64,000 nucleotides of DNA from Nitrospira sp. (GTDB lineage Bacteria; Nitrospirota; Nitrospiria; Nitrospirales; Nitrospiraceae): positions 1 to 64,000 of the forward strand of contig JARFXO010000002.1 of NCBI GenBank assembly GCA_029194665.1, written 5' to 3'. The number at the start of each line of letters is the position of its first letter. Within the stretch, counting starts at the first letter, position 1. The notes under the pieces were generated by a model. It was not told the origin of the DNA. It saw nothing but the letters and a program-made list of their open reading frames with translations, and searched no databases. Both the position numbers and the translations under genes were made by a program. Of this stretch, positions 1 to 64,000 are shown one piece after another.

Positions 1-117
1 TATCGAATGTTACGCGACCGTGCGATGGATCAGAAAGCCCTCGCAGAAGAAGCCTCCGGCCCAGATGATTTCACTGGGGATTTCACTATTGAGTGTCATC
101 GCACACACCCGGTATAA
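1..117 (+). CDS. 3' end of a gene entering from the left; ANTAR-like tail possible
   Basis: Frame 1 is open from the first base to a TAA at 115-117, giving 38 C-terminal residues that begin YRMLRDRAMDQKALAEEA. The pattern of a bulky/basic helix followed by RAMDQ and a small-residue run resembles the end of ANTAR RNA-binding output domains of response regulators, but the piece is too short to prove this. It is followed after 38 bp by a well-formed ribosome binding site for the next gene. It could instead be a chance open frame. Confidence 0.4.
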   Translation, partial: YRMLRDRAMDQKALAEEASGPDDFTGDFTIECHRTHPV

Positions 118-155
118 GTATGGAACAGGCTGTTTTTCTTAGGAGGAGATCCATC

Positions 156-827
156 ATGGAGCATACACCAGAATCTTCGACTGTCACCGATGATCCTCAA
201 GCGCGCGAGTTACTGCGTCGAGCGTTCGAAGGGACCGCTCGGTGGCCAAGAGATTTCAAAGGGTTTACTGCCGACCTCACCGTGAACGTGAACGGGAAAG
301 AAACCAGCGGCCCCGTCATCGTCAAGAGCCCCCGCGAAGTATCCGTTCAGCTCGGCGATGGCGAAACCCAAAAATGGGCGCAAGAGCAACTGGGCATGAT
401 CGCCGTCCATCGGGGGCCACGGAGCTTCGAGGAGTCCGACGGAAAGTATTCCTTAACAATGGAGCAAGACAGCCATCCGTTCGGCACCAAACTGAATATC
501 CATGGCTCTCATTCCTTCTACCGGATTAAGGACAACCGCATCACACAGATCAACCGCAAGATGGCCCATCCCGGCATGAACCCGATCGCATTTACAATCA
601 ACGTCGAGGAGAGCGCGATCACACAGGACCAGAAGAATCTCACGACCAAGTACACGGTCTATTACTATTCGCCTACCGACGGCAAACTGACCAATGTCGA
701 AAGTTTCACCGACACCCATGTCCGTGTCGGCTCATCGGATCTTCCGGCGACCAGGCGAATTGTTTCCTACGAAGGCGGCCAGGTCGTCGTAAAGTACCTG
801 ACCTTCAAGAACCACAAGTTGCTTTGA
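156..827 (+). CDS. DUF3386 family protein
   Basis: The product is 223 residues. The ATG at 156 is preferred over an upstream in-frame start at 93 because AGGAGGAG lies at 141-148, at ideal spacing. The protein is soluble, with no signal peptide or membrane span. It starts with a helical stretch (DDPQARELLRRAFEGTARWP) followed by a beta-rich body (GFTADLTVNVNGK, then repeated strands ending VVKYLTFKNHKLL), which is the DUF3386 pattern known mainly from cyanobacteria. The function of that family is unknown. The stop overlaps the start region of the DUF5069 gene, so the two are probably co-transcribed and translationally coupled. Confidence 0.75.
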   Translation: MEHTPESSTVTDDPQARELLRRAFEGTARWPRDFKGFTADLTVNVNGKETSGPVIVKSPREVSVQLGDGETQKWAQEQLGMIAVHRGPRSFEESDGKYSLTMEQDSHPFGTKLNIHGSHSFYRIKDNRITQINRKMAHPGMNPIAFTINVEESAITQDQKNLTTKYTVYYYSPTDGKLTNVESFTDTHVRVGSSDLPATRRIVSYEGGQVVVKYLTFKNHKLL

Positions 828-829
828 CA

Positions 830-1279
830 ATGGATTTGCGCAAAGACTTTCCCCGCAGCATGCGATTCAAGCTGGGGGGGTATGCCCACCTTGCCCGCAT
901 GATCGACAAATGCCGGGCAGTGCTTGCCGGAACCGAAGGCGAGTATATCTATCCCTGTCCAATGGACGAACGGCTGCTGGAGTTTGCGGGCATCACCAGC
1001 GACCAGTTCACGGTTGCGGTGGAGGTCAATTCGACCGATGAGGGAGTCGTGAAGTGGCTTGAGCAAACGGCGCAACCACACCAGCCTGCCGAGGTGGAAG
1101 AATGGAATCAGCAGCTGTTGGCACGCGGACCAAGTTCTCCTGAAAGTGCGACCAAGTTCAACAAATACCTGACCGCCATCGATCCATCACGAACCGACAT
1201 CACTGCTTGGTCGGATTTGCAAGATTTGGAAGAAGGACGGGTCGTTCCCAGCCAAGAGCCGGCACGTCATTGTCAGTAG
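830..1279 (+). CDS. DUF5069 family protein
   Basis: The product is 149 residues and begins MDLRKDFPRSMRFKLGGYAH. An in-frame TTG at 824, overlapping the previous stop, would add two residues; there is no clear Shine-Dalgarno for either, which suggests coupling to the upstream DUF3386 gene. The layout matches DUF5069: an N-terminal block with PRSM and LARMIDKCRA, a middle block with YPCPMDERLLEFAGI, and a C-terminal block with YLTAIDPSRTDITAWSDLQDLEEGR. The family has no assigned reaction. The last 7 bp overlap the convergent reductase-like gene on the minus strand. Confidence 0.75.
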   Translation: MDLRKDFPRSMRFKLGGYAHLARMIDKCRAVLAGTEGEYIYPCPMDERLLEFAGITSDQFTVAVEVNSTDEGVVKWLEQTAQPHQPAEVEEWNQQLLARGPSSPESATKFNKYLTAIDPSRTDITAWSDLQDLEEGRVVPSQEPARHCQ

Positions 1280-1899
1280 GTGAGGGCAACAGACTTGCCG
1301 AGGTATGTCGGCTGCTCCGCCTGTGCCACCATGAAATGCGCCACATCAGGACGAGAAATGGCGCCCACTCGCATGCCTTTCACAAGGTTGTCCAGCACTC
1401 GATAATGGCCCGTCATGATGCCGTTGGTCAACCGGCCCGGGCGCACGATTTCCCAGCGTGGATAACCACTGGCTATCACACGTTCCTGTTCACTCTTGTC
1501 CGCATAGACTGCCTTGAGGAGCAAGGTAAAGAGGAGCTTCATGGGAAGAGGGTTATAGCTCCAGCTGTCGCCTGCACCGAAACCCGTTAACACGATTAGC
1601 GTTGGGGAGGAACCGGTCTCCTGTTGCACCTGTAGCAGGAGGCGTGCAGAGTCGGAAAACAGCGTGGTGGCAAAGGGGCTTTTCACGCCGAGGGTCACAA
1701 GAACGGCGTCTGCTTCATCCACTGCGGCCCGCACATCACTTGGGTTTGTCGCACTACCCTGTACCCGTTTGAGCTTAGCGTGACCTGGAAGAGGAACGCT
1801 GCGACGCGATAGGCTGATAACCTCATGCCCCTTTTCAAGGGCGAGCCGCGTAGCTTGGAGTCCCACACCGGCCGAAGCTCCGATAACGGTGATCTTCAT
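1273..1899 (-). CDS. NAD(P)-binding Rossmann protein (NmrA/SDR-like)
   Basis: The product is 208 residues. The N-terminus MKITVIGASAGVGLQATRLA is a classical dinucleotide-binding beta-alpha-beta with a GASAGVG glycine loop, followed by SLSRR, where a basic residue suits NADP. ADAVLVTLGVKS and LIVLTGFGAGDS match the atypical SDR family often called NAD(P)H-binding (PF13460), whose members rarely keep the YxxxK catalytic pair; none is obvious here. WEIVRPGRLTNG near residue 150 matches the substrate-loop signature of that family. Its substrate is unknown. It is convergent with the DUF5069 gene and stands alone on its strand. Confidence 0.7.
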   Translation of the reverse strand: MKITVIGASAGVGLQATRLALEKGHEVISLSRRSVPLPGHAKLKRVQGSATNPSDVRAAVDEADAVLVTLGVKSPFATTLFSDSARLLLQVQQETGSSPTLIVLTGFGAGDSWSYNPLPMKLLFTLLLKAVYADKSEQERVIASGYPRWEIVRPGRLTNGIMTGHYRVLDNLVKGMRVGAISRPDVAHFMVAQAEQPTYLGKSVALTY

Positions 1900-2047
1900 G
1901 ATCCCTGTCTTTGATGGCAGACCCTACCAACGTTACCAACGTTTAGCCGAACCGGCTTCAGTGACGAACCTTCGACTTGACGCACATTCTCAACCTGTTC
2001 GTAGGCTCCGGTCAAGCGCCGCTGAAGTGGCCATCATTCCATATTGG

Positions 2048-3001
2048 TTACCGATTGAAACCGCCAGCGTGGGTCAGGATAAACTTTCTGACTTCCTCTT
2101 GAATAGCTGACTGCTCGACCGCCAGCAGAAGGTGGCCTCCCCGATTGAAAGGAATCAAGCGAGACCCAGGAATGTGAGCCGCCGCGTACTTCGCGTTGTG
2201 AAAGAGCTGAAGGCTGTCGTCCATCGCATGGAGGATGAGCGTCGGGGCGCGAATGGCCGCCACCCGCCCATTGGGCATCGCAGCCTTATTGTCAAAGAAG
2301 ACGCCGGCGTAGCGAGGGGATACCGGAGCCATATAGTCGATCAACCGATTGACCAAGGTTCGCTGCTCCGTGGTCAAGTCTGTGATCACACTATCGCTAG
2401 CACCCATCAACCGAATCAGCTGCTTGCGCAGAAACTTCCTGACAATCCAGTAGAGAATCTCGAACTTGAAGATCGTCGTCAGTGCGTCGCCCTTTTGGTT
2501 CGCCTCTGCCTGGTGTGCATCCGATGGAGTGGCTACCCCGCATGACACAAGCGTCAGCGAGGATACGCATTCTGGATAGCGTGCTGCAAATAGAAGGGCA
2601 GATGGGCCGCCGTGTGATAAGGCAACGACGGCCACCTTTGGGAGGCCTAGACGGTCGAGAAGATGGACATAGGCATCCGCTTGGTCATCAAACGTTGCGC
2701 CTTGACGGAAAGTCGAGCGGAGATAGCCGAAGCGAGAGGGCGCAATCCAGTTGAAACCATCGCCCAGTATCGCCGTCGCAAGCAGCGCTCCTTGGTCGTA
2801 GCCTCCTCCACTTCCATGGACCACCAGAACGGGAACACCAGATCCTCCTCGCGTGAATTCAATAGCTCCCAACGGCGAGGAAAAGAGCGCGCTGTTGCCT
2901 GTAATTCGTGCGTATGCGCGTCTGGTATCAATTCCAAACCAGATCGCGATGACAACAACGACACCCAACAACGCAAGGAGAAACCAGAGCAAGGAGAACA
3001 T
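2048..3001 (-). CDS. Membrane-anchored alpha/beta hydrolase
   Basis: The product is 317 residues. Residues 1-24 (LLWFLLALLGVVVVIAIWFG) form one N-terminal membrane anchor, so the catalytic domain is probably periplasmic. Hydrolase landmarks appear in order: oxyanion-loop HGSGGGYDQ, the nucleophile elbow LSHGGPSA (Ser in S-H-G-G), the acid in LILHAMDD, and the final histidine in FNRGGHLLL. This is a complete Ser-Asp-His triad for the family. The natural substrate cannot be read from sequence. The gene is followed by about 150 bp before the reductase-like gene, so an operon is uncertain. Confidence 0.75.
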   Translation of the reverse strand: MFSLLWFLLALLGVVVVIAIWFGIDTRRAYARITGNSALFSSPLGAIEFTRGGSGVPVLVVHGSGGGYDQGALLATAILGDGFNWIAPSRFGYLRSTFRQGATFDDQADAYVHLLDRLGLPKVAVVALSHGGPSALLFAARYPECVSSLTLVSCGVATPSDAHQAEANQKGDALTTIFKFEILYWIVRKFLRKQLIRLMGASDSVITDLTTEQRTLVNRLIDYMAPVSPRYAGVFFDNKAAMPNGRVAAIRAPTLILHAMDDSLQLFHNAKYAAAHIPGSRLIPFNRGGHLLLAVEQSAIQEEVRKFILTHAGGFNR

Positions 3002-3100
3002 CGTGGGCGAACTAACGGCACTTGGTCTGTAGGTTTATTAGGTCGATGCCAGGATTCGTTGGTGACTTTGGCTAACTGATCAGAAATCAGCTGTTTTGGA

Positions 3101-3832
3101 TCATGACGGTGAGCTCAGAACCTCCCGCCAAACAGTAGCCAGATCGTGAAGCGCTTTGCTTCCATCGCCCATGTAGACAGAGCCGTGCATGGTGGCCAGC
3201 CGCTTCGGTTGTAGTGCAGCCAGGCGCTGCAGCGTCGTCTCCGTCAACGAACAATAGGGCACATAATTCGCCAACGGGCCTTGCTGATAGTCCACTAGCG
3301 TCTTCCGACAGCGGTCGATCACGTCCGAATCCGTTATCGGTTCGACGTCCCCGTTTTGGTGAAAGAGATCCGAGCACAGAAGCGTCCGTTCTGTTTCTTC
3401 GAACAGCAGCCCCGCTTCCCAGCAATGTGGAACATGCGGCGTCGATAGAAAACGGAAACGGTATCGTCCGGTCTCGATCACTTCGCCGTCGACCATCCCT
3501 TTGGCTGGGCGAAGCGCCAGGCAATCATCGACGCTGACCATCTTGCCCACCACACTGCACACCGCTTGCGAATGCGGAGCCAGTTGCTGCCATTCCGGCA
3601 CTGTCGCACATTCGTCGGACTCAAAATGGCTGAACCCGATCCAGCGCAAAGTCTGCGGCTCGATCAGCGACGCCACGGCGGCTTTGATCTCGGGAAAGAG
3701 TGCGCGTGGGCCGGTATGAAACAGCAGCGGCTGATCGTCGCGCATCAAGAACTGACTGAACTGAATATTGAATGGTTCAACGAAGGTCGTGATGCGGAAT
3801 AGATCCGGAGCGATCTCGGTGATCTTCGCCAT
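3101..3832 (-). CDS. Metallo-beta-lactamase-fold protein, flavodiiron (ODP)-like
   Basis: The product is 243 residues and cytoplasmic. Instead of the common HxHxDH the metal motif reads HFESDE near residue 88, the H-x-E-x-D-E form known from diiron domains of flavodiiron proteins and oxygen-sensing ODP proteins. Further ligands fit: H in [12 protein letters not shown] in [12 protein letters not shown], and H in [10 protein letters not shown]. There is no flavodoxin domain, so by itself it would be an oxygen or redox-linked MBL protein rather than a full oxygen reductase. A diverged fragment of the same C-terminus lies 600 bp downstream at 4511-4693. Confidence 0.75.
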
Positions 3833-4080
3833 AGAACCTCCTCAAGAATTGAACCGTGAGATCATACGCACCGCCGGACAGAGGTGCAATACAGGCAATT
3901 TTGAACAGATTCTGAAAGAATGACGGCAGGCTACCGACCCACCGAGGTCCTACCGAGCAACGGTCTCGAAACATCACGTGAGGCTGGCCACTCAGCGAAG
4001 CAGGGAAGTAAAACCAGCAACTTCACAAAACAATATGCGAGCCCTTACAGGGACTGCCCCTTCCGCTTATACAGGGAACA
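3833..4080. other. Intergenic stretch without recognisable features
   Basis: This 248-bp gap lies upstream of the MBL-fold gene on the minus strand and downstream of the coiled-coil gene. It probably contains the MBL gene promoter. I see no hairpin, repeat or credible open frame. Confidence 0.4.
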
Positions 4081-4398
4081 CTACTGAATTGTTAGGCTGA
4101 GGTGCTGTTCGATGGTTCGAACCGGCTGCTCCAACCGCTCTACTCGTTCCTGAATCTGGCCGTAGGACAGTTGGATGAGTGAACGTGTTTCTCGGAATTG
4201 TTCTTCAAGGAAGGATCGATCTTCGGCATGACGCCGATCGAGTTGCAGCTGAAATCCCTCGGCAACGAGCTGGAGTTCATGCCGGAGTCCTTCCGCCAGA
4301 ACGCCAGTGTGCCGTTTGGAGTCTGCGAGTTCTCCCCGCAGGGTGTCGGTCGCTGCAGTAATGAGTTGCTGGATTTGTGCGAGCGATTCTTGGTCCAT
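4081..4398 (-). CDS. Small coiled-coil protein of unknown function
   Basis: The product is 105 residues, with no signal peptide. Most of it is predicted amphipathic helix with heptad-like spacing (LITAATDTLRGELADSK, QLQLDRRHAEDRSFLEEQFRE, IQERVERLEQPVRTIEQHL). Similar short coiled-coil proteins are common and poorly characterised. A second small coiled-coil protein of the same style is encoded at 35286-35591 in this window. No function is assigned. Confidence 0.6.
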   Translation of the reverse strand: MDQESLAQIQQLITAATDTLRGELADSKRHTGVLAEGLRHELQLVAEGFQLQLDRRHAEDRSFLEEQFRETRSLIQLSYGQIQERVERLEQPVRTIEQHLSLTIQ

Positions 4399-4510
4399 GA
4401 TCTCCTGGAGAAGATCGGCGAAGTCTAGAGACCGATGCAGAAGAAGTCAATGAGGCTATTCGATGGTCGGTTCCATTACTTTGAGGGATGGTGTAGCCGA
4501 TCGGTTCAGC

Positions 4511-4693
4511 TCATGACAGCGGATTGAGGACCTCCCGCCAAACAGCGGCAAGATCATGGAGTGCATTACGACCATCCCCAGCGTAGACCGATCCCTGCGA
4601 GGTGGCCAGCAATGTGACGAGCGGCCGACCGTATCGGCTCTGCACGGCACACACATTGGCGACCGCTTCAAATGTTGTGCTCTTTTGCATCAC
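4511..4693 (-). pseudogene. C-terminal remnant of a second MBL-fold protein
   Basis: The encoded piece contains GSVYAGDGRNALHDLAAVW, which matches [19 protein letters not shown] at the end of the MBL-fold protein at 3101-3832. It extends about 55 residues and ends at the equivalent stop. The metal-binding N-terminal part is absent; upstream sequence is taken over by the HicAB pair. It is best read as the stump of a tandem duplicate or of a homologue lost when HicAB arrived, not a working gene. Confidence 0.65.
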
Positions 4694-4705
4694 ACCAAGC
4701 GAGCG

Positions 4706-4945
4706 CTAGGCGACACATTGCATCTTGTTGGCAAAGTCCCGTCCCGATGTGGCGGGAGGCAGTGGTTTGCCATCTTTCCGATACAGAACAATCGCTTCTT
4801 CGACGATCTGACACAACTCGTCGAACACCGCCTTCTCATCCTTACCATGACATCCGCCAAGCACCAGACCAGGCGCGCTCCCGACGTAACACTGATCTTC
4901 TTCAGACCATTCAACGATTTTCGCGTATCTGGCACTCTCTTTCAT
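4706..4945 (-). CDS. hicB: HicB-family antitoxin
   Basis: The product is 79 residues: a partially degraded RNase H-like fold typical of short HicB proteins, with YAKIVEWSEEDQCYVGSAPG at the N-terminus, then a helix (AVFDELCQIVEEAIVLYRK) and GKPLPPAT. Short HicB proteins of this kind lack a DNA-binding domain at the C-terminus, and none is seen here. It would bind and neutralise HicA. Its start overlaps the hicA stop by 4 bp (ATGA at 4942-4945), so toxin and antitoxin are translated together with the toxin first, the usual HicAB order. Confidence 0.8.
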   Translation of the reverse strand: MKESARYAKIVEWSEEDQCYVGSAPGLVLGGCHGKDEKAVFDELCQIVEEAIVLYRKDGKPLPPATSGRDFANKMQCVA

Positions 4946-5139
4946 TTTTTAGCCTCCTCTATGGCTGAGCGGACGGTTCGAAGCTGGTACTGCTTGGCAT
5001 CGTCGCCAGGCTTTCCTGATAAGGTAACCGGTTTCGTCACTCGTGGATGAACAAAGTTTCGATGACTCCCTTTACCTCCTCGATCCTTGAATCCAGCCTT
5101 CGTCAGCTCAGCTATCAGCTCCCTGATTTTTTGAGGCAT
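4942..5139 (-). CDS. hicA: HicA-family mRNA interferase toxin
   Basis: The product is 65 residues. It shows the double-stranded-RNA-binding-like HicA fold: an N-terminal helix (IRELIAELTKAGF), then GGKGSHRNFVHP, where the conserved catalytic histidine sits in the G-S-H motif, and TLSGKPGDDAKQYQLRTV. HicA enzymes cleave mRNA during stress when HicB is degraded. It is transcribed on the minus strand directly upstream of hicB. The pair is surrounded by truncated genes on both sides, which suggests it is part of a mobile or rearranged patch. Confidence 0.85.
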   Translation of the reverse strand: MPQKIRELIAELTKAGFKDRGGKGSHRNFVHPRVTKPVTLSGKPGDDAKQYQLRTVRSAIEEAKK

Positions 5140-5195
5140 CTAGTTTTTCACTCCGAGATGATCAAGCCATATCATGCTCGGCTCCCGATCACTAA

Positions 5196-5426
5196 TTAAG
5201 GCTGTCGCATAGTGTACTCTGCGATGTGCGTCGATTTCAGCCCGCCGACAGACCTCAGTTTCCATGACCCGCGCGCAATTAACTCCTTCAGTCCATCCAA
5301 ATCCAACGCCTCAGGGATCAGCTCGTTTCCCACGATGAAGCCTGGTGACCCCGAGATGTCGAGTTCCCTCGCGAGAGCCCGATTCTTGTCAAACAGATTT
5401 CCGAGGTCAGCACTTGGCATGTGCAC
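5196..5426 (-). pseudogene. C-terminal remnant of a DsbA-like thioredoxin-fold protein
   Basis: The open frame contains DKNRALARELDISGSPGFIV and then GNELIPEALDLDGLKELIAR, matching the last 50 residues of the intact DsbA-like lipoprotein encoded at 11114-11887 (DKNRALARDLGISGTPGFIV). The cis-Pro loop (SPGF) is retained but the CxxC active site and the N-terminal half are missing. The tail after ELIAR is unrelated and probably read-through. It is a broken partial duplicate, not a functional oxidoreductase. Confidence 0.75.
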
Positions 5427-5429
5427 CTA

Positions 5430-5625
5430 TTTAGGCTCGGACATTCACGATGCGGCTGATCGTCGAATAGTGCAAGTCCACCGTGTCGGCCGAACTGCGA
5501 CAGCTCCTAATCCAGGATCAGAACGAGCGGCGTGGGAGCCTGTCCAGCCGTGGTCCGATAGTTGGACCACGGATAGGTGTCGGGTTTGCGGATGTTCCTG
5601 TCCTGCACCGGATTGAGCACGATCT
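5430..5625 (-). pseudogene. Decayed REP-associated tyrosine transposase (RAYT) fragment
   Basis: On the minus strand one frame reads IVLNPVQDRNIRKP followed by YPWSNYRTTAGQAP, the signature block of Y1/RAYT transposases (compare YVVLNPVRAKM and WTWSSYLVTAG in the intact gene at 17024). A second frame then gives VDLHYSTISRIVNV, matching the C-terminal helix-turn-helix GVHYVTVSRRL of that gene. A frame change and a deletion separate the two pieces, and the HUH catalytic half is absent. Confidence 0.6.
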
Positions 5626-6023
5626 AGACTCGTGTGTCGAGCCACAGAGGCTCTTTCTCCCGCCACAGATTACAAACCGTTCGCCGCGAGGAAGCAGCCA
5701 GCGTCGGGGTGAATTCCCATGCGCACTGGCCAGCGAGACCTACAGCTGTTGATGCCTTCCTTGGAAACAGAGTCTGGGCAGGAAGAGCCACGGCGTTTTG
5801 CCTTTTCTCTTCGGATCGGGATTGCATTTGCTTGTTCAAATGAGAGAAGCTTTCACACGATCCAATTACGTTATCTAGGCCGATGGTGAGCGGTCGGATG
5901 AGGGAGCAGGATCTTGCCCTGTATTCTATCGGACGAAGGAGAAGCGGCGAGCTGCGCCGCTTTGCCGCAGCCGAACGCGCCGTCGATAAATGTGGGTGGC
6001 TCAAGGCTGACGCGAAGTTTCTG
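5626..6023. other. Non-coding stretch upstream of lipoprotein gene
   Basis: About 400 bp between the RAYT remnant and the lipoprotein start at 6024. I find no credible gene on either strand. The right part should hold the promoter of the lipoprotein gene; no clear -35/-10 pair stands out. Confidence 0.4.
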
Positions 6024-6650
6024 ATGAAACGGTACATCGCGACCGGTCCGGGCATCATCGGGCTCTGTCTCTGTTTCTCCGCATGCGCAAGCGTGGATAC
6101 CATCCTGCTCACCAACGACACCTTTCCTCCCAAGGGGTCAGTGGAGGAGGTCGCCGTGTTGAGACAGACTCCGACGAGGCCTCATCGCGACCTCGCGGAG
6201 TTACGGATCAGCGACGACCAGCTCAGTTTCGGGAGCCTGCAACACAAGATCTTGAGTCGAGCCGCCGACCTTGGCGCCGATGCCGTGGTGTTTGCACAAC
6301 CACAAACTCAAACGATACGCCGAGAAACCTATTCGCCCCTCTATGGCCCGTGGGGCTATTACAGCCCGTACTACGGAGGTCCCTGGGGATCTGGCATGTA
6401 TGGCATGTATGGCGGGCTATATGGGGGATGGGGTCCTTGGGGCGGAGGTCCGTTCGGTAGCATGGCGGTTCCGTATGAGTATCATGAAACCGTGCGAATC
6501 CTCACGGGAACGGCAATCCGGTATACCGACGCATCCGGCCCGCAGAGCGGCATCACATCCAACGACCTAGGGTCACAGGCCCTCTGCCCCACCGAGGAAG
6601 AGGAGGCAGTGAGGAGCAGCAACCAGCTGGACGTCCGACATAAATCTTAG
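6024..6650 (+). CDS. Gly/Tyr-rich lipoprotein of unknown function
   Basis: The product is 208 residues from the ATG at 6024, chosen because it starts a lipoprotein signal peptide (MKRYIATGPGIIGLCLCFSA followed by C) with a lipobox ending at cysteine 21. The mature part first has a compact domain with LADLGADAVV (residues about 80-90), reminiscent of small lipoproteins that handle misfolded envelope components, then a low-complexity stretch of YGPWGYY and GGLYGGWGPW repeats, then a beta-like tail VRILTGTAIRY. The Gly/Tyr/Trp stretch is probably disordered. Function is unknown. The next lipoprotein gene follows 54 bp downstream and may be co-transcribed. Confidence 0.65.
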   Translation: MKRYIATGPGIIGLCLCFSACASVDTILLTNDTFPPKGSVEEVAVLRQTPTRPHRDLAELRISDDQLSFGSLQHKILSRAADLGADAVVFAQPQTQTIRRETYSPLYGPWGYYSPYYGGPWGSGMYGMYGGLYGGWGPWGGGPFGSMAVPYEYHETVRILTGTAIRYTDASGPQSGITSNDLGSQALCPTEEEEAVRSSNQLDVRHKS

Positions 6651-6704
6651 GGCATCATACCGGCCGGCGGACGGAGGCGATGGGTCGTTCATAAGGGAGG
6701 ATGT

Positions 6705-7190
6705 ATGAACAGACGTGGACTAAGGATGCTTATCGGTAGTGTGTTTGCCATCAGTGTCGCAGCTTGTGCCAACACCGGTCAGATACAGGGTGAGCTTGCC
6801 CCTCCCGATGATCCGGTCCTCGGCCTCCTGAACAAAGGCATCACGCAATTGAACGGCAACATCAATACGGTGTCGAAGCGCATGAACGATGTTCAGCAGG
6901 CGTCGGCTGGGACCGATCCGGCCTTGCAGGAACTGCAGGCGCTGGACCTGTCCGGCTGGCAGCTTCAGCAGCAGCAATGGATACTGCAGCGCAACCATCT
7001 TGTCTTGACGCGCGATACCCTTCAACAGGTCCAGACGAACCGGGAGGGGAAGATCCAGGTTCTCGCTCAGTGGCAACAGCACCGCAGTCAGTATGTGAAG
7101 GCAATGGACAGCCTTCGTCAACAGCGACACCAGTTGGAGAGCAAACATCTGGCGGCAGAGGCTCGCTTGATCGAACGCAGGCTTCAGTGA
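6705..7190 (+). CDS. Lipoprotein with helical, Gln-rich body
   Basis: The product is 161 residues. An AGGGAGGA ribosome binding site lies just before the ATG. The N-terminus MLIGSVFAISVAACANTG (from residue 8) has a lipobox with cysteine 21. The mature protein is almost entirely helical and Gln-rich (LQQQQWILQRNHLVLTRDTL, QQHRSQYVKAMDSLRQQRH), predicting a coiled coil in the periplasm. It follows another lipoprotein gene on the same strand, so both may serve the envelope. No family was recognised. Confidence 0.6.
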   Translation: MNRRGLRMLIGSVFAISVAACANTGQIQGELAPPDDPVLGLLNKGITQLNGNINTVSKRMNDVQQASAGTDPALQELQALDLSGWQLQQQQWILQRNHLVLTRDTLQQVQTNREGKIQVLAQWQQHRSQYVKAMDSLRQQRHQLESKHLAAEARLIERRLQ

Positions 7191-7579
7191 CAGCGTCACT
7201 TGTCGCCAGATTCCTTATCACGATGCATGGTTCCGAACCACTCACATGCAAAACCGCTCCGGCTCCATGACGTTGGTCGTGCACCTCGCCGCCTTTGCGA
7301 CGCTGTTTTCCATTTTGAGACGCAAAGAGAGGGGGCTGTGAGGGATGAAGGATCGCAGGAGATCCGAGCGGTGTTGGAGGGCTTGGCTGGAACGACGGGT
7401 GCCCAAGACCAATTGGTTCAGATCCAGCGCGCCTGGTTGGCCCACGGATTTCTCTTGAGGTAGCCCCAGCGGGACAAACATCCCGCCAGACCGAGGTGCA
7501 AGATGGTCAAATCGGGTTAGATGCTGAAAGCACGAAGCTTCACGGCAAGCCGGCAAACCACGAAGGCGTGAGTTCAAAC
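7191..7579. other. Intergenic stretch between convergent genes
   Basis: About 390 bp. A short frame (31 codons) starts at 7246 and other small frames follow, but none has a good ribosome site or recognisable content. A GCGGGA...TCCCGC hairpin near 7470-7488 could act as a terminator for either neighbour. Confidence 0.35.
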
Positions 7580-8773
7580 CTAGCGGCGAATCAACCGCTT
7601 AACCTCCTCGGCTAACGCATCTGCAATCATGCGATTACCTTGAGGAGCAAGGTGCACCAAGCTAAGCAAGACATTCCTGTCCTGATCGAGCACCTTCACA
7701 ATGTTCACAAGTGGCACACTGTTGGAGGTCGCCCAATTCTCTAGATTCGTAGTTAGAACGTTATGGGTAAGAAAGACGAGTTCGTAGAACGTAATTGTAC
7801 CTGCTCTATCTAGCTTGTCTTTGACCATTTGAACTTCTTGTGCATACGTGACACCCTTGATATCAGCATCCGGGACTATGTAGGACTTCGCTTGCTGCTT
7901 GAGAGCCACAAAAGTGATTCCACGACGTTGGCATTCCCGGTACAGCATGTCGAGATTGCCGATGAAGTGTTCACTCGTACCAGTAATGTGATGATCAACT
8001 TGCCTCTTGTTGAACGTCAGCTCAGTGATCTTGGTCCATCGCAGGCTGTCGACAAATCTGACCATGACGAGGTGGTCACGCACAATCCCATACGTAGCCT
8101 TCAACAGGTAGAAAGGCGACAGTGTCTTACTCAAGGTAGTGTCTGGTGAGTTACTTTCATTTGTCCTGGGGTTTCCTCTAACAGCGTCATTTAGTGCTTC
8201 GTAGAAGGTTACCACATCTGGCTGCAAAGGAATCGCTTCCGCAAGAAAGAGAGCGACTATCTCCTCGGAGTGGAGGTGAGGAATACCGAGATTGATAACT
8301 TCAAACTTACCATTAGATAAAGAGTTCTCGTTTAACCTCTGCTCAAGATAGTAGGGGTAAGTTTCATCGTCTTTGTCAAAAAAGCCGAACGTTGACGATG
8401 CCCCAAGCGTGACGATGCGAGTGACTCCAGGCTTCTTGGCCTCGGTGATTTCTCGACCGCGAAATCCGCGTGCATTGATGGATACCCTAAAGGTTTCCCC
8501 AGTCTCTTTGACATGGTCGCTCTTCGATTCATGAGGAAAATATTTCGTGTATCCCGGCTGAATATTTGTGTGCCTGCCGACGGTGTGATTAGCTTTAGGT
8601 GGCGCGGCAAGACTAATGGTCTGTCGTTGGAAACGCGAGCCATAGAATAGAACTCTGGGACCAATCCAAAAGGCGAGTATGGTGCGAAATCCCACCTCAA
8701 GCACCAAAAGACTGATGAGTATCATCGTGGCATAGAAAGTAACGCGCTTGATTTTCGAGGGCCTTGCTTCCAT
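7580..8773 (-). CDS. SGNH/GDSL hydrolase-like membrane-anchored protein
   Basis: The product is 397 residues. The ATG at 8773 is chosen for the GGAGGAGG-like site just upstream. Residues 12-35 form a membrane anchor, followed by a periplasmic catalytic domain. SGNH blocks are visible: VTLGASSTFGFFD (block I serine), INLGIPHLHSEE (block II Gly), FYEALNDAVRGNPR (block III Asn), and SLVHLAPQGNRMIAD (block V, His with an acidic partner expected two to three residues before). Such proteins often deacetylate or edit polysaccharides, but the substrate is not determinable. Codon use is more A/T-rich than in neighbours. Confidence 0.7.
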   Translation of the reverse strand: MEARPSKIKRVTFYATMILISLLVLEVGFRTILAFWIGPRVLFYGSRFQRQTISLAAPPKANHTVGRHTNIQPGYTKYFPHESKSDHVKETGETFRVSINARGFRGREITEAKKPGVTRIVTLGASSTFGFFDKDDETYPYYLEQRLNENSLSNGKFEVINLGIPHLHSEEIVALFLAEAIPLQPDVVTFYEALNDAVRGNPRTNESNSPDTTLSKTLSPFYLLKATYGIVRDHLVMVRFVDSLRWTKITELTFNKRQVDHHITGTSEHFIGNLDMLYRECQRRGITFVALKQQAKSYIVPDADIKGVTYAQEVQMVKDKLDRAGTITFYELVFLTHNVLTTNLENWATSNSVPLVNIVKVLDQDRNVLLSLVHLAPQGNRMIADALAEEVKRLIRR

Positions 8774-8829
8774 TGGCCTCCTCCTTTTGCGAAACAACCC
8801 ACCCGTTGAGTACCAAAACCTGCATTGAG

Positions 8830-8852
8830 CGCCCCGCCAGGAAGGGCGGGGC
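8830..8852. repeat. Strong GC hairpin
   Basis: GCCCCGCC, a 5-base loop, then GGGCGGGGC form a near-perfect stem between the IS3 remnant and the SGNH gene. No T-run follows on the plus strand, so a terminator role is doubtful. Confidence 0.4.
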
Positions 8853-8853
8853 T

Positions 8854-9488
8854 TGACCCGGGTCATCAATAGTGGACGCCATAAATTGCAGCCTCACGTC
8901 GCCGGCTGCTGACGGGCCCACCGCTGGGCAAATGCAGCGAGCGAACAATTCCCGAGCCGGGAATGCCGACGCTGGTCCGTACGTCTGACATGCGCGCACA
9001 GGGGCAGCTTGGATCGCCACTTCTAGCCGCGCATTCTCCTGATCGCGCTTCGAGGGGCAGCGGTTCTGCAAGGCATCCGCTTCGGGAGACCCCCAGCACC
9101 CGACACAAGAGTCCCACGGGATATTGGACACGCCGCGTCATGAACAGCGCGTATCCGGCAGCTGCGCCTGGCAAAGTACGCGGTTGCTTTTTTAGGATGT
9201 CGCACTCCATCCGCGCTTCGGCGAGATCGCGCTTGAGCCGAGACATCTCGACCTCCAGATCCGTTATGGGTCGTCGGCTCTCCCTCAGCTTCGCGAGCGT
9301 CTTCTCTGACATGGCCAGGCGTCTCGCCGCCTCGGGAATAGGGTGCTTCTGATCGAGCACCGCCCACACCACTTGCTCCCGGAACTCCTTCGTATACTCG
9401 TATACTGCTCTCGCGATAACCGTTCCATCGGACACCTCCAAACCTCTGATTGGAGGGTGAAGGCGTCTACTTTTTCGAACCTAACACA
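8854..9488 (-). mobile_element. Internally deleted IS3-family copy
   Basis: The ends match those of the full IS3 copy at 46214-47488: both start with TG and share AGTGGACGCC about 17 bp in at each end as inverted repeats. This copy is 635 bp against 1275 bp, so roughly half of orfB is missing. It is non-autonomous. Confidence 0.8.
8866..9441 (-). pseudogene. Broken IS3 orfAB transposase
   Basis: One continuous frame encodes an OrfA-like N-terminus (YTKEFREQVVWAVLDQ, the leucine-zipper part SRLKRDLAEARMECDILKK) running into an OrfB start (LLCRVLGVSRSG) and then out-of-frame sequence. Most of the DDE catalytic core is gone. The tail still matches the end of the intact OrfB region at the nucleotide level. 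Confidence 0.8.
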
Positions 9489-9528
9489 GTTCTTTGCTTT
9501 TCGCTCTTTTCCTGATGATAAATTCTAG

Positions 9529-10977
9529 GAGCCTGTCCCACATTAGCTCCAACGCCCTTGTGTGCAGACTCTAACTCGTGTATCAGCGATGCAGCATCGT
9601 GATGAGTGAGGAGGGTGTGTGATGACAACCCGGAGAATTCGCCGCTCTGACTCTGATGAGCTGTGGCTGTTGCCGCCGTCCCCGCGTGACTGGTTGCCGG
9701 AAGATCACCTGACGTACTTCCTGTCGGATCCGGCGGACGAAGTATATCTCAAGCCGATTCTTATGCCCTATGGTGGAGTGACGCATGGCACGGCCCCATA
9801 TCATCCGCCGCTGCTGGTGAAGATCCTGCTGTATGTGTACGCCGTGAGGATCCCGGCCTCGCAGCAGATTGCTCGGAACCTGAAAGAGGATGTGGATGTT
9901 GAGTGCCGGCGGCGAACCAGCGGTCGGATTTTCGTACGCTGAGTGATTTTCGGAAGCAGCATCTGCCGGCGCTGACCGAGCTGTTTGTGCAGTTTCTGCA
10001 ACTCTGCGAGCTGGCGGGGTTGGTCTCGCTGGGGCATATCGCCCGGATCGGACGAAGGTCAAGGCGAATGCGTCGAAGCACAAAGCGATAAGCGATGGGC
10101 GGATGGTGACGGAAGCGGCACGGCTCACGGTGGAAGTCACGCGACTGATGGAGCAGGCGGCCCGCGAGGAACGCCGGACGGACGGCCCACGCCGAGGTCG
10201 ACCGCCGCAGCCTCCCAGCTCCGTGCCTTCTCCGAAGGCCCAGCGCAACTTCACGGATCCCGAGAGCCGGATCATGCCAGCCTCGGATGCCAAGGGGAGT
10301 ATCGTGCAAGGGTACAACTGCCAAGCGGCCATTGATGCACGGGCACAGATCATTGTCGCAGCCGATGTCACCGATGAAGCCAATGACAAACAACGAGCGC
10401 AGCCAATGCTGACCCAGGTGCTGGCCCAGACCGGTGGGTCCCGCAGATTGTGAGTATAGATGCGAGGTGTTTCAGCGAGGCGAACGTCACGGCCCTGACG
10501 GTGTTGGGCTGTCGCCCCCTCGTCCCGCCGGATTGCCAGCTCCATCGCCAGGCGATACCCGCCACCCCCCGAGGCCGACCGCCAGCAGGAGCGTCGGTGG
10601 CGGACCGGATGCGCCGCAGCCTCCGCACGACGCACGGTCGCCGGCTCTATGCTCGTCACAAAGCGATTGTCGAGCCGGTCTTCGGTCAGATCAAGCAGGG
10701 TCGCGGCTATCGACAATTCTTGCTGCGCGGAATGCGGCAGGTGCGCGGCGAATGGGCGCTCATCTGTACCACGCACAATGTGCGCAAGCTCTGGACTGTC
10801 TTGCGCCGGCGACACCGACGCCCCGGCGAGGGGTTGCGGACCTTGGGCAGAAGCCGGAAGGGGGAGTGGAACAATCAGGGGTAGTCGAACGTCGCCAGGT
10901 CAATCCGTCTGTAGCTGTGCGGATATGGGATGCACAGGAACGCCTCTGTTGTGCTCAGGTCAATGTCGGACAGGCTC
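9529..10977 (+). mobile_element. IS1182-like element with CTAG target duplication
   Basis: Terminal inverted repeats GAGCCTGTCC at 9529 and GGACAGGCTC ending at 10977 are flanked on both sides by CTAG (9525-9528 and 10978-10981). Length is 1449 bp. The transposase inside is frameshifted, so the copy is probably dead, though its ends are intact and could be mobilised in trans. Confidence 0.8.
9622..10884 (+). pseudogene. Frameshifted IS1182-like transposase
   Basis: Four successive frames together make one transposase. 9622-9942 holds the N-terminal domain (WLPEDHLTYFLSD, HPPLLVKILLYVYAV). 9903-10091 continues with ELFVQFLQLCELAGLVSLGH. 10103-10453 holds SRIMPASDAKGSIVQGYNCQ, the region around the second catalytic carboxylate. 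10450-10884 holds the C-terminal block HKAIVEPVFGQIKQGRGYRQ with the last glutamate. The frame breaks near 9900, 10060-10100 and 10450 make it inactive. Confidence 0.8.
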
Positions 10978-11113
10978 CTAGCCGGCTGCGGAGAACTAAG
11001 GTTGTATGAGACAAATGTGCTCCAGCCCCACTCACACGAAACTGCTCACCTTCTCGATCAAACAGTGTCCCGGTAGACTTCCGATACTCCTCAATGATGG
11101 TCTGCTACTTTCA

Positions 11114-11887
11114 TCATTCTTGATGCCCTGCCCGGACAATTAACTCTTTCAGTCCCCTCAAATCCAACGCCCCGGGCACCAATTCGTTGCCCACGATGAA
11201 GCCGGGTGTCCCCGAGATGCCGAGGTCGCGGGCGAGGGCCCGATTCTTGTCAATGACGGCCTGCCATTTGGGATCGGCCATGTCCGCTTCCAGTCGTTTC
11301 GGGTCGAGGCCAACGTTCACAGCGATCTTCAAAATTGCTGCCCTGCTCATGTCGGCGTGGGAGGCGAGCAACGCTTCGTGGAAAGCTTGATGTTTACCTT
11401 GTGCCTGGGATGCGAGCGCAGCCTTGGCCGCCAGCTCCGACGGTTCACCCAGAATAGGGAAGTCCTTGTAGACCACTCGCACCCGTGGGTCTACCTTCTG
11501 AAGCTCCGTGACGGACGGCGCCGCCTTCTTACAGAAGCCGCAGCGGTAATCATAGAACTCGACCAGGGTGACCTCGCCATTCGGATTGCCGCTGACCGGC
11601 GATGCCGGATCGTGCAGCAGTTCATTTTGCTTCGTCGCTAGGGCTGCTTTGTGACGCTCTTTCAGTTCCGCGTCGCGTTTGGCCAGCAATCCCTGCAGCG
11701 ATTGTTCGATCACTTCCGGATGAGCGCGGATGTAGCGCTCGATCACAGCATCGGTAAGGTCTTGAGAGAAGACTGACGCGCTCTTGGCTTCCTTGCCTGT
11801 GGTTGAGCAACCAGACAGGAGTACAGCGAGGCCAGTACGGACACACAACGAAAATGGCACGCGATTCGAGATATGGATGCTGTTCAT
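11114..11887 (-). CDS. DsbA-family thiol:disulfide oxidoreductase lipoprotein
   Basis: The product is 257 residues. A lipobox (VLLSGC, cysteine about 27) follows the signal peptide, so it is likely membrane-tethered in the periplasm. An N-terminal helical section (AVIERYIRAHPEVIEQSLQG) resembles the oligomerisation stalk of ScsC/Com1-type DsbA proteins. The thioredoxin domain follows with active site CGFC in FYDYRCGFCKKAAP and the cis-Pro loop GTPGFIVGNE. It would oxidise or isomerise disulfides in exported proteins. A GGAG site precedes the ATG. It is the last gene of the minus-strand run starting at 15719; a broken copy of its tail lies at 5196-5426. Confidence 0.85.
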   Translation of the reverse strand: MNSIHISNRVPFSLCVRTGLAVLLSGCSTTGKEAKSASVFSQDLTDAVIERYIRAHPEVIEQSLQGLLAKRDAELKERHKAALATKQNELLHDPASPVSGNPNGEVTLVEFYDYRCGFCKKAAPSVTELQKVDPRVRVVYKDFPILGEPSELAAKAALASQAQGKHQAFHEALLASHADMSRAAILKIAVNVGLDPKRLEADMADPKWQAVIDKNRALARDLGISGTPGFIVGNELVPGALDLRGLKELIVRAGHQE

Positions 11888-11941
11888 CGATGTGTCTCCT
11901 GTACGGTTTGAGAATGCGAGACTGCTGGTATTCTTCCCATT

Positions 11942-12694
11942 CTATCTCCACCCCTCCCCACTCGTGCCGCCGCCAAAGCCACCCCAGTTGCCGCCGAAAC
12001 CTCCTTGGCCGGTTCCCCAGTATTCACCTTTCTGGATGCGTCGATAGGGGTGTCGTAGATCGGGACGGCTGAGCCACCAAAAAAACGACACGACGGCGAT
12101 GGTCGTGCCAAGCGTAATCCAGATTCCGAGTCCCTTGATTCGAGGTCGTAAGGGTGTATCAAGCCTCACTTCTTGCGCCGGTGTCGCCAAGGCGACCGCC
12201 GTTCGATACAACCCTTCTCCGAAATGTCCTTGTTCGATCGCAGGCTGAAGATAGTCGCGACTGACCTCGCTCCTGACAGTGGGCGTGATGACCGGAAACA
12301 TTTTGCGCCCCAACGCCATCGCGGCTTGCCGTTCCTGCACTGCCACTAAGACCATCAACCCATGTTCCTGTTGCGTCGAACCGATTTGCCATTTTTCATA
12401 CAGCGCGTCTGCATAGTGTTTGGCCGATGGGTACGGTTTGATGCTGGGGACCGTCACAATCACCATCTCTACGCCGCTTTTCTTTTCAAGATCGATGCAG
12501 ACGGATCTGATGCGGTCCTTCCACTGTTGCTCCACCACTTGTGCATGATCGCTGACATACCCAATCGGACTGGGAAGCGGTATACGTTCTTTTGGCCTCT
12601 CATAGAGCGATGCTTGTATGCCGGCAGTCCACAGTACGAGTATCAGGCTGAAGAAGGCAATTCCTATGGTGAGTCTCTCTGCTCGAGCCTTCAT
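11942..12694 (-). CDS. TPM-domain membrane protein (YgcG-like)
   Basis: The product is 250 residues. A signal anchor (residues 8-28) precedes a TPM domain: PIGYVSDHAQVVEQQWKDRI, then VEMVIVTVPS and GLMVLVAVQERQAAMALGRK. A transmembrane helix near residue 190 (LGIWITLGTTIAVVSFFWWL) is followed by a short Gly-rich tail (GGFGGNWGGFGGGTSGEG). TPM proteins include photosystem-II repair factors and phosphatase-like proteins; the bacterial role is unclear. Its start overlaps the upstream stop by 4 bp (12691-12694), so it is translationally coupled to the nucleotidyltransferase-like gene. Confidence 0.8.
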   Translation of the reverse strand: MKARAERLTIGIAFFSLILVLWTAGIQASLYERPKERIPLPSPIGYVSDHAQVVEQQWKDRIRSVCIDLEKKSGVEMVIVTVPSIKPYPSAKHYADALYEKWQIGSTQQEHGLMVLVAVQERQAAMALGRKMFPVITPTVRSEVSRDYLQPAIEQGHFGEGLYRTAVALATPAQEVRLDTPLRPRIKGLGIWITLGTTIAVVSFFWWLSRPDLRHPYRRIQKGEYWGTGQGGFGGNWGGFGGGTSGEGWR

Positions 12695-13446
12695 CGGATG
12701 ATCCGCATTTCGGCGGCAGTCACGAGTTTCGTCATGCTTTCAAGGTATCGGTCCATGAGCCTTGGGATTTCCTTCTGCCCCGGAGAGATGCGCCCACGTT
12801 TGAGCAAGAGCGCATCGCGAGGCCCGGCAAGGTCGATCTCCAGATGAGATTCGAGATCGTTCAGCAGCTGATCCCCATGAGCCAGCACGGGGCGATCCAA
12901 CAATCGTTGCAGACCGCGAAGCGCCGGCAGGAGCGCGGTGATGGAGAGCGACAAGAGGATGGTCATGGCCTCTTCTGTACTTCGTCCTTCCACGAGTCGC
13001 TGGCGAAGACGGAGCAGATTCCCTCGCAACGCTTGTAGAACTTCTATAGCCAAGTACCGAGCATCGATCTTGAGGCCGACGAAGGGATCTTGCCCCCACA
13101 GCAGCCGATGACATTCGAGGATGTCTTGGTATTCCAGAGGAAAGGCGAACGAAGCGGATTGGAGATCGGCCGCCGTCAAGAACAAGGGGACAACCACTTG
13201 CTCCTTACTCCAGCGGTTGTGAATGCTGTCATACTTTTTCAGCACCGAGAGGTCATAGGATGCCATCACCAATAGTAGATTAAGATTGGAGCGGCCAGGC
13301 AAAAATTCTCCCCGCACGGCACTGCCATACAGAATGACTCCCTCCAGCTCATTTCCATAGACTTTCGTGACATCCTTCACGTACGACTTTAATGTTTTTT
13401 GTGTCTCCTCAGGCAATCCATCTATCGCCCAGTCGACCGACTGCAT
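12691..13446 (-). CDS. Nucleotidyltransferase-fold protein with Asn in place of catalytic Asp
   Basis: The product is 251 residues from the ATG at 13446, which lies 4 bp after the upstream stop; an ATG at 13476 overlapping that gene is an alternative. The N-terminal domain has the polymerase-beta fold pattern VILYGSAVRGEFLPGRSNLN. The usual GS...DxD carboxylates are replaced by N-x-N, so catalysis by the standard two-metal mechanism is doubtful. The C-terminal half is helical (VLQALRGNLLRLRQRLVEG). It could be a binding or structural derivative of the family. Confidence 0.6.
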   Translation of the reverse strand: MQSVDWAIDGLPEETQKTLKSYVKDVTKVYGNELEGVILYGSAVRGEFLPGRSNLNLLLVMASYDLSVLKKYDSIHNRWSKEQVVVPLFLTAADLQSASFAFPLEYQDILECHRLLWGQDPFVGLKIDARYLAIEVLQALRGNLLRLRQRLVEGRSTEEAMTILLSLSITALLPALRGLQRLLDRPVLAHGDQLLNDLESHLEIDLAGPRDALLLKRGRISPGQKEIPRLMDRYLESMTKLVTAAEMRIIR

Positions 13447-13450
13447 GGGA

Positions 13451-14722
13451 TTACCGAATGCCTCTCGCCGCCACATCTCGGGCTGAAGGATCCGGTAACA
13501 ATCCGGCTGCCATCAGTCGATCCATCAAGCCAAACGGAGGCTCCTTGCGGAGTCCGGCTGTCGTCGATAGGACACGATACCGGAGCCGTGCATTGCCGTC
13601 CAGCGTGCGGAAGACGCGGTCCCGGAGAAAGGCGATGATCGGATTCGCCGTGTTCCAGAACAGCACCTGTTCATCAGCCAACTGTTGCAGCATCGTGACC
13701 TGAGGCCGTCGCGAACCTTCGTATCTCTTGAGCCTTGCAGCGGAGAAGTCGTTCGCCGCCAGACATTCAGGCAAGAGATCGGCCAGCGTCATGGCATCCA
13801 CCATCGCCTGCATGCGCCCCTGCGACGCATGAGGATTCATCGCATGCGCCGCATCCCCGATCAGCACTGCGCCGTCGACCACCCAGGTTGGAGTCCGAAC
13901 ACGCCCGGTCGGCATGAAGGCGGTTTGATTCCAGTCGGTCAATGTACGGAAGATGGCCCCATCGGCAGGATCGATCGCGATCCAGGATTCTTGTAGTGCA
14001 GCGATGCCTTGCTCTTTCACACGATCATATGAACCGGCCTTGATCATGTAAAAAACATAGACCTTGTTTCCGGCAGCGGGAAACATCCCGAGGATCGTTC
14101 GCTTACCGACAAAATACTTCGCTTCGTCCATGGGAAGCGCTGCTTCCAACATGGCGATCAAATAGCCCTGTGGGTAGAGATGAAGATCGGCCGGGATCTG
14201 CAAGGCCTCTCGAACCTTTGAAAATGCTCCATCTGCTCCAATGACTACCTTCGCCTTCACGGTCACGCTGTCTTCACCTTGCTTCGCGGTCAACCCAATG
14301 ACTCGCCCCTTCTCTCGAAGCAGACCGGTGAATGACGATCGATACCGCAATGAGGCGGAGGATTCACGTTCGATCGCGTTCAGAATGGCATGGTGCGCCA
14401 CATTCGGCAGTGTGACCACGGCTTGATTGTACGGTGGAGGGAGTTCGCTGTAGTCCACCGTGCACAGCCGCTCGCCACCGACCAGGCAAAAATGAAACTT
14501 GTGCACCGTCCTGGTGGACTCGACCGGCAATCGACCCAGAAGCCCCAAGCGATCAAGCACGTGTTGTCCGTTCGGCTGTAGGATCTCGCCGCGCAATCCC
14601 TGCGGTGGTCCTGGTGCCTGCTCGAAGACGATGGTCTTGATCCCCTTCTGGGCCAATGCAAGTGCCAGCACGGCCCCTCCTCCACCCGCTCCCACTATGG
14701 CGATGTCGGTTTCTTCGACCAT
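13451..14722 (-). CDS. FAD-dependent monooxygenase (UbiH/PHBH-like)
   Basis: The product is 423 residues. FAD motifs are complete: the N-terminal GAGGGGAVLALALAQKGI Rossmann loop followed by VFE, the middle VIGADGAFSKVR (DG motif), and GDAAHAMNPHASQGRMQAMV, the second FAD-binding motif. This is the class A flavin monooxygenase fold (PF01494), acting with NAD(P)H and O2 on an aromatic or polyprenyl substrate. An N-terminal VFEQAPGPPQGLRGEI fits related quinone-modifying enzymes. The specific substrate is unknown. It lies in a tight minus-strand run, 56 bp after the PLD gene. Confidence 0.8.
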   Translation of the reverse strand: MVEETDIAIVGAGGGGAVLALALAQKGIKTIVFEQAPGPPQGLRGEILQPNGQHVLDRLGLLGRLPVESTRTVHKFHFCLVGGERLCTVDYSELPPPYNQAVVTLPNVAHHAILNAIERESSASLRYRSSFTGLLREKGRVIGLTAKQGEDSVTVKAKVVIGADGAFSKVREALQIPADLHLYPQGYLIAMLEAALPMDEAKYFVGKRTILGMFPAAGNKVYVFYMIKAGSYDRVKEQGIAALQESWIAIDPADGAIFRTLTDWNQTAFMPTGRVRTPTWVVDGAVLIGDAAHAMNPHASQGRMQAMVDAMTLADLLPECLAANDFSAARLKRYEGSRRPQVTMLQQLADEQVLFWNTANPIIAFLRDRVFRTLDGNARLRYRVLSTTAGLRKEPPFGLMDRLMAAGLLPDPSARDVAARGIR

Positions 14723-14778
14723 TGTTCCTCAGCGTGCCTCAGCCATGACGATGCGTTGCCACCTTACCCGCAACATTC

Positions 14779-15345
14779 CTACTTTTTCCACTCCTGGAAT
14801 CGCTCGTGATCGTTCCAGAGCGAAAGGAACTTTTCACGCGATTTGACGGCAATCGCATGGTCTCTGATGATATCCAGCCGCTCATCATTGTAGCGGTTCC
14901 CACTGGTCGTCTGATTCATGGACCCGTTGCTATTGATCTCGTCGTCGATCACCACCTGTTTCAAATGCATGAGAGCATCATGCCGATTGATCTTGATCGG
15001 AATCCCGGCTTCGCGCAACGTTGACAGGGCCGTCTGCTGCTTCACATCCTCAAGGCGTTCGCGATCCGTCACGATGCGCACATCCACACCACGTCGTTTC
15101 GCTTCGACCAGCGCCTTCACCGTGAGCGGCGACGTTAACCCGTATACCGCGACAAAGATGTATCGTTGGGCACGATCATACATCCGTACGAGATGTTCGA
15201 GCGGCCTATCCTCTGGGCCGTACCAGACTTCTACCGATGCAGCTGAGACCTCCAAGCCTTGCCCAAGCAGAACTGCGGTAAGCAGCCAGGTGACGATCCG
15301 TCGGTGGAGTTGCGTGGGTAATTGAAACGGTGAAGGCCGGATCAT
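14779..15345 (-). CDS. Secreted phospholipase D-like nuclease (single HKD domain)
   Basis: The product is 188 residues from the ATG at 15345, which overlaps the stop of the upstream gene in an ATGA. A signal peptide (residues about 12-37, VTWLLTAVLLGQGLEVSA) is followed by a single PLD domain: EVWYGPEDRPLEHLVRMYDR, VRIVTDRERLEDV, and the catalytic HLKQVVIDDE with NSNGSMNQTTSGNRYNDE, which fits HxKx4D-x6-GSxN. Single-domain members such as Nuc dimerise to form one active site and cut nucleic acid or phosphodiesters in the periplasm. Confidence 0.8.
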   Translation of the reverse strand: MIRPSPFQLPTQLHRRIVTWLLTAVLLGQGLEVSAASVEVWYGPEDRPLEHLVRMYDRAQRYIFVAVYGLTSPLTVKALVEAKRRGVDVRIVTDRERLEDVKQQTALSTLREAGIPIKINRHDALMHLKQVVIDDEINSNGSMNQTTSGNRYNDERLDIIRDHAIAVKSREKFLSLWNDHERFQEWKK

Positions 15346-15719
15346 TCCAGTTCGAAGAGGTCGCGAAAGTGGTCCTCGGATGATTCCCAGGCCTGGGGTG
15401 CATGCGCCTGAAGCCATTGTCGGAGAAACTCTTTCTGCTCCTGTGTGAGCAGTTGCTTGATCTGATGAGCGCGTCCTTGAAGCGGCTGGAGCAGGCTCAC
15501 CTGCTTCCTCACATCCAGCATTGCAGTTCGGACATACATATTCGTAAAAGCGGACGGCTTCTCTTCCGATCCTTCGCCTTGCACCCACACCGAGAGAAAC
15601 TTGTCCAGAACCAGGCCAGCACTGTCCAGCGCCGGTTCCGTATCATGGAACAGCTCGTTCTCGGACTCGGTCAACGGTGTCGATTCAGCAGCACGAAAGA
15701 GGAAGTTCTTTTTCCACAT
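15342..15719 (-). CDS. Hypothetical helical protein, first gene of the run
   Basis: The product is 125 residues, acidic and largely helical (LDKFLSVWVQGEGSEE, LLTQEQKEFLRQWLQAHAPQ, DHFRDLFELE). No family was recognised. The stop overlaps the PLD gene start, so it is the promoter-proximal gene of the six-gene minus-strand run down to the DsbA-like gene. Its ATG lies only a few bases from the end of the 123-bp MITE-like repeat at 15725-15847, so the true N-terminus or promoter may have been altered by that insertion. Confidence 0.5.
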   Translation of the reverse strand: MWKKNFLFRAAESTPLTESENELFHDTEPALDSAGLVLDKFLSVWVQGEGSEEKPSAFTNMYVRTAMLDVRKQVSLLQPLQGRAHQIKQLLTQEQKEFLRQWLQAHAPQAWESSEDHFRDLFELE

Positions 15720-15724
15720 CTTTG

Positions 15725-15847
15725 GAGCCTATCTGACATTGACCTTTCTACTGCGACGAACGATCTGCAGTCCTCTGCGTCGTCCTCGGCCTCGCATCTG
15801 GCCGCATCTCCTTCGCCTCGTCACGAACGGCAATGTCGGACAGGCTC
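15725..15847. repeat. MITE-like element with IS1182-type ends
   Basis: GAGCCTATCTGACATTG at the left and CAATGTCGGACAGGCTC at the right are inverted repeats with two mismatches, and the right end is identical to the terminal sequence of the IS1182-like element ending at 10977. The 123-bp core has no coding capacity. It looks like a deletion derivative that could move using the IS1182 transposase. CTAG duplication is not preserved at its flanks. Confidence 0.7.
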
Positions 15848-16279
15848 CTACCATCCTTGCAGGCGGCATAGTGGCGGCGAGCGAGGGCAAAGTCAACAGC
15901 TACCTACCGGGCAATCGAGCCCATGTTTGGCGAAAGTGTACGGTCAAGAACGGCCCGCCATCTTCTTGAGGCGAAGGAGAACGGGCCATGGTTGGGAGAC
16001 CTCTCGCACCACTGAGATGAGCGACCAACTTCATGATTGGCTTGACGGTCACTGAAATTGTTCGATGAACTCTACCTATGCTTATCCGGTTGACTCCAGC
16101 GTCCTGTGTAATCCCACACTCCATTGGGGTTCATGACTCATGGCCTTCCATTCGGTTGGCGCTAAGGGAGTTAACCGGATAGGCATAACCCTACTTTTTC
16201 TAGATACCGACGCCACTGCCACCCAAAACACACAAGTAGCATTGCGCATTTTTTTGCGGTAATCGCTCTAGTTGGTACG
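15848..16279. other. Non-coding patch containing a 113-bp inverted-repeat element
   Basis: Between 15900 and 16070 one plus frame reads AIEPMFGESVRSRTARHLLE before stops, suggesting an unidentified gene remnant, possibly a transposase tail. At 16076-16188 an inverted-repeat pair (CTATGCTTATCCGGTTGACT at the left; the complement of TATGCCTATCCGGTTAACTC at the right) bounds a small element of unknown type. No intact gene is present. Confidence 0.5.
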
Positions 16280-16338
16280 CTCTAACGCTCAGCATCAGCG
16301 GCGCGAGGAACGAGCGTCCGCTGGGCGTCTGGTTAGGC
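16280..16338. repeat. attC-like integron recombination site
   Basis: A 59-bp imperfect palindrome starts with CTCTAAC (R'' type box) and ends with GTTAGGC (R' box, GTTRRRY). Between them AGCATCAGCGGC and GTCCGCTGGGCGTCT pair as the long stem around a short central loop. The stop codon of the mazF-like gene lies inside the GTTAGGC box, as is usual for cassette genes abutting attC. No integrase gene is in the window. Confidence 0.65.
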
Positions 16339-16671
16339 GCTGATGATTTCATTCAGACCTTCGATGACCTGAGCCAGTTCCTCAAGATTCACTTTGCCGA
16401 GTCGCTGCCCGATCCGTTCAACCGCCAAGGTGCGAATCTGGCTGATCTTGACCCATGATTTCTTTGGAAGGCGCTTCGACTGCAGGGCAAGCGTGAGAGG
16501 GAAGCCCGCTCGTTGCGGTTGGCTCGTGAGCGCGATTGCGATCACCGTACCAGAGCGTTCATTGAACACGTCGTGGCTGAGGACCAGCACGGGGCGCCGC
16601 CCTGCTTGTTCCTTGCCGCGGACCGGGTTGAGATCCGCCCAACGAACCTCACCCCTCAGTATTCGGGCCAT
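16333..16671 (-). CDS. MazF/PemK-family endoribonuclease toxin
   Basis: The product is 112 residues. The MazF/PemK beta-barrel is recognisable: RGEVRWADLNPVRGKEQAGR at the start, RRPVLVLSHDVFNERSGTVI, ALTSQ and KKSWVKISQIRTLAVERIG. The conserved Arg (GRRPVLV) and the Ser/Thr region (ALTSQ) of the active site are kept. MazF toxins cut mRNA at short motifs. The gene starts inside the end of the antitoxin gene (16 bp overlap), the usual antitoxin-first order. The cassette is bounded by attC-like sites, so it may stabilise a cassette array. Confidence 0.85.
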   Translation of the reverse strand: MARILRGEVRWADLNPVRGKEQAGRRPVLVLSHDVFNERSGTVIAIALTSQPQRAGFPLTLALQSKRLPKKSWVKISQIRTLAVERIGQRLGKVNLEELAQVIEGLNEIISA

Positions 16672-16898
16672 GCCGAAGCATCCTCAGACAGGCCTTCCTC
16701 GGCAAGCGTCCTTTCGAAGACGGGGTCGAGCTTCGCGCACTCCCTGGCCAAGCGGCCTCGGTCCAGTCGGGCGAGTTTTTCCTCCACCGCCTCTTGAATG
16801 GCTTGACTCCGACTGGGAAAGGCGGCTTTTTCCACGAGGGTATCGAGGCGTTCCAAGATGGACTCATCGAGGGATATCGCGATTTTTGATCGTGCCAT
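16656..16898 (-). CDS. Ribbon-helix-helix antitoxin of the MazF-like toxin
   Basis: The product is 80 residues. The ATG at 16898 has a GGAGGAG site 5-6 bp upstream. The N-terminal 45 residues are a ribbon-helix-helix DNA-binding domain (KIAISLDESILERLDTLVEK, SRSQAIQEAVEE). The acidic C-terminus (LDPVFERTLAEEGLSEDASA) should be the toxin-binding tail. RHH antitoxins repress their own operon; a 19-bp palindrome lies just upstream of the start. Confidence 0.85.
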   Translation of the reverse strand: MARSKIAISLDESILERLDTLVEKAAFPSRSQAIQEAVEEKLARLDRGRLARECAKLDPVFERTLAEEGLSEDASAWPEY

Positions 16899-16911
16899 GT
16901 CTCTCCTCCGA

Positions 16912-16930
16912 GTATGACGATACGTCATAC
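16912..16930. promoter_or_regulatory. Palindromic operator upstream of the antitoxin gene
   Basis: GTATGACGATACGTCATAC is a palindrome with 8-bp arms and a 3-bp centre, starting 14 bp upstream of the antitoxin ATG. Its position and symmetry fit autoregulation by the RHH antitoxin-toxin complex. Confidence 0.6.
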
Positions 16931-16963
16931 CTCCGTCATGGTCAAACCCCTTATCACGTTCGG

Positions 16964-16987
16964 GCCTAACGTTGGAGCTCAGCGGGA
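16964..16987. repeat. Left half of an attC-like site interrupted by the RAYT unit
   Basis: GCCTAAC (R'' box) followed by GTTGGAGCTCAGCGG has the form of the left arm of an attC site, but no right arm follows; instead the RAYT unit begins about 20 bp later. The matching right arm, ending in GTTAGCC, is at about 17955-17978 on the far side of the RAYT gene. Confidence 0.5.
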
Positions 16988-17007
16988 AATGATAGCAGGA
17001 AATGATA

Positions 17008-17907
17008 GGGTCAGGTCTTACATTCACACTCTGCCACGTTCCGCCTGCTTGAGACGCCGACTCACCGTAACATAATGGACCCCCAGGTGCTCCGCAATCT
17101 CTCGCAGTCGATAGCCGTGCTCTCGATAGGCCGCCGCGATCAGCTCGGCCTCTTTCCCTTGACGCCGAAACAGATGTGTCAGCGTGGGCCGTTGTGCCTG
17201 CGTCTGCCGCCGCGAAATTTCTCGCAATACTCGATCCGGCTGATGTTGCGCAATGAACACCTCAGAGCCGAGATAGATCTGTCCACGCAGTTGCTCCCAG
17301 GGCCGTGGCCCTTCTCGTCCTTCTGCCACAAACTGCCGATAGCGCAGGTGCGCCTCCTGCTGCCGCGTGCCAAATTGCCCAAGAATCCAGGTGGTCGACA
17401 GCCAGTGTGGCCCGGTGCGCTCCCCTGCTGTCACCAGATAACTACTCCAGGTCCAGAGGCGCGGATGGGCGACCATCTTGGCCCGGACCGGGTTCAGGAC
17501 GACGTAGCGACACAGTTCGAGGAGATGCGCCTCCTTCTCCACCACAATCGCCGTGAACCGTCCTTGGAACAGGTGCCCCACCCGGTGATGCCGACGGTTC
17601 ATCGCCTGCGTGTATGTGCCATTCAGCTGCCGCATGCCTCGTGAAAGATTCGGCTGCGGGGTTTCGATCAGCAGATGATAATGGTTGTCCATCAGACAGT
17701 AGGCGTGACAGCGCCAGCCGAAGCGATCGATGACGTGGCCCAGCCTGTCGAGGAAGAGCGTGCGGTCTCGATCATCGAGCACGATGTCCTGCCGGGCATT
17801 CCCGCGACTCGTGACATGGTAGACGGCACCGGGATATTCAAGGCGGAGCGGTCGTGCCATAGCTGGCAACCATACCAGAGGTCGTGTGATATTGTAAGAC
17901 CTGACCC
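17008..17907 (-). mobile_element. RAYT transposase unit with terminal inverted repeats
   Basis: GGGTCAGGTCTTACA at 17008-17022 and its exact complement TGTAAGACCTGACCC at 17893-17907 flank the RAYT gene closely. Such short inverted repeats are the REP-like termini used by RAYT proteins. Confidence 0.75.
17024..17860 (-). CDS. REP-associated tyrosine transposase (RAYT, Y1 HUH family)
   Basis: The product is 278 residues from the ATG at 17860 (an upstream TTG is possible). The HUH motif is HYHLL in CLMDNHYHLLIETP, and the catalytic tyrosine is probably the one in RYVVLNPVRAKM. The core opens with RPLRLEYPGAVYHVTSRGN, the standard N-terminus of the family. A C-terminal helix-turn-helix (LREIAEHLGVHYVTVSRRLK) is a later addition seen in some subgroups. 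RAYTs nick single-stranded DNA at REP palindromes and move or amplify them. It sits inside what looks like a split attC site. A decayed relative is at 5430-5625. Confidence 0.9.
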   Translation of the reverse strand: MARPLRLEYPGAVYHVTSRGNARQDIVLDDRDRTLFLDRLGHVIDRFGWRCHAYCLMDNHYHLLIETPQPNLSRGMRQLNGTYTQAMNRRHHRVGHLFQGRFTAIVVEKEAHLLELCRYVVLNPVRAKMVAHPRLWTWSSYLVTAGERTGPHWLSTTWILGQFGTRQQEAHLRYRQFVAEGREGPRPWEQLRGQIYLGSEVFIAQHQPDRVLREISRRQTQAQRPTLTHLFRRQGKEAELIAAAYREHGYRLREIAEHLGVHYVTVSRRLKQAERGRV

Positions 17908-17954
17908 CCTAACCATGATAGCGACGAGGGTATCGCAAGCTCCGCTTTCCGACG

Positions 17955-17978
17955 GTTAGCTTCAGCGGCTTGTTAGCC
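17955..17978. repeat. Right half of the interrupted attC-like site
   Basis: GACGGTTAGCTTCAGCGGCT leading into TGTTAGCC carries a GTTAGCC R'-like box and a CAGCGG arm that complements the left arm at 16964-16987 only in part. Together the two halves would form one attC between the toxin-antitoxin cassette and the TIR-domain cassette. Confidence 0.45.
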
Positions 17979-17997
17979 GGTCACTGGCTTTTCTCCA

Positions 17998-18984
17998 TTA
18001 CCAGCCGTCGAGCATCTCTCGAACGAGACGCCTTTTTTCTACCTCGCTTCCCTTCCCCATCGTCAACGCGTGACTGTCGTCAAGGTTGCGCCGAAGTTGC
18101 ACAAGTTTTATGACTGTTTCTTCTGGGCGGGATTCATCAGATTCCCAAAATTTGCCGTCTCCTTGCTCAATAACATTGGTGGAATCCTCGAAGGCGACTT
18201 CTCCCAAACCCGGGAGCCACGCAGTCGTCTTGGCATCGAGGCGCTGGCATTCTCTGACATAAACAATCTTCTTACCGTCGAGACGTGTTGCTGCACTCCT
18301 CCAGTTCGCCACGTGGGCACCGTCGGGGCCGTAGGCTTTGCCACCGAGTCGCACAGAGCTGTGGACGTCGTCCATCTCGATCGTGAGAAAACTCAGGGCT
18401 GGCGCCTCTCCCTTCAACAGAATCCGCTCCCACCACGTACCAGTGATGCGGTCAGCGAGCCTTCGCATGGCCGCTTGAGCGGCACGTCCTGCGTCACCGA
18501 TTCTGGGGCGACTGGGAAGCGCAATCGTTGCATCATGGATCGCCTTTCCGATCCGGGCACACGCGGGGTCGAGCGCGGTGTCGAGATGCTGACCCGGCAA
18601 CATCGAGAAGTTAGCGGGCTCGATACCGAGCAGATCACTCGGAAGCTTCAAATTAAGATCCCGCCGCTTGATCAGAAAACAGCGCTCGCGACCCAATCGT
18701 CCAAAAAACAATCCGAGTTCAAACACCACATTGTCGCGCGGCGACGCTGTCTCGGCCTCCCGGCTCGTGGTCCGGTCATCCGGCGTGAGGACCATGACGG
18801 CAAAGTCTGACGTATCCAGCAACCGCTCCAGCGACTCGATGTACACCTTCGTCAGCTGAAACGCCTCCGGCCATGGCCTGACCTCCGCCACTCCGTTCAG
18901 GGCTCGCTGCAATAACTTCTGGACCGCGCGAACGGTATCCAGTCCTTCGGAGGAAGATGCAACAAATACCTGAGGGAGAGTCAC
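17998..18984 (-). CDS. TIR-like-domain protein with C-terminal beta-barrel-like domain
   Basis: The product is 328 residues from a GTG at 18984 with GGAGGTG just upstream. Residues 1-150 match the TIR-like nucleotide-binding domain (PF10137 type): QVFVASSSEGLDTVRAVQKL, VRPWPEAFQLTKVYIESLER, DFAVMVLTPDDRT, and PRDNVVFELGLFFGRLGRER, where the Glu in VVFELG is the expected NAD-glycohydrolase residue. This TIR class is used as the NAD-degrading effector in bacterial CBASS (Cap12) and related defence systems. Residues about 165-328 begin ITGTWWERILL and contain strand-rich segments (LGGKAYGPDGAHVANWRS, KIVYVRE, GLGEVAFED), suggesting a lipocalin-like sensor barrel. No cyclase gene is adjacent. It appears to be an attC-associated cassette gene. 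Confidence 0.75.
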   Translation of the reverse strand: MTLPQVFVASSSEGLDTVRAVQKLLQRALNGVAEVRPWPEAFQLTKVYIESLERLLDTSDFAVMVLTPDDRTTSREAETASPRDNVVFELGLFFGRLGRERCFLIKRRDLNLKLPSDLLGIEPANFSMLPGQHLDTALDPACARIGKAIHDATIALPSRPRIGDAGRAAQAAMRRLADRITGTWWERILLKGEAPALSFLTIEMDDVHSSVRLGGKAYGPDGAHVANWRSAATRLDGKKIVYVRECQRLDAKTTAWLPGLGEVAFEDSTNVIEQGDGKFWESDESRPEETVIKLVQLRRNLDDSHALTMGKGSEVEKRRLVREMLDGW

Positions 18985-19016
18985 TGTCTTTTCACCTCCT
19001 GCGGCTCACTTCATCC

Positions 19017-19440
19017 GGCTAACAATGTTTAGACCGATCCGCATAAAAGCCGGGTCTGTCAATTTCCGTCCGTCTAACACGCCACGACAGTTCGTAAACA
19101 ATTCTCAATAACCGTTGCTGTTTCAATGAGTTGCGACTCGTGGCCCATTTATCACGGGTTCTTATGCGGATCAGCAGAACACCCACCCCTGCATGGGTTC
19201 ACATCCCATCCAGCGGGCTGCGGACACCGGACGGCCCTCGATGAAGGACATGGGTTTGGCATCATCGATCCTTCATCTCCCACGATCTCCAGGAGGAACC
19301 GGAACCAGCGCGGCACATTCTCCGCAGATCTACGAACTCCGTCAAGCCTCGCCCTGCCATGTGGCAAGATCCACCCCTGCATGCGGGACGGAATGAATCC
19401 AAATCTTCAGGTCATGACTCTAACAGCCCACACGGTCGCC
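19017..19440. other. Non-coding stretch with an attC-like box and inverted repeats
   Basis: GGCTAAC at about 19017-19023 could be the R'' box of a third attC. GATCCGCATAA at about 19037 and TTATGCGGATC at about 19161 are exact inverted repeats bounding a 135-bp segment. CCACCCCTGCATG occurs twice, near 19187 and 19371. No gene was recognised; the right end leads into the promoter of the sulfur-carrier operon. Confidence 0.45.
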
Positions 19441-19475
19441 TTGACAAGCAGAGCATGCCTTTGCTAGGTTCAAAA
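19441..19475 (+). promoter_or_regulatory. Likely sigma-70-type promoter of the sulfur-carrier operon
   Basis: A consensus -35 box TTGACA at 19441-19446 is followed after 17-18 bp by CTAGGT/TAGGTT as a -10 candidate. It lies about 40 bp upstream of the first start codon of the operon. The -10 is weak, so the call rests mainly on the perfect -35 and the position. Confidence 0.5.
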
Positions 19476-19508
19476 TTCTTTAATCTCTAAGCCAACTTGG
19501 GAGAATCT

Positions 19509-19709
19509 GTGCTGGTCAAGATCAATGGAAAGCCGGAAGAGATTCACGGCGGAACCGTCCTCGATTTGCTGAAGACAAAGAACATCGAGCCGCAGATGGT
19601 CGCCGTCGAGGTCAACGACAAGGTGCTGGATCGTGACCATCTTGCCACGACTCACCTCAAGGAAGGTGATCATGTAGAGTTCCTCTTTTATATGGGAGGA
19701 GGCCGGTGA
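19509..19709 (+). CDS. ThiS/MoaD-like sulfur carrier protein
   Basis: The product is 66 residues. A GTG start at 19509 is favoured by GGGAG six bases upstream. The ubiquitin-like carrier fold is shown by VKINGKPEEIHGGTVLDLL, the middle LVAVEVND-type strand (MVAVEVNDKVLDRD), and the C-terminal EGDHVEFLFYMGGGR. Carriers end in Gly-Gly, which is adenylated and thiocarboxylated; here a final Arg follows GGG and would need removal, perhaps by the JAMM protease encoded at 24252. It overlaps the cysteine synthase start by 4 bp, so both act together, as in CysO-CysM cysteine synthesis. Confidence 0.85.
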   Translation: MLVKINGKPEEIHGGTVLDLLKTKNIEPQMVAVEVNDKVLDRDHLATTHLKEGDHVEFLFYMGGGR

Positions 19710-20635
19710 GTACGGCGCTGCATAACGATATCACCGAGCTGATCGGCAAGACTCCGCTTGTTCGCTTGAACCGTCTTTCAAAACCTGGCTCGGCGACGAT
19801 TTACGGAAAAGTTGAGTTTTTCAACCCCGGCGGCAGCGTCAAGGATCGGATCTGCCTCAATATGATCAACGAGGCAGAACGTCAGGGGATGCTCAAGCCG
19901 GGTGGAACTATCGTTGAGCCGACCAGTGGAAACACCGGTATCGGACTGGCCTTGGTCGCAGCAGTGCGTGGGTACAAACTCATCCTCGTCATGCCGGAAA
20001 GCATGAGCATGGAACGGGCCAGTTTACTGTCCTCATATGGCGCACAGCTGGTGTTGACACCGGCCTGGGAAGGTATGAAAGGGTCCATCAAGGAGGCGGA
20101 AAGCATCTTGGCCCAAAATCCGTCGTACTTCATGCCGGATCAATTCTCGAATGCCGCCAACCCCGCCATGCACCGAATGACGACGGCACCGGAAATTTGG
20201 GACGCGCTCAGAGGGAACATCGATGCGTTTGTGGCGGCTGTTGGAACCGGCGGGACCATCACAGGATGCGGTGAAGTCTTCAAGGAAAAGAACCCGCACA
20301 TCAAAGTGATCGCCGTCGAACCGGCGACCTCACCGGTCTTGTCCGGCGGCGATCCAGGGCCTCATAAGATTCAAGGGATCGGCGCGGGCTTTATTCCCAA
20401 AGTCCTCAACCGAAAAATTCTCGACCGCGTGATCACCGTGACGGATGACGAGGCCTATCAGACGGCGAAACAACTCTCGAAGAAAGAGGGCCTGCTGGTG
20501 GGCATTTCCGCCGGCGCCAATGTGTTCGCTGCTCAAAAGATCGCCGATGAACTGGGACCCGGCAAGAATGTCGTCACGATCCTGTGCGACACAGGTGAGC
20601 GTTACATCAGCATTGAGAAATACTTCAACATATAA
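19706..20635 (+). CDS. cysM: PLP-dependent cysteine synthase (CysK/CysM family)
   Basis: The product is 309 residues from a GTG that overlaps the upstream TGA. The PLP lysine lies in NPGGSVKDRICLNMI, the substrate loop is EPTSGNTGIGLALVA, and the phosphate-binding glycines are in AAVGTGGTITGCGEV; SAGANVFAAQ and CDTGERYISIE complete the family. It replaces the leaving group of O-acetyl- or O-phosphoserine with sulfide or thiocarboxylate. Pairing with a MoaD-like carrier, ThiF enzymes and a JAMM protease is the mycobacterial CysO-CysM-Mec arrangement, so the sulfur donor is probably the thiocarboxylated carrier. Whether it prefers phosphoserine is not read from sequence. Confidence 0.9.
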   Translation: MSTALHNDITELIGKTPLVRLNRLSKPGSATIYGKVEFFNPGGSVKDRICLNMINEAERQGMLKPGGTIVEPTSGNTGIGLALVAAVRGYKLILVMPESMSMERASLLSSYGAQLVLTPAWEGMKGSIKEAESILAQNPSYFMPDQFSNAANPAMHRMTTAPEIWDALRGNIDAFVAAVGTGGTITGCGEVFKEKNPHIKVIAVEPATSPVLSGGDPGPHKIQGIGAGFIPKVLNRKILDRVITVTDDEAYQTAKQLSKKEGLLVGISAGANVFAAQKIADELGPGKNVVTILCDTGERYISIEKYFNI

Positions 20636-20758
20636 GAACGCTGAAAATGGCTTCCAACTTTGTTCTCGGCTCAAAAAAATCCTCAACGTACCCCAGAGGG
20701 TACGCCTCCGGTTTTCTTTTGCCTGCGGCCTCGTTGGAAACCCATTTTGAGCGTTCTT
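20634..20758. repeat. Long palindromic repeat between operon genes
   Basis: AAGAACGCTGAAAATGGCTT at the left pairs with AACCCATTTTGAGCGTTCTT at the right over about 25 bp. The centre contains GTACCCCAGAGGGTAC, itself palindromic. It is a MITE-like or REP-like repeat placed exactly between the cysteine synthase stop and the ThiF start, and its hairpin may modulate transcription of downstream genes. Confidence 0.7.
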
Positions 20759-20773
20759 GACACCACTGATTAA

Positions 20774-21592
20774 ATGGAATTCACTGAAGAACAAATAAAT
20801 CGTTACAGCCGGCATATTCTGCTCCCTGAGGTCGGCGGCAAAGGGCAGAAGAAAATCGCCAAATCCCGGATTCTTCTCGTCGGTGCCGGTGGTCTCGGCT
20901 CCCCTGCCGCACTATATTTGTCTGCAGCAGGAGTCGGCACGATTGGTTTGATCGACAGTGATGTGGTGGATCTGACTAACCTCCAACGTCAAATTCTTCA
21001 CCATACTCCAGACGTGGGCCGCCCGAAGGTCCTCTCAGGCAAGGAAAAGATCCAGGCGTTGAACCCCGACGTCTCCGTGTCGATGTACGAAGAACGGCTC
21101 ACGGCGGGAAACGCCCTCAAGATCTTCGGCGACTATGATGTCGTGATCGACGGTGTCGATAATTTCACGGCGAAGTTTCTGATCAACGACGCCTGTTTCT
21201 TCGCGGGGAAGCCGCTGGTCCATGGCGGCATTCTGCGATTCGATGGACGCGTGACAACGATCATCCCCAAGAAGTCAGCCTGCTATCGTTGTGTATTCAA
21301 AACGCCTCCGCCGCCTGGTTTCGTTGCTTCCTGCCAGGAGGCCGGAGTTATCGGGGTCCTGGCGGGCATTGTCGGAACGATTCAGGCGACGGAGGCATTA
21401 AAGCTTGTCCTCGGGATCGGGAGGCCGCTGACGGACCGTCTGCTCGACTTCGATGCGCGCAAAACTCAATTCCGGGAAATCAAGGTCCGACGAAATCCGA
21501 ATTGTGCGCTCTGCGGGGACCATCCGACGATTACCGAGTTGTTCGACGATGGGGACCCCTATGCCGGATGCGACATACGTCCATCTGCATAG
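20774..21592 (+). CDS. MoeB/ThiF-type sulfur-carrier adenylyltransferase (copy 1)
   Basis: The product is 272 residues. E1-like features: an N-terminal YSRHILLPEVGGKGQ, the ATP-binding GAGGLGSPAALYL with the IDSDVVDLTNLQRQILH block, IDGVDNFTAKFLIND, and two CxxC pairs for zinc (CYRC near residue 173 and CALC near 247). It adenylates the C-terminal glycine of a MoaD/ThiS-like carrier. It is followed by threonine synthase 22 bp later. A paralogue is encoded at 23447-24250 in the same operon; with two carriers present, each may have its own activating enzyme. Confidence 0.9.
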   Translation: MEFTEEQINRYSRHILLPEVGGKGQKKIAKSRILLVGAGGLGSPAALYLSAAGVGTIGLIDSDVVDLTNLQRQILHHTPDVGRPKVLSGKEKIQALNPDVSVSMYEERLTAGNALKIFGDYDVVIDGVDNFTAKFLINDACFFAGKPLVHGGILRFDGRVTTIIPKKSACYRCVFKTPPPPGFVASCQEAGVIGVLAGIVGTIQATEALKLVLGIGRPLTDRLLDFDARKTQFREIKVRRNPNCALCGDHPTITELFDDGDPYAGCDIRPSA

Positions 21593-21614
21593 CGTTTGAT
21601 AAGGTGGTGCGACG

Positions 21615-22862
21615 ATGAACAAAATGAAAGCGCTGGTTTGCCGCGAGTGCGGCAAGGAATACCCGACGAAGGCGATCCACGTCTGCGAAATGTGCTTCGG
21701 TCCCCTTGAGGTGAAGTACAACTACGACGAGATCAAGAAGACCATTTCTCGTAAAAAGATCGAGGATGGTCCGCGCAGCATGTGGCGCTACCTCGACCTG
21801 CTGCCGGTCGAAGGGACGAACTTCGTGGGTCCACATGCCGGATTCACCCCGCTCGTACGCGCCAAAAATCTCGGCGCCTATCTCGGGCTTGACGAGCTCT
21901 ACATCAAAAACGACACGGTGAACCATCCAACCCTGTCGTTTAAGGACCGTGTCGTCGCCGTGGCCCTCACGCGCGCGCGCGAGCTCGGTTTTGAAACAGT
22001 GGCTTGCGCATCGACCGGCAATTTGGCGAACTCGGTCGCCGCCCATGCCGCATCCGCCAATTTACACTGTTACGTGTTCATCCCCGGCGACCTTGAGGCC
22101 GCGAAGGTGCTCGGCAATCTGATTTATAAGCCGCACGTCGTCGAGATAGAAGGAAACTATGACGATGTCAACCGGCTCTGCAGCGAGATCGCCGGTGAAC
22201 ATGGATGGGCATTCGTGAATATCAACATTCGTCCTTATTACGCAGAAGGCTCAAAGACCCTTGCCTTTGAGACGGTAGAACAACTGGGATGGAAAACGCC
22301 CGATCAGGTCGTCATTCCAATGGCATCGGGTTCTCTTTTGACCAAGATTTGGAAAGGTCTGCATGAGATGAAGGCCTTGGGCCTCATCGATCGCGTTGGC
22401 ACCAAGATCAACGGCGCCCAAGCAGAAGGCTGCTCACCGATCTCTACAGCATTCAAGGCGGGCCGCGACTTCTTCAAGCCTGTGAAACCACAGACAATCG
22501 CCAAATCCCTGGCCATCGGCAACCCCGCCGATGGCTACTATGCACTCAAAGCCACTGCCGAGAGTCATGGATCCATGGATATGGTGACGGATGAGGAAGT
22601 CGTGGAAGGCATTCAGCTCCTGGCCCAAACCGAGGGCATCTTCGCGGAAACAGCCGGAGGCGTCACGATCGGTGTGCTCAAGAAGCTCGTCAAGCAAGGG
22701 GTGATCAAAAAGGATGAGGTGACGGTGGCCTATGTCACCGGCAATGGATTGAAGACACAGGAAGCCGTGATCGATTCCGTCGGCCGCCCAGTACGTATTC
22801 AGCCTAGCCTGGTGGACTTCGAAAAGACCTTTAAGATGGGAAAGAATGGCGGTGCCGCATGA
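21615..22862 (+). CDS. thrC: Threonine synthase
   Basis: The product is 415 residues. A zinc-ribbon-like N-terminus with two CxxC pairs (CRECG, CEMC) precedes the PLP domain. The PLP lysine is in [14 protein letters not shown], with [15 protein letters not shown] binding the cofactor phosphate; [14 protein letters not shown] is near the end. The enzyme converts O-phosphohomoserine to threonine. It overlaps the next gene by 4 bp (22859-22862) and belongs to the sulfur-carrier operon. Placing threonine and cysteine synthases, both PLP fold-II enzymes, beside MoaD/ThiF genes hints at shared regulation of sulfur amino acid and threonine pools. Confidence 0.9.
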
Positions 22863-23131
22863 TTAAAGTTCGTATTCCGACTCCGCTTCGTCCCCTGACC
22901 AAGGGCCAGGGCGAGGTCGAGACCAACGCCGACAGCGTGGTCGAGATGATCGAGGCGTTGAACAACACACATCCCGGCATCAAAGATCGTCTGTGCGATG
23001 AAACAGGAGAACTCCGTCGCTTCGTGAACATCTACGTCAACGAGGAGGACATTCGTTTCCTCAAGGGGAAAGACACGTCCCTCAAGGATGGCGATGAAGT
23101 TTCCATCGTTCCGGCGATTGCGGGAGGATAG
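22859..23131 (+). CDS. MoaD-like ubiquitin-fold sulfur carrier ending in Gly-Gly
   Basis: The product is 90 residues. It begins [20 protein letters not shown], continues with [20 protein letters not shown] and the strand [16 protein letters not shown], and ends SIVPAIAGG, an exposed C-terminal Gly-Gly. These are hallmarks of the MoaD/CysO group. The ATG overlaps the thrC TGA, so expression is coupled. It would carry sulfur as a C-terminal thiocarboxylate after activation by one of the two ThiF-like enzymes in the operon. Confidence 0.9.
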
Positions 23132-23133
23132 TC

Positions 23134-23373
23134 ATGTCACATCTGCGTTTCCATATTCGTTTTCCTGAAGACAAGATCAGAGAGCCGATTATCTATCAGA
23201 TCGGGCGCGAGTATAACGTCGTGACCGATGTCCGGCGGGCCGATGTTCGCGACACCACAGCCTGGGCGGATGTGGAGCTTTCCGGTGATACCGGGGAAAT
23301 TGAACGGGCCGTCGCTGGGCTGCGAGCCAAAGGCTGTGTCGTCGATCCGATTGAATTGAACGTGGTGGAGTAG
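23134..23373 (+). CDS. NIL-domain protein
   Basis: The product is 79 residues and forms a single ferredoxin-like NIL domain: LRFHIRFPEDKIREPIIYQI, then VVTDVRRADVRDTTAWADVE and IERAVAGLRAKGCVVDPIEL. NIL domains often form the C-terminal substrate-sensing part of methionine ABC transporter ATPases and also stand alone next to sulfur-metabolism genes. It starts 2 bp after the MoaD-like stop. It may bind methionine or a related sulfur compound and regulate the neighbouring enzymes; that is inference from context. Confidence 0.85.
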   Translation: MSHLRFHIRFPEDKIREPIIYQIGREYNVVTDVRRADVRDTTAWADVELSGDTGEIERAVAGLRAKGCVVDPIELNVVE

Positions 23374-23446
23374 GAACGTGAACATTAACCGTGAACCGTT
23401 GATCGAGTAATAGACACGTTTGCGATTCACGAATAACGTTTAAGTC

Positions 23447-24250
23447 ATGGAACTGACCGAACAACAAATCGAACGATACAGCCGGCACATCATCCTTCAG
23501 GATGTCGGAGGAAAAGGCCAGCTGAAGTTGAACAAGGCCAAAATACTATTGATCGGCGCAGGTGGACTAGGCTCTCCAGCCGGGCTGTACCTCGCTGCCG
23601 CCGGTATTGGGACAATCGGCTTAGTCGATGGGGATGTCGTTGACCTCTCGAATTTGCAACGACAGATCATGCACTCGACCGCAACGCTCGGCCAGCCGAA
23701 GGTCGAGTCAGGCCGGAAAACCTTGTCGGCCATTAACCCTGATATCACCATCAAGACGTATCATCAGCTGGTCGACGCAGAAAATATCCTCTCCCTCGTC
23801 TCGCAGTACGATATCGTGCTCGATGGCTCGGACAACTTTACGACACGTTTCCTGGTCAATGACGCCTGTTTCTTTGCCAAGAAAACATTGATCTCCGCCA
23901 GCATGTTTCGGTTCGAGGGACAACTGACGACGATCAAACCGCACCAAGGCTATCCCTGCTACCGCTGTCTCTATCCTGAGCCCCCGCCGGCCGGGTTAGT
24001 CCCAAATTGTCAAGAGGCCGGTGTGCTTGGCGTCCTAGCCGGCACGATGGGAATTCTCCAGGCGTCAGAAGCGATCAAAGAAATCCTCGGCATCGGAGAG
24101 ACGATCGCTGATAAGCTATTGATCTACGATGCGCTCGAGATGAAGTTCCGAAAGGTGGGCCGGCCCAAGGATCCAGCTTGCCCTCTGTGCGGCTCCAATC
24201 CCACCATCAAAGATCTGAGCAGTGACTACACGGTCACTTGCACGATTTAA
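23447..24250 (+). CDS. MoeB/ThiF-type sulfur-carrier adenylyltransferase (copy 2)
   Basis: The product is 267 residues and closely parallels copy 1: YSRHIILQDVGGKGQ, GAGGLGSPAGLYLAAAGIG, DGDVVDLSNLQRQIMH, LDGSDNFTTRFLVND, with zinc CxxC pairs CYRC and CPLC. Divergence is spread along the whole length, so this is an old duplication rather than a recent one. It directly precedes the JAMM protease gene. With the MoaD-like protein and NIL protein just upstream it forms the second half-module of the operon. Confidence 0.9.
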   Translation: MELTEQQIERYSRHIILQDVGGKGQLKLNKAKILLIGAGGLGSPAGLYLAAAGIGTIGLVDGDVVDLSNLQRQIMHSTATLGQPKVESGRKTLSAINPDITIKTYHQLVDAENILSLVSQYDIVLDGSDNFTTRFLVNDACFFAKKTLISASMFRFEGQLTTIKPHQGYPCYRCLYPEPPPAGLVPNCQEAGVLGVLAGTMGILQASEAIKEILGIGETIADKLLIYDALEMKFRKVGRPKDPACPLCGSNPTIKDLSSDYTVTCTI

Positions 24251-24251
24251 C

Positions 24252-24761
24252 GTGGCCGACCTCATCATCCCTCGACAGATTCTCGATGAGATCATCGTCC
24301 ATGCCAAGGAACTCACTCCGTACGAATGTTGTGGGCTCCTGGCTGGAACCAATGGAGTGGTCAGCCGTCTCTATCGGATCAAGAATATCGTCGCGATGGA
24401 GGGTGCGCAGAATCTCTCTTCGTTTGATTCGGCAAAGGCTGCGCATCTCGAGCGGCTCTCGCCGGCTGAACGAGCGGAAATCGCCTTTGTCATGGACATG
24501 CAGGATTTCTCAACCGCCAAGAAGGACATGCGTAACCAAGGTCTCGAACTTCAAGTGGTCTATCACTCGCACCCTCACGATCCAGCCCGTCCCTCGGTCA
24601 CCGACATCAAAATCGCCACTGACTATGAAGAGATCTGGCCGAAGATCAACTTGCCCCTTCCCGCCTATCTCCTGGTCTCGCTCATGACTTTTGAACCGGA
24701 CGTGAAGACCTACTGGATCAAATCCGGTCGCGTTGCTCCCGTCGACGTGCTCATCCGCTAG
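24252..24761 (+). CDS. JAMM (M67) metallopeptidase, Mec-like
   Basis: The product is 169 residues. The GTG at 24252, 1 bp after the upstream stop, gives the usual N-terminus VADLIIPRQILDEIIVHAKE; a GTG at 24222 would overlap the ThiF gene. The JAMM metal site is complete: Glu in TPYECCGLLAG, then YHSHPHDPARPSVTDIKIA with HxHx7SxxD spacing. Mycobacterial Mec releases cysteine from the CysO carrier adduct. Here the same role is likely; it might also trim residues after Gly-Gly of the first carrier, which ends GGGR. Confidence 0.85.
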   Translation: MADLIIPRQILDEIIVHAKELTPYECCGLLAGTNGVVSRLYRIKNIVAMEGAQNLSSFDSAKAAHLERLSPAERAEIAFVMDMQDFSTAKKDMRNQGLELQVVYHSHPHDPARPSVTDIKIATDYEEIWPKINLPLPAYLLVSLMTFEPDVKTYWIKSGRVAPVDVLIR

Positions 24762-24835
24762 ACTAAATTTTACGGTTCACATCGCCGCCAGAATGTACTA
24801 ATGTTCCTTTACGGACTGAAAGAGGAACAGTGCAC

Positions 24836-25177
24836 ATGCATGTTCGACGACGACTATTCAGCTTTGGCTTTTCCCTCGCTCTGTTCGGGATTGCTCTCAT
24901 ACCAATGACGGTCCTCGCCGAGGATCGCAGTTTTTACAGCCCCGTGATTTACATCGACAAGGAGCAGAATCAGATTCTCATCTCGACGAGTGCCAGTGTG
25001 TTTTATATCGAAGTGCCTGAAGCCGCCAAGCCGCACATGGAAAAACTTCCCATTTCCGGCCTTGTGGATTTCGTCGTTGAGATGCGGGGAGATGATAAAC
25101 GTCCGCTGATCAAAACCTGGAAGGTCAAATCAGGCGAATCGACTTGTATGTACTTTGATGGAAAGGAGTGCAAATAA
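24836..25177 (+). CDS. Exported hypothetical protein
   Basis: The product is 113 residues. A GAGGAA site lies 9 bp before the ATG at 24836. The signal peptide (LFSFGFSLALFGIALIPMTV followed by LAED) predicts cleavage after ALA-like VLA. The mature part is a small beta-rich domain (FYSPVIYIDKEQNQILIST, FYIEVPEAAKP, LIKTWKVK) ending with two cysteines (STCMYFDGKEC) that could form a disulfide. No family was recognised. It sits 75 bp after the operon and may be an independent unit. Confidence 0.6.
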   Translation: MHVRRRLFSFGFSLALFGIALIPMTVLAEDRSFYSPVIYIDKEQNQILISTSASVFYIEVPEAAKPHMEKLPISGLVDFVVEMRGDDKRPLIKTWKVKSGESTCMYFDGKECK

Positions 25178-25248
25178 CGGTAGGGCGATGCCTTAGCCGC
25201 TTTCCCGTCAAGATTCCTACACACCACTACGATGCCCGACGGTCAGGA

Positions 25249-25446
25249 CTAGGCCGCGATGCCTTCAACGATCAAATGATTGACGTCCGTGCGCTGGCTT
25301 GCATGCTCAAAAGTAATTGCGCAGACATTACCTTTCGTATCCACATCAAGAATGGTATTTTCGTCCAGATCTTTAGATTCGGCGATGTCACCGGCACGGA
25401 ATTCAATATACAATGTGTCGGTATCTTGAAAATAACTGATTTTCAT
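25249..25446 (-). CDS. DUF2283 small protein
   Basis: The product is 65 residues and has the DUF2283 pattern: MKISYFQDTDTLYIEFRAGD, then DLDENTILDVDTKGNVCAIT and a short C-terminal helix. Its start overlaps the stop of the upstream small gene (25443-25446), making a two-gene operon. Pairs of this type are spread widely and irregularly and resemble toxin-antitoxin modules, with DUF2283 as the likely antitoxin-like partner. No experimental function is known to me. Confidence 0.75.
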   Translation of the reverse strand: MKISYFQDTDTLYIEFRAGDIAESKDLDENTILDVDTKGNVCAITFEHASQRTDVNHLIVEGIAA

Positions 25447-25679
25447 GGCGCATACCTTCTATCAAAAAATGCATTGTGAACGGTCTCCCCATCGCGCAGC
25501 AAGATGACTCGCAGATACCGGTTGTCCCTTTCGGCAATTCTGGCCCATCGCCTGATTCGGCCATCAGCCTGTATGTACTCCTTTTCCGGATGACTCACAA
25601 CAAACTCGATCCATTCGTTCCTAATGAGTTTTCTATCCGGCCTGGTCCTGGTTGCTCGGAAATAACGCGTCGTTTTCAA
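25443..25679 (-). CDS. Small partner protein of DUF2283 (toxin-like)
   Basis: The product is 78 residues, basic, with RTRPDRKLIRNEWIEFVVSH, YIQADGRIRRWARI and NRYLRVILLRDGETVHNAFF. The alternating strands and Arg-rich face recall RelE-like or DUF4258-like small nuclease folds. It is always first in the pair, with the DUF2283 gene translated by overlap. The toxin role is an inference from architecture; no activity can be proven here. Confidence 0.6.
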   Translation of the reverse strand: MKTTRYFRATRTRPDRKLIRNEWIEFVVSHPEKEYIQADGRIRRWARIAERDNRYLRVILLRDGETVHNAFFDRRYAP

Positions 25680-25753
25680 CGAGGTGGACCTAGAAGATCA
25701 ACTATTCCGAACCCCGCATCACGTCCACCGATAAGGAGTGACTGATATCGAGT

Positions 25754-25960
25754 TTATTCGCCGCTGCCGGCCATGTCGTCGATGAGGGGTCGATTGATGT
25801 CGGTGCAACCAAGGCACATGGTGTCGAAAAGGGCTTCAAAATCGGCCACAAAGTTCTTGGCATCCGTTAGTTTCTCAGCCACCACATGCTCATGGCAGGT
25901 GTCGCACAGCATAATGAGGCCACGAGAGACTGCCACTGTTTTCCTTCCACCGCTTCCCAT
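25754..25960 (-). CDS. Small protein with two cysteine pairs
   Basis: The product is 68 residues, or 52 if the ATG at 25912 is used. It contains CDTCH and MCLGC, spaced about 30 residues apart, which could bind zinc. It follows another small CxxC protein on the same strand by only 3 bp. No family was recognised; its reality rests on the cysteine pattern and tight packing. Confidence 0.45.
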   Translation of the reverse strand: MGSGGRKTVAVSRGLIMLCDTCHEHVVAEKLTDAKNFVADFEALFDTMCLGCTDINRPLIDDMAGSGE

Positions 25961-25963
25961 TCG

Positions 25964-26158
25964 CTACACCGATCCTTTTTGAAGGGCTACAAAGAAATCT
26001 TCGGCCTCGAGATCGATTCCGCACTGTCGACATTCATACGGCCGATCCGGTTCTGGAACATTCAAGGGAGTACGATCGATTTGCCCTCTGCAGACGTGGT
26101 AGAAGCGTCCTCGCGCATGTTCGTCGTCCAGCGGATCACTCTCGTACACCAGCACCAT
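25964..26158 (-). CDS. Small zinc-ribbon-like hypothetical protein
   Basis: The product is 64 residues from the ATG at 26158 (a GTG at 26236 would add 26). It has RGRFYHVCRGQIDRTPLN and then YECRQCGIDLEAEDFFVALQ; one CxxC with an earlier HxC could form a zinc site. It lies between the ABC exporter gene and the next small cysteine protein on the same strand, so all three may share a transcript. Function unknown. Confidence 0.5.
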   Translation of the reverse strand: MVLVYESDPLDDEHARGRFYHVCRGQIDRTPLNVPEPDRPYECRQCGIDLEAEDFFVALQKGSV

Positions 26159-26270
26159 CAACCAACCATATCCAATAGTTCGCTCCAAAGAGTATACCGA
26201 GCTTTTCTTCGGACCCGCAACTCCCCAAGGCAACACGTGCTGAAGTTGAAATCAACGAATGTCTCTTCCA

Positions 26271-27995
26271 TTACACTTGGAACTGAGCTTCATAGAGACT
26301 CGCATAGACTCCTCCTCGGCTGAGCAGTTCGTCATGTCGGCCTTCCTCCACTAAACGACCTTTATCGAGCACCAAGATCCGGTCCACGTCATGAAGCGTT
26401 GATAATCGATGGGCGATGATGAATGTGGTCCTACCCATTGTGAGTTCGGCCAATGCTTCGCGGATCTTCACCTCGGTCTCGGTGTCGATGTTCGACGTGG
26501 CTTCATCAAAAATGACGATGGGCGGATCTTTCAACAACGTTCGTGCGATTGACACTCGCTGCTTTTGTCCGACCGACAGCTTGACACCCCGCTCACCGAT
26601 CCACGTATCGTATCCCTCCGGAAGCGCCGTGATAAATTCATGTGCCCGCGCGGCACGGGCCGCCGCTTCCACCCGATCTTGGTCCGCATTCAAATCACCG
26701 TACAGCAGATTGTCCTTCACCGTTCCGTTGAACAAGAACGGCTCCTGTTGTACGAATCCGATTTGTTGCCGCAGGTAGGCAATCGGCAGATCGCGGATAT
26801 CCTTCCCATCGATGAAGATCGCTCCGTCGGTGACGTCGTAAAATCGCATCAACAGCTTCAGGACTGTGCTCTTCCCCGCCCCACTCATCCCGACCAGTGC
26901 CACACGTTCTCCTGCCGGTACAGTCGCAGAGAATCCTTTCAGCACCGGAACATCGGCTCGATAATGGAACCGCACCTGATCGAAATGAACTGCTCCATGG
27001 GCACGATGGACCGGAGCGATTGCATGAGGCCGATCGGCGACTTCCGGAACCGTATCCAGCACCTCAAACACCCGCTCACTCGCCGCCAACGCATGTTGCA
27101 ACATATGATTGACCGAATGAATCTGATTGATAGGCACGTAGAACATCGCCAAGTAGGACAGAAACAACACCAACTCGCCGAGCGTGAGACGGCCTTCCAT
27201 GACCTCCCCTGCACCGTACCAGAGGATCAAGACGGTTCCAAAGGCGGCCACCAGAATCATTCCCGGCGAATATACCGACCACAACACCATCGCTTGAAGG
27301 TTCTTGTCGCTATAGGCTTGGCTCAGCCGGTCGAACCTCGCTTGTTCATGTCCCTGACGGCCGAATCCCATCGTCTCTCTAATACCGGACAAAGCATCCT
27401 GTAAGTAGCCATTCAACTCAGCGGCGCTCTGCCTGGTCTCTCGATAATATCCGTGTACTTTTGAGGTAAACCAACTCGCGGACAAGGCAAGCAATGGAAT
27501 CGGCAGAAGCGAGAACGCTGCCAGTTTCCAGTTGAGCATGAATAAAAGCCCCGTGATCCCGATCAGGGTGAGCGACGCCGTCAACATGCCTTCCAATCCA
27601 TCGATAAAGATCCGCTCGACATGCTCCGTGTCGTTGGTCACCCGGGACATGATTTCCCCCGTCGATCGATCCTCAAAATAGCTGATGGACAATCGTTGGA
27701 GGGCGGAGAAGACATGCCGGCGAAGATCGTGGACCACCGTCTGCTCAAGTTGATTATTCAGCCGGATTCTGAGGGAGGCAAACAGATTTTTGAGCACATA
27801 GGCGCTCACCAGAAGCCCGATCGCCCATGGCAGCAATGACGCCTGCTTCGCCTGAATCACATCGTCGATGATGATCTTGATGACCCAGGGAGGCACCAGC
27901 TCCATCGCCGTCGCACCAGCGGCGCAGACCAGTGTCGCAATTGCAAGGGCGCGATGGGGACGAAGGTATTGTAAGACGCGAAGAAGCGCTTTCAC
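26271..27995 (-). CDS. ABC exporter with fused membrane and ATPase domains (MsbA-like)
   Basis: The product is 574 residues. Six transmembrane helices fill residues 15-300 (for example ALAIATLVCAAGATAMEL and LTASLTLIGITGLLFMLNW). The ATPase follows with Walker A GMSGAGKSTVLK, signature LSVGQKQRVSIARTLL (Val instead of the second usual Gly), Walker B IVIFDEATSNIDTETE, and the H-loop IIAHRLSTL. It should act as a homodimer exporting lipid or a hydrophobic compound. The signature variant is worth noting but still common in exporters. It lies 22 bp downstream of the peptide deformylase gene. Confidence 0.9.
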   Translation of the reverse strand: MKALLRVLQYLRPHRALAIATLVCAAGATAMELVPPWVIKIIIDDVIQAKQASLLPWAIGLLVSAYVLKNLFASLRIRLNNQLEQTVVHDLRRHVFSALQRLSISYFEDRSTGEIMSRVTNDTEHVERIFIDGLEGMLTASLTLIGITGLLFMLNWKLAAFSLLPIPLLALSASWFTSKVHGYYRETRQSAAELNGYLQDALSGIRETMGFGRQGHEQARFDRLSQAYSDKNLQAMVLWSVYSPGMILVAAFGTVLILWYGAGEVMEGRLTLGELVLFLSYLAMFYVPINQIHSVNHMLQHALAASERVFEVLDTVPEVADRPHAIAPVHRAHGAVHFDQVRFHYRADVPVLKGFSATVPAGERVALVGMSGAGKSTVLKLLMRFYDVTDGAIFIDGKDIRDLPIAYLRQQIGFVQQEPFLFNGTVKDNLLYGDLNADQDRVEAAARAARAHEFITALPEGYDTWIGERGVKLSVGQKQRVSIARTLLKDPPIVIFDEATSNIDTETEVKIREALAELTMGRTTFIIAHRLSTLHDVDRILVLDKGRLVEEGRHDELLSRGGVYASLYEAQFQV

Positions 27996-28017
27996 GGTCG
28001 GCTCGGCCGGGCAGGTG

Positions 28018-28542
28018 TCAGATGACCTTCGTAGGCTCTTTTTTCCAATACTGTGAGAACTCGTGCAGCTGAGTGAGGGTGGACAGATCGGTCATGCGAT
28101 CAAGAAACACTTTGCCGATCAAGTGGTCGAGTTCGTGCTGAATACAGACCGCGTACAATTCTGTCGCCTCGAAATCCAGGTGTTTTCCCTTTCGATCCAG
28201 ACCTTTGACCCGCACCAGGGAAGGCCTCGTGACTTTCCCTCGCAAGCCGTCGACACTCAAACATCCTTCCCAAGTTTCCACCTGTTCAGGCCCGTAGTAG
28301 ACGATCGACGGATTAATGAGCACGGTCTCAGGGAATCCGCCCTCGCCCTGGCACCCCATCACGACCAATTGAATCGAGTGCGAAACCTGGGGCGCAGCCA
28401 ATCCAATGCCCGGCTCATCGTACATCGTTTCAAACATGTCGTCGATCAATCGTTGCAGTTCGGAGGACTTGATCTCCCTCGGGTCCACCGGAGCGGCGAT
28501 CTTGCGAAGGATAGGATTCCCCAGCTTGGCGATTTTCAGCAT
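28018..28542 (-). CDS. def: Peptide deformylase
   Basis: The product is 174 residues from the ATG at 28542 (an ATG at 28563 is possible). All three catalytic motifs are present: GIGLAAPQ, EGCLS and QHELDHLIGKVFLDR, which bind the metal through Cys and two His. The enzyme removes the formyl group from new proteins. The N-terminus MLKIAKLGNPILRKIAAPV is typical. It lies between the HEAT-repeat gene and the ABC exporter on the minus strand. Confidence 0.9.
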   Translation of the reverse strand: MLKIAKLGNPILRKIAAPVDPREIKSSELQRLIDDMFETMYDEPGIGLAAPQVSHSIQLVVMGCQGEGGFPETVLINPSIVYYGPEQVETWEGCLSVDGLRGKVTRPSLVRVKGLDRKGKHLDFEATELYAVCIQHELDHLIGKVFLDRMTDLSTLTQLHEFSQYWKKEPTKVI

Positions 28543-28618
28543 CGTTCCTGTCTTCAGTTTCATGACGGGATATTCGTAACATAGGAGTCTTCCGGCCCGC
28601 AACCTCCCCTGTTTGTCG

Positions 28619-29302
28619 CTACAAGCTCCGTTTCGGGCGCCGCGGCTCTGGAATCTCAAAAACGTCTTTGTTGGCGTCCCACCACTCAACCCATTCGTTC
28701 GACCACACCGCCCGATCCTGCTTGGTCGAGGTATCCCAATCATGGAATTCGGTCTCGTGGCGGGTCAAGATCCAGAGCGATTGCAGCGCCGACAGCGCCA
28801 CGAAGCGTTCGTCGTCGCTCACCATGGGAATCAAGATGGGGATGACGGCCTTCTGTCGAACATATCGTGCCTCGAATGCCGCTGCCTTTCTGACGGACGG
28901 ATTTGGATCTTTTGCCATCACTTCGATCGCCTCGGGTGCCTTCGACGGATCCAGACGAATGGCGACCCGGAGGGCGTGTTCCCGCACACGGGAGATTTCG
29001 CTCGGCTCCTTGGCTGTAGCGACGAGTGCTGGCACCCCCGCAACTCCTTTCATCATCAGTAACGTTTCGATCGCATTGTATCGAATGCGTGGGCTCGGCA
29101 TGGTCAAGGCCTTCACGAGAACCGGAACAGACGGCTCTCCTAGATGCACGAACTCTCCCATCGCCCAGAATTCCTGCTTGCCCTCAAGCAACGGCAGCAA
29201 GGCTTCAGCCCGCTTGAGCTCTTCGGGGCTCAGCGGATTCTTATTTGGAGGAATTGAGACATCAGGAATATCCTGATTCGTGGGCGGTGTCTCATACGGC
29301 AC
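28619..29302 (-). CDS. HEAT-repeat protein, export signal apparently out of frame
   Basis: The product is 227 residues starting at a GTG at 29302. HEAT-like helical pairs fill residues 55-190 (PVLVKALTMPSPRIRYNAIE, VPALVATAKEPSEISRVREH, EVMAKDPNPSVRKAAAFEAR). Upstream, the same frame continues open to about 29410 and would encode RIWVILAIALAGGTAPHSG, which looks like a signal peptide, but the only start with a ribosome site (GTG after GGAGG near 29430) is one base out of frame. Either an ATT start is used, or a frameshift has broken the signal. The protein probably functions in the periplasm. It lies between the RND pump and def genes. Confidence 0.7.
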   Translation of the reverse strand: MPYETPPTNQDIPDVSIPPNKNPLSPEELKRAEALLPLLEGKQEFWAMGEFVHLGEPSVPVLVKALTMPSPRIRYNAIETLLMMKGVAGVPALVATAKEPSEISRVREHALRVAIRLDPSKAPEAIEVMAKDPNPSVRKAAAFEARYVRQKAVIPILIPMVSDDERFVALSALQSLWILTRHETEFHDWDTSTKQDRAVWSNEWVEWWDANKDVFEIPEPRRPKRSL

Positions 29303-29459
29303 TTGGACCGGCCATACCGGGGACGGACCGGCCCATCCGGAATGCGGTGCCGTTCCACCAGCCAGTGCGATCGCCAGGATAACCCAGATCCTGAGTGAAG
29401 AAAGAATGGTTCACGATGTGGGCGCCTCCTTTCATCCTGCTAGGAAATTCTTGACGGCT

Positions 29460-32400
29460 CTATTCAATTTCTTCACGCACATCCCGTTTGTGCAAGATCT
29501 CGTAGAGAACCGGCAATACCACGAGAATTAAGAATGCCGCCGTCAGCATCCCACCGACCACCACACGGGCCAACGGCTGTTGCGCCTGAGCACCGATCCC
29601 GGTCGCGAGGGAGGCGGGTAGGAGTCCGATCGCCGCGCCCAAGGTGGCCATCAGAATCGGGCGCATCTGTACATCGACACCGCGTAACACGGCCTGCCGC
29701 AAGTCGAGCCCGGTCCTTCTGAACTCTTCAATGCGTGAGATCAACAACACACCGCCCAATATCGCGACTCCCAACGTCGAAATCATCCCCACCGCGGCCG
29801 AAATACTGAAATGGGTATGCGTGATCACCAACGACAGAACACCACCCACCAACGCGAAGGGAACAGCCGCCAACACCAGCAACGCATTTTTTACTGAGTC
29901 AAATGTCGTATAGAGCAGGAACAGCATGATGACGAGGCTCACGGGAACGATTGTGGTCAGCCGTTTCTGCTCCTCCTTGAGTTGATCGTACTGCCCGGCC
30001 CATTCCATGTGGTAGCCCTCTGATAGGGTGACGTGCTGCGCCAACTTCTCCTGAGCTTCTTCAATCGTACTCTGAAGATCGCGGTCGCGCACACTGAACT
30101 TGATCGGGATATACCGGTGGTTGTTTTCGCGGTAGATGATGAAGGCTCCGGTCTGCATGGTGATGGCCGCCAGCTGTTTGAGCGGAATGCGTGCCCCATC
30201 CGGCGTGCTCACCAGAATATTGCCGATGGAATCGATATCCCGACGATACTCCGGAAGAAACCTGACGACCAGATCGAACAGCTTCTCTCCTTCATACACT
30301 TGGGTTACCGCTTGACCACCGACGGCGGCCTGAACGACCGCATTGACATCGGAGACCCGCAACCCATAACGGGCGCTCGCTTCGCGATCGACTTGAATCA
30401 GCACATTCGGTTGACCGATCAACCGGAAGATGCCCAAGTCCTTCACGCCGAAAACCGTTTTCATCACCGCTTCGATCTCGACGGCGCTCGCATCCATGAT
30501 TTTGAGATCGGACCCGAATAGTTTGATCGAGTTCTCGCCCTTCACACCGGACATGGCCTCTTCCACGTTATCTTCGATGACCTGAGAAAAATTGAAAATA
30601 ACACCGGGAATGGTTTTCAGCCGATGCTCGATTTCTTCGATAAGATCATCTTTGCTCAATCCTCGACGCCATTCCGATTCGGGTTTAAGATTCGCCAAGA
30701 ATTCCCCATTAAAAAAGCTGGTAGGGTCCGTCCCATCATCCGGCCGTCCCAGCTGTGAAACGACCGTTTCCACCTCGGGCGAGTCCTTGAACATGCGACG
30801 GATGTCGTTCGTCAATCGATCGGCCTGATCGAAAGAAATATCCACCGGCATCGTGGCTCGAACCCATAGATTTCCTTCCTCCAGGGCCGGCATGAATTCA
30901 CCACCCAGCGATTGCAACGCAATAAACGCGAGCAGCACCAAGCCGGTCGCAAACCCAACCACCATGATCCTATGTTCTAACGCCCATACGACAATCCTGG
31001 CATTGGCCTTGCGTAGGGCTCCGACCACGACCGTATCGGTTTCTCTGATCGGCGACCGCAGGAGGAATGAACAGAGCACGGGCGCGAGCGTAAACGCGAT
31101 CAAGAGCGCACCACACAGAGCAAACCCATACGTCATGGACATGGGTGCGAAGATCTTTCCAGGCACTCCGGTCATCGTAAAGAGCGGCACAAAAGCCACC
31201 ACGATGATCGCCGTGGAAAAGACGATAGGCCTTCCGACCTGGCGAGCGGCCCGGATGATATGGTGGTGAGTCGTGAGCCCCTGTGCCTCCCGATGCGCCA
31301 ACTGGAAGAAGATGCTTTCGACCATCACCAACGTTGCATCCACGATGATCCCGAAGTCGATCGCTCCCAAAGATATCAAATTGGCTGACTGTCCGACGAA
31401 CACCATCATCGTGAAGGTAAACAGCAGCGAGAGCGGGATGGTCAGCGCGACGATCAACGCCGCACGGAGGTCGCCGAGAAATACGATCAAGAGCATGAAC
31501 ACGAGCACCATGCCGCTGATAAGAATGTCTGTGACCGTCTTCACGGTCGTGTTGATCAACACTGTTCGATCGTAGAACGTCTTGATCTTGACCCCGGAGG
31601 GCAGTTTCAACCCATTTAACTCCTCAACCTTGGCCCGTACTTTATCGAGGACCGTTAAGGCCTTATAGCCACGTTGCTGGAGCACAACGCCTTCCACCAC
31701 GTCATCTCGATCATCGATCCCCACTTTTCCGAGGCGCACGCGATGCCCTACGGTCACCGTTCCCAAGGTCTTGACGAAGATCGGCGTTCCATCCTTTTCA
31801 GCCACCATCACGTTTTCAATGTCATCGAGATCATTGATGAGGCCCAGCCCTCTAATGTTGTAGCTCTGCGCACCGATCGTCAAATAGTTGCCCCCGACAT
31901 TGGCGTTGCTGTTCGCCAAGGCGGCCATGATTTGCGAAAGATTGACGCCGTAGCTGATCAGTTTTCCCGGGTCGATATCGACATGATATTCTTTCGTGGT
32001 GCCGCCGAATGTCGTCACGTCGATGACACCCGGCACACGTTTGAACGCCCGCCGGACCTGCCAGTCCTGAGTGGTTTTGAGATCGGTCACACTCTGGTCC
32101 TGGCCGGTCAACTCATACCGATAGATCTCGGCAATGGTCCACCAGGGAGACAGTACGGGTTGCACACCTTGAGGCAGTTGAACGGAGTTAAGCCGATTCA
32201 ACACTTCCTGGCGGTCTTGAAAGAGCTCAGTGTCGAAGTCGAAGTACACCTTGACATCGCTGAGACCGAAAATCGAGAGCGACCGGATATCGGTGAGTCC
32301 GGGGGTCCCGCTCAAGGCGACTTCGATGGGGATGGTAATTTGCCGCTCAACCTCCTCGGCTGAATATCCTGGAAGTTGGGTGATCAACTCCACCATTGGA

Positions 32401-32531
32401 GGGGAAGGATCAGGATAGGCCACAATGTCGAGAAGATGAAATGCGTAGAGACCACCGAATAAGAGCAGAACCCCGAACGTGCAGACCAAGAACCGCTGTA
32501 CCAGTGAGATCTCGACGATTCTAACGATCAT
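29460..32531 (-). CDS. RND efflux pump, heavy-metal/CusA-CzcA type
   Basis: The product is 1023 residues from the ATG at 32531. RND features: first transmembrane helix (FLVCTFGVLLLFGGLYAFHL), a periplasmic porter domain with YPDPSPPMVELITQLPGYSA, PGVIDVTTFGGTTKEYHVD, then the TM4 region LISLGAIDFGIIVDATLVMV with the acidic proton-relay residues of the heavy-metal group, and a second half with LLLYTTFDSVKNALLVLAAV and GVAILGGVLLISRIEEFRR. It is driven by protons and pairs with the membrane fusion and TolC-like genes just upstream. The transported ion cannot be fixed; there is no metal-binding Met/His-rich tail. Confidence 0.9.
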   Translation of the reverse strand: MIVRIVEISLVQRFLVCTFGVLLLFGGLYAFHLLDIVAYPDPSPPMVELITQLPGYSAEEVERQITIPIEVALSGTPGLTDIRSLSIFGLSDVKVYFDFDTELFQDRQEVLNRLNSVQLPQGVQPVLSPWWTIAEIYRYELTGQDQSVTDLKTTQDWQVRRAFKRVPGVIDVTTFGGTTKEYHVDIDPGKLISYGVNLSQIMAALANSNANVGGNYLTIGAQSYNIRGLGLINDLDDIENVMVAEKDGTPIFVKTLGTVTVGHRVRLGKVGIDDRDDVVEGVVLQQRGYKALTVLDKVRAKVEELNGLKLPSGVKIKTFYDRTVLINTTVKTVTDILISGMVLVFMLLIVFLGDLRAALIVALTIPLSLLFTFTMMVFVGQSANLISLGAIDFGIIVDATLVMVESIFFQLAHREAQGLTTHHHIIRAARQVGRPIVFSTAIIVVAFVPLFTMTGVPGKIFAPMSMTYGFALCGALLIAFTLAPVLCSFLLRSPIRETDTVVVGALRKANARIVVWALEHRIMVVGFATGLVLLAFIALQSLGGEFMPALEEGNLWVRATMPVDISFDQADRLTNDIRRMFKDSPEVETVVSQLGRPDDGTDPTSFFNGEFLANLKPESEWRRGLSKDDLIEEIEHRLKTIPGVIFNFSQVIEDNVEEAMSGVKGENSIKLFGSDLKIMDASAVEIEAVMKTVFGVKDLGIFRLIGQPNVLIQVDREASARYGLRVSDVNAVVQAAVGGQAVTQVYEGEKLFDLVVRFLPEYRRDIDSIGNILVSTPDGARIPLKQLAAITMQTGAFIIYRENNHRYIPIKFSVRDRDLQSTIEEAQEKLAQHVTLSEGYHMEWAGQYDQLKEEQKRLTTIVPVSLVIMLFLLYTTFDSVKNALLVLAAVPFALVGGVLSLVITHTHFSISAAVGMISTLGVAILGGVLLISRIEEFRRTGLDLRQAVLRGVDVQMRPILMATLGAAIGLLPASLATGIGAQAQQPLARVVVGGMLTAAFLILVVLPVLYEILHKRDVREEIE

Positions 32532-32579
32532 GAATTCATCGTAGGCGGCGGCGCTGCGGAGGCAGGACAAACTCGGCGA

Positions 32580-33749
32580 TTATGTACCCTTGACCTGTTC
32601 CCCTTTGATCAAGACGGCGCCCTTCGTCACGATCCGCTCTCCCTGCGTCAACCCTTCGAGGACACGAGTCTGATTCGGCGAGATATTCGCGGTCCTCACT
32701 TCCCGCTTTACGTACCGGTTTCCTTCTTCAACTACATAGACAAACTGCTTGCCGTCGATTTCCAGTACCGCTTCACGTGGCACCGTGAGAAATGGTCCGG
32801 TGCCACTGACGTCGAGTTGCAGCCGAGCAAACATTTCCGGTTTCAGTTCGTGCGTCACATTTTTGACGAGAGCTCGAACCTTGATCGTTCTGGTCACAGG
32901 ATCGACCACGTCTCCCACCGCTATGACGTTGGCCGGAAAATCAGCATCAGGGTACGCTTCAACTTTCACGACAGCCGACTGGCCTTCCCGTACAAGCGCG
33001 AGGTCTCGCTCGTAGACATCGGCCACAACCTCCAGCACGTCGAGATCGGCGATAGTGAACAGCACATGGTCGGCATCCCCGGTCACCGACTGACCAGGCG
33101 TAACGGTACGTTCGACGACGACCCCGGTCAACGGACTCTTCAGCTCAAATCGAGATGTGATCTGCTGTTTATCTAGAGGTTTGCGCAGCTCTTCCGGCGC
33201 AATCCTGAGCGAAAGCAACCGTTCTTTTGCACGGCGAAACTCCGCTCTGGCTTTGATCAATTCATTTTCGGCCAGTTTCAAATCTTTCAGGGAAAGCGCC
33301 TTGTCCTCGTAGAGATCCTTGGCCAACTCATATGCCCTCGTCGCATACTGCAATTCAGAGTCCTCTTTGACATATTCCGAGTAAGCCTGCGCGATATCCG
33401 GACTATCCACGATGAGTAAAATATCCCCGGCTTTTACCCTCCCCCCCAGACGGGCTCGCACTTCCACAACCCGCCCCTGTAACGGGGAGGAAATCCGGGA
33501 GTACCGGTCCTCGCCATAGGCGATCTTACCCGAGAGGGTTAAGCCTTGCCGAGATGGACCAAGCTCGACGATCATCGTCTCGACATGCGACAGAGTCTCG
33601 TTCTTGATAGGCTGGTGTGTTGCCGCATCGAGCCTTGGAGGCTGATCGCTTTGACCGCATGTGGAAAGAAATAGGAGGATCACGGTCAAGGCGAGGGCTA
33701 AGGACAATTTGGGGAAACACGTGCAGGAATACACCAGCAGGGCTTTCAT
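32580..33749 (-). CDS. Periplasmic membrane fusion protein (CusB/CzcB type)
   Basis: The product is 389 residues from the ATG at 33749. A lipobox (LFLSTC, cysteine about 31) anchors it to the inner membrane. Lipoyl/barrel-sandwich halves are PLQGRVVEVRARLGGRVKAG and SPLTGVVVERTVTPGQSVTG, with a long helical hairpin between them (YVKEDSELQYATRAYELAKD and ELIKARAEFRRAKERLLSLR). A beta-barrel domain follows (VVADVYERDLALVREGQSA). It bridges the RND pump and the TolC-like channel. It lies 48 bp upstream of the pump start. Confidence 0.9.
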   Translation of the reverse strand: MKALLVYSCTCFPKLSLALALTVILLFLSTCGQSDQPPRLDAATHQPIKNETLSHVETMIVELGPSRQGLTLSGKIAYGEDRYSRISSPLQGRVVEVRARLGGRVKAGDILLIVDSPDIAQAYSEYVKEDSELQYATRAYELAKDLYEDKALSLKDLKLAENELIKARAEFRRAKERLLSLRIAPEELRKPLDKQQITSRFELKSPLTGVVVERTVTPGQSVTGDADHVLFTIADLDVLEVVADVYERDLALVREGQSAVVKVEAYPDADFPANVIAVGDVVDPVTRTIKVRALVKNVTHELKPEMFARLQLDVSGTGPFLTVPREAVLEIDGKQFVYVVEEGNRYVKREVRTANISPNQTRVLEGLTQGERIVTKGAVLIKGEQVKGT

Positions 33750-33789
33750 CTGTGAATATGAGACCTCAACCCGATCCTTGTCGGCCGCC

Positions 33790-35109
33790 TCATGATGCGA
33801 TGTCCTGTCCGACGGCACTCTCCAGTTGAATCACATTCCGTTGGTAAGTGAACAAGGCTTCAATATAGTTTTGCTGAATCGTCCTCGATGTCCTCGCCGC
33901 ATCGAGCAAATCAAGCAGAGTGACTCCACCGCGTTCATAGGCCCGCTCCACGATCGCAATCGCCGACCGCGCATCATCAAGCACCCCTTCCAGGAACGCT
34001 TCGACCAATCGACGACTTTCGATCAAGTTGCGGTAGGCGACATCCACTTGATTCTCGACTTGATTCAGCGTCTTGTCGAGGTCCGCCCCCGCAACCTGCA
34101 CCGCAGCTTCCGCCTGCATGATACCGCCTTGATTGCGATTGAACAACGGCAGCGGCACACCCAGACTGAAAGCCATCTGATTAGGGTTGTCGGGTCCTTG
34201 CGAGCCTTGGGTGCCATAGCCAGCCCCGACGGTCACATCGGGAATCCGGTACGCTTTGGCGAGCTTCAGTTCGGCCGCGCGCTGTGAGAGCGTCATTCGC
34301 TTTGTACGAACGTCGGGGCGCGCGTCGATGGCCACGGCACGGAGCTTGGCGATGTCGGGATCCCACCGTTTGTAGTTCAGTCCGGTTGTGAGTTCCATCT
34401 CACTCGCCGGGGATACTCGCAACAATTGCCGAAGATCCGATCGGGCCGACTGCGCTTCTTGAATGGCTTGAATCACTTGCGAGTGAAAATCGATAAACTG
34501 TAGCCGGATACGGATCAAGTCGACCTCGGCAATATAACCTTTCTTGAATCGAACCGTATTGACATCGAGAATCCGCGAAAACCGGTCCCGATTTTCTTCT
34601 GCCAAAGCCAGCCGTCTCCGCGCTAATTGAACGCGGTAGTAGGCGTCCTTGAGGGCGAAGCTGAGTTGCCGAACTGCGTCTTCGAAGGCGGCCTCGGCAG
34701 AGTGAAGTCCGAAGTCGGCGCTTTCGATCCGATAACCCCGTTTGCCCGCCAATTCGAACAGCTGCTGAATTTGAGAAGTGATCTGTCCGCTGCTACCCAG
34801 TGTGCGTCCCTGGACCGGGGAACTGACCAGCCCCATAGAGGCAACCGGGTTCGGAAACAATCGGGCGGTAATCTGCTGCCCCTTGCTGAACTCGATCCCG
34901 TATTTCGCGATCAGCAGATCAAGGTTCTGACGTAAAAAGAGCCCGATCGCCTCTTCGAGGCTCAATCGTAGAGCCGGTGCCGGAAAGATTCGTGCAGCTG
35001 GATCTGGACCGACAGGCGTCGATTGCGCAGCCGAGAGGGATTCCCCGGTAAAGCTACTGCTGCTCACCATCGCGAGGCAGAAAAATGTTCTACACAGTCG
35101 TTGAATCAT
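33790..35109 (-). CDS. TolC-family outer membrane efflux protein
   Basis: The product is 439 residues. A signal peptide (LCRTFFCLAMVSSSSFTGES) precedes two TolC repeats of long helices: LRLSLEEAIGLFLRQNLDLL, SFALKDAYYRVQLARRRLAL, and YRNLIESRRLVEAFLEGVLD with ERAYERGGVTLLDLLDAART. It forms the outer-membrane exit duct for the RND pump. It is the first gene of the minus-strand efflux set, divergent from glgC, and ends 40 bp before the membrane fusion gene. Confidence 0.9.
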   Translation of the reverse strand: MIQRLCRTFFCLAMVSSSSFTGESLSAAQSTPVGPDPAARIFPAPALRLSLEEAIGLFLRQNLDLLIAKYGIEFSKGQQITARLFPNPVASMGLVSSPVQGRTLGSSGQITSQIQQLFELAGKRGYRIESADFGLHSAEAAFEDAVRQLSFALKDAYYRVQLARRRLALAEENRDRFSRILDVNTVRFKKGYIAEVDLIRIRLQFIDFHSQVIQAIQEAQSARSDLRQLLRVSPASEMELTTGLNYKRWDPDIAKLRAVAIDARPDVRTKRMTLSQRAAELKLAKAYRIPDVTVGAGYGTQGSQGPDNPNQMAFSLGVPLPLFNRNQGGIMQAEAAVQVAGADLDKTLNQVENQVDVAYRNLIESRRLVEAFLEGVLDDARSAIAIVERAYERGGVTLLDLLDAARTSRTIQQNYIEALFTYQRNVIQLESAVGQDIAS

Positions 35110-35285
35110 TCTCCCAGCACGCCATATGCGGTCTCTGCGGATTATGCGGGAAAGAACCGCGGTTCCCTGGAGGGCCTAGCAACTCATTGCTGTGGAATGG
35201 ATTGTGTTTGCAACAGCCCTGATTTCACGAGGCTGACGAAGTCCAGCAGGAGGAGCTGAAGCCAGCGGAACCTCGTGTTCCGCGA

Positions 35286-35591
35286 TCAGCGGTCCACGCC
35301 GACCTTGGCGTCCGTTTCACGGAGATGCTTCCTGACGCGCACTTTCTCGTGATGTTTGCGGAGCAACTGTCGACGGATAATGTCGCTGTTTTCCGCCACA
35401 ATCCTGACCAGCCGATCCATATCTTCAGCATGATCCCGAACAAGTTCGGACAGTTTCTGCATCTGCCCTTCCAATCTCTCCAGACGCCCTGTCATGTCGT
35501 TCAAGGGATCGGCGGAGGGCTTCACCGAAAGCTTCGCCGCTCGTCGGTTGGTGCTTCGAAGTAGCCCGGTGACAACGACGTCGCGCTTCAT
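35286..35591 (-). CDS. Small coiled-coil protein, highly charged C-terminus
   Basis: The product is 101 residues. After RSTNRRAAKLSVKPSADP there is a central heptad helix (LNDMTGRLERLEGQMQKLSE and DMDRLVRIVAENSDIIRRQL) and a basic tail (RKHHEKVRVRKHLRE). It resembles the coiled-coil protein at 4081-4398 in style. It is divergent from glgC and upstream of the efflux operon. No function is assigned. Confidence 0.55.
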   Translation of the reverse strand: MKRDVVVTGLLRSTNRRAAKLSVKPSADPLNDMTGRLERLEGQMQKLSELVRDHAEDMDRLVRIVAENSDIIRRQLLRKHHEKVRVRKHLRETDAKVGVDR

Positions 35592-35655
35592 GCTGACTCC
35601 TTTACCTCAGACTCTTTTCAACCCGTCGACCAGGTCCGGGCCTAGTATTATCCGC

Positions 35656-36960
35656 ATGAAACTGGAAGTCAACGATTCCGCTTCCTTTCTATTTCCTACG
35701 GGTCCTGCTACAATCCGGCGCGTGAAGAACATTTTCACCATGGTCTTAGCAGGCGGCAAAGGCGAGCGACTCTTCCCGCTGACGGACCAACGTGCGAAGC
35801 CGGCGGTTCCCTTCGGCGGCAAGTATCGTATCATCGATTTTACTCTAAGCAATTGTCTGAACTCAGGACTCCGTAGGATCGTCGTTCTCATTCAATATAA
35901 GTCGCACTCCCTCGATCGCCACATCCGGAGCGGCTGGAATATTCTCAACGCTGAACTCGGCGAATATATCGCTTCCGTCCCGCCTCAACAGCGCATCAAC
36001 GAAGATTGGTATCGTGGCACCGCCGACGCCGTGTATCAGAACCTGTTCTTGATCGACGACGAACAGTCGGAGTTCCTGCTGATCCTCGCCGGCGATCACA
36101 TTTACAAGATGAACTATGCGGAGATGTACCACTGGCTCATCGCCAAGAGCGCGGATGCGGTCGTCGGCGCCATCGACATTCCCGTCCAGGAAGCCACTCG
36201 CTTCGGAGTCATCGCGGTGGATAAAGACTACCGGATTACTCGCTTCGATGAAAAACCGGCGCATCCCATTCCGCTACCCAATGACCCAGCCCATGCCTTC
36301 GGCTCAATGGGTATCTACCTATTCCGTACCAAGGCGATCCGGGAACATCTCATCGCCGATGCACGAGAGGACAGTGCGCATGACTTCGGGAAAAACATCA
36401 TTCCGCGGATGATCAAGCAAGGGCGTGTCTATGCGTTCAAATTTCAAGATGCGAATAGAAAGGCCGTCCAGTATTGGCGCGACATCGGAACGCTCGATGC
36501 CTATTGGGAAGCGAATATGGACCTGGTGGCCGTCGACCCACAATTTAACTTCTACGACTCCGAGTGGCCGATTCGCACGTACCAAGGCCAGTTCCCCCCG
36601 GCTAAGTTCGTGTTCGCGCAGGACTATCAAGGAGGCCGGATGGGCGTCGCTCTCGACTCAATCGTCTGCGGCGGATGTATCGTCTCGGGAGCTCGCGTCC
36701 AGAACTCCGTGCTTTCCCCGAACGTGCGCGTCCAGGATCACGCCGACGTCCGGGAATCCATTCTCATGGAAAACGTGACGATCGGGGAGCATAGCCGTAT
36801 CAGGCGCGCCATCATCGATAAGGATGTGACGATCCCTCCTCATACTGAAATCGGCTACAACCCGGAGGCCGATGTGCAACGGTTCACCGTCACCGACTCG
36901 GGGCTCGTCGTGATCTCAAAGGGAATGAAACTGCATGCCGCCGTCGATCCATCCGGTTGA
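35656..36960 (+). CDS. glgC: Glucose-1-phosphate adenylyltransferase
   Basis: The product is 434 residues from the ATG at 35656; a GTG at 35722 would give the canonical start [20 protein letters not shown] and may be the true one, since neither has a clear ribosome site. Motifs: [20 protein letters not shown] for nucleotide binding, [12 protein letters not shown] for glucose-1-phosphate, [10 protein letters not shown] with the catalytic Asp, and FDEKP. A C-terminal left-handed beta helix ([36 protein letters not shown]) is the allosteric domain. It makes ADP-glucose for glycogen. It overlaps the next gene by 26 bp. Confidence 0.9.
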
Positions 36961-38794
36961 TCTCATCACTGCGCTCCGTCACAAACATCTCACGCCGGTC
37001 ATCGTGTTTCTCACCTCACGCCGGGCCTGCGACGAAGCCATGGAGACCTTTGACCATGTCGATCTCGTACTCCCGCCGGCACGACAAGAAGCGATCGCCG
37101 TCGCTCTTGAACGGATCACGGTTCAACACCCCAGCATTGCCGAGCATCCGTTGATTCCTCTCGTGCGGCGGATCGGGATTGCCGCCCATCATGCCGGACA
37201 TCTGCCTTCTTGGAAAATCGCGATCGAGGAACTGATGCGACAAGGTCATCTCGATGCGGTATTTGCAACGACAACCTTAGCGGCGGGCGTCGATTTTCCT
37301 GCCCGCACGGTCGTGATTACCCAATCGAGCATTCGCAAGTCCCGTGACTTCACCGACCTGACCATCGGCGAAGTCCAGCAAATCGCCGGTCGAGCCGGCC
37401 GCCGCGGAAAAGATCACGTGGGGTTTGCGATCGTGACTCCTTCTCCGTATATCGATCTAGCGGTGCTGACCAAAGGGTTGACCGGACAGCCGGAGGCCAT
37501 CAACAGTCAGTTTACAATCAGCTACCCGATGGTCTTGAACCTCTTGAAGGCCCATCCCCATGAGCAGATTCAAGGAATCTTGGCCAAGAGTTTCGCTCAA
37601 TTTCAACTGAATCAGCGCGCTGAACTTCTCGAGCAAAAACTAGACGCACTCCATGTGCAGATGGAACCGTTCGGTCCTCGCGTCTGCACGGACTGGATCA
37701 CCCAATGGCACACCTTCGACCATGCACGAAGACACCGCCATATGCGGCATCAGACGCACCGATCAGAATCGCCGGAAATCTCGGCTCGGTTGCCGTTCCT
37801 GACGCCGGGCCGTGTCGTAGGACTCGGCAGAGGTCGCGGGATTGTGCTCCGGCAATATCGGAGCAAGGGCCAAAAGAATTCCATGCTCACCGTCTTACGA
37901 CCGGACAGCGCCGTCACCGAATGCCCTGTCACCAGCGTGAAAGAAGTCTACGATCGCACGTACGACTGCGCGGAGACCCCGACCTATCCCTGGTGTTCGA
38001 CCGACACGTTCGATCGACTCAGCCATCAATTAGAAGAACTGCCGTCGCATGTGCCCGAGCTTCCAATACTCGTATCTCTCGGCATCGAACCTCTGCCTGA
38101 TGCCATCGTTCAATCGTTAGGTGACTTCCCCTGCCCGACTTGTCCTTCGCGACCAACCTGCCAGAAAGACTTCGCGACGGCATCGCGACTTCGCCAGGAA
38201 CAACAGCGCCATATGAAATCCATCCAAGCGCTCCGGACCAGTTTGTGGCACCGCTTTCGAGAGCTGGTAGAAGTGCTGCAGAAATTCGGGTATCTCACCT
38301 CGGCGACACAATTGACGATCGAAGGCGAATGGGCAAGGCTGATCCGCATCGATCATTCGCTGCTGATTACCGAACTGATCCGCGCCGAAGCCTTTACCGG
38401 GGCAGACCCGTCCCTCCTCGCCGGCGTCTTGGCCAGTTTGGCACACGATGATGATCGTCCCGGGGCGTTTCCTCGCATCAGTCCTGGGCTGAGTTCCCTG
38501 CTCGGACAGGTTCGAAAATTGGCGGAAAGTTTATCGCCCTACGAAGACCCTCCCCTCCTACGCGCCGATGTGGCGGCGTTGGTTGAGCGTTGGATCAGCG
38601 ATCCCGCCCTCACATGGATCGGACTCTGTCGACTGACCACGATGGCGGAAGGCGATATCTACAGATTACTGGCTAGAACCTTGGAGTTTCTGTCGCAGGT
38701 GCAGGCCTTAAAATCTACGCATCCCGGCCTCGCCGAATCCGCTTCGCAAGCGATCACGTTGATCCGACGCGGGGTGTTGGAGGAACTACCGTGA
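36935..38794 (+). CDS. Second RecA domain and C-terminal part of a Ski2-like helicase
   Basis: The product is 619 residues. It begins with a RecA2 domain: TPVIVFLTSRRACDEAMETF (motif IV region), GIAAHHAGHLPSWKIAIEEL, FATTTLAAGVDFPARTVVI (motif V), and QIAGRAGRRGKDHVGFAI (motif VI). Then follow the winged-helix and ratchet-like parts (FTISYPMVLNLLKAHPHEQI) and a cysteine-rich section CPTCPSRPTCQKD that may bind zinc. No Walker A or DExH motif is present. The missing RecA1 half is encoded by the next gene, so an active helicase must assemble from two chains encoded in reversed order. The start overlaps glgC. Confidence 0.8.
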   Translation: MPPSIHPVDLITALRHKHLTPVIVFLTSRRACDEAMETFDHVDLVLPPARQEAIAVALERITVQHPSIAEHPLIPLVRRIGIAAHHAGHLPSWKIAIEELMRQGHLDAVFATTTLAAGVDFPARTVVITQSSIRKSRDFTDLTIGEVQQIAGRAGRRGKDHVGFAIVTPSPYIDLAVLTKGLTGQPEAINSQFTISYPMVLNLLKAHPHEQIQGILAKSFAQFQLNQRAELLEQKLDALHVQMEPFGPRVCTDWITQWHTFDHARRHRHMRHQTHRSESPEISARLPFLTPGRVVGLGRGRGIVLRQYRSKGQKNSMLTVLRPDSAVTECPVTSVKEVYDRTYDCAETPTYPWCSTDTFDRLSHQLEELPSHVPELPILVSLGIEPLPDAIVQSLGDFPCPTCPSRPTCQKDFATASRLRQEQQRHMKSIQALRTSLWHRFRELVEVLQKFGYLTSATQLTIEGEWARLIRIDHSLLITELIRAEAFTGADPSLLAGVLASLAHDDDRPGAFPRISPGLSSLLGQVRKLAESLSPYEDPPLLRADVAALVERWISDPALTWIGLCRLTTMAEGDIYRLLARTLEFLSQVQALKSTHPGLAESASQAITLIRRGVLEELP

Positions 38795-38827
38795 AAGGGC
38801 GCGAGAAAAGCGCGACAGGCGTGAAAT

Positions 38828-38865
38828 GCGGGACATGGCCGTCTCGCGTTTCGCGCGAGTCCCGC
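38828..38865. repeat. GC-rich hairpin between the two helicase genes
   Basis: GCGGGAC and GTCCCGC enclose inner arms CTCGCG and CGCGAG around a TTTCG loop. The stem is strong and sits 27 bp before the preferred start of the helicase N-domain gene, where it could tune expression of the second subunit. It may also be a REP-type repeat. Confidence 0.5.
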
Positions 38866-38891
38866 CGGTCTCGCGACAACGTGGCTTAGTT

Positions 38892-39947
38892 ATGACTACC
38901 GACGAGCTTGAACAACTGCTTGCACAGCAACCCGTGGCACTCTTGCATCGCCTGGCCCGTGGACGCGTCCATCGGCACTTTCGTGCCGGCAAGAGGCGAC
39001 TGATCGAGCTGCTTCTTCAGCATTCAAGCCAGAATCGTACCGGCTTCGAATCCGATCTACAGACCTTGATCGGCGAACGACACTCTCAGCTAGAGTCCGA
39101 ATCGGCCCACATCCATCATGCTCCAGCGATCGCTCCCAAGAAGGCATCGCCACGCGGAACAGACCCGGACTCCGCTGAAACCGCCATCTCACTATCGGCC
39201 TGGCTGGAAGGCCTCGGCGTTCCTTCTCCGCAACCATTTGTCCCGGACCCATGGCAGAACGAGGCTTTGTCCGCTCTGAATGAAGCCGACGTCGTCATCA
39301 GCGTCCCCACCGGCAGCGGAAAGACGTATGTGGCCGTTGAAGCTGCCCGCCGAGCCATGGAGGACAATCGCACGGTCATTTACACGTCGCCGCTCAAAGC
39401 ATTGTCCAACACGAAGTATACGGAGTTTTCTCGAATCTTCGGTCCCGATACAGTCGGCATTCTTACCGGAGATCGCCAGGAAAACGGGCAGGCGCCGTTG
39501 CTCATCATGACGACGGAAATCCTGCGAAACCTGCTCTACGATGCCGCCGGCGGAGAAATCGATGTGCGGTTAGACACGCTGGGGCTTGTCATTTTGGACG
39601 AGTCACAATATCTCGCAGACCCTGAACGAGGGGTGGTGTGGGAAGAAACCATTATCTTCTGTCCTTCACAGGCCAGATTACTGTTGCTCTCTGCCTCGAT
39701 CGGCAATCCGCAGGACATCGCCGATTGGCTGACCTCAATCCGATCCACTGTCTGCCGGCTCGTGCGTCACAGCAAGCGCACCGTACCCCTCAGAGCCGGT
39801 TATCTGCATCCAAACGGCAAATTGACGCCGCTGTTTAGGACTTTGGGAATCCCCTACGGTCACCCAAACCACCTTCACCCAGAGACCAAACGCCTTTTCC
39901 TTGAGTATGAAGAAGAAACCCTACCGACCGGACGTCCAAGACGATAG
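38892..39947 (+). CDS. First RecA domain of a Ski2-like helicase
   Basis: The product is 351 residues from the ATG at 38892 (an earlier ATG at 38826 lies in hairpin sequence). The first 90 residues are helical (TTDELEQLLAQQPVALLHRL). The RecA1 domain follows: Q-like DPWQNEALSALNEADVVIS, Walker A VPTGSGKTYVAVEAA, motif Ia YTSPLKALSNTKYTEFSRIF, motif Ib MTTEILRNLLYD, motif II LVILDESQYLADPERG (DESQ instead of DEVH), motif III LLSASIGNPQDIADWL. It ends within the inter-domain linker (LRAGYLHPNGKLTPLFRTLG), where fused helicases continue to RecA2. Its partner is the gene upstream. Confidence 0.85.
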   Translation: MTTDELEQLLAQQPVALLHRLARGRVHRHFRAGKRRLIELLLQHSSQNRTGFESDLQTLIGERHSQLESESAHIHHAPAIAPKKASPRGTDPDSAETAISLSAWLEGLGVPSPQPFVPDPWQNEALSALNEADVVISVPTGSGKTYVAVEAARRAMEDNRTVIYTSPLKALSNTKYTEFSRIFGPDTVGILTGDRQENGQAPLLIMTTEILRNLLYDAAGGEIDVRLDTLGLVILDESQYLADPERGVVWEETIIFCPSQARLLLLSASIGNPQDIADWLTSIRSTVCRLVRHSKRTVPLRAGYLHPNGKLTPLFRTLGIPYGHPNHLHPETKRLFLEYEEETLPTGRPRR

Positions 39948-39965
39948 ACTCCCTTTTTCAAGGGT

Positions 39966-40946
39966 TTAAAAAGAGCCGGTCAGTCCGACGATGACACCGT
40001 GGCGGAGAGTTTGAAGCTCAGTGAGAGGAGCGGTCACCGGCTCGCTCCCGATGGGATAACCTTCCCATCTGCCATAATAGGTCCTGTTCCACATGACGCG
40101 ATACCCACCTGTGAGCGAAAGCCGACGGGTCAGCTTGATACTTATTGAGGGCTCGGCACTCGCACCTAATCCGAGGCCCCACATCGAAAAGCTCGGGTCC
40201 TGCTGCAAATCCCTTCGTTGATAATGGATATCCTCGTTGAAGACGATGCTGACCGGCGAAAATGTGAACCTGAAATTTGCGGTGACTCGCTGCATGACTC
40301 GATACTCAAGTTGTCCCCCAACATGGAGCGGCGTAATCCACTGGGTCGTATTCTTGATCGCAGGAAAGCTGGACGTAGGGGGATTGCAACCAATGACCGA
40401 CGAATCGCAAACAATTCGACTAAACCCGGTTGCCTCGTACGTCGTGCTCCAATACTGAAACCCTGCCAGTACATCGAAATGTCCGCGGCCGTCTGGAAAT
40501 TCGACTGCGCGGTACCCCGCATTCGCCTGAACATACCAGGTTCCCTTCCCGGTGATGTCGCTGCTTGTGCGCGAGAACAACCGCTGTCCTGCGAGATAAT
40601 CATCATCGATCAACGAGCCGCGATCAAAGTCCACGGAAAAGGCGAACTCTCCCTGTAACGACAATCGTCGAGTCACATGCACGTTCGCTCCAAGCCCGAC
40701 AAGCTGGGTATCGTTGTCTTTGTAAGTCAGCTGAGAGGTAGGGTCACCGAGTCGAGGGTCGAGCCCAGATGCATTTTGACTCCATTGTGTTTCGCCCGCC
40801 GTAAACAGCCAGGGTCTTATGGACAATTCCAGGCGCGGCCGTACTTGAGGGTTCGGGTCTAGCCCCCAGCTCGGAGGGGGCGAAGCAATCAGCAACAGAA
40901 GAACCATAGATGAACAGGCCGTAGCATGTACCCGCCGTACTTCCAT
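39966..40946 (-). CDS. Outer membrane beta-barrel protein
   Basis: The product is 326 residues from the ATG at 40946, giving a signal peptide (SSMVLLLLIASPPPSWGLDP). The mature protein alternates amphipathic strands (LSLQGEFAFSVDFDRGSLID, GTWYVQANAGYRAVEFP, HFDVLAGFQYWSTTYEA) and ends HGVIVGLTGSF with a terminal Phe, the usual BAM recognition signal. About ten to twelve strands are likely. No specific family was identified, though strand layout resembles omptin-like and other small barrels. It converges with the helicase genes. Confidence 0.7.
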   Translation of the reverse strand: MEVRRVHATACSSMVLLLLIASPPPSWGLDPNPQVRPRLELSIRPWLFTAGETQWSQNASGLDPRLGDPTSQLTYKDNDTQLVGLGANVHVTRRLSLQGEFAFSVDFDRGSLIDDDYLAGQRLFSRTSSDITGKGTWYVQANAGYRAVEFPDGRGHFDVLAGFQYWSTTYEATGFSRIVCDSSVIGCNPPTSSFPAIKNTTQWITPLHVGGQLEYRVMQRVTANFRFTFSPVSIVFNEDIHYQRRDLQQDPSFSMWGLGLGASAEPSISIKLTRRLSLTGGYRVMWNRTYYGRWEGYPIGSEPVTAPLTELQTLRHGVIVGLTGSF

Positions 40947-41378
40947 CAACACACTATCTCTCCACAATGAATGACGATCTGTATAATCGATCTCCAGCCT
41001 TATATGCTGAAACAATTTGTTGCTGCGACCATATGAATCCTACGGGAGCCGATGCAGCATAGATAGGTTTTTTTCAATCTCTCGCAGGCGAGATGTGTCG
41101 CGGAGACGCACCGGATCGTTCAGCACCGGATGTCATGACATAACCACGAGTGGCCAACTTGACCTGTATAGGATCGAACCTCGATTCCAGGCGCGACACT
41201 CAACTCGAAGAGTTTCATGCCAGAGCGCACTACAGATTTTCGCTTCGTCAATTCCCTAGTCTCTGGGATCAGGCAATAAGAAACTCTGAGTAACCATTCT
41301 GGATTTTCTTGTCCCTTCCCAGTCTTTATGAAGGTTGCACCCTTCACCTTCTACAGTTTGGAACATCGATTACCTTCT
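40947..41378. other. Intergenic stretch, right part shared with the second copy of the duplication
   Basis: No gene is supported. From about 41300 the sequence resembles 43530-43612 upstream of the second duplicated gene pair, so the duplicated unit begins around here. Confidence 0.45.
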
Positions 41379-41382
41379 CTAA

Positions 41383-41513
41383 CAGGCTGCGGAAAAACTC
41401 GATTTGTGTGCTTCGACAAGCTCAGCACAAACGAAAAACCTGAGTATATTCAATGACCACTCGGTTCGTCCTGAGGCTCTCGAAGAATAAATGGAGGGTT
41501 TTTCCGCAGCCTG
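41383..41513. repeat. 131-bp MITE with CTAA target duplication
   Basis: CAGGCTGCGGAAAAAC at the left and GTTTTTCCGCAGCCTG at the right are exact inverted repeats. CTAA flanks both sides (41379-41382 and 41514-41517). The equivalent place in the second copy of the duplicated region (43609-43612) has a single CTAA and no insert, which is a preserved empty site. The core includes CTTCGACAAGCTCAGCAC, a widespread short repeat type. Confidence 0.9.
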
Positions 41514-41691
41514 CTAAGTCTCTAAAAATCCGTTTCGCTCATTAGCCTTCCCTCGGCATTACTCTTGCTGACAGTTTTTTCACAGAAAGACGAGCATTGT
41601 GGTGATTCTCTCTGTCCCCCGCTGATCACCAGTGTGGGCATCTTAACACCATTACTTGCTTGTACCTATTCACCTACTAGGAGTGATTCTT

Positions 41692-42282
41692 ATGTTGCTG
41701 CTCAGACCTTTGGCTGGCTCTGTCTCTTGGCAATCGAACATCTCGATGGTCCTCACGACACTTCTGGTTCTCCTCCTTATGTCAGTGGCTGGTTGTGCAG
41801 ATGATGGAGGAAGAGGGCCGATGGTTTCTAGCCTTTCTACGCCAACGGACGCTACAGCAGAATCGGATTCTGATCAAGCTCATCATTCCGCACTGGCAGA
41901 TTCTGACGGAGAAGAAGACCCTACGATCACTATGACCTCGTCTCCAACGGGAGTGACCGCGCATGTGACTTGGGTTCCCCCCCCAAATATGAACGTGGCT
42001 GGTTACAATATTTATTACCGACAGCAACCATCGGTAGAACCAAGTTCAGAGGAATCCGCTTCAGAAGAGTCCAGTTCAGAAGCATCTGTTTCAGAAGAGC
42101 CCAGTTTAGAAGAACAAAGCTCATGTTCTTCCGGGGAAAGCCAGACCGTCGAGGCTCCGGCCGCAACGATTACCGGACTGGAACCCAACACTCGATATTC
42201 TTTCGCTATTCGTGCGTTCAACGAGTCGGAGAGTCTCTGCTCGAATGAGATCACGGCGATGACGCCTTCAGCTCAATCTTAA
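41692..42282 (+). CDS. Fibronectin-III lipoprotein, copy 1
   Basis: The product is 196 residues; TAGGAG lies 8 bp before the ATG. A lipobox (LLLMSVAGC) makes it a lipoprotein. The mature part has one FN3 domain: GVTAHVTWVPPPNMNVAGYN, IYYR, and LEPNTRYSFAIRAFNESESL with CSNEITAMTP. A Ser/Glu-rich insert of about 35 residues (EPSSEESASEESSSE) splits the domain between strands; it is longer than in copy 2. The gene is paired with a BACON-like gene downstream, and the pair is duplicated at 43792-45084. It may display an extracellular binding module. Confidence 0.7.
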   Translation: MLLLRPLAGSVSWQSNISMVLTTLLVLLLMSVAGCADDGGRGPMVSSLSTPTDATAESDSDQAHHSALADSDGEEDPTITMTSSPTGVTAHVTWVPPPNMNVAGYNIYYRQQPSVEPSSEESASEESSSEASVSEEPSLEEQSSCSSGESQTVEAPAATITGLEPNTRYSFAIRAFNESESLCSNEITAMTPSAQS

Positions 42283-42538
42283 AAGTACACATCTCTTGTG
42301 TGAAGGAGACTACCTGATCCAGCCTCCTTCTCCAGCGACAAAAGGGGTTGAGGCATGCGAGAAACTGAACTTTTTCACGCCACATCGTACACAGCATCCT
42401 GTAATGCATCATTCCGTTGCAGCGGGTTGGTGATCCATTAAACCATCTCAACTGAATCGACTGCGACTTATACAGGGCTGTTACAGACGAACATCCGTAG
42501 TGAAACGTCCATCATCGAAGAAAGGCCACATGACACTG

Positions 42539-43258
42539 ATGCAACACTCCTTAATAATGGCGCACATTAAACAAACGGCTCGGTCTCATCGTACGGCTTC
42601 GGCCACACGCTGGTTCTGGCACGTAATCGGCATCACGGCATTCCTTTGCCTGGGGCTCTCTTCTGAGTGCTTGGCGTCCCACACTGTTCGTCCGAGCTCG
42701 CTGACCTACTATGCTGTGCAGGGTGCGACAAACCCACCGAAGCAGACACTAATCTTCACCAAAACCCCTACTTACAAGGCTACGCTCACGGCCTCAGACA
42801 ATGCTACGTGGCTGACAGTGTCACCCACCAGCCAATCTGAGACCACACGTGCGACTCTCGCGGTTGCCGTCAGTATCAGCGGGCGTGCAGCGGGGACATA
42901 CAGAGCAACCATCACGGTCAAGGAGGGCACCTGGTTCACTCAAAGTGTCCCTGTGACGTTGATTGTCTCGCCCGCCACCTCCTCACCCCCTTCGTCACCC
43001 CCACCTGCGACGTCTACAGCCACCCTCACGTGGAACACGAGCACCGGCACTTCGGTCAACGGCTATAAAGTGTACGTCGGAGAAGCGCCCCACCGCTATA
43101 CACGAACCATTAATGTCGGTAACGCCACAACATCGACCGTGAACAGTTTGACCGTCGGCAGGATGTACTATTTCGCCGTCACGGCGTACAATAGTGCCGG
43201 CGAGAGTGCCCCATCTAACGAGGTCAGCAAGACGATTCAACCTATAAACGGCAGTTGA
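42539..43258 (+). CDS. Secreted BACON/Ig-like plus fibronectin-III protein, copy 1
   Basis: The product is 239 residues; the ATG at 42539 aligns with the start of copy 2 (an ATG at 42530 is equally possible). A signal sequence (WFWHVIGITAFLCLGLSSEC) precedes a BACON-like domain (LTYYAVQGATNPPKQTLIFT, ASDNATWLTVSPTSQSE, AGTYRATITVKEG), a Pro/Ser linker, and a C-terminal FN3 domain (VNGYKVYVGEAPHRYTRTIN, LTVGRMYYFAVTAYNSAGES). Both modules mediate adhesion or carbohydrate binding in other proteins; a specific ligand is unknown. Confidence 0.75.
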   Translation: MQHSLIMAHIKQTARSHRTASATRWFWHVIGITAFLCLGLSSECLASHTVRPSSLTYYAVQGATNPPKQTLIFTKTPTYKATLTASDNATWLTVSPTSQSETTRATLAVAVSISGRAAGTYRATITVKEGTWFTQSVPVTLIVSPATSSPPSSPPPATSTATLTWNTSTGTSVNGYKVYVGEAPHRYTRTINVGNATTSTVNSLTVGRMYYFAVTAYNSAGESAPSNEVSKTIQPINGS

Positions 43259-43491
43259 GGTACTGGTAAACGAGCGATCGCCGCATTATCCAACCATTTG
43301 ATGCCATTAACGAATTCACCCTATTGGTGAACTGCGGAGCAGTTGAAAAACCACTCAATTCCGTACCCTATGCGTGAACGTGAGCATCCACTGCCGTTTT
43401 TAGGTTCAATGATCCCACGAAGTACTTCCCTGCAATCCGAGCCACGTGACTCGATTTTAGGGAACCACCATACAGACTGCTCGTAAAAAAC

Positions 43492-43526
43492 GAAGGGCCA
43501 CCCTCTTTCTTGGAGGATGGCCCTTC
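43492..43526 (-). terminator. Strong hairpin with U-run on the minus strand
   Basis: GAAGGGCCACCCTC and GAGGATGGCCCTTC pair around a 7-base loop with one mismatch. AAAAAA at 43485-43490 gives a U-run if read on the minus strand, so it best fits a minus-strand rho-independent terminator, though no minus-strand gene is nearby. It may also end transcripts of copy 1 on the plus strand. Confidence 0.6.
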
Positions 43527-43791
43527 TACTGCGGTTTCTTGTTCCTTTTTGATCTTTTTAAAGGTTGATGCCTTCGCATTCCACACTTTCGAGTTCCGAC
43601 TACCCTCTCTAAGTCTTTAAACATCCGTCTGGTTCATCAGTCTTCTCCTGGCATTACTCTTGCTGACCGTAATATTTTATTAGGAAGACGATGTTTATGG
43701 CGATTCCCTCTGTCTTTCGCTGATCACCAGTAGGCGCAGCTTATTATCATTACGATCCTATGCTTATTCAGTAGTAGGAGTGATTCTTCTG

Positions 43792-44343
43792 TTGCTGCTC
43801 AGACCTTTAGCCAGCTCTGTCTCTTGGCAATCGAACATCCCGAGGGCCCTTCCGACACTTCTGGTTCTCCTCCTTCTGTCATTGGCTGGCTGCACAAAGG
43901 ATGGAGCGGGAGAACCGATAATTTCTAGCCTTTCTGCGCCCACTGACGGTGCAGCAGGATTGAACTCAGATCAAGCCACCGGTTCCAAGGCGACAGATTC
44001 TGCAGATTCTGACGGAGAAGAAGGTCCCACGATTACCATGACTTCGACCTCAACAGGAGTTACCGCGCATGTAACCTGGGCTCAGCCTCCAGATATGACC
44101 GTGGCTGGTTACAACATTTATTATCGAAAGCAACCATCAGAAGAACCGAGTTCAGAAGAGTCCAGTTCAGAAGAACCAAGTTCATGTTCTGACGGGGAAA
44201 GCCAAACCGCCCAGGCTCCACCAGTTACAGTCACGGGACTCGAACCCAACACACAATATTTGTTCGCTATCCGTGCGTTCAACGAGTCGGAAAGTCTCTG
44301 CTCGAATGAGATCACGGCAGTAACGCCACCGGCTGAATCCTAA
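43792..44343 (+). CDS. Fibronectin-III lipoprotein, copy 2, altered start codon
   Basis: The product is about 183 residues. The position of the copy 1 ATG is occupied here by CTG (43789), so TTG at 43792 or GTG at 43780 must serve; the AGGAG site abuts the GTG, making TTG or CTG more plausible. The lipobox (LLSLAGC) and FN3 domain (GVTAHVTWAQPPDMTVAGYN, LEPNTQYLFAIRAFNESESL) are intact. The Ser/Glu insert is shorter (EEPSSEESSSEEPSSC). Reduced translation compared with copy 1 is possible. Confidence 0.65.
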   Translation: MLLRPLASSVSWQSNIPRALPTLLVLLLLSLAGCTKDGAGEPIISSLSAPTDGAAGLNSDQATGSKATDSADSDGEEGPTITMTSTSTGVTAHVTWAQPPDMTVAGYNIYYRKQPSEEPSSEESSSEEPSSCSDGESQTAQAPPVTVTGLEPNTQYLFAIRAFNESESLCSNEITAVTPPAES

Positions 44344-44394
44344 GAGGGAAACTCCTTAGTGCAGCATCTCTCACCGAGGAAAGGTAGGACACTG

Positions 44395-45084
44395 ATGAGG
44401 CACCTCTTTATAGAACATACCCACCGAACGGTACGGCCTCGCAGTAACGAAAACCCCTTGGCCGTAACTTTGTTCTGGCAGGTTGGGATTATGGCGTTGA
44501 TCTGTCTGGGACTCGCTTCTGAGTGCTTGGCTGCTTCCACGAGTCCGAAAACTCTGACATTTTACGCTGTCCAAGGTGCGACAAACCCACCGAACCAAAC
44601 ATTAACTGTCAGAAGAACCCAGTCTAAACAAGCGACCCTCACGGCCTCAGACAATGCTGCTTGGCTGACAGTGTCGCCGACCACAACCTCCATGACAACA
44701 AGTGCGACAATCATGGTCACTGTCAACACCAGCGGACTTGGAGCAGGGACTTACAATGGAACCATCACGATCAAGGTGGGTACCTGGTACACAAAGAACG
44801 TCCCTGTGACGTTGATTTTGTCGCCCGCCCCCCCGCCGCCTCCACCCACGAAGGCCACAGCCACCCTCACGTGGGACGCGGTCACTGGTACCCCGGTTAG
44901 CGGGTATAAAGTCTACGTTGGAGAGGCACCCCGTCTCTATACACGGACCATTGACGTCGGCACTGTCACATCATCGACCGTGGACAGTTTAACCGTGGGC
45001 CGAGTGTACTATTTCGCCGTCACTGCGTATAACAGTGCTGGCGAGAGCACCCCCTCCAACGAGGTGAGTAAGAGTATTGACTGA
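44395..45084 (+). CDS. Secreted BACON/Ig-like plus fibronectin-III protein, copy 2
   Basis: The product is 229 residues from the ATG at 44395, with GGTAGGA just upstream. Signal sequence VGIMALICLGLASECLAAST, BACON-like domain (LTFYAVQGATNPPNQTLTVR, ASDNAAWLTVSPTTTS, GAGTYNGTITIKVGTW), a Pro-rich linker (SPAPPPPPPTKA), and FN3 domain (VSGYKVYVGEAPRLYTRTID, LTVGRVYYFAVTAYNSAGES). It is the paralogue of 42539-43258 with a slightly shorter linker. It closes the duplicated module. Confidence 0.75.
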   Translation: MRHLFIEHTHRTVRPRSNENPLAVTLFWQVGIMALICLGLASECLAASTSPKTLTFYAVQGATNPPNQTLTVRRTQSKQATLTASDNAAWLTVSPTTTSMTTSATIMVTVNTSGLGAGTYNGTITIKVGTWYTKNVPVTLILSPAPPPPPPTKATATLTWDAVTGTPVSGYKVYVGEAPRLYTRTIDVGTVTSSTVDSLTVGRVYYFAVTAYNSAGESTPSNEVSKSID

Positions 45085-45322
45085 TCACCAGTGTCTGCCC
45101 CAGGCAGGAAGCCATACCTACTCCATAAACGGGAACAATTGTGAGAGATGGCACATCCCTAGGTCGTCAGCGCCTTCCGTGAAGACCGATGGGTTATCAG
45201 GAAAGAGGATATTGCTATCCCAACACAAGGGGACCTGGCATTCTGCGATTACACCGATGATGTGACCAAGAGCAACTTGAGATGGGAAAGCAGAAATGAC
45301 AGAGGTGAACTCAATCGGTGTT

Positions 45323-45691
45323 CTATAGTTGAGCCTGGACCTCGTTTGAGCAAACACTTACAGCCCCGTTATAAGCGCTCACCGCAAAATAGTAGGTCGA
45401 TCCTGGATCTAAGCCAGTCACAGTTCCTTGAGGAGACGAGGTGCTTGTTAGGTAGTCGTATGCGCACGAGCCAGGCTGGTTGGGAGATTGTTTCCCATAA
45501 TGAATGGAATAGCCTATTAGATTTGGATCATTGACAGGGTCCCAGACCAAATTGACTGTCGTTCCAGCAGGGGTCGTTTGTTCATCATCAGCTCCACAGC
45601 CAGCAAGTGAGAGGAACACCAGACAGCAGACGAGCAAACAGGCCCGACCGACCCCTAATCCTGGATTTCGCAGTAGCCCATACTTAGCCAT
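45323..45691 (-). CDS. Single fibronectin-III lipoprotein
   Basis: The product is 122 residues. Signal and lipobox LVCCLVFLSLAGC (cysteine about 32) are followed by one FN3 domain: TTVNLVWDPVNDPNLIGYSI, HYGKQSP, VTGLDPGSTYYFAVSAYNGA with VCSNEVQAQL. It is related to the FN3 proteins on the opposite strand just left of it but lacks the Ser/Glu insert. It is divergent from the IS-rich region to the right. Confidence 0.75.
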   Translation of the reverse strand: MAKYGLLRNPGLGVGRACLLVCCLVFLSLAGCGADDEQTTPAGTTVNLVWDPVNDPNLIGYSIHYGKQSPNQPGSCAYDYLTSTSSPQGTVTGLDPGSTYYFAVSAYNGAVSVCSNEVQAQL

Positions 45692-45853
45692 AGTGGTAAT
45701 AAATACTTTTCAGTAGCCGGACGTCAAGTGCGTCGTGGTTGAATCTGGGGAAAAGCACATCTGCTCATTAGAAAACTTTGGCCGCTTCATCAACCTACCC
45801 CTTTCGTCGATGACCGTCAAGGTCGCCATCATACCCTATACCCTGTTCTGAAC

Positions 45854-46213
45854 ATGCCACCACACTTACGCAGCTGGTTGCAGGATGACGCGATGCCCCA
45901 GCCGCTCCCACTGCTTGACGTGCCGGCGAATGGTCTGCTCCCGATCCCGTTGATCGAGGTAGGCGGCGCCCACCTCGTGGTAGGGCACTCGGTCCTTGAG
46001 CGTGTGATAGACGATCACCAAGAGCGTATGCGCGACCGCCACCACGGCTTTCTTGTGTCCCCGATGCCGCATGATGCCCAGGTAGCGCGGCGAGCCGACT
46101 GTCTTTGACTCCGAATTGCGGCCAACGCGGCTTCCGTCAGCGTACTGCGCAGGCAGTGGTTGCCTTTGCGGGGCGTGCCACTCAGACGTTTACCCGCGCT
46201 TTCGTGCTGCCCC
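45854..46213 (-). pseudogene. IS110-family transposase tail, frameshifted and cut by IS3
   Basis: On the minus strand SAGKRLSGTPRKGNHCLRST and LTEAALAAIRSQRQSARR appear in one frame, then GHKKAVVAVAHTLLVIVYHT in another, matching the C-terminal transposase_20 domain of IS110 transposases. The upstream part of the gene is missing: the IS3 element begins at 46214, exactly where homology ends. The IS3 copy therefore inserted into, and probably led to loss of, an IS110 element. Confidence 0.75.
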
Positions 46214-46253
46214 TGACCCCGGTTGTCAAGAGTGGACGCCATGAGTCGCAGCC

Positions 46254-47114
46254 TCACGCCGCCGACTGCTGACGGGCCCACTGCTGGGCAAATGCCGCGG
46301 GCGAGCAATTCCCGAGTCGAGAATGTCGCCGCTGCCGGTTAGAGAATAGCTCGATATACTCCGTGATCTCGCGCCGAGCCTGCTCACGGGTTTCGTAGCG
46401 ACGATGATGCACCAGTTCATTCTTCAGCGTCCCCCAGAAACTCTCCATCGGGGCGTTGTCATAGCAGTTCCCCTTCCGACTCATGGACGGGATCAGGCCG
46501 AACTGCCGCAGCTGATCCTGATAGTCCTGGGCACAATACTGCGAGCCACGATCGGAGTGGTGGATCAGTCCCGGGCGCGGACGTTTCGCCCCCAGTGCCA
46601 TGACCAGCGCCTGCCTTACCAAGTCCGTCGTCATGCGGCCCTCCATCGCATGCCCGACTACCTCACAGGTATACAGATCTTTGATCCCCGCCACATACAA
46701 CCACCCTTCTGCCGTGGGGATATATGTGATATCGGTGACCCAGGTCTCGTTCGGGCGCGTGGCGACAAACGTTTGGGCCAAGACATTCTCCGCCACCGGC
46801 AGCGCGTGCTTCGAATCCGTCGTGGTCGTGAACCGGCGCACCTGCTTGCAACGGAGGCTCAGTTTCTTGCGTAGCCGCTTGATGCGCCCAATCCCGGCGG
46901 GGAAGCCGTCCGCACGCAATTCCGCCTGGAGGCGCTCCGGGCCATACGTGTGCCGGGTGCGCACATGGGCAGCTTGGATCGCCACTTCTAGCCGCACATT
47001 CTCCTGGGCGCGTTTCGACGGCCGCCGATGCTGCCAGGCATAGTAGCCGCTTCGGGATACCTCCAGCACTCGACACAACAGACTCAGCGGGTAGTGGAGA
47101 CGCAGCGTCCTCAT
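46254..47114 (-). CDS. IS3 transposase OrfB (DDE integrase core)
   Basis: The product is 286 residues. The HTH_21 region (VLEVSRSGYYAWQHRRPSKR) is followed by the integrase core with catalytic residues in NETWVTDITYIPT (Asp), GLIHHSDRGSQYCAQDYQDQ (Asp) and CYDNAPMESFWGTLKNELVH (Glu). It is normally made as an OrfAB fusion by -1 frameshifting from orfA; the orfB frame is open back to the slippery site at about 47160. It appears intact and may still be active. Confidence 0.9.
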   Translation of the reverse strand: MRTLRLHYPLSLLCRVLEVSRSGYYAWQHRRPSKRAQENVRLEVAIQAAHVRTRHTYGPERLQAELRADGFPAGIGRIKRLRKKLSLRCKQVRRFTTTTDSKHALPVAENVLAQTFVATRPNETWVTDITYIPTAEGWLYVAGIKDLYTCEVVGHAMEGRMTTDLVRQALVMALGAKRPRPGLIHHSDRGSQYCAQDYQDQLRQFGLIPSMSRKGNCYDNAPMESFWGTLKNELVHHRRYETREQARREITEYIELFSNRQRRHSRLGNCSPAAFAQQWARQQSAA

Positions 47115-47428
47115 GAGCGCGTACCGGGCAGCTGCGCCTTCGCAACGTACGCGGTGGCTTTTTTTAGGATGTCCCGCTCCATCCGCGCTTCAGCGAGATC
47201 GCGCTTGAGCCGAGACACCTCGGCCTCCAGCTCCGTCACGGGCCGTCGGCTCTCGCCCAGCGTCGCGAGCTGGCCCTGCCGAGCTCGACACACCCAGCCC
47301 TCGAGCGTCCTGCCCGACATGCTCAGGCGTCTGGCGGCCTCCGGAATCGTCAACGGCTGTTCCAGGACCAGCCGCACTGCCTGCTCCCTGAATTCCTTTG
47401 TATACTGCTGTCGCGGCACCTGTTCCAT
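47111..47428 (-). CDS. IS3 OrfA with programmed -1 frameshift site
   Basis: The product is 105 residues. It has an N-terminal helix-turn-helix (LTIPEAARRLSMSGRTLEGW) and a leucine-zipper-like helix (LEAEVSRLKRDLAEARMERD). The run CTAAAAAAAG within the codons for ILKKA near 47160 is a slippery sequence that moves ribosomes into the orfB frame. OrfA alone binds the ends and limits transposition. Confidence 0.85.
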   Translation of the reverse strand: MEQVPRQQYTKEFREQAVRLVLEQPLTIPEAARRLSMSGRTLEGWVCRARQGQLATLGESRRPVTELEAEVSRLKRDLAEARMERDILKKATAYVAKAQLPGTRS

Positions 47429-47627
47429 CTCACACCTCCAGACCTCTCATTGTAGGTTGAAGGCGTCCACTTTTCCGAGCCTAGCACAGTGCCGAAAGCC
47501 CCCGCGGCAGACTGCTGGCGGACCCACGGTATCAAGGGTACCCGCCGTTGACCGGGCCACGGTGGCCATCCGAATAGTGTTGCGCTGATCTATTCATACT
47601 GAACTGACCAGCGACTACGCAGTTCTA

Positions 47628-48756
47628 GTGCTTAGTTGCATAAGTAATCGATAAGGCGTACCGTCTTGGGCAAGGAGGCCGACCATGCCCAAGTCGCCAC
47701 CCAGGTTGCATTGTTCCGAGCCAGACCGGAAGATGTTGGAGGAGTGGGCGCGGAGCCGCACCCAGGAAGCCCGCCTGGTGGAGCGAGCCAAGATCAACCT
47801 GCAATGCGTGCAAGGACACTCGGTCAGCGACATTGCGCGAAGTTTGCGCGTGCGCCCCAATACGGTGATCGATTGGCGGCGGCGGTTCGACCTCGAAGGA
47901 TTGCCCGGTCTGGCGGATCGTCCGCGCTCGGGTAAGCCGCGGCAGTATGGCGCGGACTTTCGCAAGCAGGTGCTGGCGGTGATGGAAGCACCCCCGCCGA
48001 AGGGACAAGCCGCCTGGGACGGTCCAGCAGTGGCCCGGCATCTCAAAACCTCCGTGCACGCGGTCTGGCGTGTGCTGCGCAAGGAAGGCGTCTGCCTAGG
48101 CCGGCAGCGGAGTTGGTGCGTGAGCACCGATCCGGAATTTTCCACCAAGGCCGCCGCTATCGTGGGGCTGTACTTGAATCCGCCGGGAAAGGCGCTGGTC
48201 ATATCCGTCGATGAGAAGCCCAGCATCCACGCGTTGGAGCGGGCGACCGGGTACGTGGAGACCGACAATGGCAAAATCGTCTGCGGGTTCAAGCGCACCT
48301 ACACGCGTCACGGGACGTTGAATCTGGTTGCTGCCCTGGAAGTCGCGACCGGTGCGATCCACACGCAACTCACTCGGCACAAGCGCCGCCTGGAGTTTCT
48401 GGACTTCATGGATCATCTGATGGCGGAGATGCCCGAGGGCAAAGACATTCATGTACTCCTGGACAATTACTGCATTCACAAACGGAATGATCCGTGGTTG
48501 GCCGCACACCCCAATGTCGTGTTCCATTTCACACCGACGTCAGCCAGTTGGCTCAACCAGGTTGAAATCTGGGTTGGGATCTTTGCGCGAAAGGCGCTCA
48601 GGGGGGCCAGCTTTCGGAACATCGAGGAATTGCGTCAGGCCATCGAAGCGTTTGTGGCCGCCTATGGACCAACCGCCAAACCGTTTGTGTGGCGCACGAG
48701 AGAAGTCCAAGGCTCTCAACTCAGAAACACTATCGTGAACTTACGCAATTAAGCAC
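47628..48756 (+). mobile_element. IS630-family element with TA target duplication
   Basis: GTGCTTAGTTGCATAAGT at the left and ACTTACGCAATTAAGCAC at the right are inverted repeats with two mismatches, flanked by TA (47626-47627 and 48757-48758). Length is 1129 bp. The transposase is full length, so the copy may be active. Confidence 0.9.
47685..48752 (+). CDS. IS630-family transposase
   Basis: The product is 355 residues with AAGGAGG just before the ATG. Two helix-turn-helix motifs are at the N-terminus (HSVSDIARSLRVRPNTVIDW and GPAVARHLKTSVHAVWRVLR). The DDE domain carries LVISVDEKPSIHAL (Asp), IHVLLDNYCIHKRN (Asp) and TSASWLNQVEIWVGIF (Glu), the pattern of the IS630/Tc1 group. No damage is seen. 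Confidence 0.9.
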   Translation: MPKSPPRLHCSEPDRKMLEEWARSRTQEARLVERAKINLQCVQGHSVSDIARSLRVRPNTVIDWRRRFDLEGLPGLADRPRSGKPRQYGADFRKQVLAVMEAPPPKGQAAWDGPAVARHLKTSVHAVWRVLRKEGVCLGRQRSWCVSTDPEFSTKAAAIVGLYLNPPGKALVISVDEKPSIHALERATGYVETDNGKIVCGFKRTYTRHGTLNLVAALEVATGAIHTQLTRHKRRLEFLDFMDHLMAEMPEGKDIHVLLDNYCIHKRNDPWLAAHPNVVFHFTPTSASWLNQVEIWVGIFARKALRGASFRNIEELRQAIEAFVAAYGPTAKPFVWRTREVQGSQLRNTIVNLRN

Positions 48757-48759
48757 TAG

Positions 48760-49613
48760 GGCGTGTCATCAATTAAGCCATGTCATTGAAGCAGCGAGAT
48801 AGATGGCACCGAGGAAATTGGCGGCGCGTTTGTCGTAGCGGGTGGCGATGGCGCGGAATTGCTTGAGTCTGGCGAAGAAGTTCTCAATCAGATGCCGGGC
48901 TCGGTAGAGGTCTTGATCGTATTCGCGGGGGGTGGTTCTGTTGGCTTTGGGGGGAATGACCACGACCTTGCCCGCTCGTTGCAGCGGCTGGATCACCCGT
49001 TCATCGGCATCAAAGGCCTTATCGGCAATGATGGTATCCGCGTCAATGCCGGGTAGCAAGACATCGGCGCCCTCCAGGTCATGCGCCTGCCCTGGGGTGA
49101 GATGAAACCCCGTTGGGTTACCCAACGCATCACAGGTGGCGTGGATTTTGGTGGTCAGGCCACCCTTGCTGCGTCCGATGGCTTCCTGCGCGTGGTGCCC
49201 CCTTTTGCACCAGCGCTGTGCTGGTGGGCACGAACGATGGTGGAATCGATCATCGCGTATTCGTTGTCAGGATCGTCAGCAAGACGTTCAAACACCCGCT
49301 TCCAGACGCCGCGTCGACTCCAGCGCGTATGGCGTGTGTGGATCACTCGGAAATCTCCGAACCGCTCCGGCAGATCCCGCCACGGGATCCCCGCGCGATA
49401 CCGGTACAACACCGCTTCCACAAACAGCCGGTTGTCCTTCGCCGTCACGCCCACCGTCTCTTCACGACCAGGCAGCAGATGCTCGATCTTCTCCCATTGG
49501 TCATCACGCAATCCATACCGTCTCACCATCCGCAGACCCCTCCTTTGGTCTGGGACGGAGTAAATCACAACACGATGGCTCTGTGAATCGAGAAAATTAA
49601 TTGATGACACGCC
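48760..49613 (-). mobile_element. IS5-family (IS427-type) element with CTAG duplication
   Basis: GGCGTGTCATCAATTAA at the left and TTAATTGATGACACGCC at the right are exact inverted repeats, flanked by CTAG (48756-48759 and 49614-49617). Length is 854 bp. It inserted immediately beside the IS630 copy and, on its other side, at the last codon of the RiPP precursor gene. Confidence 0.85.
48769..49529 (-). CDS. IS5-family transposase in two frames
   Basis: The first frame (49155-49529) has YGLRDDQWEKIEHLLPGREE, AGIPWRDLPERFGDF and the first catalytic Asp in EYAMIDSTIVRAHQH. The second frame (48769 to about 49200) has IIADKAFDADERVIQPLQ (Asp) and LIENFFARLKQFRAIATRYD (Glu region). The frames meet at an AAAAGGGGGC run (49197-49206), a plausible programmed frameshift site as in other IS427-group elements, so the gene may be functional. 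Confidence 0.8.
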
Positions 49614-49772
49614 CTAGCTGCAGAACGGGAGATGGGGATGCCTTTGGCAGATGCGATTAATAATACGCTGCTCTCTTCTACCGCCCCTACCAGAAAAGGC
49701 CGCGGTGATATCAAGCAACAGGCCATGCTTCGTAAGGGCTGGCTGGACATACACTTCTTTGACAGGTCTCAT
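49614..49772 (-). CDS. Lasso-type RiPP precursor peptide
   Basis: The product is 52 residues; GGAGGG lies 6 bp before the ATG at 49772. The N-terminal half MRPVKEVYVQPALTKHGLLL fits the lasso-leader pattern YxxPxLxxxG (Y8, P11, L13, G17) recognised by RRE/PqqD-like proteins, and T23 follows six residues after the Gly. The C-terminal half, from AAFSGRGGRREQRIINR to RICQRHPHLPFCS, would contain the core: it is basic, has one Glu (E34) as a possible ring acceptor and two Cys. The core start is ambiguous, since no Thr lies two residues before a Gly. The stop falls in the CTAG where IS5 inserted, but removing IS5 and IS630 in silico restores the same TAG. The modifying genes are at 51435-56838 on the same strand. 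Confidence 0.8.
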   Translation of the reverse strand: MRPVKEVYVQPALTKHGLLLDITAAFSGRGGRREQRIINRICQRHPHLPFCS

Positions 49773-49900
49773 TTTTACCCTCCATCCAAGTATGAGAAAC
49801 AGAGTCTTCTATAGATCATTACTATCGTTTATTGCCATACCTCTTAAGTGGGGAGTGTACTCTTGATCTTGCTCGAATATCAATCTCAGGTACGGAAAAG

Positions 49901-51290
49901 TGTCAAGCCCAAATAGAAATGTCCGGTTTATGTTCCGGCCGCTGCCGGGTGTGGTCCTCGTTCCTGCCGCCACCGCTTGCGCCATGGATGGTTCGGTTTG
50001 GGCGTGACCGGGCGGTGGGAGCGGGGCAGGGATTTGGCCTCCGCCACCGTCACCGGTCGCGCCGCGATCGCGTGGAAGCCGAGCGCCCGCCCCTGGTGCG
50101 TGAGCCGCAGGGTGCCATCGAGCCGGTGTTCCACCAGGACGTGGGCAGCCCGGACCGTGTCGTGCATTTGATAGAGCTGCCCCTGATGCACAATGGTGAA
50201 GTCCTTCCGTAGGCAGCGGGTGGTCTTGAGGCACAAGCTCCCGTCCAAGGTCCGATTCGGTGGCGTCGGTCGATGCAGATCCGCCGCCTGAGCCGGCGGC
50301 ACGGCAAACCGCCGGTTGTAGACCGGCAGATAGTGCTCCACAAAGCGGTTCGTGTCCTCCACGGTCGCGATCCCGGCCAAACGCAGCTCTTTGACCAGTC
50401 GATCTTGAAACGTCTGAAACAGCCGCTCCATTCGCCCCTTGGCTTGCGGGGAGTGGGCCGCGATCAGCTCCACGCCCAACTCGCGCAACGCTCGGCCAAA
50501 CTGACTCGCCGGTTCCACGCCGGCCAGTTGCTCCTTCACCGTCGGCTCGGCGGGCGACTGATACGTCGTATGCTTGTCCGCATAGAGTGCCAGTGGCAAC
50601 CCATAGCGCCGCACGTAGCGTTGAAAGCTGTCCATCGCCGGGATCGTACCCTCGTACTCATAGAACCGGGCAAACACGCGACTGCTCGCATCATCGATGT
50701 ACGCCATCAGGACACACTGCGGGCCGCGCTCCTCCAACCAATCATGATGGGAGCCATCCAGCTGCACCAACTCCCCGACATGCGTCTTCCGCGCCCGCCA
50801 GGCCCGGTGTGGGCGCTTCCGCCGCCGGAAATGCTCGATCCCGCGCGCCCGTAGCCACAGCCGTAGGGTCTCGTCGCTGAGCGTGATCCCGTGGTGCTCG
50901 GCCAGTTTCTCCGCCGCCAACGTCGGCCCAAAATCGCCATACCGCTCCTCGTACAGCTGCAATGCCTTCGCCTTTCTCTGCTCGGGAATCCGCCGGTTCG
51001 ACGGTTTGCCCCGTACCCGATGCACCAGCCCCTCGTCCCCCTCCTGCTCGACCCGCCGCAGGAGGCGCCGCACCTGCCGCGCCGTCAGGCCCAACAACGC
51101 CCCCGCGTTGACCTGCGTGATCTGTTTCCCCACCACCTGGCGGATCACATGGACCCGCCGCAGTTCCTTCCCACTCATGAGTACCCTGTCCTCTCCGACC
51201 ATCCCGCCCTCCTTGTGAGAGCGGCCAGTCTAGCAACGAAGAGGACATTGCTATCTTGGCCAAAGCGGACATTATCATGTTGGGATTACA
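49901..51290 (-). mobile_element. ISNCY-like (IS1202-type) element with 17-bp target duplication
   Basis: Ends TGTCAAGCCCAAATAG and, on the complement at the right, TGTAATCCCAACATGA share CCCAA and AATGTCCG as inverted repeats. TCTCAGGTACGGAAAAG is repeated directly at 49884-49900 and 51291-51307. The element splits the RiPP precursor from the exporter gene. Confidence 0.85.
49928..51202 (-). CDS. ISNCY-family DDE transposase
   Basis: The product is 424 residues with AAGGAGGG just before the ATG. Helix-turn-helix: VNAGALLGLTARQVRRLLRR. Catalytic core: GELVQLDGSHHDWLEERG (Asp), LPLALYADKHTTYQSP (Asp) and HSPQAKGRMERLFQTFQDRL (Glu). The C-terminal region (CLRKDFTIVHQGQLYQMHDT) is usual for this family. 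The reading frame is complete, so it may be active. Confidence 0.85.
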   Translation of the reverse strand: MVGEDRVLMSGKELRRVHVIRQVVGKQITQVNAGALLGLTARQVRRLLRRVEQEGDEGLVHRVRGKPSNRRIPEQRKAKALQLYEERYGDFGPTLAAEKLAEHHGITLSDETLRLWLRARGIEHFRRRKRPHRAWRARKTHVGELVQLDGSHHDWLEERGPQCVLMAYIDDASSRVFARFYEYEGTIPAMDSFQRYVRRYGLPLALYADKHTTYQSPAEPTVKEQLAGVEPASQFGRALRELGVELIAAHSPQAKGRMERLFQTFQDRLVKELRLAGIATVEDTNRFVEHYLPVYNRRFAVPPAQAADLHRPTPPNRTLDGSLCLKTTRCLRKDFTIVHQGQLYQMHDTVRAAHVLVEHRLDGTLRLTHQGRALGFHAIAARPVTVAEAKSLPRSHRPVTPKPNHPWRKRWRQERGPHPAAAGT

Positions 51291-51434
51291 TCTCAGGTAC
51301 GGAAAAGTATCCGAAAACCAGCCCTCCCAGAGACGCCGTAACCACTTGCAAAATAAATCGAATCAACCACAAACCGAAATCAATGCAACCATCGCGTTAG
51401 CGACGAAGGCTCTGCCGTACATAGAGCCGCTCGA

Positions 51435-53246
51435 CTATTTGTAGTACTGTGATTGGATCCGGAACAGCTCGGCATAGATGCCATGGCAACGCATCAGCTC
51501 CTCATGTGAGCCACTTTCCAGAATCCGCCCTTCATCCACCACACAAATTCGATCAACCATTTTCACGGTGGACAAGCGATGACTGATCAAAATCGCGATG
51601 CGACCTTTGGCCAACTCATGAAACCGGCTAAACAGCTCCGCCTCAGCCTTGGCATCCATCGCGCTGGTCGGCTCATCAAGAATGAGGATCTGCGAGTCGC
51701 GGAGGAAGGCTCGCGCGAGCGCCACCTTTTGCCATTCACCGATGCTCAGTTCATGCCCGCCGTCGAACAACTTGCCGAGCACTGACTCGTACCCCTTGGG
51801 CAAGCGCTCAATGGCCTTATGAACACCAGCCTGTTTGGCCGCCTGGACGACGGCGAAAAGATCGACATCGGAAGATCTCACCCCCAAAGCGATGTTCTCT
51901 TTTACCGAAAACTGAAACTTCATGAAGTCCTGGAAGATCCCGCTGACAGCGCCTCGGACATCGGCAATCGGGTAGTCTCGAAGATCTTCACCATCGATCG
52001 TAATGCGACCGCTCGATGGATCATAGAGTCGACATAGCATCTTCACCAGTGTCGTCTTCCCTGCCCCGTTCGCTCCGACGAATGCGACATGCTCACCTGG
52101 GCTGATCGTAAAGGTGACGTCCCGGATTGCCACACGTTCTTCATGTGAGTATTGGAATGACACATGATCGAACACAATTCCCTGCGTGATTGGTTGGGGA
52201 AACCGCTTGGGATATGCCGAATTCTGCAAACGAGACTGAATGCCCAAGAACTCATTTAATGTGGTCAGGAACAGATTGCTCTCGTAGAGATTCGACACAC
52301 TCCATCCCAAACTCTCCAGGAATCCGGAGGCTCGCTGCACCGCCTGGAAAAACATGACGAGGTCGCCCACCGTAAGCAGCCCCTGAAATGTTCGGAACGC
52401 CACAAAACTGTAGACCCCGAACACTCCAACTACGCCGATGACCTGGGCGGCAAGTCCCGCGAGGGCCCAGCGACGCTCTAACGCAATCCGTTCCTGGCGC
52501 AGCACCGATCGTGCCTCCTGGAACCACTGCCGCAGCCGAGGACCGAGGTCGAACAGCCGGATTTCTTTCGCTGCAGTGGCTTGTGTCAGCAGCATATTGA
52601 CATACCAGGCCTTCCGTTCAAGCGGCGTCCGTTCGCAGTCCCAGACAAACAGACTGTGAGATTGTTGCAGTCGGACGAAGAAGTAGGGGAAAGCTGCCAG
52701 CAGCAAGACCGGAATCACCGCCCAATGCAGCCACCAGAGTATGGCTGCCATGGCAAGCAATGAAATGGCGTCTTGTCCAAATTGAAGCAAGGCGTTGAGA
52801 ATCCCCGTCGGTTGATAAGGCGCTTCTTGCTGTGCGCGATGGAGCGTATCGTGATACCGCGCATCCTCATAGTACTCCAGATCGACCTCGATGGACTTTG
52901 CCTGAAGGAGCGCATGCATGTGGTCGGTGACGACTTGCGCATGAATCGTTGAAATCAGAGAGGCCATGCTGGTGAGCATGGCATTGGCCATCGCAACACC
53001 CGCCAGCCCCATAAGAATCATGATCATCCGATTCAACGATTCCTCGGCAGACGGAATCTTACTCCCTTCGGTCACGACATCGATCAACAGTTTCGTGAGA
53101 TACAGCACCGCCAGTGGGAGGAGGCCTTGGACTACCCGTACGACGATACTGCCGATAGCCAGACTCGGACTGCTCTGCCAAACGAACAGGAGGGCATGGC
53201 GAAGCGTCAGGAGAAAGGGGCGTATGCGATCCAGAATAAGATTCAT
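51435..53246 (-). CDS. ABC exporter of the RiPP cluster
   Basis: The product is 603 residues from the ATG at 53246. The N-terminal half has six membrane helices (IGSIVVRVVQGLLPLAVLYL, AISLLAMAAILWWLHWAVIP, LAAQVIGVVGVFGVYSFVAF). The ATPase has Walker A FVGANGAGKTTLVK, signature LSIGEWQKVALARAF, Walker B QILILDEPTSAMDAKAE and H-loop LISHRLSTV. In lasso clusters a protein of this type (D protein) exports the mature peptide and can give immunity. It lies 30 bp after the B2 gene; the precursor gene was about 255 bp downstream before the ISNCY-like element inserted. Confidence 0.85.
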   Translation of the reverse strand: MNLILDRIRPFLLTLRHALLFVWQSSPSLAIGSIVVRVVQGLLPLAVLYLTKLLIDVVTEGSKIPSAEESLNRMIMILMGLAGVAMANAMLTSMASLISTIHAQVVTDHMHALLQAKSIEVDLEYYEDARYHDTLHRAQQEAPYQPTGILNALLQFGQDAISLLAMAAILWWLHWAVIPVLLLAAFPYFFVRLQQSHSLFVWDCERTPLERKAWYVNMLLTQATAAKEIRLFDLGPRLRQWFQEARSVLRQERIALERRWALAGLAAQVIGVVGVFGVYSFVAFRTFQGLLTVGDLVMFFQAVQRASGFLESLGWSVSNLYESNLFLTTLNEFLGIQSRLQNSAYPKRFPQPITQGIVFDHVSFQYSHEERVAIRDVTFTISPGEHVAFVGANGAGKTTLVKMLCRLYDPSSGRITIDGEDLRDYPIADVRGAVSGIFQDFMKFQFSVKENIALGVRSSDVDLFAVVQAAKQAGVHKAIERLPKGYESVLGKLFDGGHELSIGEWQKVALARAFLRDSQILILDEPTSAMDAKAEAELFSRFHELAKGRIAILISHRLSTVKMVDRICVVDEGRILESGSHEELMRCHGIYAELFRIQSQYYK

Positions 53247-53276
53247 GGTCAACCAGAGCAAGTGATGAAGATCACA

Positions 53277-53750
53277 TCAGGACACTGCCGTCCTCTTGCT
53301 CTGACACCGAATGGTAGAGTCCCGCTCTCCACCGCCTACATGATCCGGAGGATACGAAAAGGTGATCGTGTAACGTTGCCAATGCTGGCCTGTTTCGTAA
53401 AAGGGCCGGAGATTTAACATGAGCCACGCATGGCCATCGAGATGTGAACCGTCCTTCCTCACACCACATTGAAAGAGAACTGAATACCCCAATCGCCTGG
53501 CGAACCAATAGAGAGCCAAGGACCGTGGGAAGCAATTCCCTTTTCTGCTATAGGGAAACAACTGAAGCCAGCGATCTACGTAATAGACCAGATCCTCCAT
53601 CTCGGCCGCAGCAGGCCTCCACGTCATCGAACGAGGAGTCAATCGATCTAGCACCAGCGGCAAACTCTTGACCCGCAACAAGAAACGAACCCACAACACT
53701 ACCAAGCCTGTGCGAAACACGATCTCATATTTTTTCACGAGTCGAATCAT
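53277..53750 (-). CDS. Lasso-type B2 leader peptidase (transglutaminase-like)
   Basis: The product is 157 residues. The cysteine-protease core of the B2 family is clear: RKGNCFPRSLALYWFARRLG with catalytic Cys, then GVRKDGSHLDGHAWLMLN with catalytic His, and YTITFSYP near the end. B2 proteins, helped by the RRE protein (here the PqqD-like protein at 56497), cleave the leader from the precursor. A helical N-terminus (FRTGLVVLWVRFLLRVKSLP) is typical for this family. It is the strongest family marker of the cluster. Confidence 0.85.
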   Translation of the reverse strand: MIRLVKKYEIVFRTGLVVLWVRFLLRVKSLPLVLDRLTPRSMTWRPAAAEMEDLVYYVDRWLQLFPYSRKGNCFPRSLALYWFARRLGYSVLFQCGVRKDGSHLDGHAWLMLNLRPFYETGQHWQRYTITFSYPPDHVGGGERDSTIRCQSKRTAVS

Positions 53751-53836
53751 GGTCGCTTCCGTGGAGCAAACCTCACGGACAATTCAGCATCTGTGTTCTC
53801 AAACCCGAAGAACACCTGGCCCGGTGATCTTGATGC

Positions 53837-55057
53837 CTAACCATCATGCTCAACCCAGCGATTGATAGCTCCCCAAATCTTGAAGGGAAACACACTCCTT
53901 ATAGTTCGGTGAAGAGGGAGAACGATCCGAGCGAGACGTGGAAGGGAAGTGCTCCAGGGAAACCAGGGTGGAGGAGTGGTGACCAGAGGATGGTGATCAC
54001 GACACAACATCAGACCAAACCGCCAGCGGTCCCACCAGGAATCTTTTAAGGAGAAGTAGAGTGCAACGACCTGGCCCTCATCCACTCCGGCATAATAATC
54101 TGCCACCAGAGTGGATGGCATGCGGTCGGACAACATCCGCACGGCTGAATCGGCCGAGAGCCGTGCGAGAACCGCCTTAGGCAGGGGGGCATCCAACAAC
54201 AGGTGCGCGAGTGACAACCCCATACACACCAGACGTCGGCAACGCCACATCGATGAAATCGAGAAAATCCAATCCCAGTCCAGTCGGTTGTGCGCTCGAA
54301 GTAACTGGGCGACATCACACACCCATTTGAGCGCTTCCCACCCATGCTTCGACCCATGGACACACAGAATTATCAACAGAGCTTCCGGCGCCAGTCCTGG
54401 TACCGTCTTGTTCGCAAGCGATACAGCTGTTCGACGCTGCCAGAACTCTGACCGATCCAACCGAAACATAAAGTATTGCTGTGCCATTACCCACTGGAGA
54501 TCAACGCGAAAGTGCGTCCGCTGTTTGATGAACACATGGTGAGGCCCTCCCCTGTGGTCCGCCTCGCCAGAATCAGATGAAGGACCTTCCCTTTCATAAC
54601 CCAATGTCAGCAACATAGCCTGCGCTTCTGTAATGGCGCCTTCTGGAACAAGCAGATCCGTGTCGCTAAACTCTCGAAGGGTCAGATCACCATAGACCGA
54701 AGCTGCCAGAGTCGCCCCTTTGATAGGTATAACCGGCACTCCATGCGCCTCCAGCGCTTCGCACAAGACGACGAGCTCCTGCGCAAGCATCCGGTTGCGC
54801 AATGCACCGGCTTGCGTCCTCTGACGTAGCTCGGTCAACGATTCGGCGGGCACGAGGTCAGAACAAAGCTCGGATAGATTTCGATGCAACAGAGGACCGA
54901 CGCCATGATACCAAGCCAGATCAAGGACAACCGACCAGTCAAGCGGCCCTTGCACTCTTTGCCTGATACGTGTCTTGAGCTCGTCTGTCACGACCGTACG
55001 GGCGCACCAGACCAGGAGCTCGGATTCCTGCCGTAATGAGAACTGCCTGTTCGTCAT
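53837..55057 (-). CDS. NTP_transf_5-type nucleotidyltransferase
   Basis: The product is 406 residues. The central domain has VPVIPIKGATLAASVYGDLT and REFSDTDLLVPEGAITEAQA, the GxxL...DxDLLV pattern of the uncharacterised nucleotidyltransferase family PF14907, with both acidic residues kept. An N-terminal helical part and a C-terminal helical part (APEALLIILCVHGSKHGWEA) surround it. Members are frequent in lasso-like and capsule clusters and may add a nucleotide to the peptide or to a protein. Its ATG overlaps the kinase stop by 4 bp (55054-55057). Confidence 0.8.
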   Translation of the reverse strand: MTNRQFSLRQESELLVWCARTVVTDELKTRIRQRVQGPLDWSVVLDLAWYHGVGPLLHRNLSELCSDLVPAESLTELRQRTQAGALRNRMLAQELVVLCEALEAHGVPVIPIKGATLAASVYGDLTLREFSDTDLLVPEGAITEAQAMLLTLGYEREGPSSDSGEADHRGGPHHVFIKQRTHFRVDLQWVMAQQYFMFRLDRSEFWQRRTAVSLANKTVPGLAPEALLIILCVHGSKHGWEALKWVCDVAQLLRAHNRLDWDWIFSISSMWRCRRLVCMGLSLAHLLLDAPLPKAVLARLSADSAVRMLSDRMPSTLVADYYAGVDEGQVVALYFSLKDSWWDRWRFGLMLCRDHHPLVTTPPPWFPWSTSLPRLARIVLPLHRTIRSVFPFKIWGAINRWVEHDG

Positions 55058-56079
55058 GATCCTTTTTGCACAAGCAGCGGCGTGATCAGCTTCGGCAAGT
55101 CGAGGATATCCTGGCCGAAATGCAACCGGTAGCAGTCCACCTGCTGAACCAACTTCGCTAAGACTTTAAACTCCCGCCTGGCGACCTCCGGATCATAAAC
55201 CAATAGCGCCTGTGGAAGGAGAAGTTCCATGGCTCGACTCTTAGGAAGAAGCTCGAGGTGACTGTGCGGGGCATCGACCATATGGGGGAACAGCACCACG
55301 GCAGGCTGACAGCAGTCGCCCAACGAGTTCGGATACAGATTCTCGGCATGAAAAGACCGCTTTGGCGAACCGGACTGAAGGACATGATCAGGAGCATCGA
55401 GGAGTTCCTGGAAAAAAGCGATCGTCGTTTCGGTCACGCTAATCTCGATGGGAAACGGGAGTACTTCCACATGCGTCCCGGCATCTCGAATCCACGGATG
55501 ATCATCCGACAGATACCGGTAGCCCGAGCGGAGCAGAGAGATAGAACACGTCGTCTTACCGCGGCCGCTATTCCCTGGGATCAAGACCCCATGGCCATGT
55601 TTCTCCACTGCAGTCGCATGGATCGTATAGAGTCCCCGGTATCGTAGGAGTTCGCTCAAGGCGCGGTGAAACAGATATTCGATCAAGTTCGTATGCATGG
55701 TTTCAGGCTTGATCAGATAACCGTCAGTCCGGCCCTGCACACCATCCATCACCAGCACCCCGACGTCAGGAAAGTCTGCAATCAAGCGCCCCTCGTCCTG
55801 AATGACCTCGTAGGGCAACCCGGTCTTCCACCGATCCTCATCCCCTGCACCCGTTCCGGCGGACAATTGACGCGCAGATGAAGACAGTGCCAGCAGAATC
55901 TCCGATCGAGCCTGCACTGCGTGGAAATACAAGCTGAGCGCGGCTGACTCCTCGATCGAGTCCTGCCGGAAATGCCTCAGTAATTCATTCACTGGTGCAG
56001 CCAACTGAGGCGACTCCGTAACATATCTCATTGGCGTGCCGTAGAGGGAAAACAGATACGTTGTCCTAGGCGATTCCAT
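55054..56079 (-). CDS. HPr-kinase-like peptide kinase of the RiPP cluster
   Basis: The product is 341 residues from the ATG at 56079; a GTG at 56103 is an alternative. Residues about 130-330 form the HPrK C-terminal kinase fold: Walker A HGVLIPGNSGRGKTTCSISL, RYLSDDHPWI with the catalytic Asp pair, and the later strand VLPFPIEISVT. In some lasso clusters (paeninodin type) such kinases phosphorylate the C-terminal Ser of the precursor; here the precursor indeed ends in Ser (HLPFCS). That match is suggestive only. Translation is probably coupled to a 17-codon frame that overlaps its start. Confidence 0.8.
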   Translation of the reverse strand: MESPRTTYLFSLYGTPMRYVTESPQLAAPVNELLRHFRQDSIEESAALSLYFHAVQARSEILLALSSSARQLSAGTGAGDEDRWKTGLPYEVIQDEGRLIADFPDVGVLVMDGVQGRTDGYLIKPETMHTNLIEYLFHRALSELLRYRGLYTIHATAVEKHGHGVLIPGNSGRGKTTCSISLLRSGYRYLSDDHPWIRDAGTHVEVLPFPIEISVTETTIAFFQELLDAPDHVLQSGSPKRSFHAENLYPNSLGDCCQPAVVLFPHMVDAPHSHLELLPKSRAMELLLPQALLVYDPEVARREFKVLAKLVQQVDCYRLHFGQDILDLPKLITPLLVQKGS

Positions 56080-56119
56080 CCCGGTCCTCGTCTGCAGCCT
56101 CACCCTCGTCGGTATTCAT
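56066..56119 (-). CDS. 17-codon leader-like frame overlapping the kinase start
   Basis: A strong AGGAGGGG site precedes ATG at 56119, encoding MNTDEGEAADEDRDGIA and a TAG at 56066-56068. The kinase ATG at 56077-56079 lies inside its last codons in another frame, so ribosomes ending here could restart at the kinase gene. It may be a translational-coupling leader and not a functional peptide. Confidence 0.4.
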   Translation of the reverse strand: MNTDEGEAADEDRDGIA

Positions 56120-56297
56120 TACCCCTCCTAACACAGGCAGAGAAGGCAGGCTGATCCTGAGGAGCCCTACTGCTCGTCCTCGCCCTGGTCAGCTCGTTGC
56201 GTCGAAACCAGGAACGACATGAGGGGATATCCGGCAGCAACTCGTGTCTAACGAGCGCTGACTGGACACGCCCCTCATTCCTTTCATTCATATTTAT

Positions 56298-56491
56298 CCC
56301 GGATTCTGCAGTAGACGATGCAGGCTAAAAACCCCTTCCCAAAACATCTTGATAGTCAATGTCTTAAGTTGTCAATTTTGAACTGCGATGCGGTTGAACT
56401 TGGTGAAAACGGTCTCAGTGGTTGTACGGAAATTCATTCGGGTTGATCGTCGTTTATGAACATACCTTCGATTTCAACTGCGGAATCCGGG
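56298..56491. repeat. 194-bp MITE with TTTAT target duplication
   Basis: CCCGGATTCTGCAGTAG at the left pairs with CAACTGCGGAATCCGGG at the right with two mismatches, and TTTAT flanks both sides (56293-56297 and 56492-56496). The right flank abuts the stop codon of the PqqD-like gene. The ends begin CCCGGAT like those of the IS1380 element at 58446, suggesting mobilisation by an IS1380-type transposase. Confidence 0.75.
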
Positions 56492-56496
56492 TTTAT

Positions 56497-56838
56497 TTAC
56501 TTCCTTCCTTGTTGAAGAAGCCCCTCCTGAACTAGTTGATCGATCAGGGCAATAAGATCGTACAGCGCCTGCTCGGATGCAACCTCAAAGCGGTTGCACA
56601 GGCTCGCATGAATGTCGCTGATGGTGTTGTGACCGGTACAGTGCTCCCAAATGACACTGCCCAATCGGTTCAATGTGTAGTAGCGTCCGCTGCTGAGATT
56701 CAACAGCACCGTCTCGTCCGCCATACTTGCGGTTTGTACATCGGGGCTGGGCCAGAGGATAGTTCGATCCAGCATCGTGCGATCGATGGCAGGCTCTGAA
56801 ACGGTTTGATAGGGCATCTCGTGCAATGGGTCCGACAT
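56497..56838 (-). CDS. PqqD/RRE-domain protein (B1-like)
   Basis: The product is 113 residues from the ATG at 56838, with GAGGGA upstream. The PqqD-type winged-helix recognition element reads ETVLLNLSSGRYYTLNRLGS followed by VIWEHCTGHNTISDIHASLC, with a helical C-terminus (LYDLIALIDQLVQEGLLQQ). Such domains bind RiPP leaders, here presumably the YxxPxLxxxG region of the 52-residue precursor, and deliver it to B2. It is the most upstream surviving gene of the cluster; an IS5 copy begins 38 bp before it and may have removed its promoter. Confidence 0.85.
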   Translation of the reverse strand: MSDPLHEMPYQTVSEPAIDRTMLDRTILWPSPDVQTASMADETVLLNLSSGRYYTLNRLGSVIWEHCTGHNTISDIHASLCNRFEVASEQALYDLIALIDQLVQEGLLQQGRK

Positions 56839-56880
56839 GGGTCTGTCCCTCCTCGATTCATCTTTCGGCAACATGACTAG

Positions 56881-57723
56881 GCTCTGTTGACGTTGGGGCT
56901 TTCCCCCCCGTCCGCGATCTGTGATTCACTGTTCAAAGCCCAGGGGAGAGAGTTTTAAGTGGCGAGACGCGAGCTTCGAAACGATCAATGAGATCAAAGC
57001 AAGGACTTGCTGCCTGAGAAAAAGAGCGATCGGGACGGACAGGTAAGGACAACCGGCTGTTCGTGAATGCCGTGCTGTCGATTGGGCGGACAGGGGAGCA
57101 CTGGCGGGAGATTCCGGAGACGTTCAGTGAATGGAACAGTGTGTTCCAGCGATACAACCGCTGGTCAAAGGCAGGCGTGTGGGAACGAGTGTTCCATGCC
57201 TTGTCCGGCGACCAGGACTTTGAATACGTAATGATCGACTCCACCATCGTCCGCGCACCAGCACTCCGCTGGTGCAACAGGGGGACTCAAGAGACGGAAG
57301 TTCATCGCCGCTCGAAAGGCGGCCTGACCACGAAACTACATGCTGCCGTCGACGGCCCGGACAATCCCCTGCGCTTCATTCTGACGCCGGGACAGGCATC
57401 GGACTATACGCAGGTCGAGCCGTTGCCGGCAGGCTTTCCCTTGCAGAACATCATCGCAGACAAGGGATACGACAGTAAAAAGATCGTCGACACTGTTGAA
57501 CTGACCGGCGCGAAAGCCGTCATCCCGCCGCGCTCCTGCGTCAAAGACCCGCGCGAACCCGACTTCGCCTTGTATGCCGAACGCGACCGTATCGAGTGCT
57601 TCTTCAGTAAGCTCAAGCACTACCGCGTCATCGCCACCCGTTACGCCAAACGCGCCCGCAACTTCGCAAGCCTCATCTATCTTGCGGCTTCCATGCTCTG
57701 GATAAAATGAATGTCAACGGAAC
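56881..57723 (+). mobile_element. IS5-family element, 843 bp, CTAG duplication
   Basis: GCTCTGTTGACGTT at the left and AATGTCAACGGAAC at the right are inverted repeats with a few mismatches, flanked by CTAG (56877-56880 and 57724-57727). It lies directly upstream of the PqqD-like gene of the RiPP cluster. Confidence 0.8.
57063..57710 (+). CDS. IS5-family transposase, N-terminally broken
   Basis: The open part is 215 residues from a GTG inside KDNRLFVNAVLSIGRTG, a point where related proteins already have about 40 residues; the preceding frame ends in a stop, so an upstream frameshift removed the proper N-terminus. Catalytic residues are kept: FEYVMIDSTIVRAPAL (Asp), NIIADKGYDSKKIVD (Asp), RIECFFSKLKHYRVIATRYA (Glu). 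Probably inactive. Confidence 0.75.
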   Translation: MNAVLSIGRTGEHWREIPETFSEWNSVFQRYNRWSKAGVWERVFHALSGDQDFEYVMIDSTIVRAPALRWCNRGTQETEVHRRSKGGLTTKLHAAVDGPDNPLRFILTPGQASDYTQVEPLPAGFPLQNIIADKGYDSKKIVDTVELTGAKAVIPPRSCVKDPREPDFALYAERDRIECFFSKLKHYRVIATRYAKRARNFASLIYLAASMLWIK

Positions 57724-57730
57724 CTAGAAC

Positions 57731-58387
57731 CTATCTCAAAATTGCTTCAGGAGCATGGTGATGGACGCGAGCTGCACAAAACCCAGAAAGTTGGTGGCGT
57801 AGTATTCCCAACGAATCAGGAGCCGCCGTTTCCATTGGAGCCACGCAAAAACCGTTCGACAAGCCAGCGCTACGCAAGTGGCAGCCATCTTGCGTCTTGA
57901 GCTTCCGCGTGGACCGGTGGGGCGCAAGCATGTTGACGCTATCCTGTGTGAGGTCGTCATCGAGCCCATCACTGTCGTAGGCCCGATCCCCAATGGGATA
58001 CTCGGGTTTGGCCTCCAGCATGTAGCAGTTGAAACTGAGTTGAACCAACTTGACCTCATGATGATTGGCCGCATGCGTGCTCACCGAGAGCGGGAGCCCA
58101 TGCCGATCCACAAACGCGAGGATTTTGACGCCTTTGCCCCGGCGGGTTTTCCCGATGTCATCGCCTCCGCCCTTGGCCGAGGCAAACGTCGCATCGATGA
58201 AAGCCTCGCGCTCGTCAATCGCTCCTCCCTCCCGGAGCGTATTCGCCGGCTGTGTGAGAATCGCGCGCAACACCTCTCGTTCGCACCACTGTTGAAACCG
58301 ACGATGGACCGTCTTGTAGTTGGGACAGCACTGCGGGAGCATGTGCCACTGTGCGCCGGTATTCAGAATCCACAAGACACCCTCCAA
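57731..58387 (-). pseudogene. IS5-family transposase, frameshifted, 5' end displaced by IS1380
   Basis: The frame holds LEGVLWILNTGAQWHMLPQC (N-terminal domain), EAFIDATFASAKGGGDDIGK (first Asp), PIGDRAYDSDGLDDDL (second Asp), then shifts near 57870; the shifted frame gives FAWLQWKRRLLIRWEYYATN, the C-terminal end. The missing N-terminal codons lie beyond the IS1380 insertion at 60153-60240, where they are also disrupted. Confidence 0.8.
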
Positions 58388-58445
58388 GATGGCTCGCGCC
58401 GATACCGGCTTGCGACCGGGACCACCTTCCAGGATGTGTTCCTAG

Positions 58446-60148
58446 CCCGGATAATTCACGACACGTGACACAAAAAAGCCATCGAGGCTCCGAACTGTGC
58501 TATAGGAGCGGTGTTCAGGCGCTTCTACACACCGTGGAGAGGAGACCCGATGGCGACAGACTGTATAGCTCAAGTCACGTTTGAATTCCATGACAAACTG
58601 AAGCCGGTGGTGGCCCAGTTTGACCAGAGCCACGCCAGCACGGATGGCGGAGCCGTGTTGCTCAAGGCGGTGGATGACCGGCTCCACATGACCGACCAAC
58701 TGGCCGCCTATCTGGTCGACCGCCGGGATCCCGACAAGATTCGGCACTCGGTGCGGGATCTGCTGCGGCAACGGATCTTCGGCCTGGCTTGTGGCTACGA
58801 GGACGCGAACGACGCGGGCCGGCTGGCGAACGATCCGCGGCACAAACTCGCCGTGGGGCGGGATCCGGTCACCGGCTCGGCCCTGGCCTCGCAGCCGACG
58901 CGCTCGCGGTTTGAGAACGCCGTGAGCCCCTGGACGTTGGCCCGGATGGGCCGGACCCTGGCGACGACGGTGATTGCCCACCACCGAGCGCGGTTGAAGG
59001 GACGGGTCCAGCGCATCACCATTGACCTCGACCCGACTGACAATCCCACCCATGGGCAACAAGCGTTCACGTTCTTCAACGGGCATTACGACACCTGGTG
59101 CTATCTGCCGCTGGTCGCCACGCTGACCTTCAACGACGAAGCCGAGCAGTATCTGGTGGCCATTGTGCTTCGGCCCGGCAACAGTCCAGCGACGCGAGGC
59201 GCCCGTGGTCTGCTGCGCACACTGCTGCGGCAGTTGCGGCACGCATTCCCCGGCGCGGCGCTGCGGGTGCGTGTCGATGGCGGCTTCGCCGGACACGCAT
59301 GGCTCGACTGTTTGGAGACGCAGCGGGTCGAGTATGTGGTGGGGCTGGCGAGTAATGCGCGGCTGGTGCGGCGCGCCGGACGGCTCTTGGGTGAGGCCTA
59401 TGGCTTGTCCAAATACAGTGGCCGCACGGAGCACGTCTACGGGGAGACTGGCTACGCGGCTCGGAGTTGGGCAAACCGACGGCGGGTGATCATCAAGGCG
59501 GAGGTCGTCCGGGTGCCCGGACGGGATCCCACATGCAATCCCCGCTTCGTGGTGACCAATCTGCGTGAGACGCCCGCCACCGTGTATACGCTCTACCGTC
59601 AGCGCGGCGACATGGAGAATCGGCTCAAGGAGTTGCATGACGGGCTCGCGTTGGGCCGGACGAGTTGTTCGCAGTTCTGGGCCAATCAATTCCGGGTCCT
59701 GCTCACAGCCGCCGCGTACGTGTTGCTCCAGGAGTTGCGCCGTCAGGCGCACGGCACCGCCTGCGCCAGCGCGCAGGTGTCCACCTTGCGCGAACGACTG
59801 CTGAAGTTGGCGGTGTGGGTGGAACGATCCGTCCGTCGGCTGGTCCTGCATCTGCCCCAATTCTCGCCGTGGGGCGAGACCTGGCGCCGCGTCGCCATCG
59901 CGGTCGGCGCCACACCCGGCTAACGCGGAATCATGCCGTGTCACAACCTGCATCTTCACAGACGGAGAACGGCGGGGTCTGTCCGAACGCGCCCGATTCC
60001 AGAGTCGGTCCTTGATGGTCGTGTGGTGCCAGGCCTTCTCACCCTTCTGAAACTCCCAATCGCCCCCCTCCCGCACGGCCGGACTCCTCTCCTGATCCTT
60101 CCGATCGCCATGAACACGATCAGTGGCCACCGTCATGAATAATCCCGG
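58446..60148 (+). mobile_element. IS1380-family element with CTAG duplication
   Basis: CCCGGATAATTCACGAC at the left and GTCATGAATAATCCCGG at the right are inverted repeats with two mismatches, flanked by CTAG (58442-58445 and 60149-60152). Length is 1703 bp, normal for IS1380. It sits inside an IS5 copy. Confidence 0.9.
58550..59923 (+). CDS. IS1380-family transposase
   Basis: The product is 457 residues; GAGAGGAG precedes the ATG at 58550. Family marks: ASTDGGAVLLKAVDDRLHMT, LACGYEDANDAGRLANDP, and the DDE residues in RITIDLDPTDNPTHGQQ (Asp), LRVRVDGGFAGHAWLD (Asp) and YRQRGDMENRLKELHDGL (Glu). No stop or shift interrupts it. GC is high relative to neighbours. A long antisense open frame over it is a composition effect. 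Confidence 0.9.
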   Translation: MATDCIAQVTFEFHDKLKPVVAQFDQSHASTDGGAVLLKAVDDRLHMTDQLAAYLVDRRDPDKIRHSVRDLLRQRIFGLACGYEDANDAGRLANDPRHKLAVGRDPVTGSALASQPTRSRFENAVSPWTLARMGRTLATTVIAHHRARLKGRVQRITIDLDPTDNPTHGQQAFTFFNGHYDTWCYLPLVATLTFNDEAEQYLVAIVLRPGNSPATRGARGLLRTLLRQLRHAFPGAALRVRVDGGFAGHAWLDCLETQRVEYVVGLASNARLVRRAGRLLGEAYGLSKYSGRTEHVYGETGYAARSWANRRRVIIKAEVVRVPGRDPTCNPRFVVTNLRETPATVYTLYRQRGDMENRLKELHDGLALGRTSCSQFWANQFRVLLTAAAYVLLQELRRQAHGTACASAQVSTLRERLLKLAVWVERSVRRLVLHLPQFSPWGETWRRVAIAVGATPG

Positions 60149-60289
60149 CTAGGGGCAATGCTCCCGAATCCGTTCTCATTGATCGTCACGCAGACGCAAC
60201 ATGCAGGCGCATTATAGAAACCTTTTTATTAACACAATCATTTTGAGATAGGTTCAAACATGGTTACCCGTATACTCGCCAGTCCAATG

Positions 60290-60545
60290 CTCTCAATGCA
60301 AGCCCTGATGACCCGGGGTTGTGGAGGAACACCGTACGACCCGCGCGCGATACGCCAGTTTGTGGGCATTGATCTGGGCAACGAGCCCATGCCCGATGAG
60401 ACGACGATGTGCAGGTTTCGTCACCTATAGGAAGCCCACCAGTTGAGAGATAGCTCTTAGCGCCGATTCTAGCGTTCTACCCGTACAGAGCTTGGTGGTC
60501 AGCCGAGGGACTATCACGGATGCCACCTTATTTGCCGCACTCACA
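60290..60545 (+). pseudogene. IS5-type transposase scraps
   Basis: One plus frame reads DPRAIRQFVGIDLGNEPMPD followed by ETTMCRFRHL and a stop, the N-terminal DUF772 block of IS5-group transposases. About 70 bp later VVSRGTITDATLFAALTILF gives the start of the catalytic block, out of register. The rest is deleted. Confidence 0.7.
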
Positions 60546-60586
60546 ATTCTTTTCGATGCCCTATTTCGTTCATTGAAAAATGAGCA

Positions 60587-61573
60587 CTATTGTATCCTTA
60601 AATTTGTAGGTGCCGGAGGAGGGACACCACCGCCGATTCTGCTCGTTGCAACGGTTAAATCATCAACCCAAAATGTCTGATCGATTGGTGAACCATCACC
60701 TATATATGGAGAAAGTACAAGCTGATTGAACGCGAGGGATGGATTTGCCCCCGTCCGCATAATTACGCTGGATTGATCAATGACTAACTTGTCGTCCAGC
60801 CAATAGCGCAAGATACCATCGTTCTGCCCAATCCCGCCCGAAATACTGTTCATCTGCGCATACACTTCGACATGGTGCCAGCTTCCTGCGACTAGCCTTA
60901 CGGTCGGAGAGTTCCACATATACGAGTTCCAGTATGTTCCACCACCAACGGGATAGCAGTCTGTCCCGCCGAACACCCCATTAACCGTCACCCCTCCCGA
61001 GTTCCCGTTTCCGTTGCAGCCGGCCACGGCCCGATTCTCCGTCACACCAATGAGGCTGGTGCCGATCTTGCCCTTATCAACCATTTTGCCGTCTTGGATC
61101 TCCAACTGCGGCACAATTCCGTTACCGCCCACAATATGCTGGATGTAAAAGTCAAGCGTATTGAACGAGAGTCCAGAATATGCGCCATCTGCATTGGTGA
61201 GAATATAAATCTCATGCGGATGATACGTTCGACCTGACCCTTTATACCCGTTCTGGTACTTGACCCAATAACCCACATACAGCGTGGTTGTAGCGGGAAA
61301 CGCATGACGCACCGCTCCACCAGAGGTGGGATTCGTGGCTCCAGGCAACCAATGAAACTCCAAGGACCGTGTACTGCCTGTTACGTGCTCAGTCGAGGAG
61401 AAGGTCTGTGCGGTGTTGTCATACCAGCCCTTCGTGGCGAGATTAGCATTCTCAAAATCTTCGGCAAAAAAAATACCTTGCCCAAAGCTTATGGTTGGAA
61501 AGAGAGAAACACTTAGACTGAGGATTGCTATTCTTACCTTTATTCCCACGAAAATCGCAGTCCTTTCCAGCAT
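60587..61573 (-). CDS. Secreted lectin/polysaccharide-lyase-like beta-sandwich protein
   Basis: The product is 328 residues from the ATG at 61573, preceded by GGAGG. A signal sequence (RIAILSLSVSLFPTISFGQG) is followed by a jelly-roll-like body: FFAEDFENANLATKGWYDN, RSLEFHWLPGATNP, LYVGYWVKYQNGYKGSG, SWHHVEVYAQMNS, and GILRYWLDDKLVIDQSS. This layout resembles concanavalin-like polysaccharide lyases and lectins; catalytic residues were not identified. The C-terminus PPPAPTNLRIQ looks like the first strand of an FN3 domain cut short, and the neighbour at 61709 ends the same way. Probably extracellular polysaccharide binding. Confidence 0.6.
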   Translation of the reverse strand: MLERTAIFVGIKVRIAILSLSVSLFPTISFGQGIFFAEDFENANLATKGWYDNTAQTFSSTEHVTGSTRSLEFHWLPGATNPTSGGAVRHAFPATTTLYVGYWVKYQNGYKGSGRTYHPHEIYILTNADGAYSGLSFNTLDFYIQHIVGGNGIVPQLEIQDGKMVDKGKIGTSLIGVTENRAVAGCNGNGNSGGVTVNGVFGGTDCYPVGGGTYWNSYMWNSPTVRLVAGSWHHVEVYAQMNSISGGIGQNDGILRYWLDDKLVIDQSSVIMRTGANPSLAFNQLVLSPYIGDGSPIDQTFWVDDLTVATSRIGGGVPPPAPTNLRIQ

Positions 61574-61708
61574 TGCCTTAATCCTCCCCCCCCCCTCAAA
61601 TCCAACGAGCGTTCCCATCCGGAGCGACTGGTATTGATGAGGTGCATCCTTATTTGGTGCACTAAAGCGCTCTTTTGATGCCCTTCCTCATTCAATGGCA
61701 AATGAGAA

Positions 61709-62548
61709 TTATTGAATCCTTAAATTCGTGGGTGCGGCAGGCGGAGGACCAGCACTACTAGGGACGAGAGAAGGGATATACCCCTTCGTGCTGACTGCCA
61801 AATCGTCGATGTCCTGATACATGGTACTTCCGGTAGCATTGCTGTCAACGTTCTCTGGATATTCAAAGCACTGCCACCGCGTGACACTTCCCCAGTCGAA
61901 TCCAGCGAACGCGAGGACATGCCTACCATCGACCCAGACGTCCCCGCCTCCGTTTGCGCCGGCCGCCTTTAGGTGGAACTGGAACTCATGCCATTTTCCG
62001 TCGGACGTTTGTCCGCCCATGATCGTGTTCCACACGCCGTTCGTGCTCATGCCAATCGAGGAGCCGAACACCACGCGAATGCCGTCTGCTCCATAGGTGT
62101 CGATGTAGGGTCCCAAGTTCGACCCGGCGAAATAGATGAGCTTCTGCGCTCGTTGCTGGTTCATAAAATACCCCTGTTGCCAGCGGGTGTAGTATCGAAT
62201 CCAGAATTCTGGTTGAGGAGTCGTGAAACAGAACTCCGCAGACCCTGAATTGTTGTTTTTTCCGCTTCCGATCCAGTGGCGTTGCCCGCTTCCTCCGCCT
62301 CCTGCCGCCATGTTTGCTAATGGGGTGATTTGCTCAACCTGGCCTGTACTTGCCGTCCAATCCCCATATCTTGCCAACCCATCGCACGTCAACCAGGCGG
62401 CGTCACGCTGTTTCTGCTCGGGACAATTGAACGTGGTAGACCAGAAGCCAGAAGATATGTCAATGGCAGCTTCACTGACTTGAGGTGAAGCAAGGGCAAT
62501 GGCAAGAATGAGAATGACGTTTCGAACTGGCACTATTCGTATCATCAT
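61709..62548 (-). CDS. Secreted lectin-like protein, distant paralogue of the previous gene
   Basis: The product is 279 residues with AGGAGGA before the ATG. Signal peptide NVILILAIALASPQVSEAAI. Body strands parallel the neighbour: PEFWIRYYTRWQQGYFMN, GKWHEFQFHLKAAGANGGGD followed by VWVDGRHVLAFAG, and YQDIDDLAVSTKGY. It ends PPPAAPTNLRIQ, nearly identical to the neighbour end. The 3' flanks of both genes also match, pointing to an ancient tandem duplication. Likely a surface or secreted carbohydrate-binding protein; no enzymatic motif is certain. Confidence 0.6.
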   Translation of the reverse strand: MMIRIVPVRNVILILAIALASPQVSEAAIDISSGFWSTTFNCPEQKQRDAAWLTCDGLARYGDWTASTGQVEQITPLANMAAGGGGSGQRHWIGSGKNNNSGSAEFCFTTPQPEFWIRYYTRWQQGYFMNQQRAQKLIYFAGSNLGPYIDTYGADGIRVVFGSSIGMSTNGVWNTIMGGQTSDGKWHEFQFHLKAAGANGGGDVWVDGRHVLAFAGFDWGSVTRWQCFEYPENVDSNATGSTMYQDIDDLAVSTKGYIPSLVPSSAGPPPAAPTNLRIQ

Positions 62549-63019
62549 TTCCTCCTAGGATTTGCTGCAATGCACTCCAGTGATGGCTCATTAGAGCAAT
62601 GCGGAACAATTATGTACACCCCGTCGCAGCAGCATCCGTGTTAGTTCTCGTTAATATTTAAAAATGCTCTTATTTGCCTCTGTCGATATGGGGCACTATA
62701 ATGTGCCTAGCAAGATATGCGCCAATTCTCGACAGGTTGAAAGCCGATTCCTCACGCTAGATGTCATCTAATATCAGCATCTTAATGAAGCGTTCATCTG
62801 TATCGCCATCTGACGTTTCTTGTCTTGCAGGAAAAACCCTCCACATCCGGCTCGGCTCAGAAAGATCTCAAGCTGATGTCCGGGGCAACACTTATCCTGA
62901 ACATGCTTCCCTCGCTTTCCTCGACGAATCTGCATGTCGAGCTGCAATCAATCCAAACCGTACAAGCGACGGATATGCTTGCAATTCACAAGATGGTCGA
63001 GCTTGCTCTTCTCATAACG
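62549..63019. other. Intergenic stretch of 471 bp
   Basis: A/T-rich sequence (for example TTAATATTTAAAAATG near 62650) suggests promoters for the lectin-like gene on the minus strand. Frames on the plus strand starting at 62761 and 62825 overlap the epimerase gene antisense and lack family content. Nothing else is supported. Confidence 0.4.
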
Positions 63020-64000
63020 CTACTGCTCGTTATCTGGAGCAGCTGGCCGTCCATACCCCAGCAGGAGTCGCTCCGCGCCTTGATTGAAGCTGATGCGAGA
63101 CTTCCACCCGATCACTTTATCGACCTTTTCTGGGCTATACCTGACGCATTTCTGCGATGACACTAGTCTGTACACGGAGAGGACAGGCTGTATTCCAACG
63201 AGCGTGAGCAGTTTTTCTTGCACCCATGTCACAATAAGCAGCCAGGACATCGGACAATAGAGCACAATCGCTTTCGGATTCAACGGCTTAACTACATGTT
63301 CCATGTACATCATCTTCGTGACCAGATCCTGATCCACCACGTTAAACACCTGATTGTCCGCCGCGCTATTGCGCATGCATTCCACGATTGAATCCACCGC
63401 ATTATCCACATGAAGAAGCGGTACCGCGCATTCCCCATCGCCGAATACAACGAAGATTCGTCGGGCAAATGAAGCGCCCATCATTCTCGTATATACGTCG
63501 CCTCCAGGCCCGTACAGCGTTCCTGGCCTGAGCACAACAATAGGATAGCCATCATGGTTCATGGCCTCAGTCACCAAGGCCTCGGCTCGAATTTTAGCGG
63601 CAGAATAATGTCCACGGCGAAGAGGAAATCGCTCGAGTTGTGCCTCTTCAGTCACAACCTGGTTCTCATTGTACCCAGCAACCTCGTAGACACTGCATGA
63701 GCTGATATAGACGAGCTTCTTGATACAACCCATCCTACAGGCATCGAGAATGTTTCGTGTGCCTTGAACGGTTGCAGTGTCAGAGTCCCTCGCAGTTCCG
63801 CTCGTTCCAGCTGCGGCATGCACTACAACGTCGACACCCTCGACGGCGGCCATGACCGATGATTCGTCAGCCAAATCGCCAATAGTGATCTCCACCCCCA
63901 ATTCCTTTAGAGAGCCTGCATTAGATTGTTTGCGCGCGAAAGCCCGCACCGGATACCCCTCGGTGACCAAACGCTTCGCAAGCCTTTGCCCTAGAAACCC
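63020..64000 (-). CDS. NAD-dependent epimerase/dehydratase, 5' end outside window
   Basis: At least 326 residues are visible; the frame is open to the window edge with GFLGQRLAKRLVTEGYPVRA, the end of the N-terminal NAD-binding loop, so the start lies just outside. Family marks: GDLADESSVMAAVEGVDVVV, VHAAAGTSG, LVYISSCSVY, and the catalytic HYSAAKIRAEAL (YxxxK) followed by VLRPGTLYGPGGDVYTRMMG. It probably acts on a nucleotide sugar or a sterol-like substrate. It is likely part of a surface polysaccharide region extending to the right. Confidence 0.85.
   Translation of the reverse strand, partial: GFLGQRLAKRLVTEGYPVRAFARKQSNAGSLKELGVEITIGDLADESSVMAAVEGVDVVVHAAAGTSGTARDSDTATVQGTRNILDACRMGCIKKLVYISSCSVYEVAGYNENQVVTEEAQLERFPLRRGHYSAAKIRAEALVTEAMNHDGYPIVVLRPGTLYGPGGDVYTRMMGASFARRIFVVFGDGECAVPLLHVDNAVDSIVECMRNSAADNQVFNVVDQDLVTKMMYMEHVVKPLNPKAIVLYCPMSWLLIVTWVQEKLLTLVGIQPVLSVYRLVSSQKCVRYSPEKVDKVIGWKSRISFNQGAERLLLGYGRPAAPDNEQ

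Follow-up and report, generated by a model that had tools for sequence, protein, structure and literature searches.

A precursor family of cyclase-free Nitrospira gene clusters, predicted to yield a linear phosphopeptide with a lasso-type leader peptidase

The precursor gene and its cluster

The window (the whole 64,000-nucleotide stretch of Nitrospira sp. DNA analysed) encodes a small precursor peptide, the enzymes of its cluster and nearby insertion sequences. The features are as follows.

49614..49772, minus strand: precursor peptide gene of 52 codons encoding MRPVKEVYVQPALTKHGLLLDITAAFSGRGGRREQRIINRICQRHPHLPFCS and a stop (open reading frame; homologues in loci L022 and L074; family profile)
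49778..49783, minus strand: ribosome-binding site GGAGGG, 5 bases ahead of the ATG
49701..49772, minus strand: predicted leader, residues 1-24 (MRPVKEVYVQPALTKHGLLLDITA), as read from leader positions Y, P, H, L, D and T across the 192 unique relatives that were parsed
49617..49700, minus strand: predicted core, residues 25-52 (AFSGRGGRREQRIINRICQRHPHLPFCS)
49692..49694, minus strand: codon of Ser27 (core Ser3), the putative phosphorylation site
51435..53261, minus strand: MsbA-like ABC exporter, 608 aa (PF00664, PF00005; best NCBIfam match MsbA, below cut-off)
53277..53750, minus strand: B2 leader peptidase, transglutaminase-like (NF033537 above cut-off, PF13471)
53837..55057, minus strand: NTP_transf_5 nucleotidyltransferase, 406 aa, DxD present (PF14907, 210 bits)
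55054..56103, minus strand: HprK-like kinase, 349 aa, P-loop and SDD present
56497..56874, minus strand: PqqD-like RRE, 125 aa (PF05402; PDB 9x90, 5v1u, 6jx3, 9x8z)
56100..56291, minus strand: small frame EGRVQSALVRHELLPDIP, with Y, P and T lost (family profile 12.8 bits, E 0.078)
49883..51311, minus strand: ISNCY-type insertion sequence in the ABC/precursor interval, transposase 49928-51202 (NF033594; ends approximate)
48756..49617, minus strand: IS4/5-type insertion sequence, transposase pieces 49155-49610 and 48769-49125

The initial annotation had described a 52-codon frame behind a GGAGGG ribosome site, with Y8, P11, L13, G17 and T23 in its product and two Cys and only one Glu in its core, on the same strand as the PqqD, kinase, NTP_transf_5, B2 and ABC genes; all of these features are present as described. 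A single-sequence search of the genome contigs and the protein database with the precursor found no relatives, and a PDB search with the precursor profile returned nothing at E up to 1. A 52-residue homologue lies after the ABC gene in L022, a Nitrospira MAG (55.8% identity, blastp E 1e-18), and another follows the ABC gene in L074. Comparison of the window precursor with L022 and L074 gives pN/pS values of 0.34 and 0.39 for the leader, and of 1.22 and 0.90 for the core. By these ratios the leader is guarded and the core is free to vary, and at the sequence level the 52-codon frame is confirmed as a true gene. Core Cys18 and Cys27 are common to all three precursors and may form a disulfide.

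The YxxP leader motif is bound by RRE proteins, and the B2 proteases of lasso pathways leave Thr at position -2 of the cut leader. From this rule, the leader is predicted to be cut after A24, with Thr23 at -2. Positions are counted below from this Thr (T), and T+4 would be core residue 3, because the lasso B2 cuts one residue after Thr.

The cluster enzymes match known models to different degrees. The B2 protein has C73 and H107, with Glu119 twelve residues past the His, and no peptidase domain was matched in the ABC exporter. The HprK-like kinase matches HPr kinase chains in the PDB and scores below cut-off with both TIGR04352 (60.4 bits, cut-off 200) and PF07475 (30.1 bits, cut-off 33.3). 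An HprK-related kinase beside a PqqD-like protein also recalls the HPr-rel-A system and the SynChlorMet cassette; TIGR04353 of the former (18.8 bits, cut-off 35) and TIGR04248 and TIGR04249 of the latter likewise stay under their curated cut-offs. A 39-residue piece of the PqqD-like protein matches mostly designed repeat proteins, and Pfam gave no radical SAM match among the proteins of the window cluster. The conserved enzyme motifs are retained in the window RRE, kinase, NTP and B2 proteins.

Insertion sequences flank the precursor. The ISNCY-type element (~1.4 kb) has 22-bp direct repeats 1407 bases apart; subtracting 1407 bases from the ABC-precursor gap leaves 255, versus hand-computed gaps of 279 in L022 and 313 in L074 (the latter from an inner ATG), lengths being compared where the intergenic DNA is too diverged for alignment. 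The 21-bp inverted repeat of the IS4/5-type element (49597-49617) overlaps the precursor stop codon. At T-3, the window precursor alone carries Leu in place of Arg (1 of 192 parsed), and this unique Leu, together with the flanking insertion sequences, suggests that the window copy may perhaps be losing function. The frame at 56100-56291 occupies the slot where relatives carry precursors and looks like a decayed second precursor by its sequence; the next-best ORF outside the family reaches 6.9 bits in the same profile scan. Transposase genes of several types occur on either side of the cluster (46254-49610 and 57063-59923), and the protein of the IS4/5-type frame 49155-49610 is identical at L010:5819-6274.

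A precursor family with a conserved leader and a variable core

The window NTP protein is strongly matched in 61 of 147 genomes examined in the bacterial family (best E no higher than 3.6e-86, against 2.5e-42 for the next genome, the cut being drawn by eye at this gap), and one region was fetched from each of the other cluster genomes (n = 60, seven under 10 kb). Placement in phylum and family is inferred from homologue names: the named homologues among the best matches of the NTP protein are Nitrospira and Nitrospiraceae, as are the L019, L020 and L022 records. At least one family precursor is present in 48 of the 60 regions, and homologues of PqqD, HprK, B2 and ABC are found in 50, 52, 47 and 24, respectively. 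The usual layout in relatives places one to three precursors between PqqD and HprK; the window, L022 and L074 instead have theirs behind the ABC gene. The proposal that the gene encodes the substrate of this cluster had turned on whether the small frame persists beside homologous clusters, and it is kept beside homologous PqqD/HprK/NTP/B2 genes in these 48 regions; by this sequence context, its role as the precursor of its own cluster is supported. Precursors were not found in 12 of the 60 regions (L082, L113, L114, L120-L123 and L125-L129), of which L082, L128 and L129 are under 10 kb, L127 has an HprK gene ending at the stretch edge, and L114 and L120 carry broken precursor remnants.

The family profile yields 94 matches at E<1e-3 from 51 sources (16,639 small ORFs), in which L021 and L058, which are one contig, are counted twice. 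Of 395 genomes in the phylum, a 46-member profile reaches 48, with 47 belonging to Nitrospira's family and one to another family of the same order, and the 46-member alignment finds 724 database proteins. The best 120 of these 724 gave no Pfam domain, and no Pfam, NCBIfam or PHROGs model was over its cut-off for the 46 members scanned; the lasso_cyano model NF033528 scores 16.8 bits on the window precursor (cut-off 33) and has no match on the other 45. No description of the Nitrospira precursor family was found in open-licence PMC papers. One genome of another family of the order (G367) holds five precursors on four contigs (L140-L143), with core enzymes beside only some of them. Orphan family precursors with a normal leader occur at L145:9472-9645 and L153:8785-8994, with PqqD, HprK, NTP and B2 unmatched within the fetched 18 kb.

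A second cluster type has the leader Y.EPVL.AHELLRD[IV]TG and cores such as QKYREK... It adjoins the first cluster in L055, L078, L083-L085 and L087-L089 and stands alone in L021/L058, L059, L065 and L068; the L021 example includes genes for a RimK-like ATP-grasp protein and for a fatty acid hydroxylase. In a Bacteroidetes MAG (L023), a stretch of some 10 kb has a remote NTP_transf_5 match (31%) together with ABC, PqqD and HprK-like ones, which suggests that related clusters may exist outside the phylum.

The family leader follows the consensus Y..P....H.LLRD[IV]T and leads into a hypervariable core. Among 192 unique parsed precursors (near-copies merged; best 120 of the 724 database proteins read), the leader Tyr is present in 191, and P, H, L, D and T are invariant, a count that is partly built in for P, H, D and T because the parsing pattern required Pro/Ser, His or a few others, Asp/Glu/Asn, and Thr/Ser at leader positions. 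The leader pattern stressed by the initial annotation holds in its Y, P and T, but not in G17, where 184 of the 192 have Glu; the neighbouring H16 is His in every one.

At T+1, 191 of 192 precursors have Ala or Gly. T+4 is Ser in 130 and Tyr in 38. Among the 24 that remain, Ser stands at T+5 in 23, so that Ser/Tyr at T+4 or Ser at T+5 is found in 191. Ser makes up 5.9% of the other core residues, versus 130/192 at T+4. All five G367 precursors, none of which was in the training alignment, show Ser or Tyr at T+4 when read by eye, and their leader Asp is replaced by Asn in three of the five. Since the profile was trained on Ser/Tyr members, such members are favoured among weak matches. Four unparsed sequences were left out of the 192 (L119:7208-7330, L087:3419-3559, L124:6789-6935 and L124:6965-7129); two fit the hydroxyl rule, and L124:6789-6935 and the degraded L087:3419-3559 do not. 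In both L124 sequences, Arg takes the place of the His common to all 192.

The enzymes of the relatives keep their motifs. In proteins above a length cut, and with L021 and L058 again counted twice, the P-loop and SDD residues of HprK are present in 53/53, D132 of the NTP protein in 63/63, the Cys and His of B2 in 51/52 each, and N69 and D106 of the RRE in 53/54.

The lasso question

The window shares several features with lasso clusters, namely a YxxPxL leader with Thr, an RRE (PF05402) and a B2 protein (NF033537 above cut-off), and the initial annotation had taken the leader as lasso-type. The lasso reading does not hold up: neither the window cluster nor any of the 60 fetched regions, seven of which are under 10 kb, gave a lasso-type cyclase (Asn synthase-like), no ring acid is conserved, and the same bacterial family has lasso-type precursors of a different appearance. 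The single weak cyclase candidate, at L074:431-2329, was rejected, scoring 248 bits as a lasso cyclase versus 625 bits as an XrtA/PEP-CTERM amidotransferase. With Thr at -2, the acid falls at core position 10 in the window, 14-15 in L022, and 10 and 14 in L074, with none at 7-9. Across the family, 26 of 192 cores have no acid whatever, and 106 have Asp/Glu at positions 7-9, so a ring is conceivable by sequence in some subtypes.

Lasso-type loci of the same bacterial family served as controls. Sixteen cyclase loci were read (L009, L094-L106, L108, L109), yielding eight lasso-type precursors by motif, picked by eye, to which L107 adds a ninth. The lasso-type loci (L095, L099-L105, and L009 with L107) share with the window cluster PqqD, B2, remote HprK and NTP_transf_5 proteins and the Tyr-to-Thr distance. 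They differ in having a cyclase, in a precursor pattern Y..P....YG....LT, whose Y-G corresponds to H-E in the window family, and in carrying D8 or D9 in 9/9. The B2 proteins differ as well: Glu stands at His+12 in 51/52 of the cyclase-free set, versus Asp in 9, Glu in 1 and other residues in 5 of the lasso set (n=15).

It might be argued that the window holds a lasso cluster stripped of its cyclase by insertion sequences, with the precursor as a leftover, a reading that would accommodate the insertion sequences on both sides of the precursor, the decayed second precursor at 56100-56291 and the Leu for Arg at T-3. However, L074 runs PqqD-HprK-NTP-B2-ABC-precursor with no cyclase and no insertion between ABC and precursor, and the other fetched regions are likewise without a lasso-type cyclase. 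In the B2 tree, moreover, cyclase-free and lasso-type proteins fall on opposite sides of one branch (98/97; some long branches), and the window RRE, kinase, NTP and B2 motifs are intact. Such an origin is quite unlikely.

A ring could also be closed in trans. Contig C5 of the same genome carries a lasso-type cyclase (L009; NF033535, 491 bits against a cut-off of 525) accompanied by a PqqD and a B2 of its own, and no precursor was seen next to it. In the window precursor, E34 is 7 to 9 residues away from G28, S27 or F26; with F26 as the first core residue, the acceptor would be at position 9. This explanation was set aside because a fitting lasso-type precursor was found on contig C6 (L107:6470-6640, core GSPSGMFPD, D9), next to its own HprK-like and NTP genes. 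The unconserved acid position also counts against it, as does the distribution of the cyclase: no homologue was found in 57 of the 61 cluster genomes (E <=1e-60, at least 41% identity, at most eight candidates scored per genome, so that fragments may be missed). Homologues of at least 41% identity occur in 20 of the 147 genomes, four of which (G000, G071, G082 and G108) are among the 61. Ring closure in trans is very improbable. The lasso pathway of this genome looks split between L009:9269-11926 (PqqD, B2, cyclase) and L107:6470-10044 (precursor, HprK-like, NTP_transf_5), and G099 likewise has its cyclase (C3) and its weak NTP match (C2) on separate contigs.

A predicted linear phosphopeptide and its relation to LPPs

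The absence of a lasso-closing enzyme from the gene cluster points to a linear product. In the favoured model, which we hold at a probability of about 75%, the precursor of this Nitrospira group gives a linear peptide, with the kinase acting on residue 3, B2 cutting the leader and the ABC protein exporting the product. The YxxP leader would dock on the PqqD-like RRE, a phosphate would be placed on core residue 3 (Ser27 here) by the HprK-like kinase, and the NTP_transf_5 enzyme would add to this phosphate. The lasso-type B2 protease would then cut one residue past Thr23, and the exporter would carry the linear peptide out. Read from the DNA itself are the gene, its conserved leader and hypervariable core, the hydroxyl at T+4/T+5, the enzyme motifs and the cyclase-free cluster.

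The closest parallel in logic is the LPPs, linear polyphosphorylated peptides of Bacillota described in 2026 from the Paenibacillus alginolyticus lpp cluster (PMC13381572). Their genes encode an RRE, the HprK-like LppK, an NTP transferase, an MsbA-like exporter and an SpI-like peptidase, with no cyclase; the leader, YxxPxVLxHQxIxFETxxS, is cut after Thr, and phosphates are placed on core S3 (PMC13381572). In the same study, an S3Y variant is not phosphorylated, core substitutions from A1 to N5 leave cleavage unimpaired, the NTP transferase shows nothing detectable in B. subtilis, and LPPs are stated to be restricted to Bacillota (PMC13381572).

Compared with what is described there, the window likewise has a discrete RRE, an HprK-like kinase, an NTP transferase and an MsbA-like exporter, with no cyclase. 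The precursors share the 15-residue Tyr-to-Thr distance, His at the same leader position and a variable core and, provided that B2 cuts where it does in lasso pathways, a hydroxyl at the third core position. Aligned by eye, the two leaders have Y, P, V/L, H and T in register, with Q replaced by E, FET by DIT, and Ser at T+4 instead of T+3. The common hydroxyl at residue 3 is the main reason for placing the phosphate on Ser27, an assignment by analogy. The RRE residues N69 and D106, 37 apart, would match by spacing N33 and D70 of LppB, which hold the leader Pro and Tyr, respectively (PMC13381572). By phmmer, the window RRE is closer to the paeninodin RRE (29.7 bits) than to LppB (18.7 bits), a point against the LPP-like reading, so that any shared descent with the LPPs would be conjectural.

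The window family differs from the LPPs in using a lasso-type B2 in place of the SpI-like peptidase, with Thr probably at -2 instead of -1. It lies outside Bacillota, with a Tyr3 subtype and Gly-rich, two-Cys cores, and an exporter homologue is present in only 24 of the 60 regions, which also counts against the favoured model. The SpI-like (SipW-type) model TIGR02228 had no match in the window's own genome and exceeded its cut-off in none of 43 cluster genomes; below cut-off it gave 24 matches in 22 of these genomes, lying away from the clusters.

Four of these sub-cut-off loci were read as candidates for an SpI-like peptidase encoded elsewhere and were rejected. L148 is a different cluster, L149 and L150 resemble it by eye, and in L151 no radical SAM, PqqD or PF00717 peptidase genes were seen. 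The L148 cluster (7934-14353, Nitrospira) comprises PqqD, three radical SAM proteins and a PF00717 peptidase by Pfam, with weak HprK- and NTP-like matches, and L150:6378-6623 encodes a Cys-rich small protein starting MNQKKPYTTPQL.

The placement of the phosphate has a competitor, in which the product is a linear RiPP but the kinase and nucleotidyltransferase act on another target, for instance a sugar or a lipid, and the Ser is conserved only because the peptidase recognises it. That 38 of the 192 precursors have Tyr at T+4 instead of Ser speaks for this alternative and counts against the phosphate model, since S3Y is reported as unphosphorylated in the LPP work. On the other hand, the LPP kinase site described there is core S3, and the A1-N5 substitutions, which left cleavage unimpaired, argue against a role in peptidase recognition; a different target is unlikely. 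For the phosphopeptide model, the T+5 Ser of 23/192 precursors would be core residue 4, off the predicted residue 3, and the lack of a detectable effect of the NTP transferase in the LPP work also counts against it.

A second comparison is with paeninodin and pseudomycoidin, whose clusters likewise combine an HprK-like kinase, a nucleotidyltransferase, B2 and an exporter beside an RRE-bound precursor, and in which the pseudomycoidin NTP enzyme adds hexoses to the phosphate (PMC8498205). Unlike these systems, the window family has neither a cyclase nor a conserved ring acid, and its leader has Tyr where that of paeninodin has Trp. A kinase acting on a C-terminal Ser as in paeninodin does not fit, because only 15 of 192 precursors end in Ser; S52 was rejected as a kinase target on this count and because L022 and L074 end in Asn.

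On both the sequences and the LPP analogy, the class is likely a cyclase-free, LPP-like one with a lasso-type protease. Tentatively, and with considerable doubt, the linear phosphopeptide RiPPs of Nitrospirota may have arisen apart from the Bacillota LPPs, dropping the cyclase and keeping B2; the T-G-x-K-Y branch may have moved from Ser3 to Tyr3 with tyrosine-phosphorylating HprK-like enzymes, and multi-copy, rapidly evolving cores may provide a strain-specific repertoire in nitrifiers.

If the favoured model is right, LPP-like logic operates in a second phylum, using a lasso peptide's protease without a lasso. Because cyclase-free Nitrospira clusters carry both B2 and an RRE, this pairing is no mark of a lasso peptide by itself, and genome-mining rules that call lassos from B2 plus RRE would mislabel such clusters. 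The family found in Nitrospira is large (724 database proteins) and modelless in Pfam, NCBIfam and PHROGs for the 46 members scanned. Its conserved enzymes and freely varying cores would offer a direct test bed for the HprK-like RiPP kinase and NTP_transf_5, including the Ser3/Tyr3 swap.
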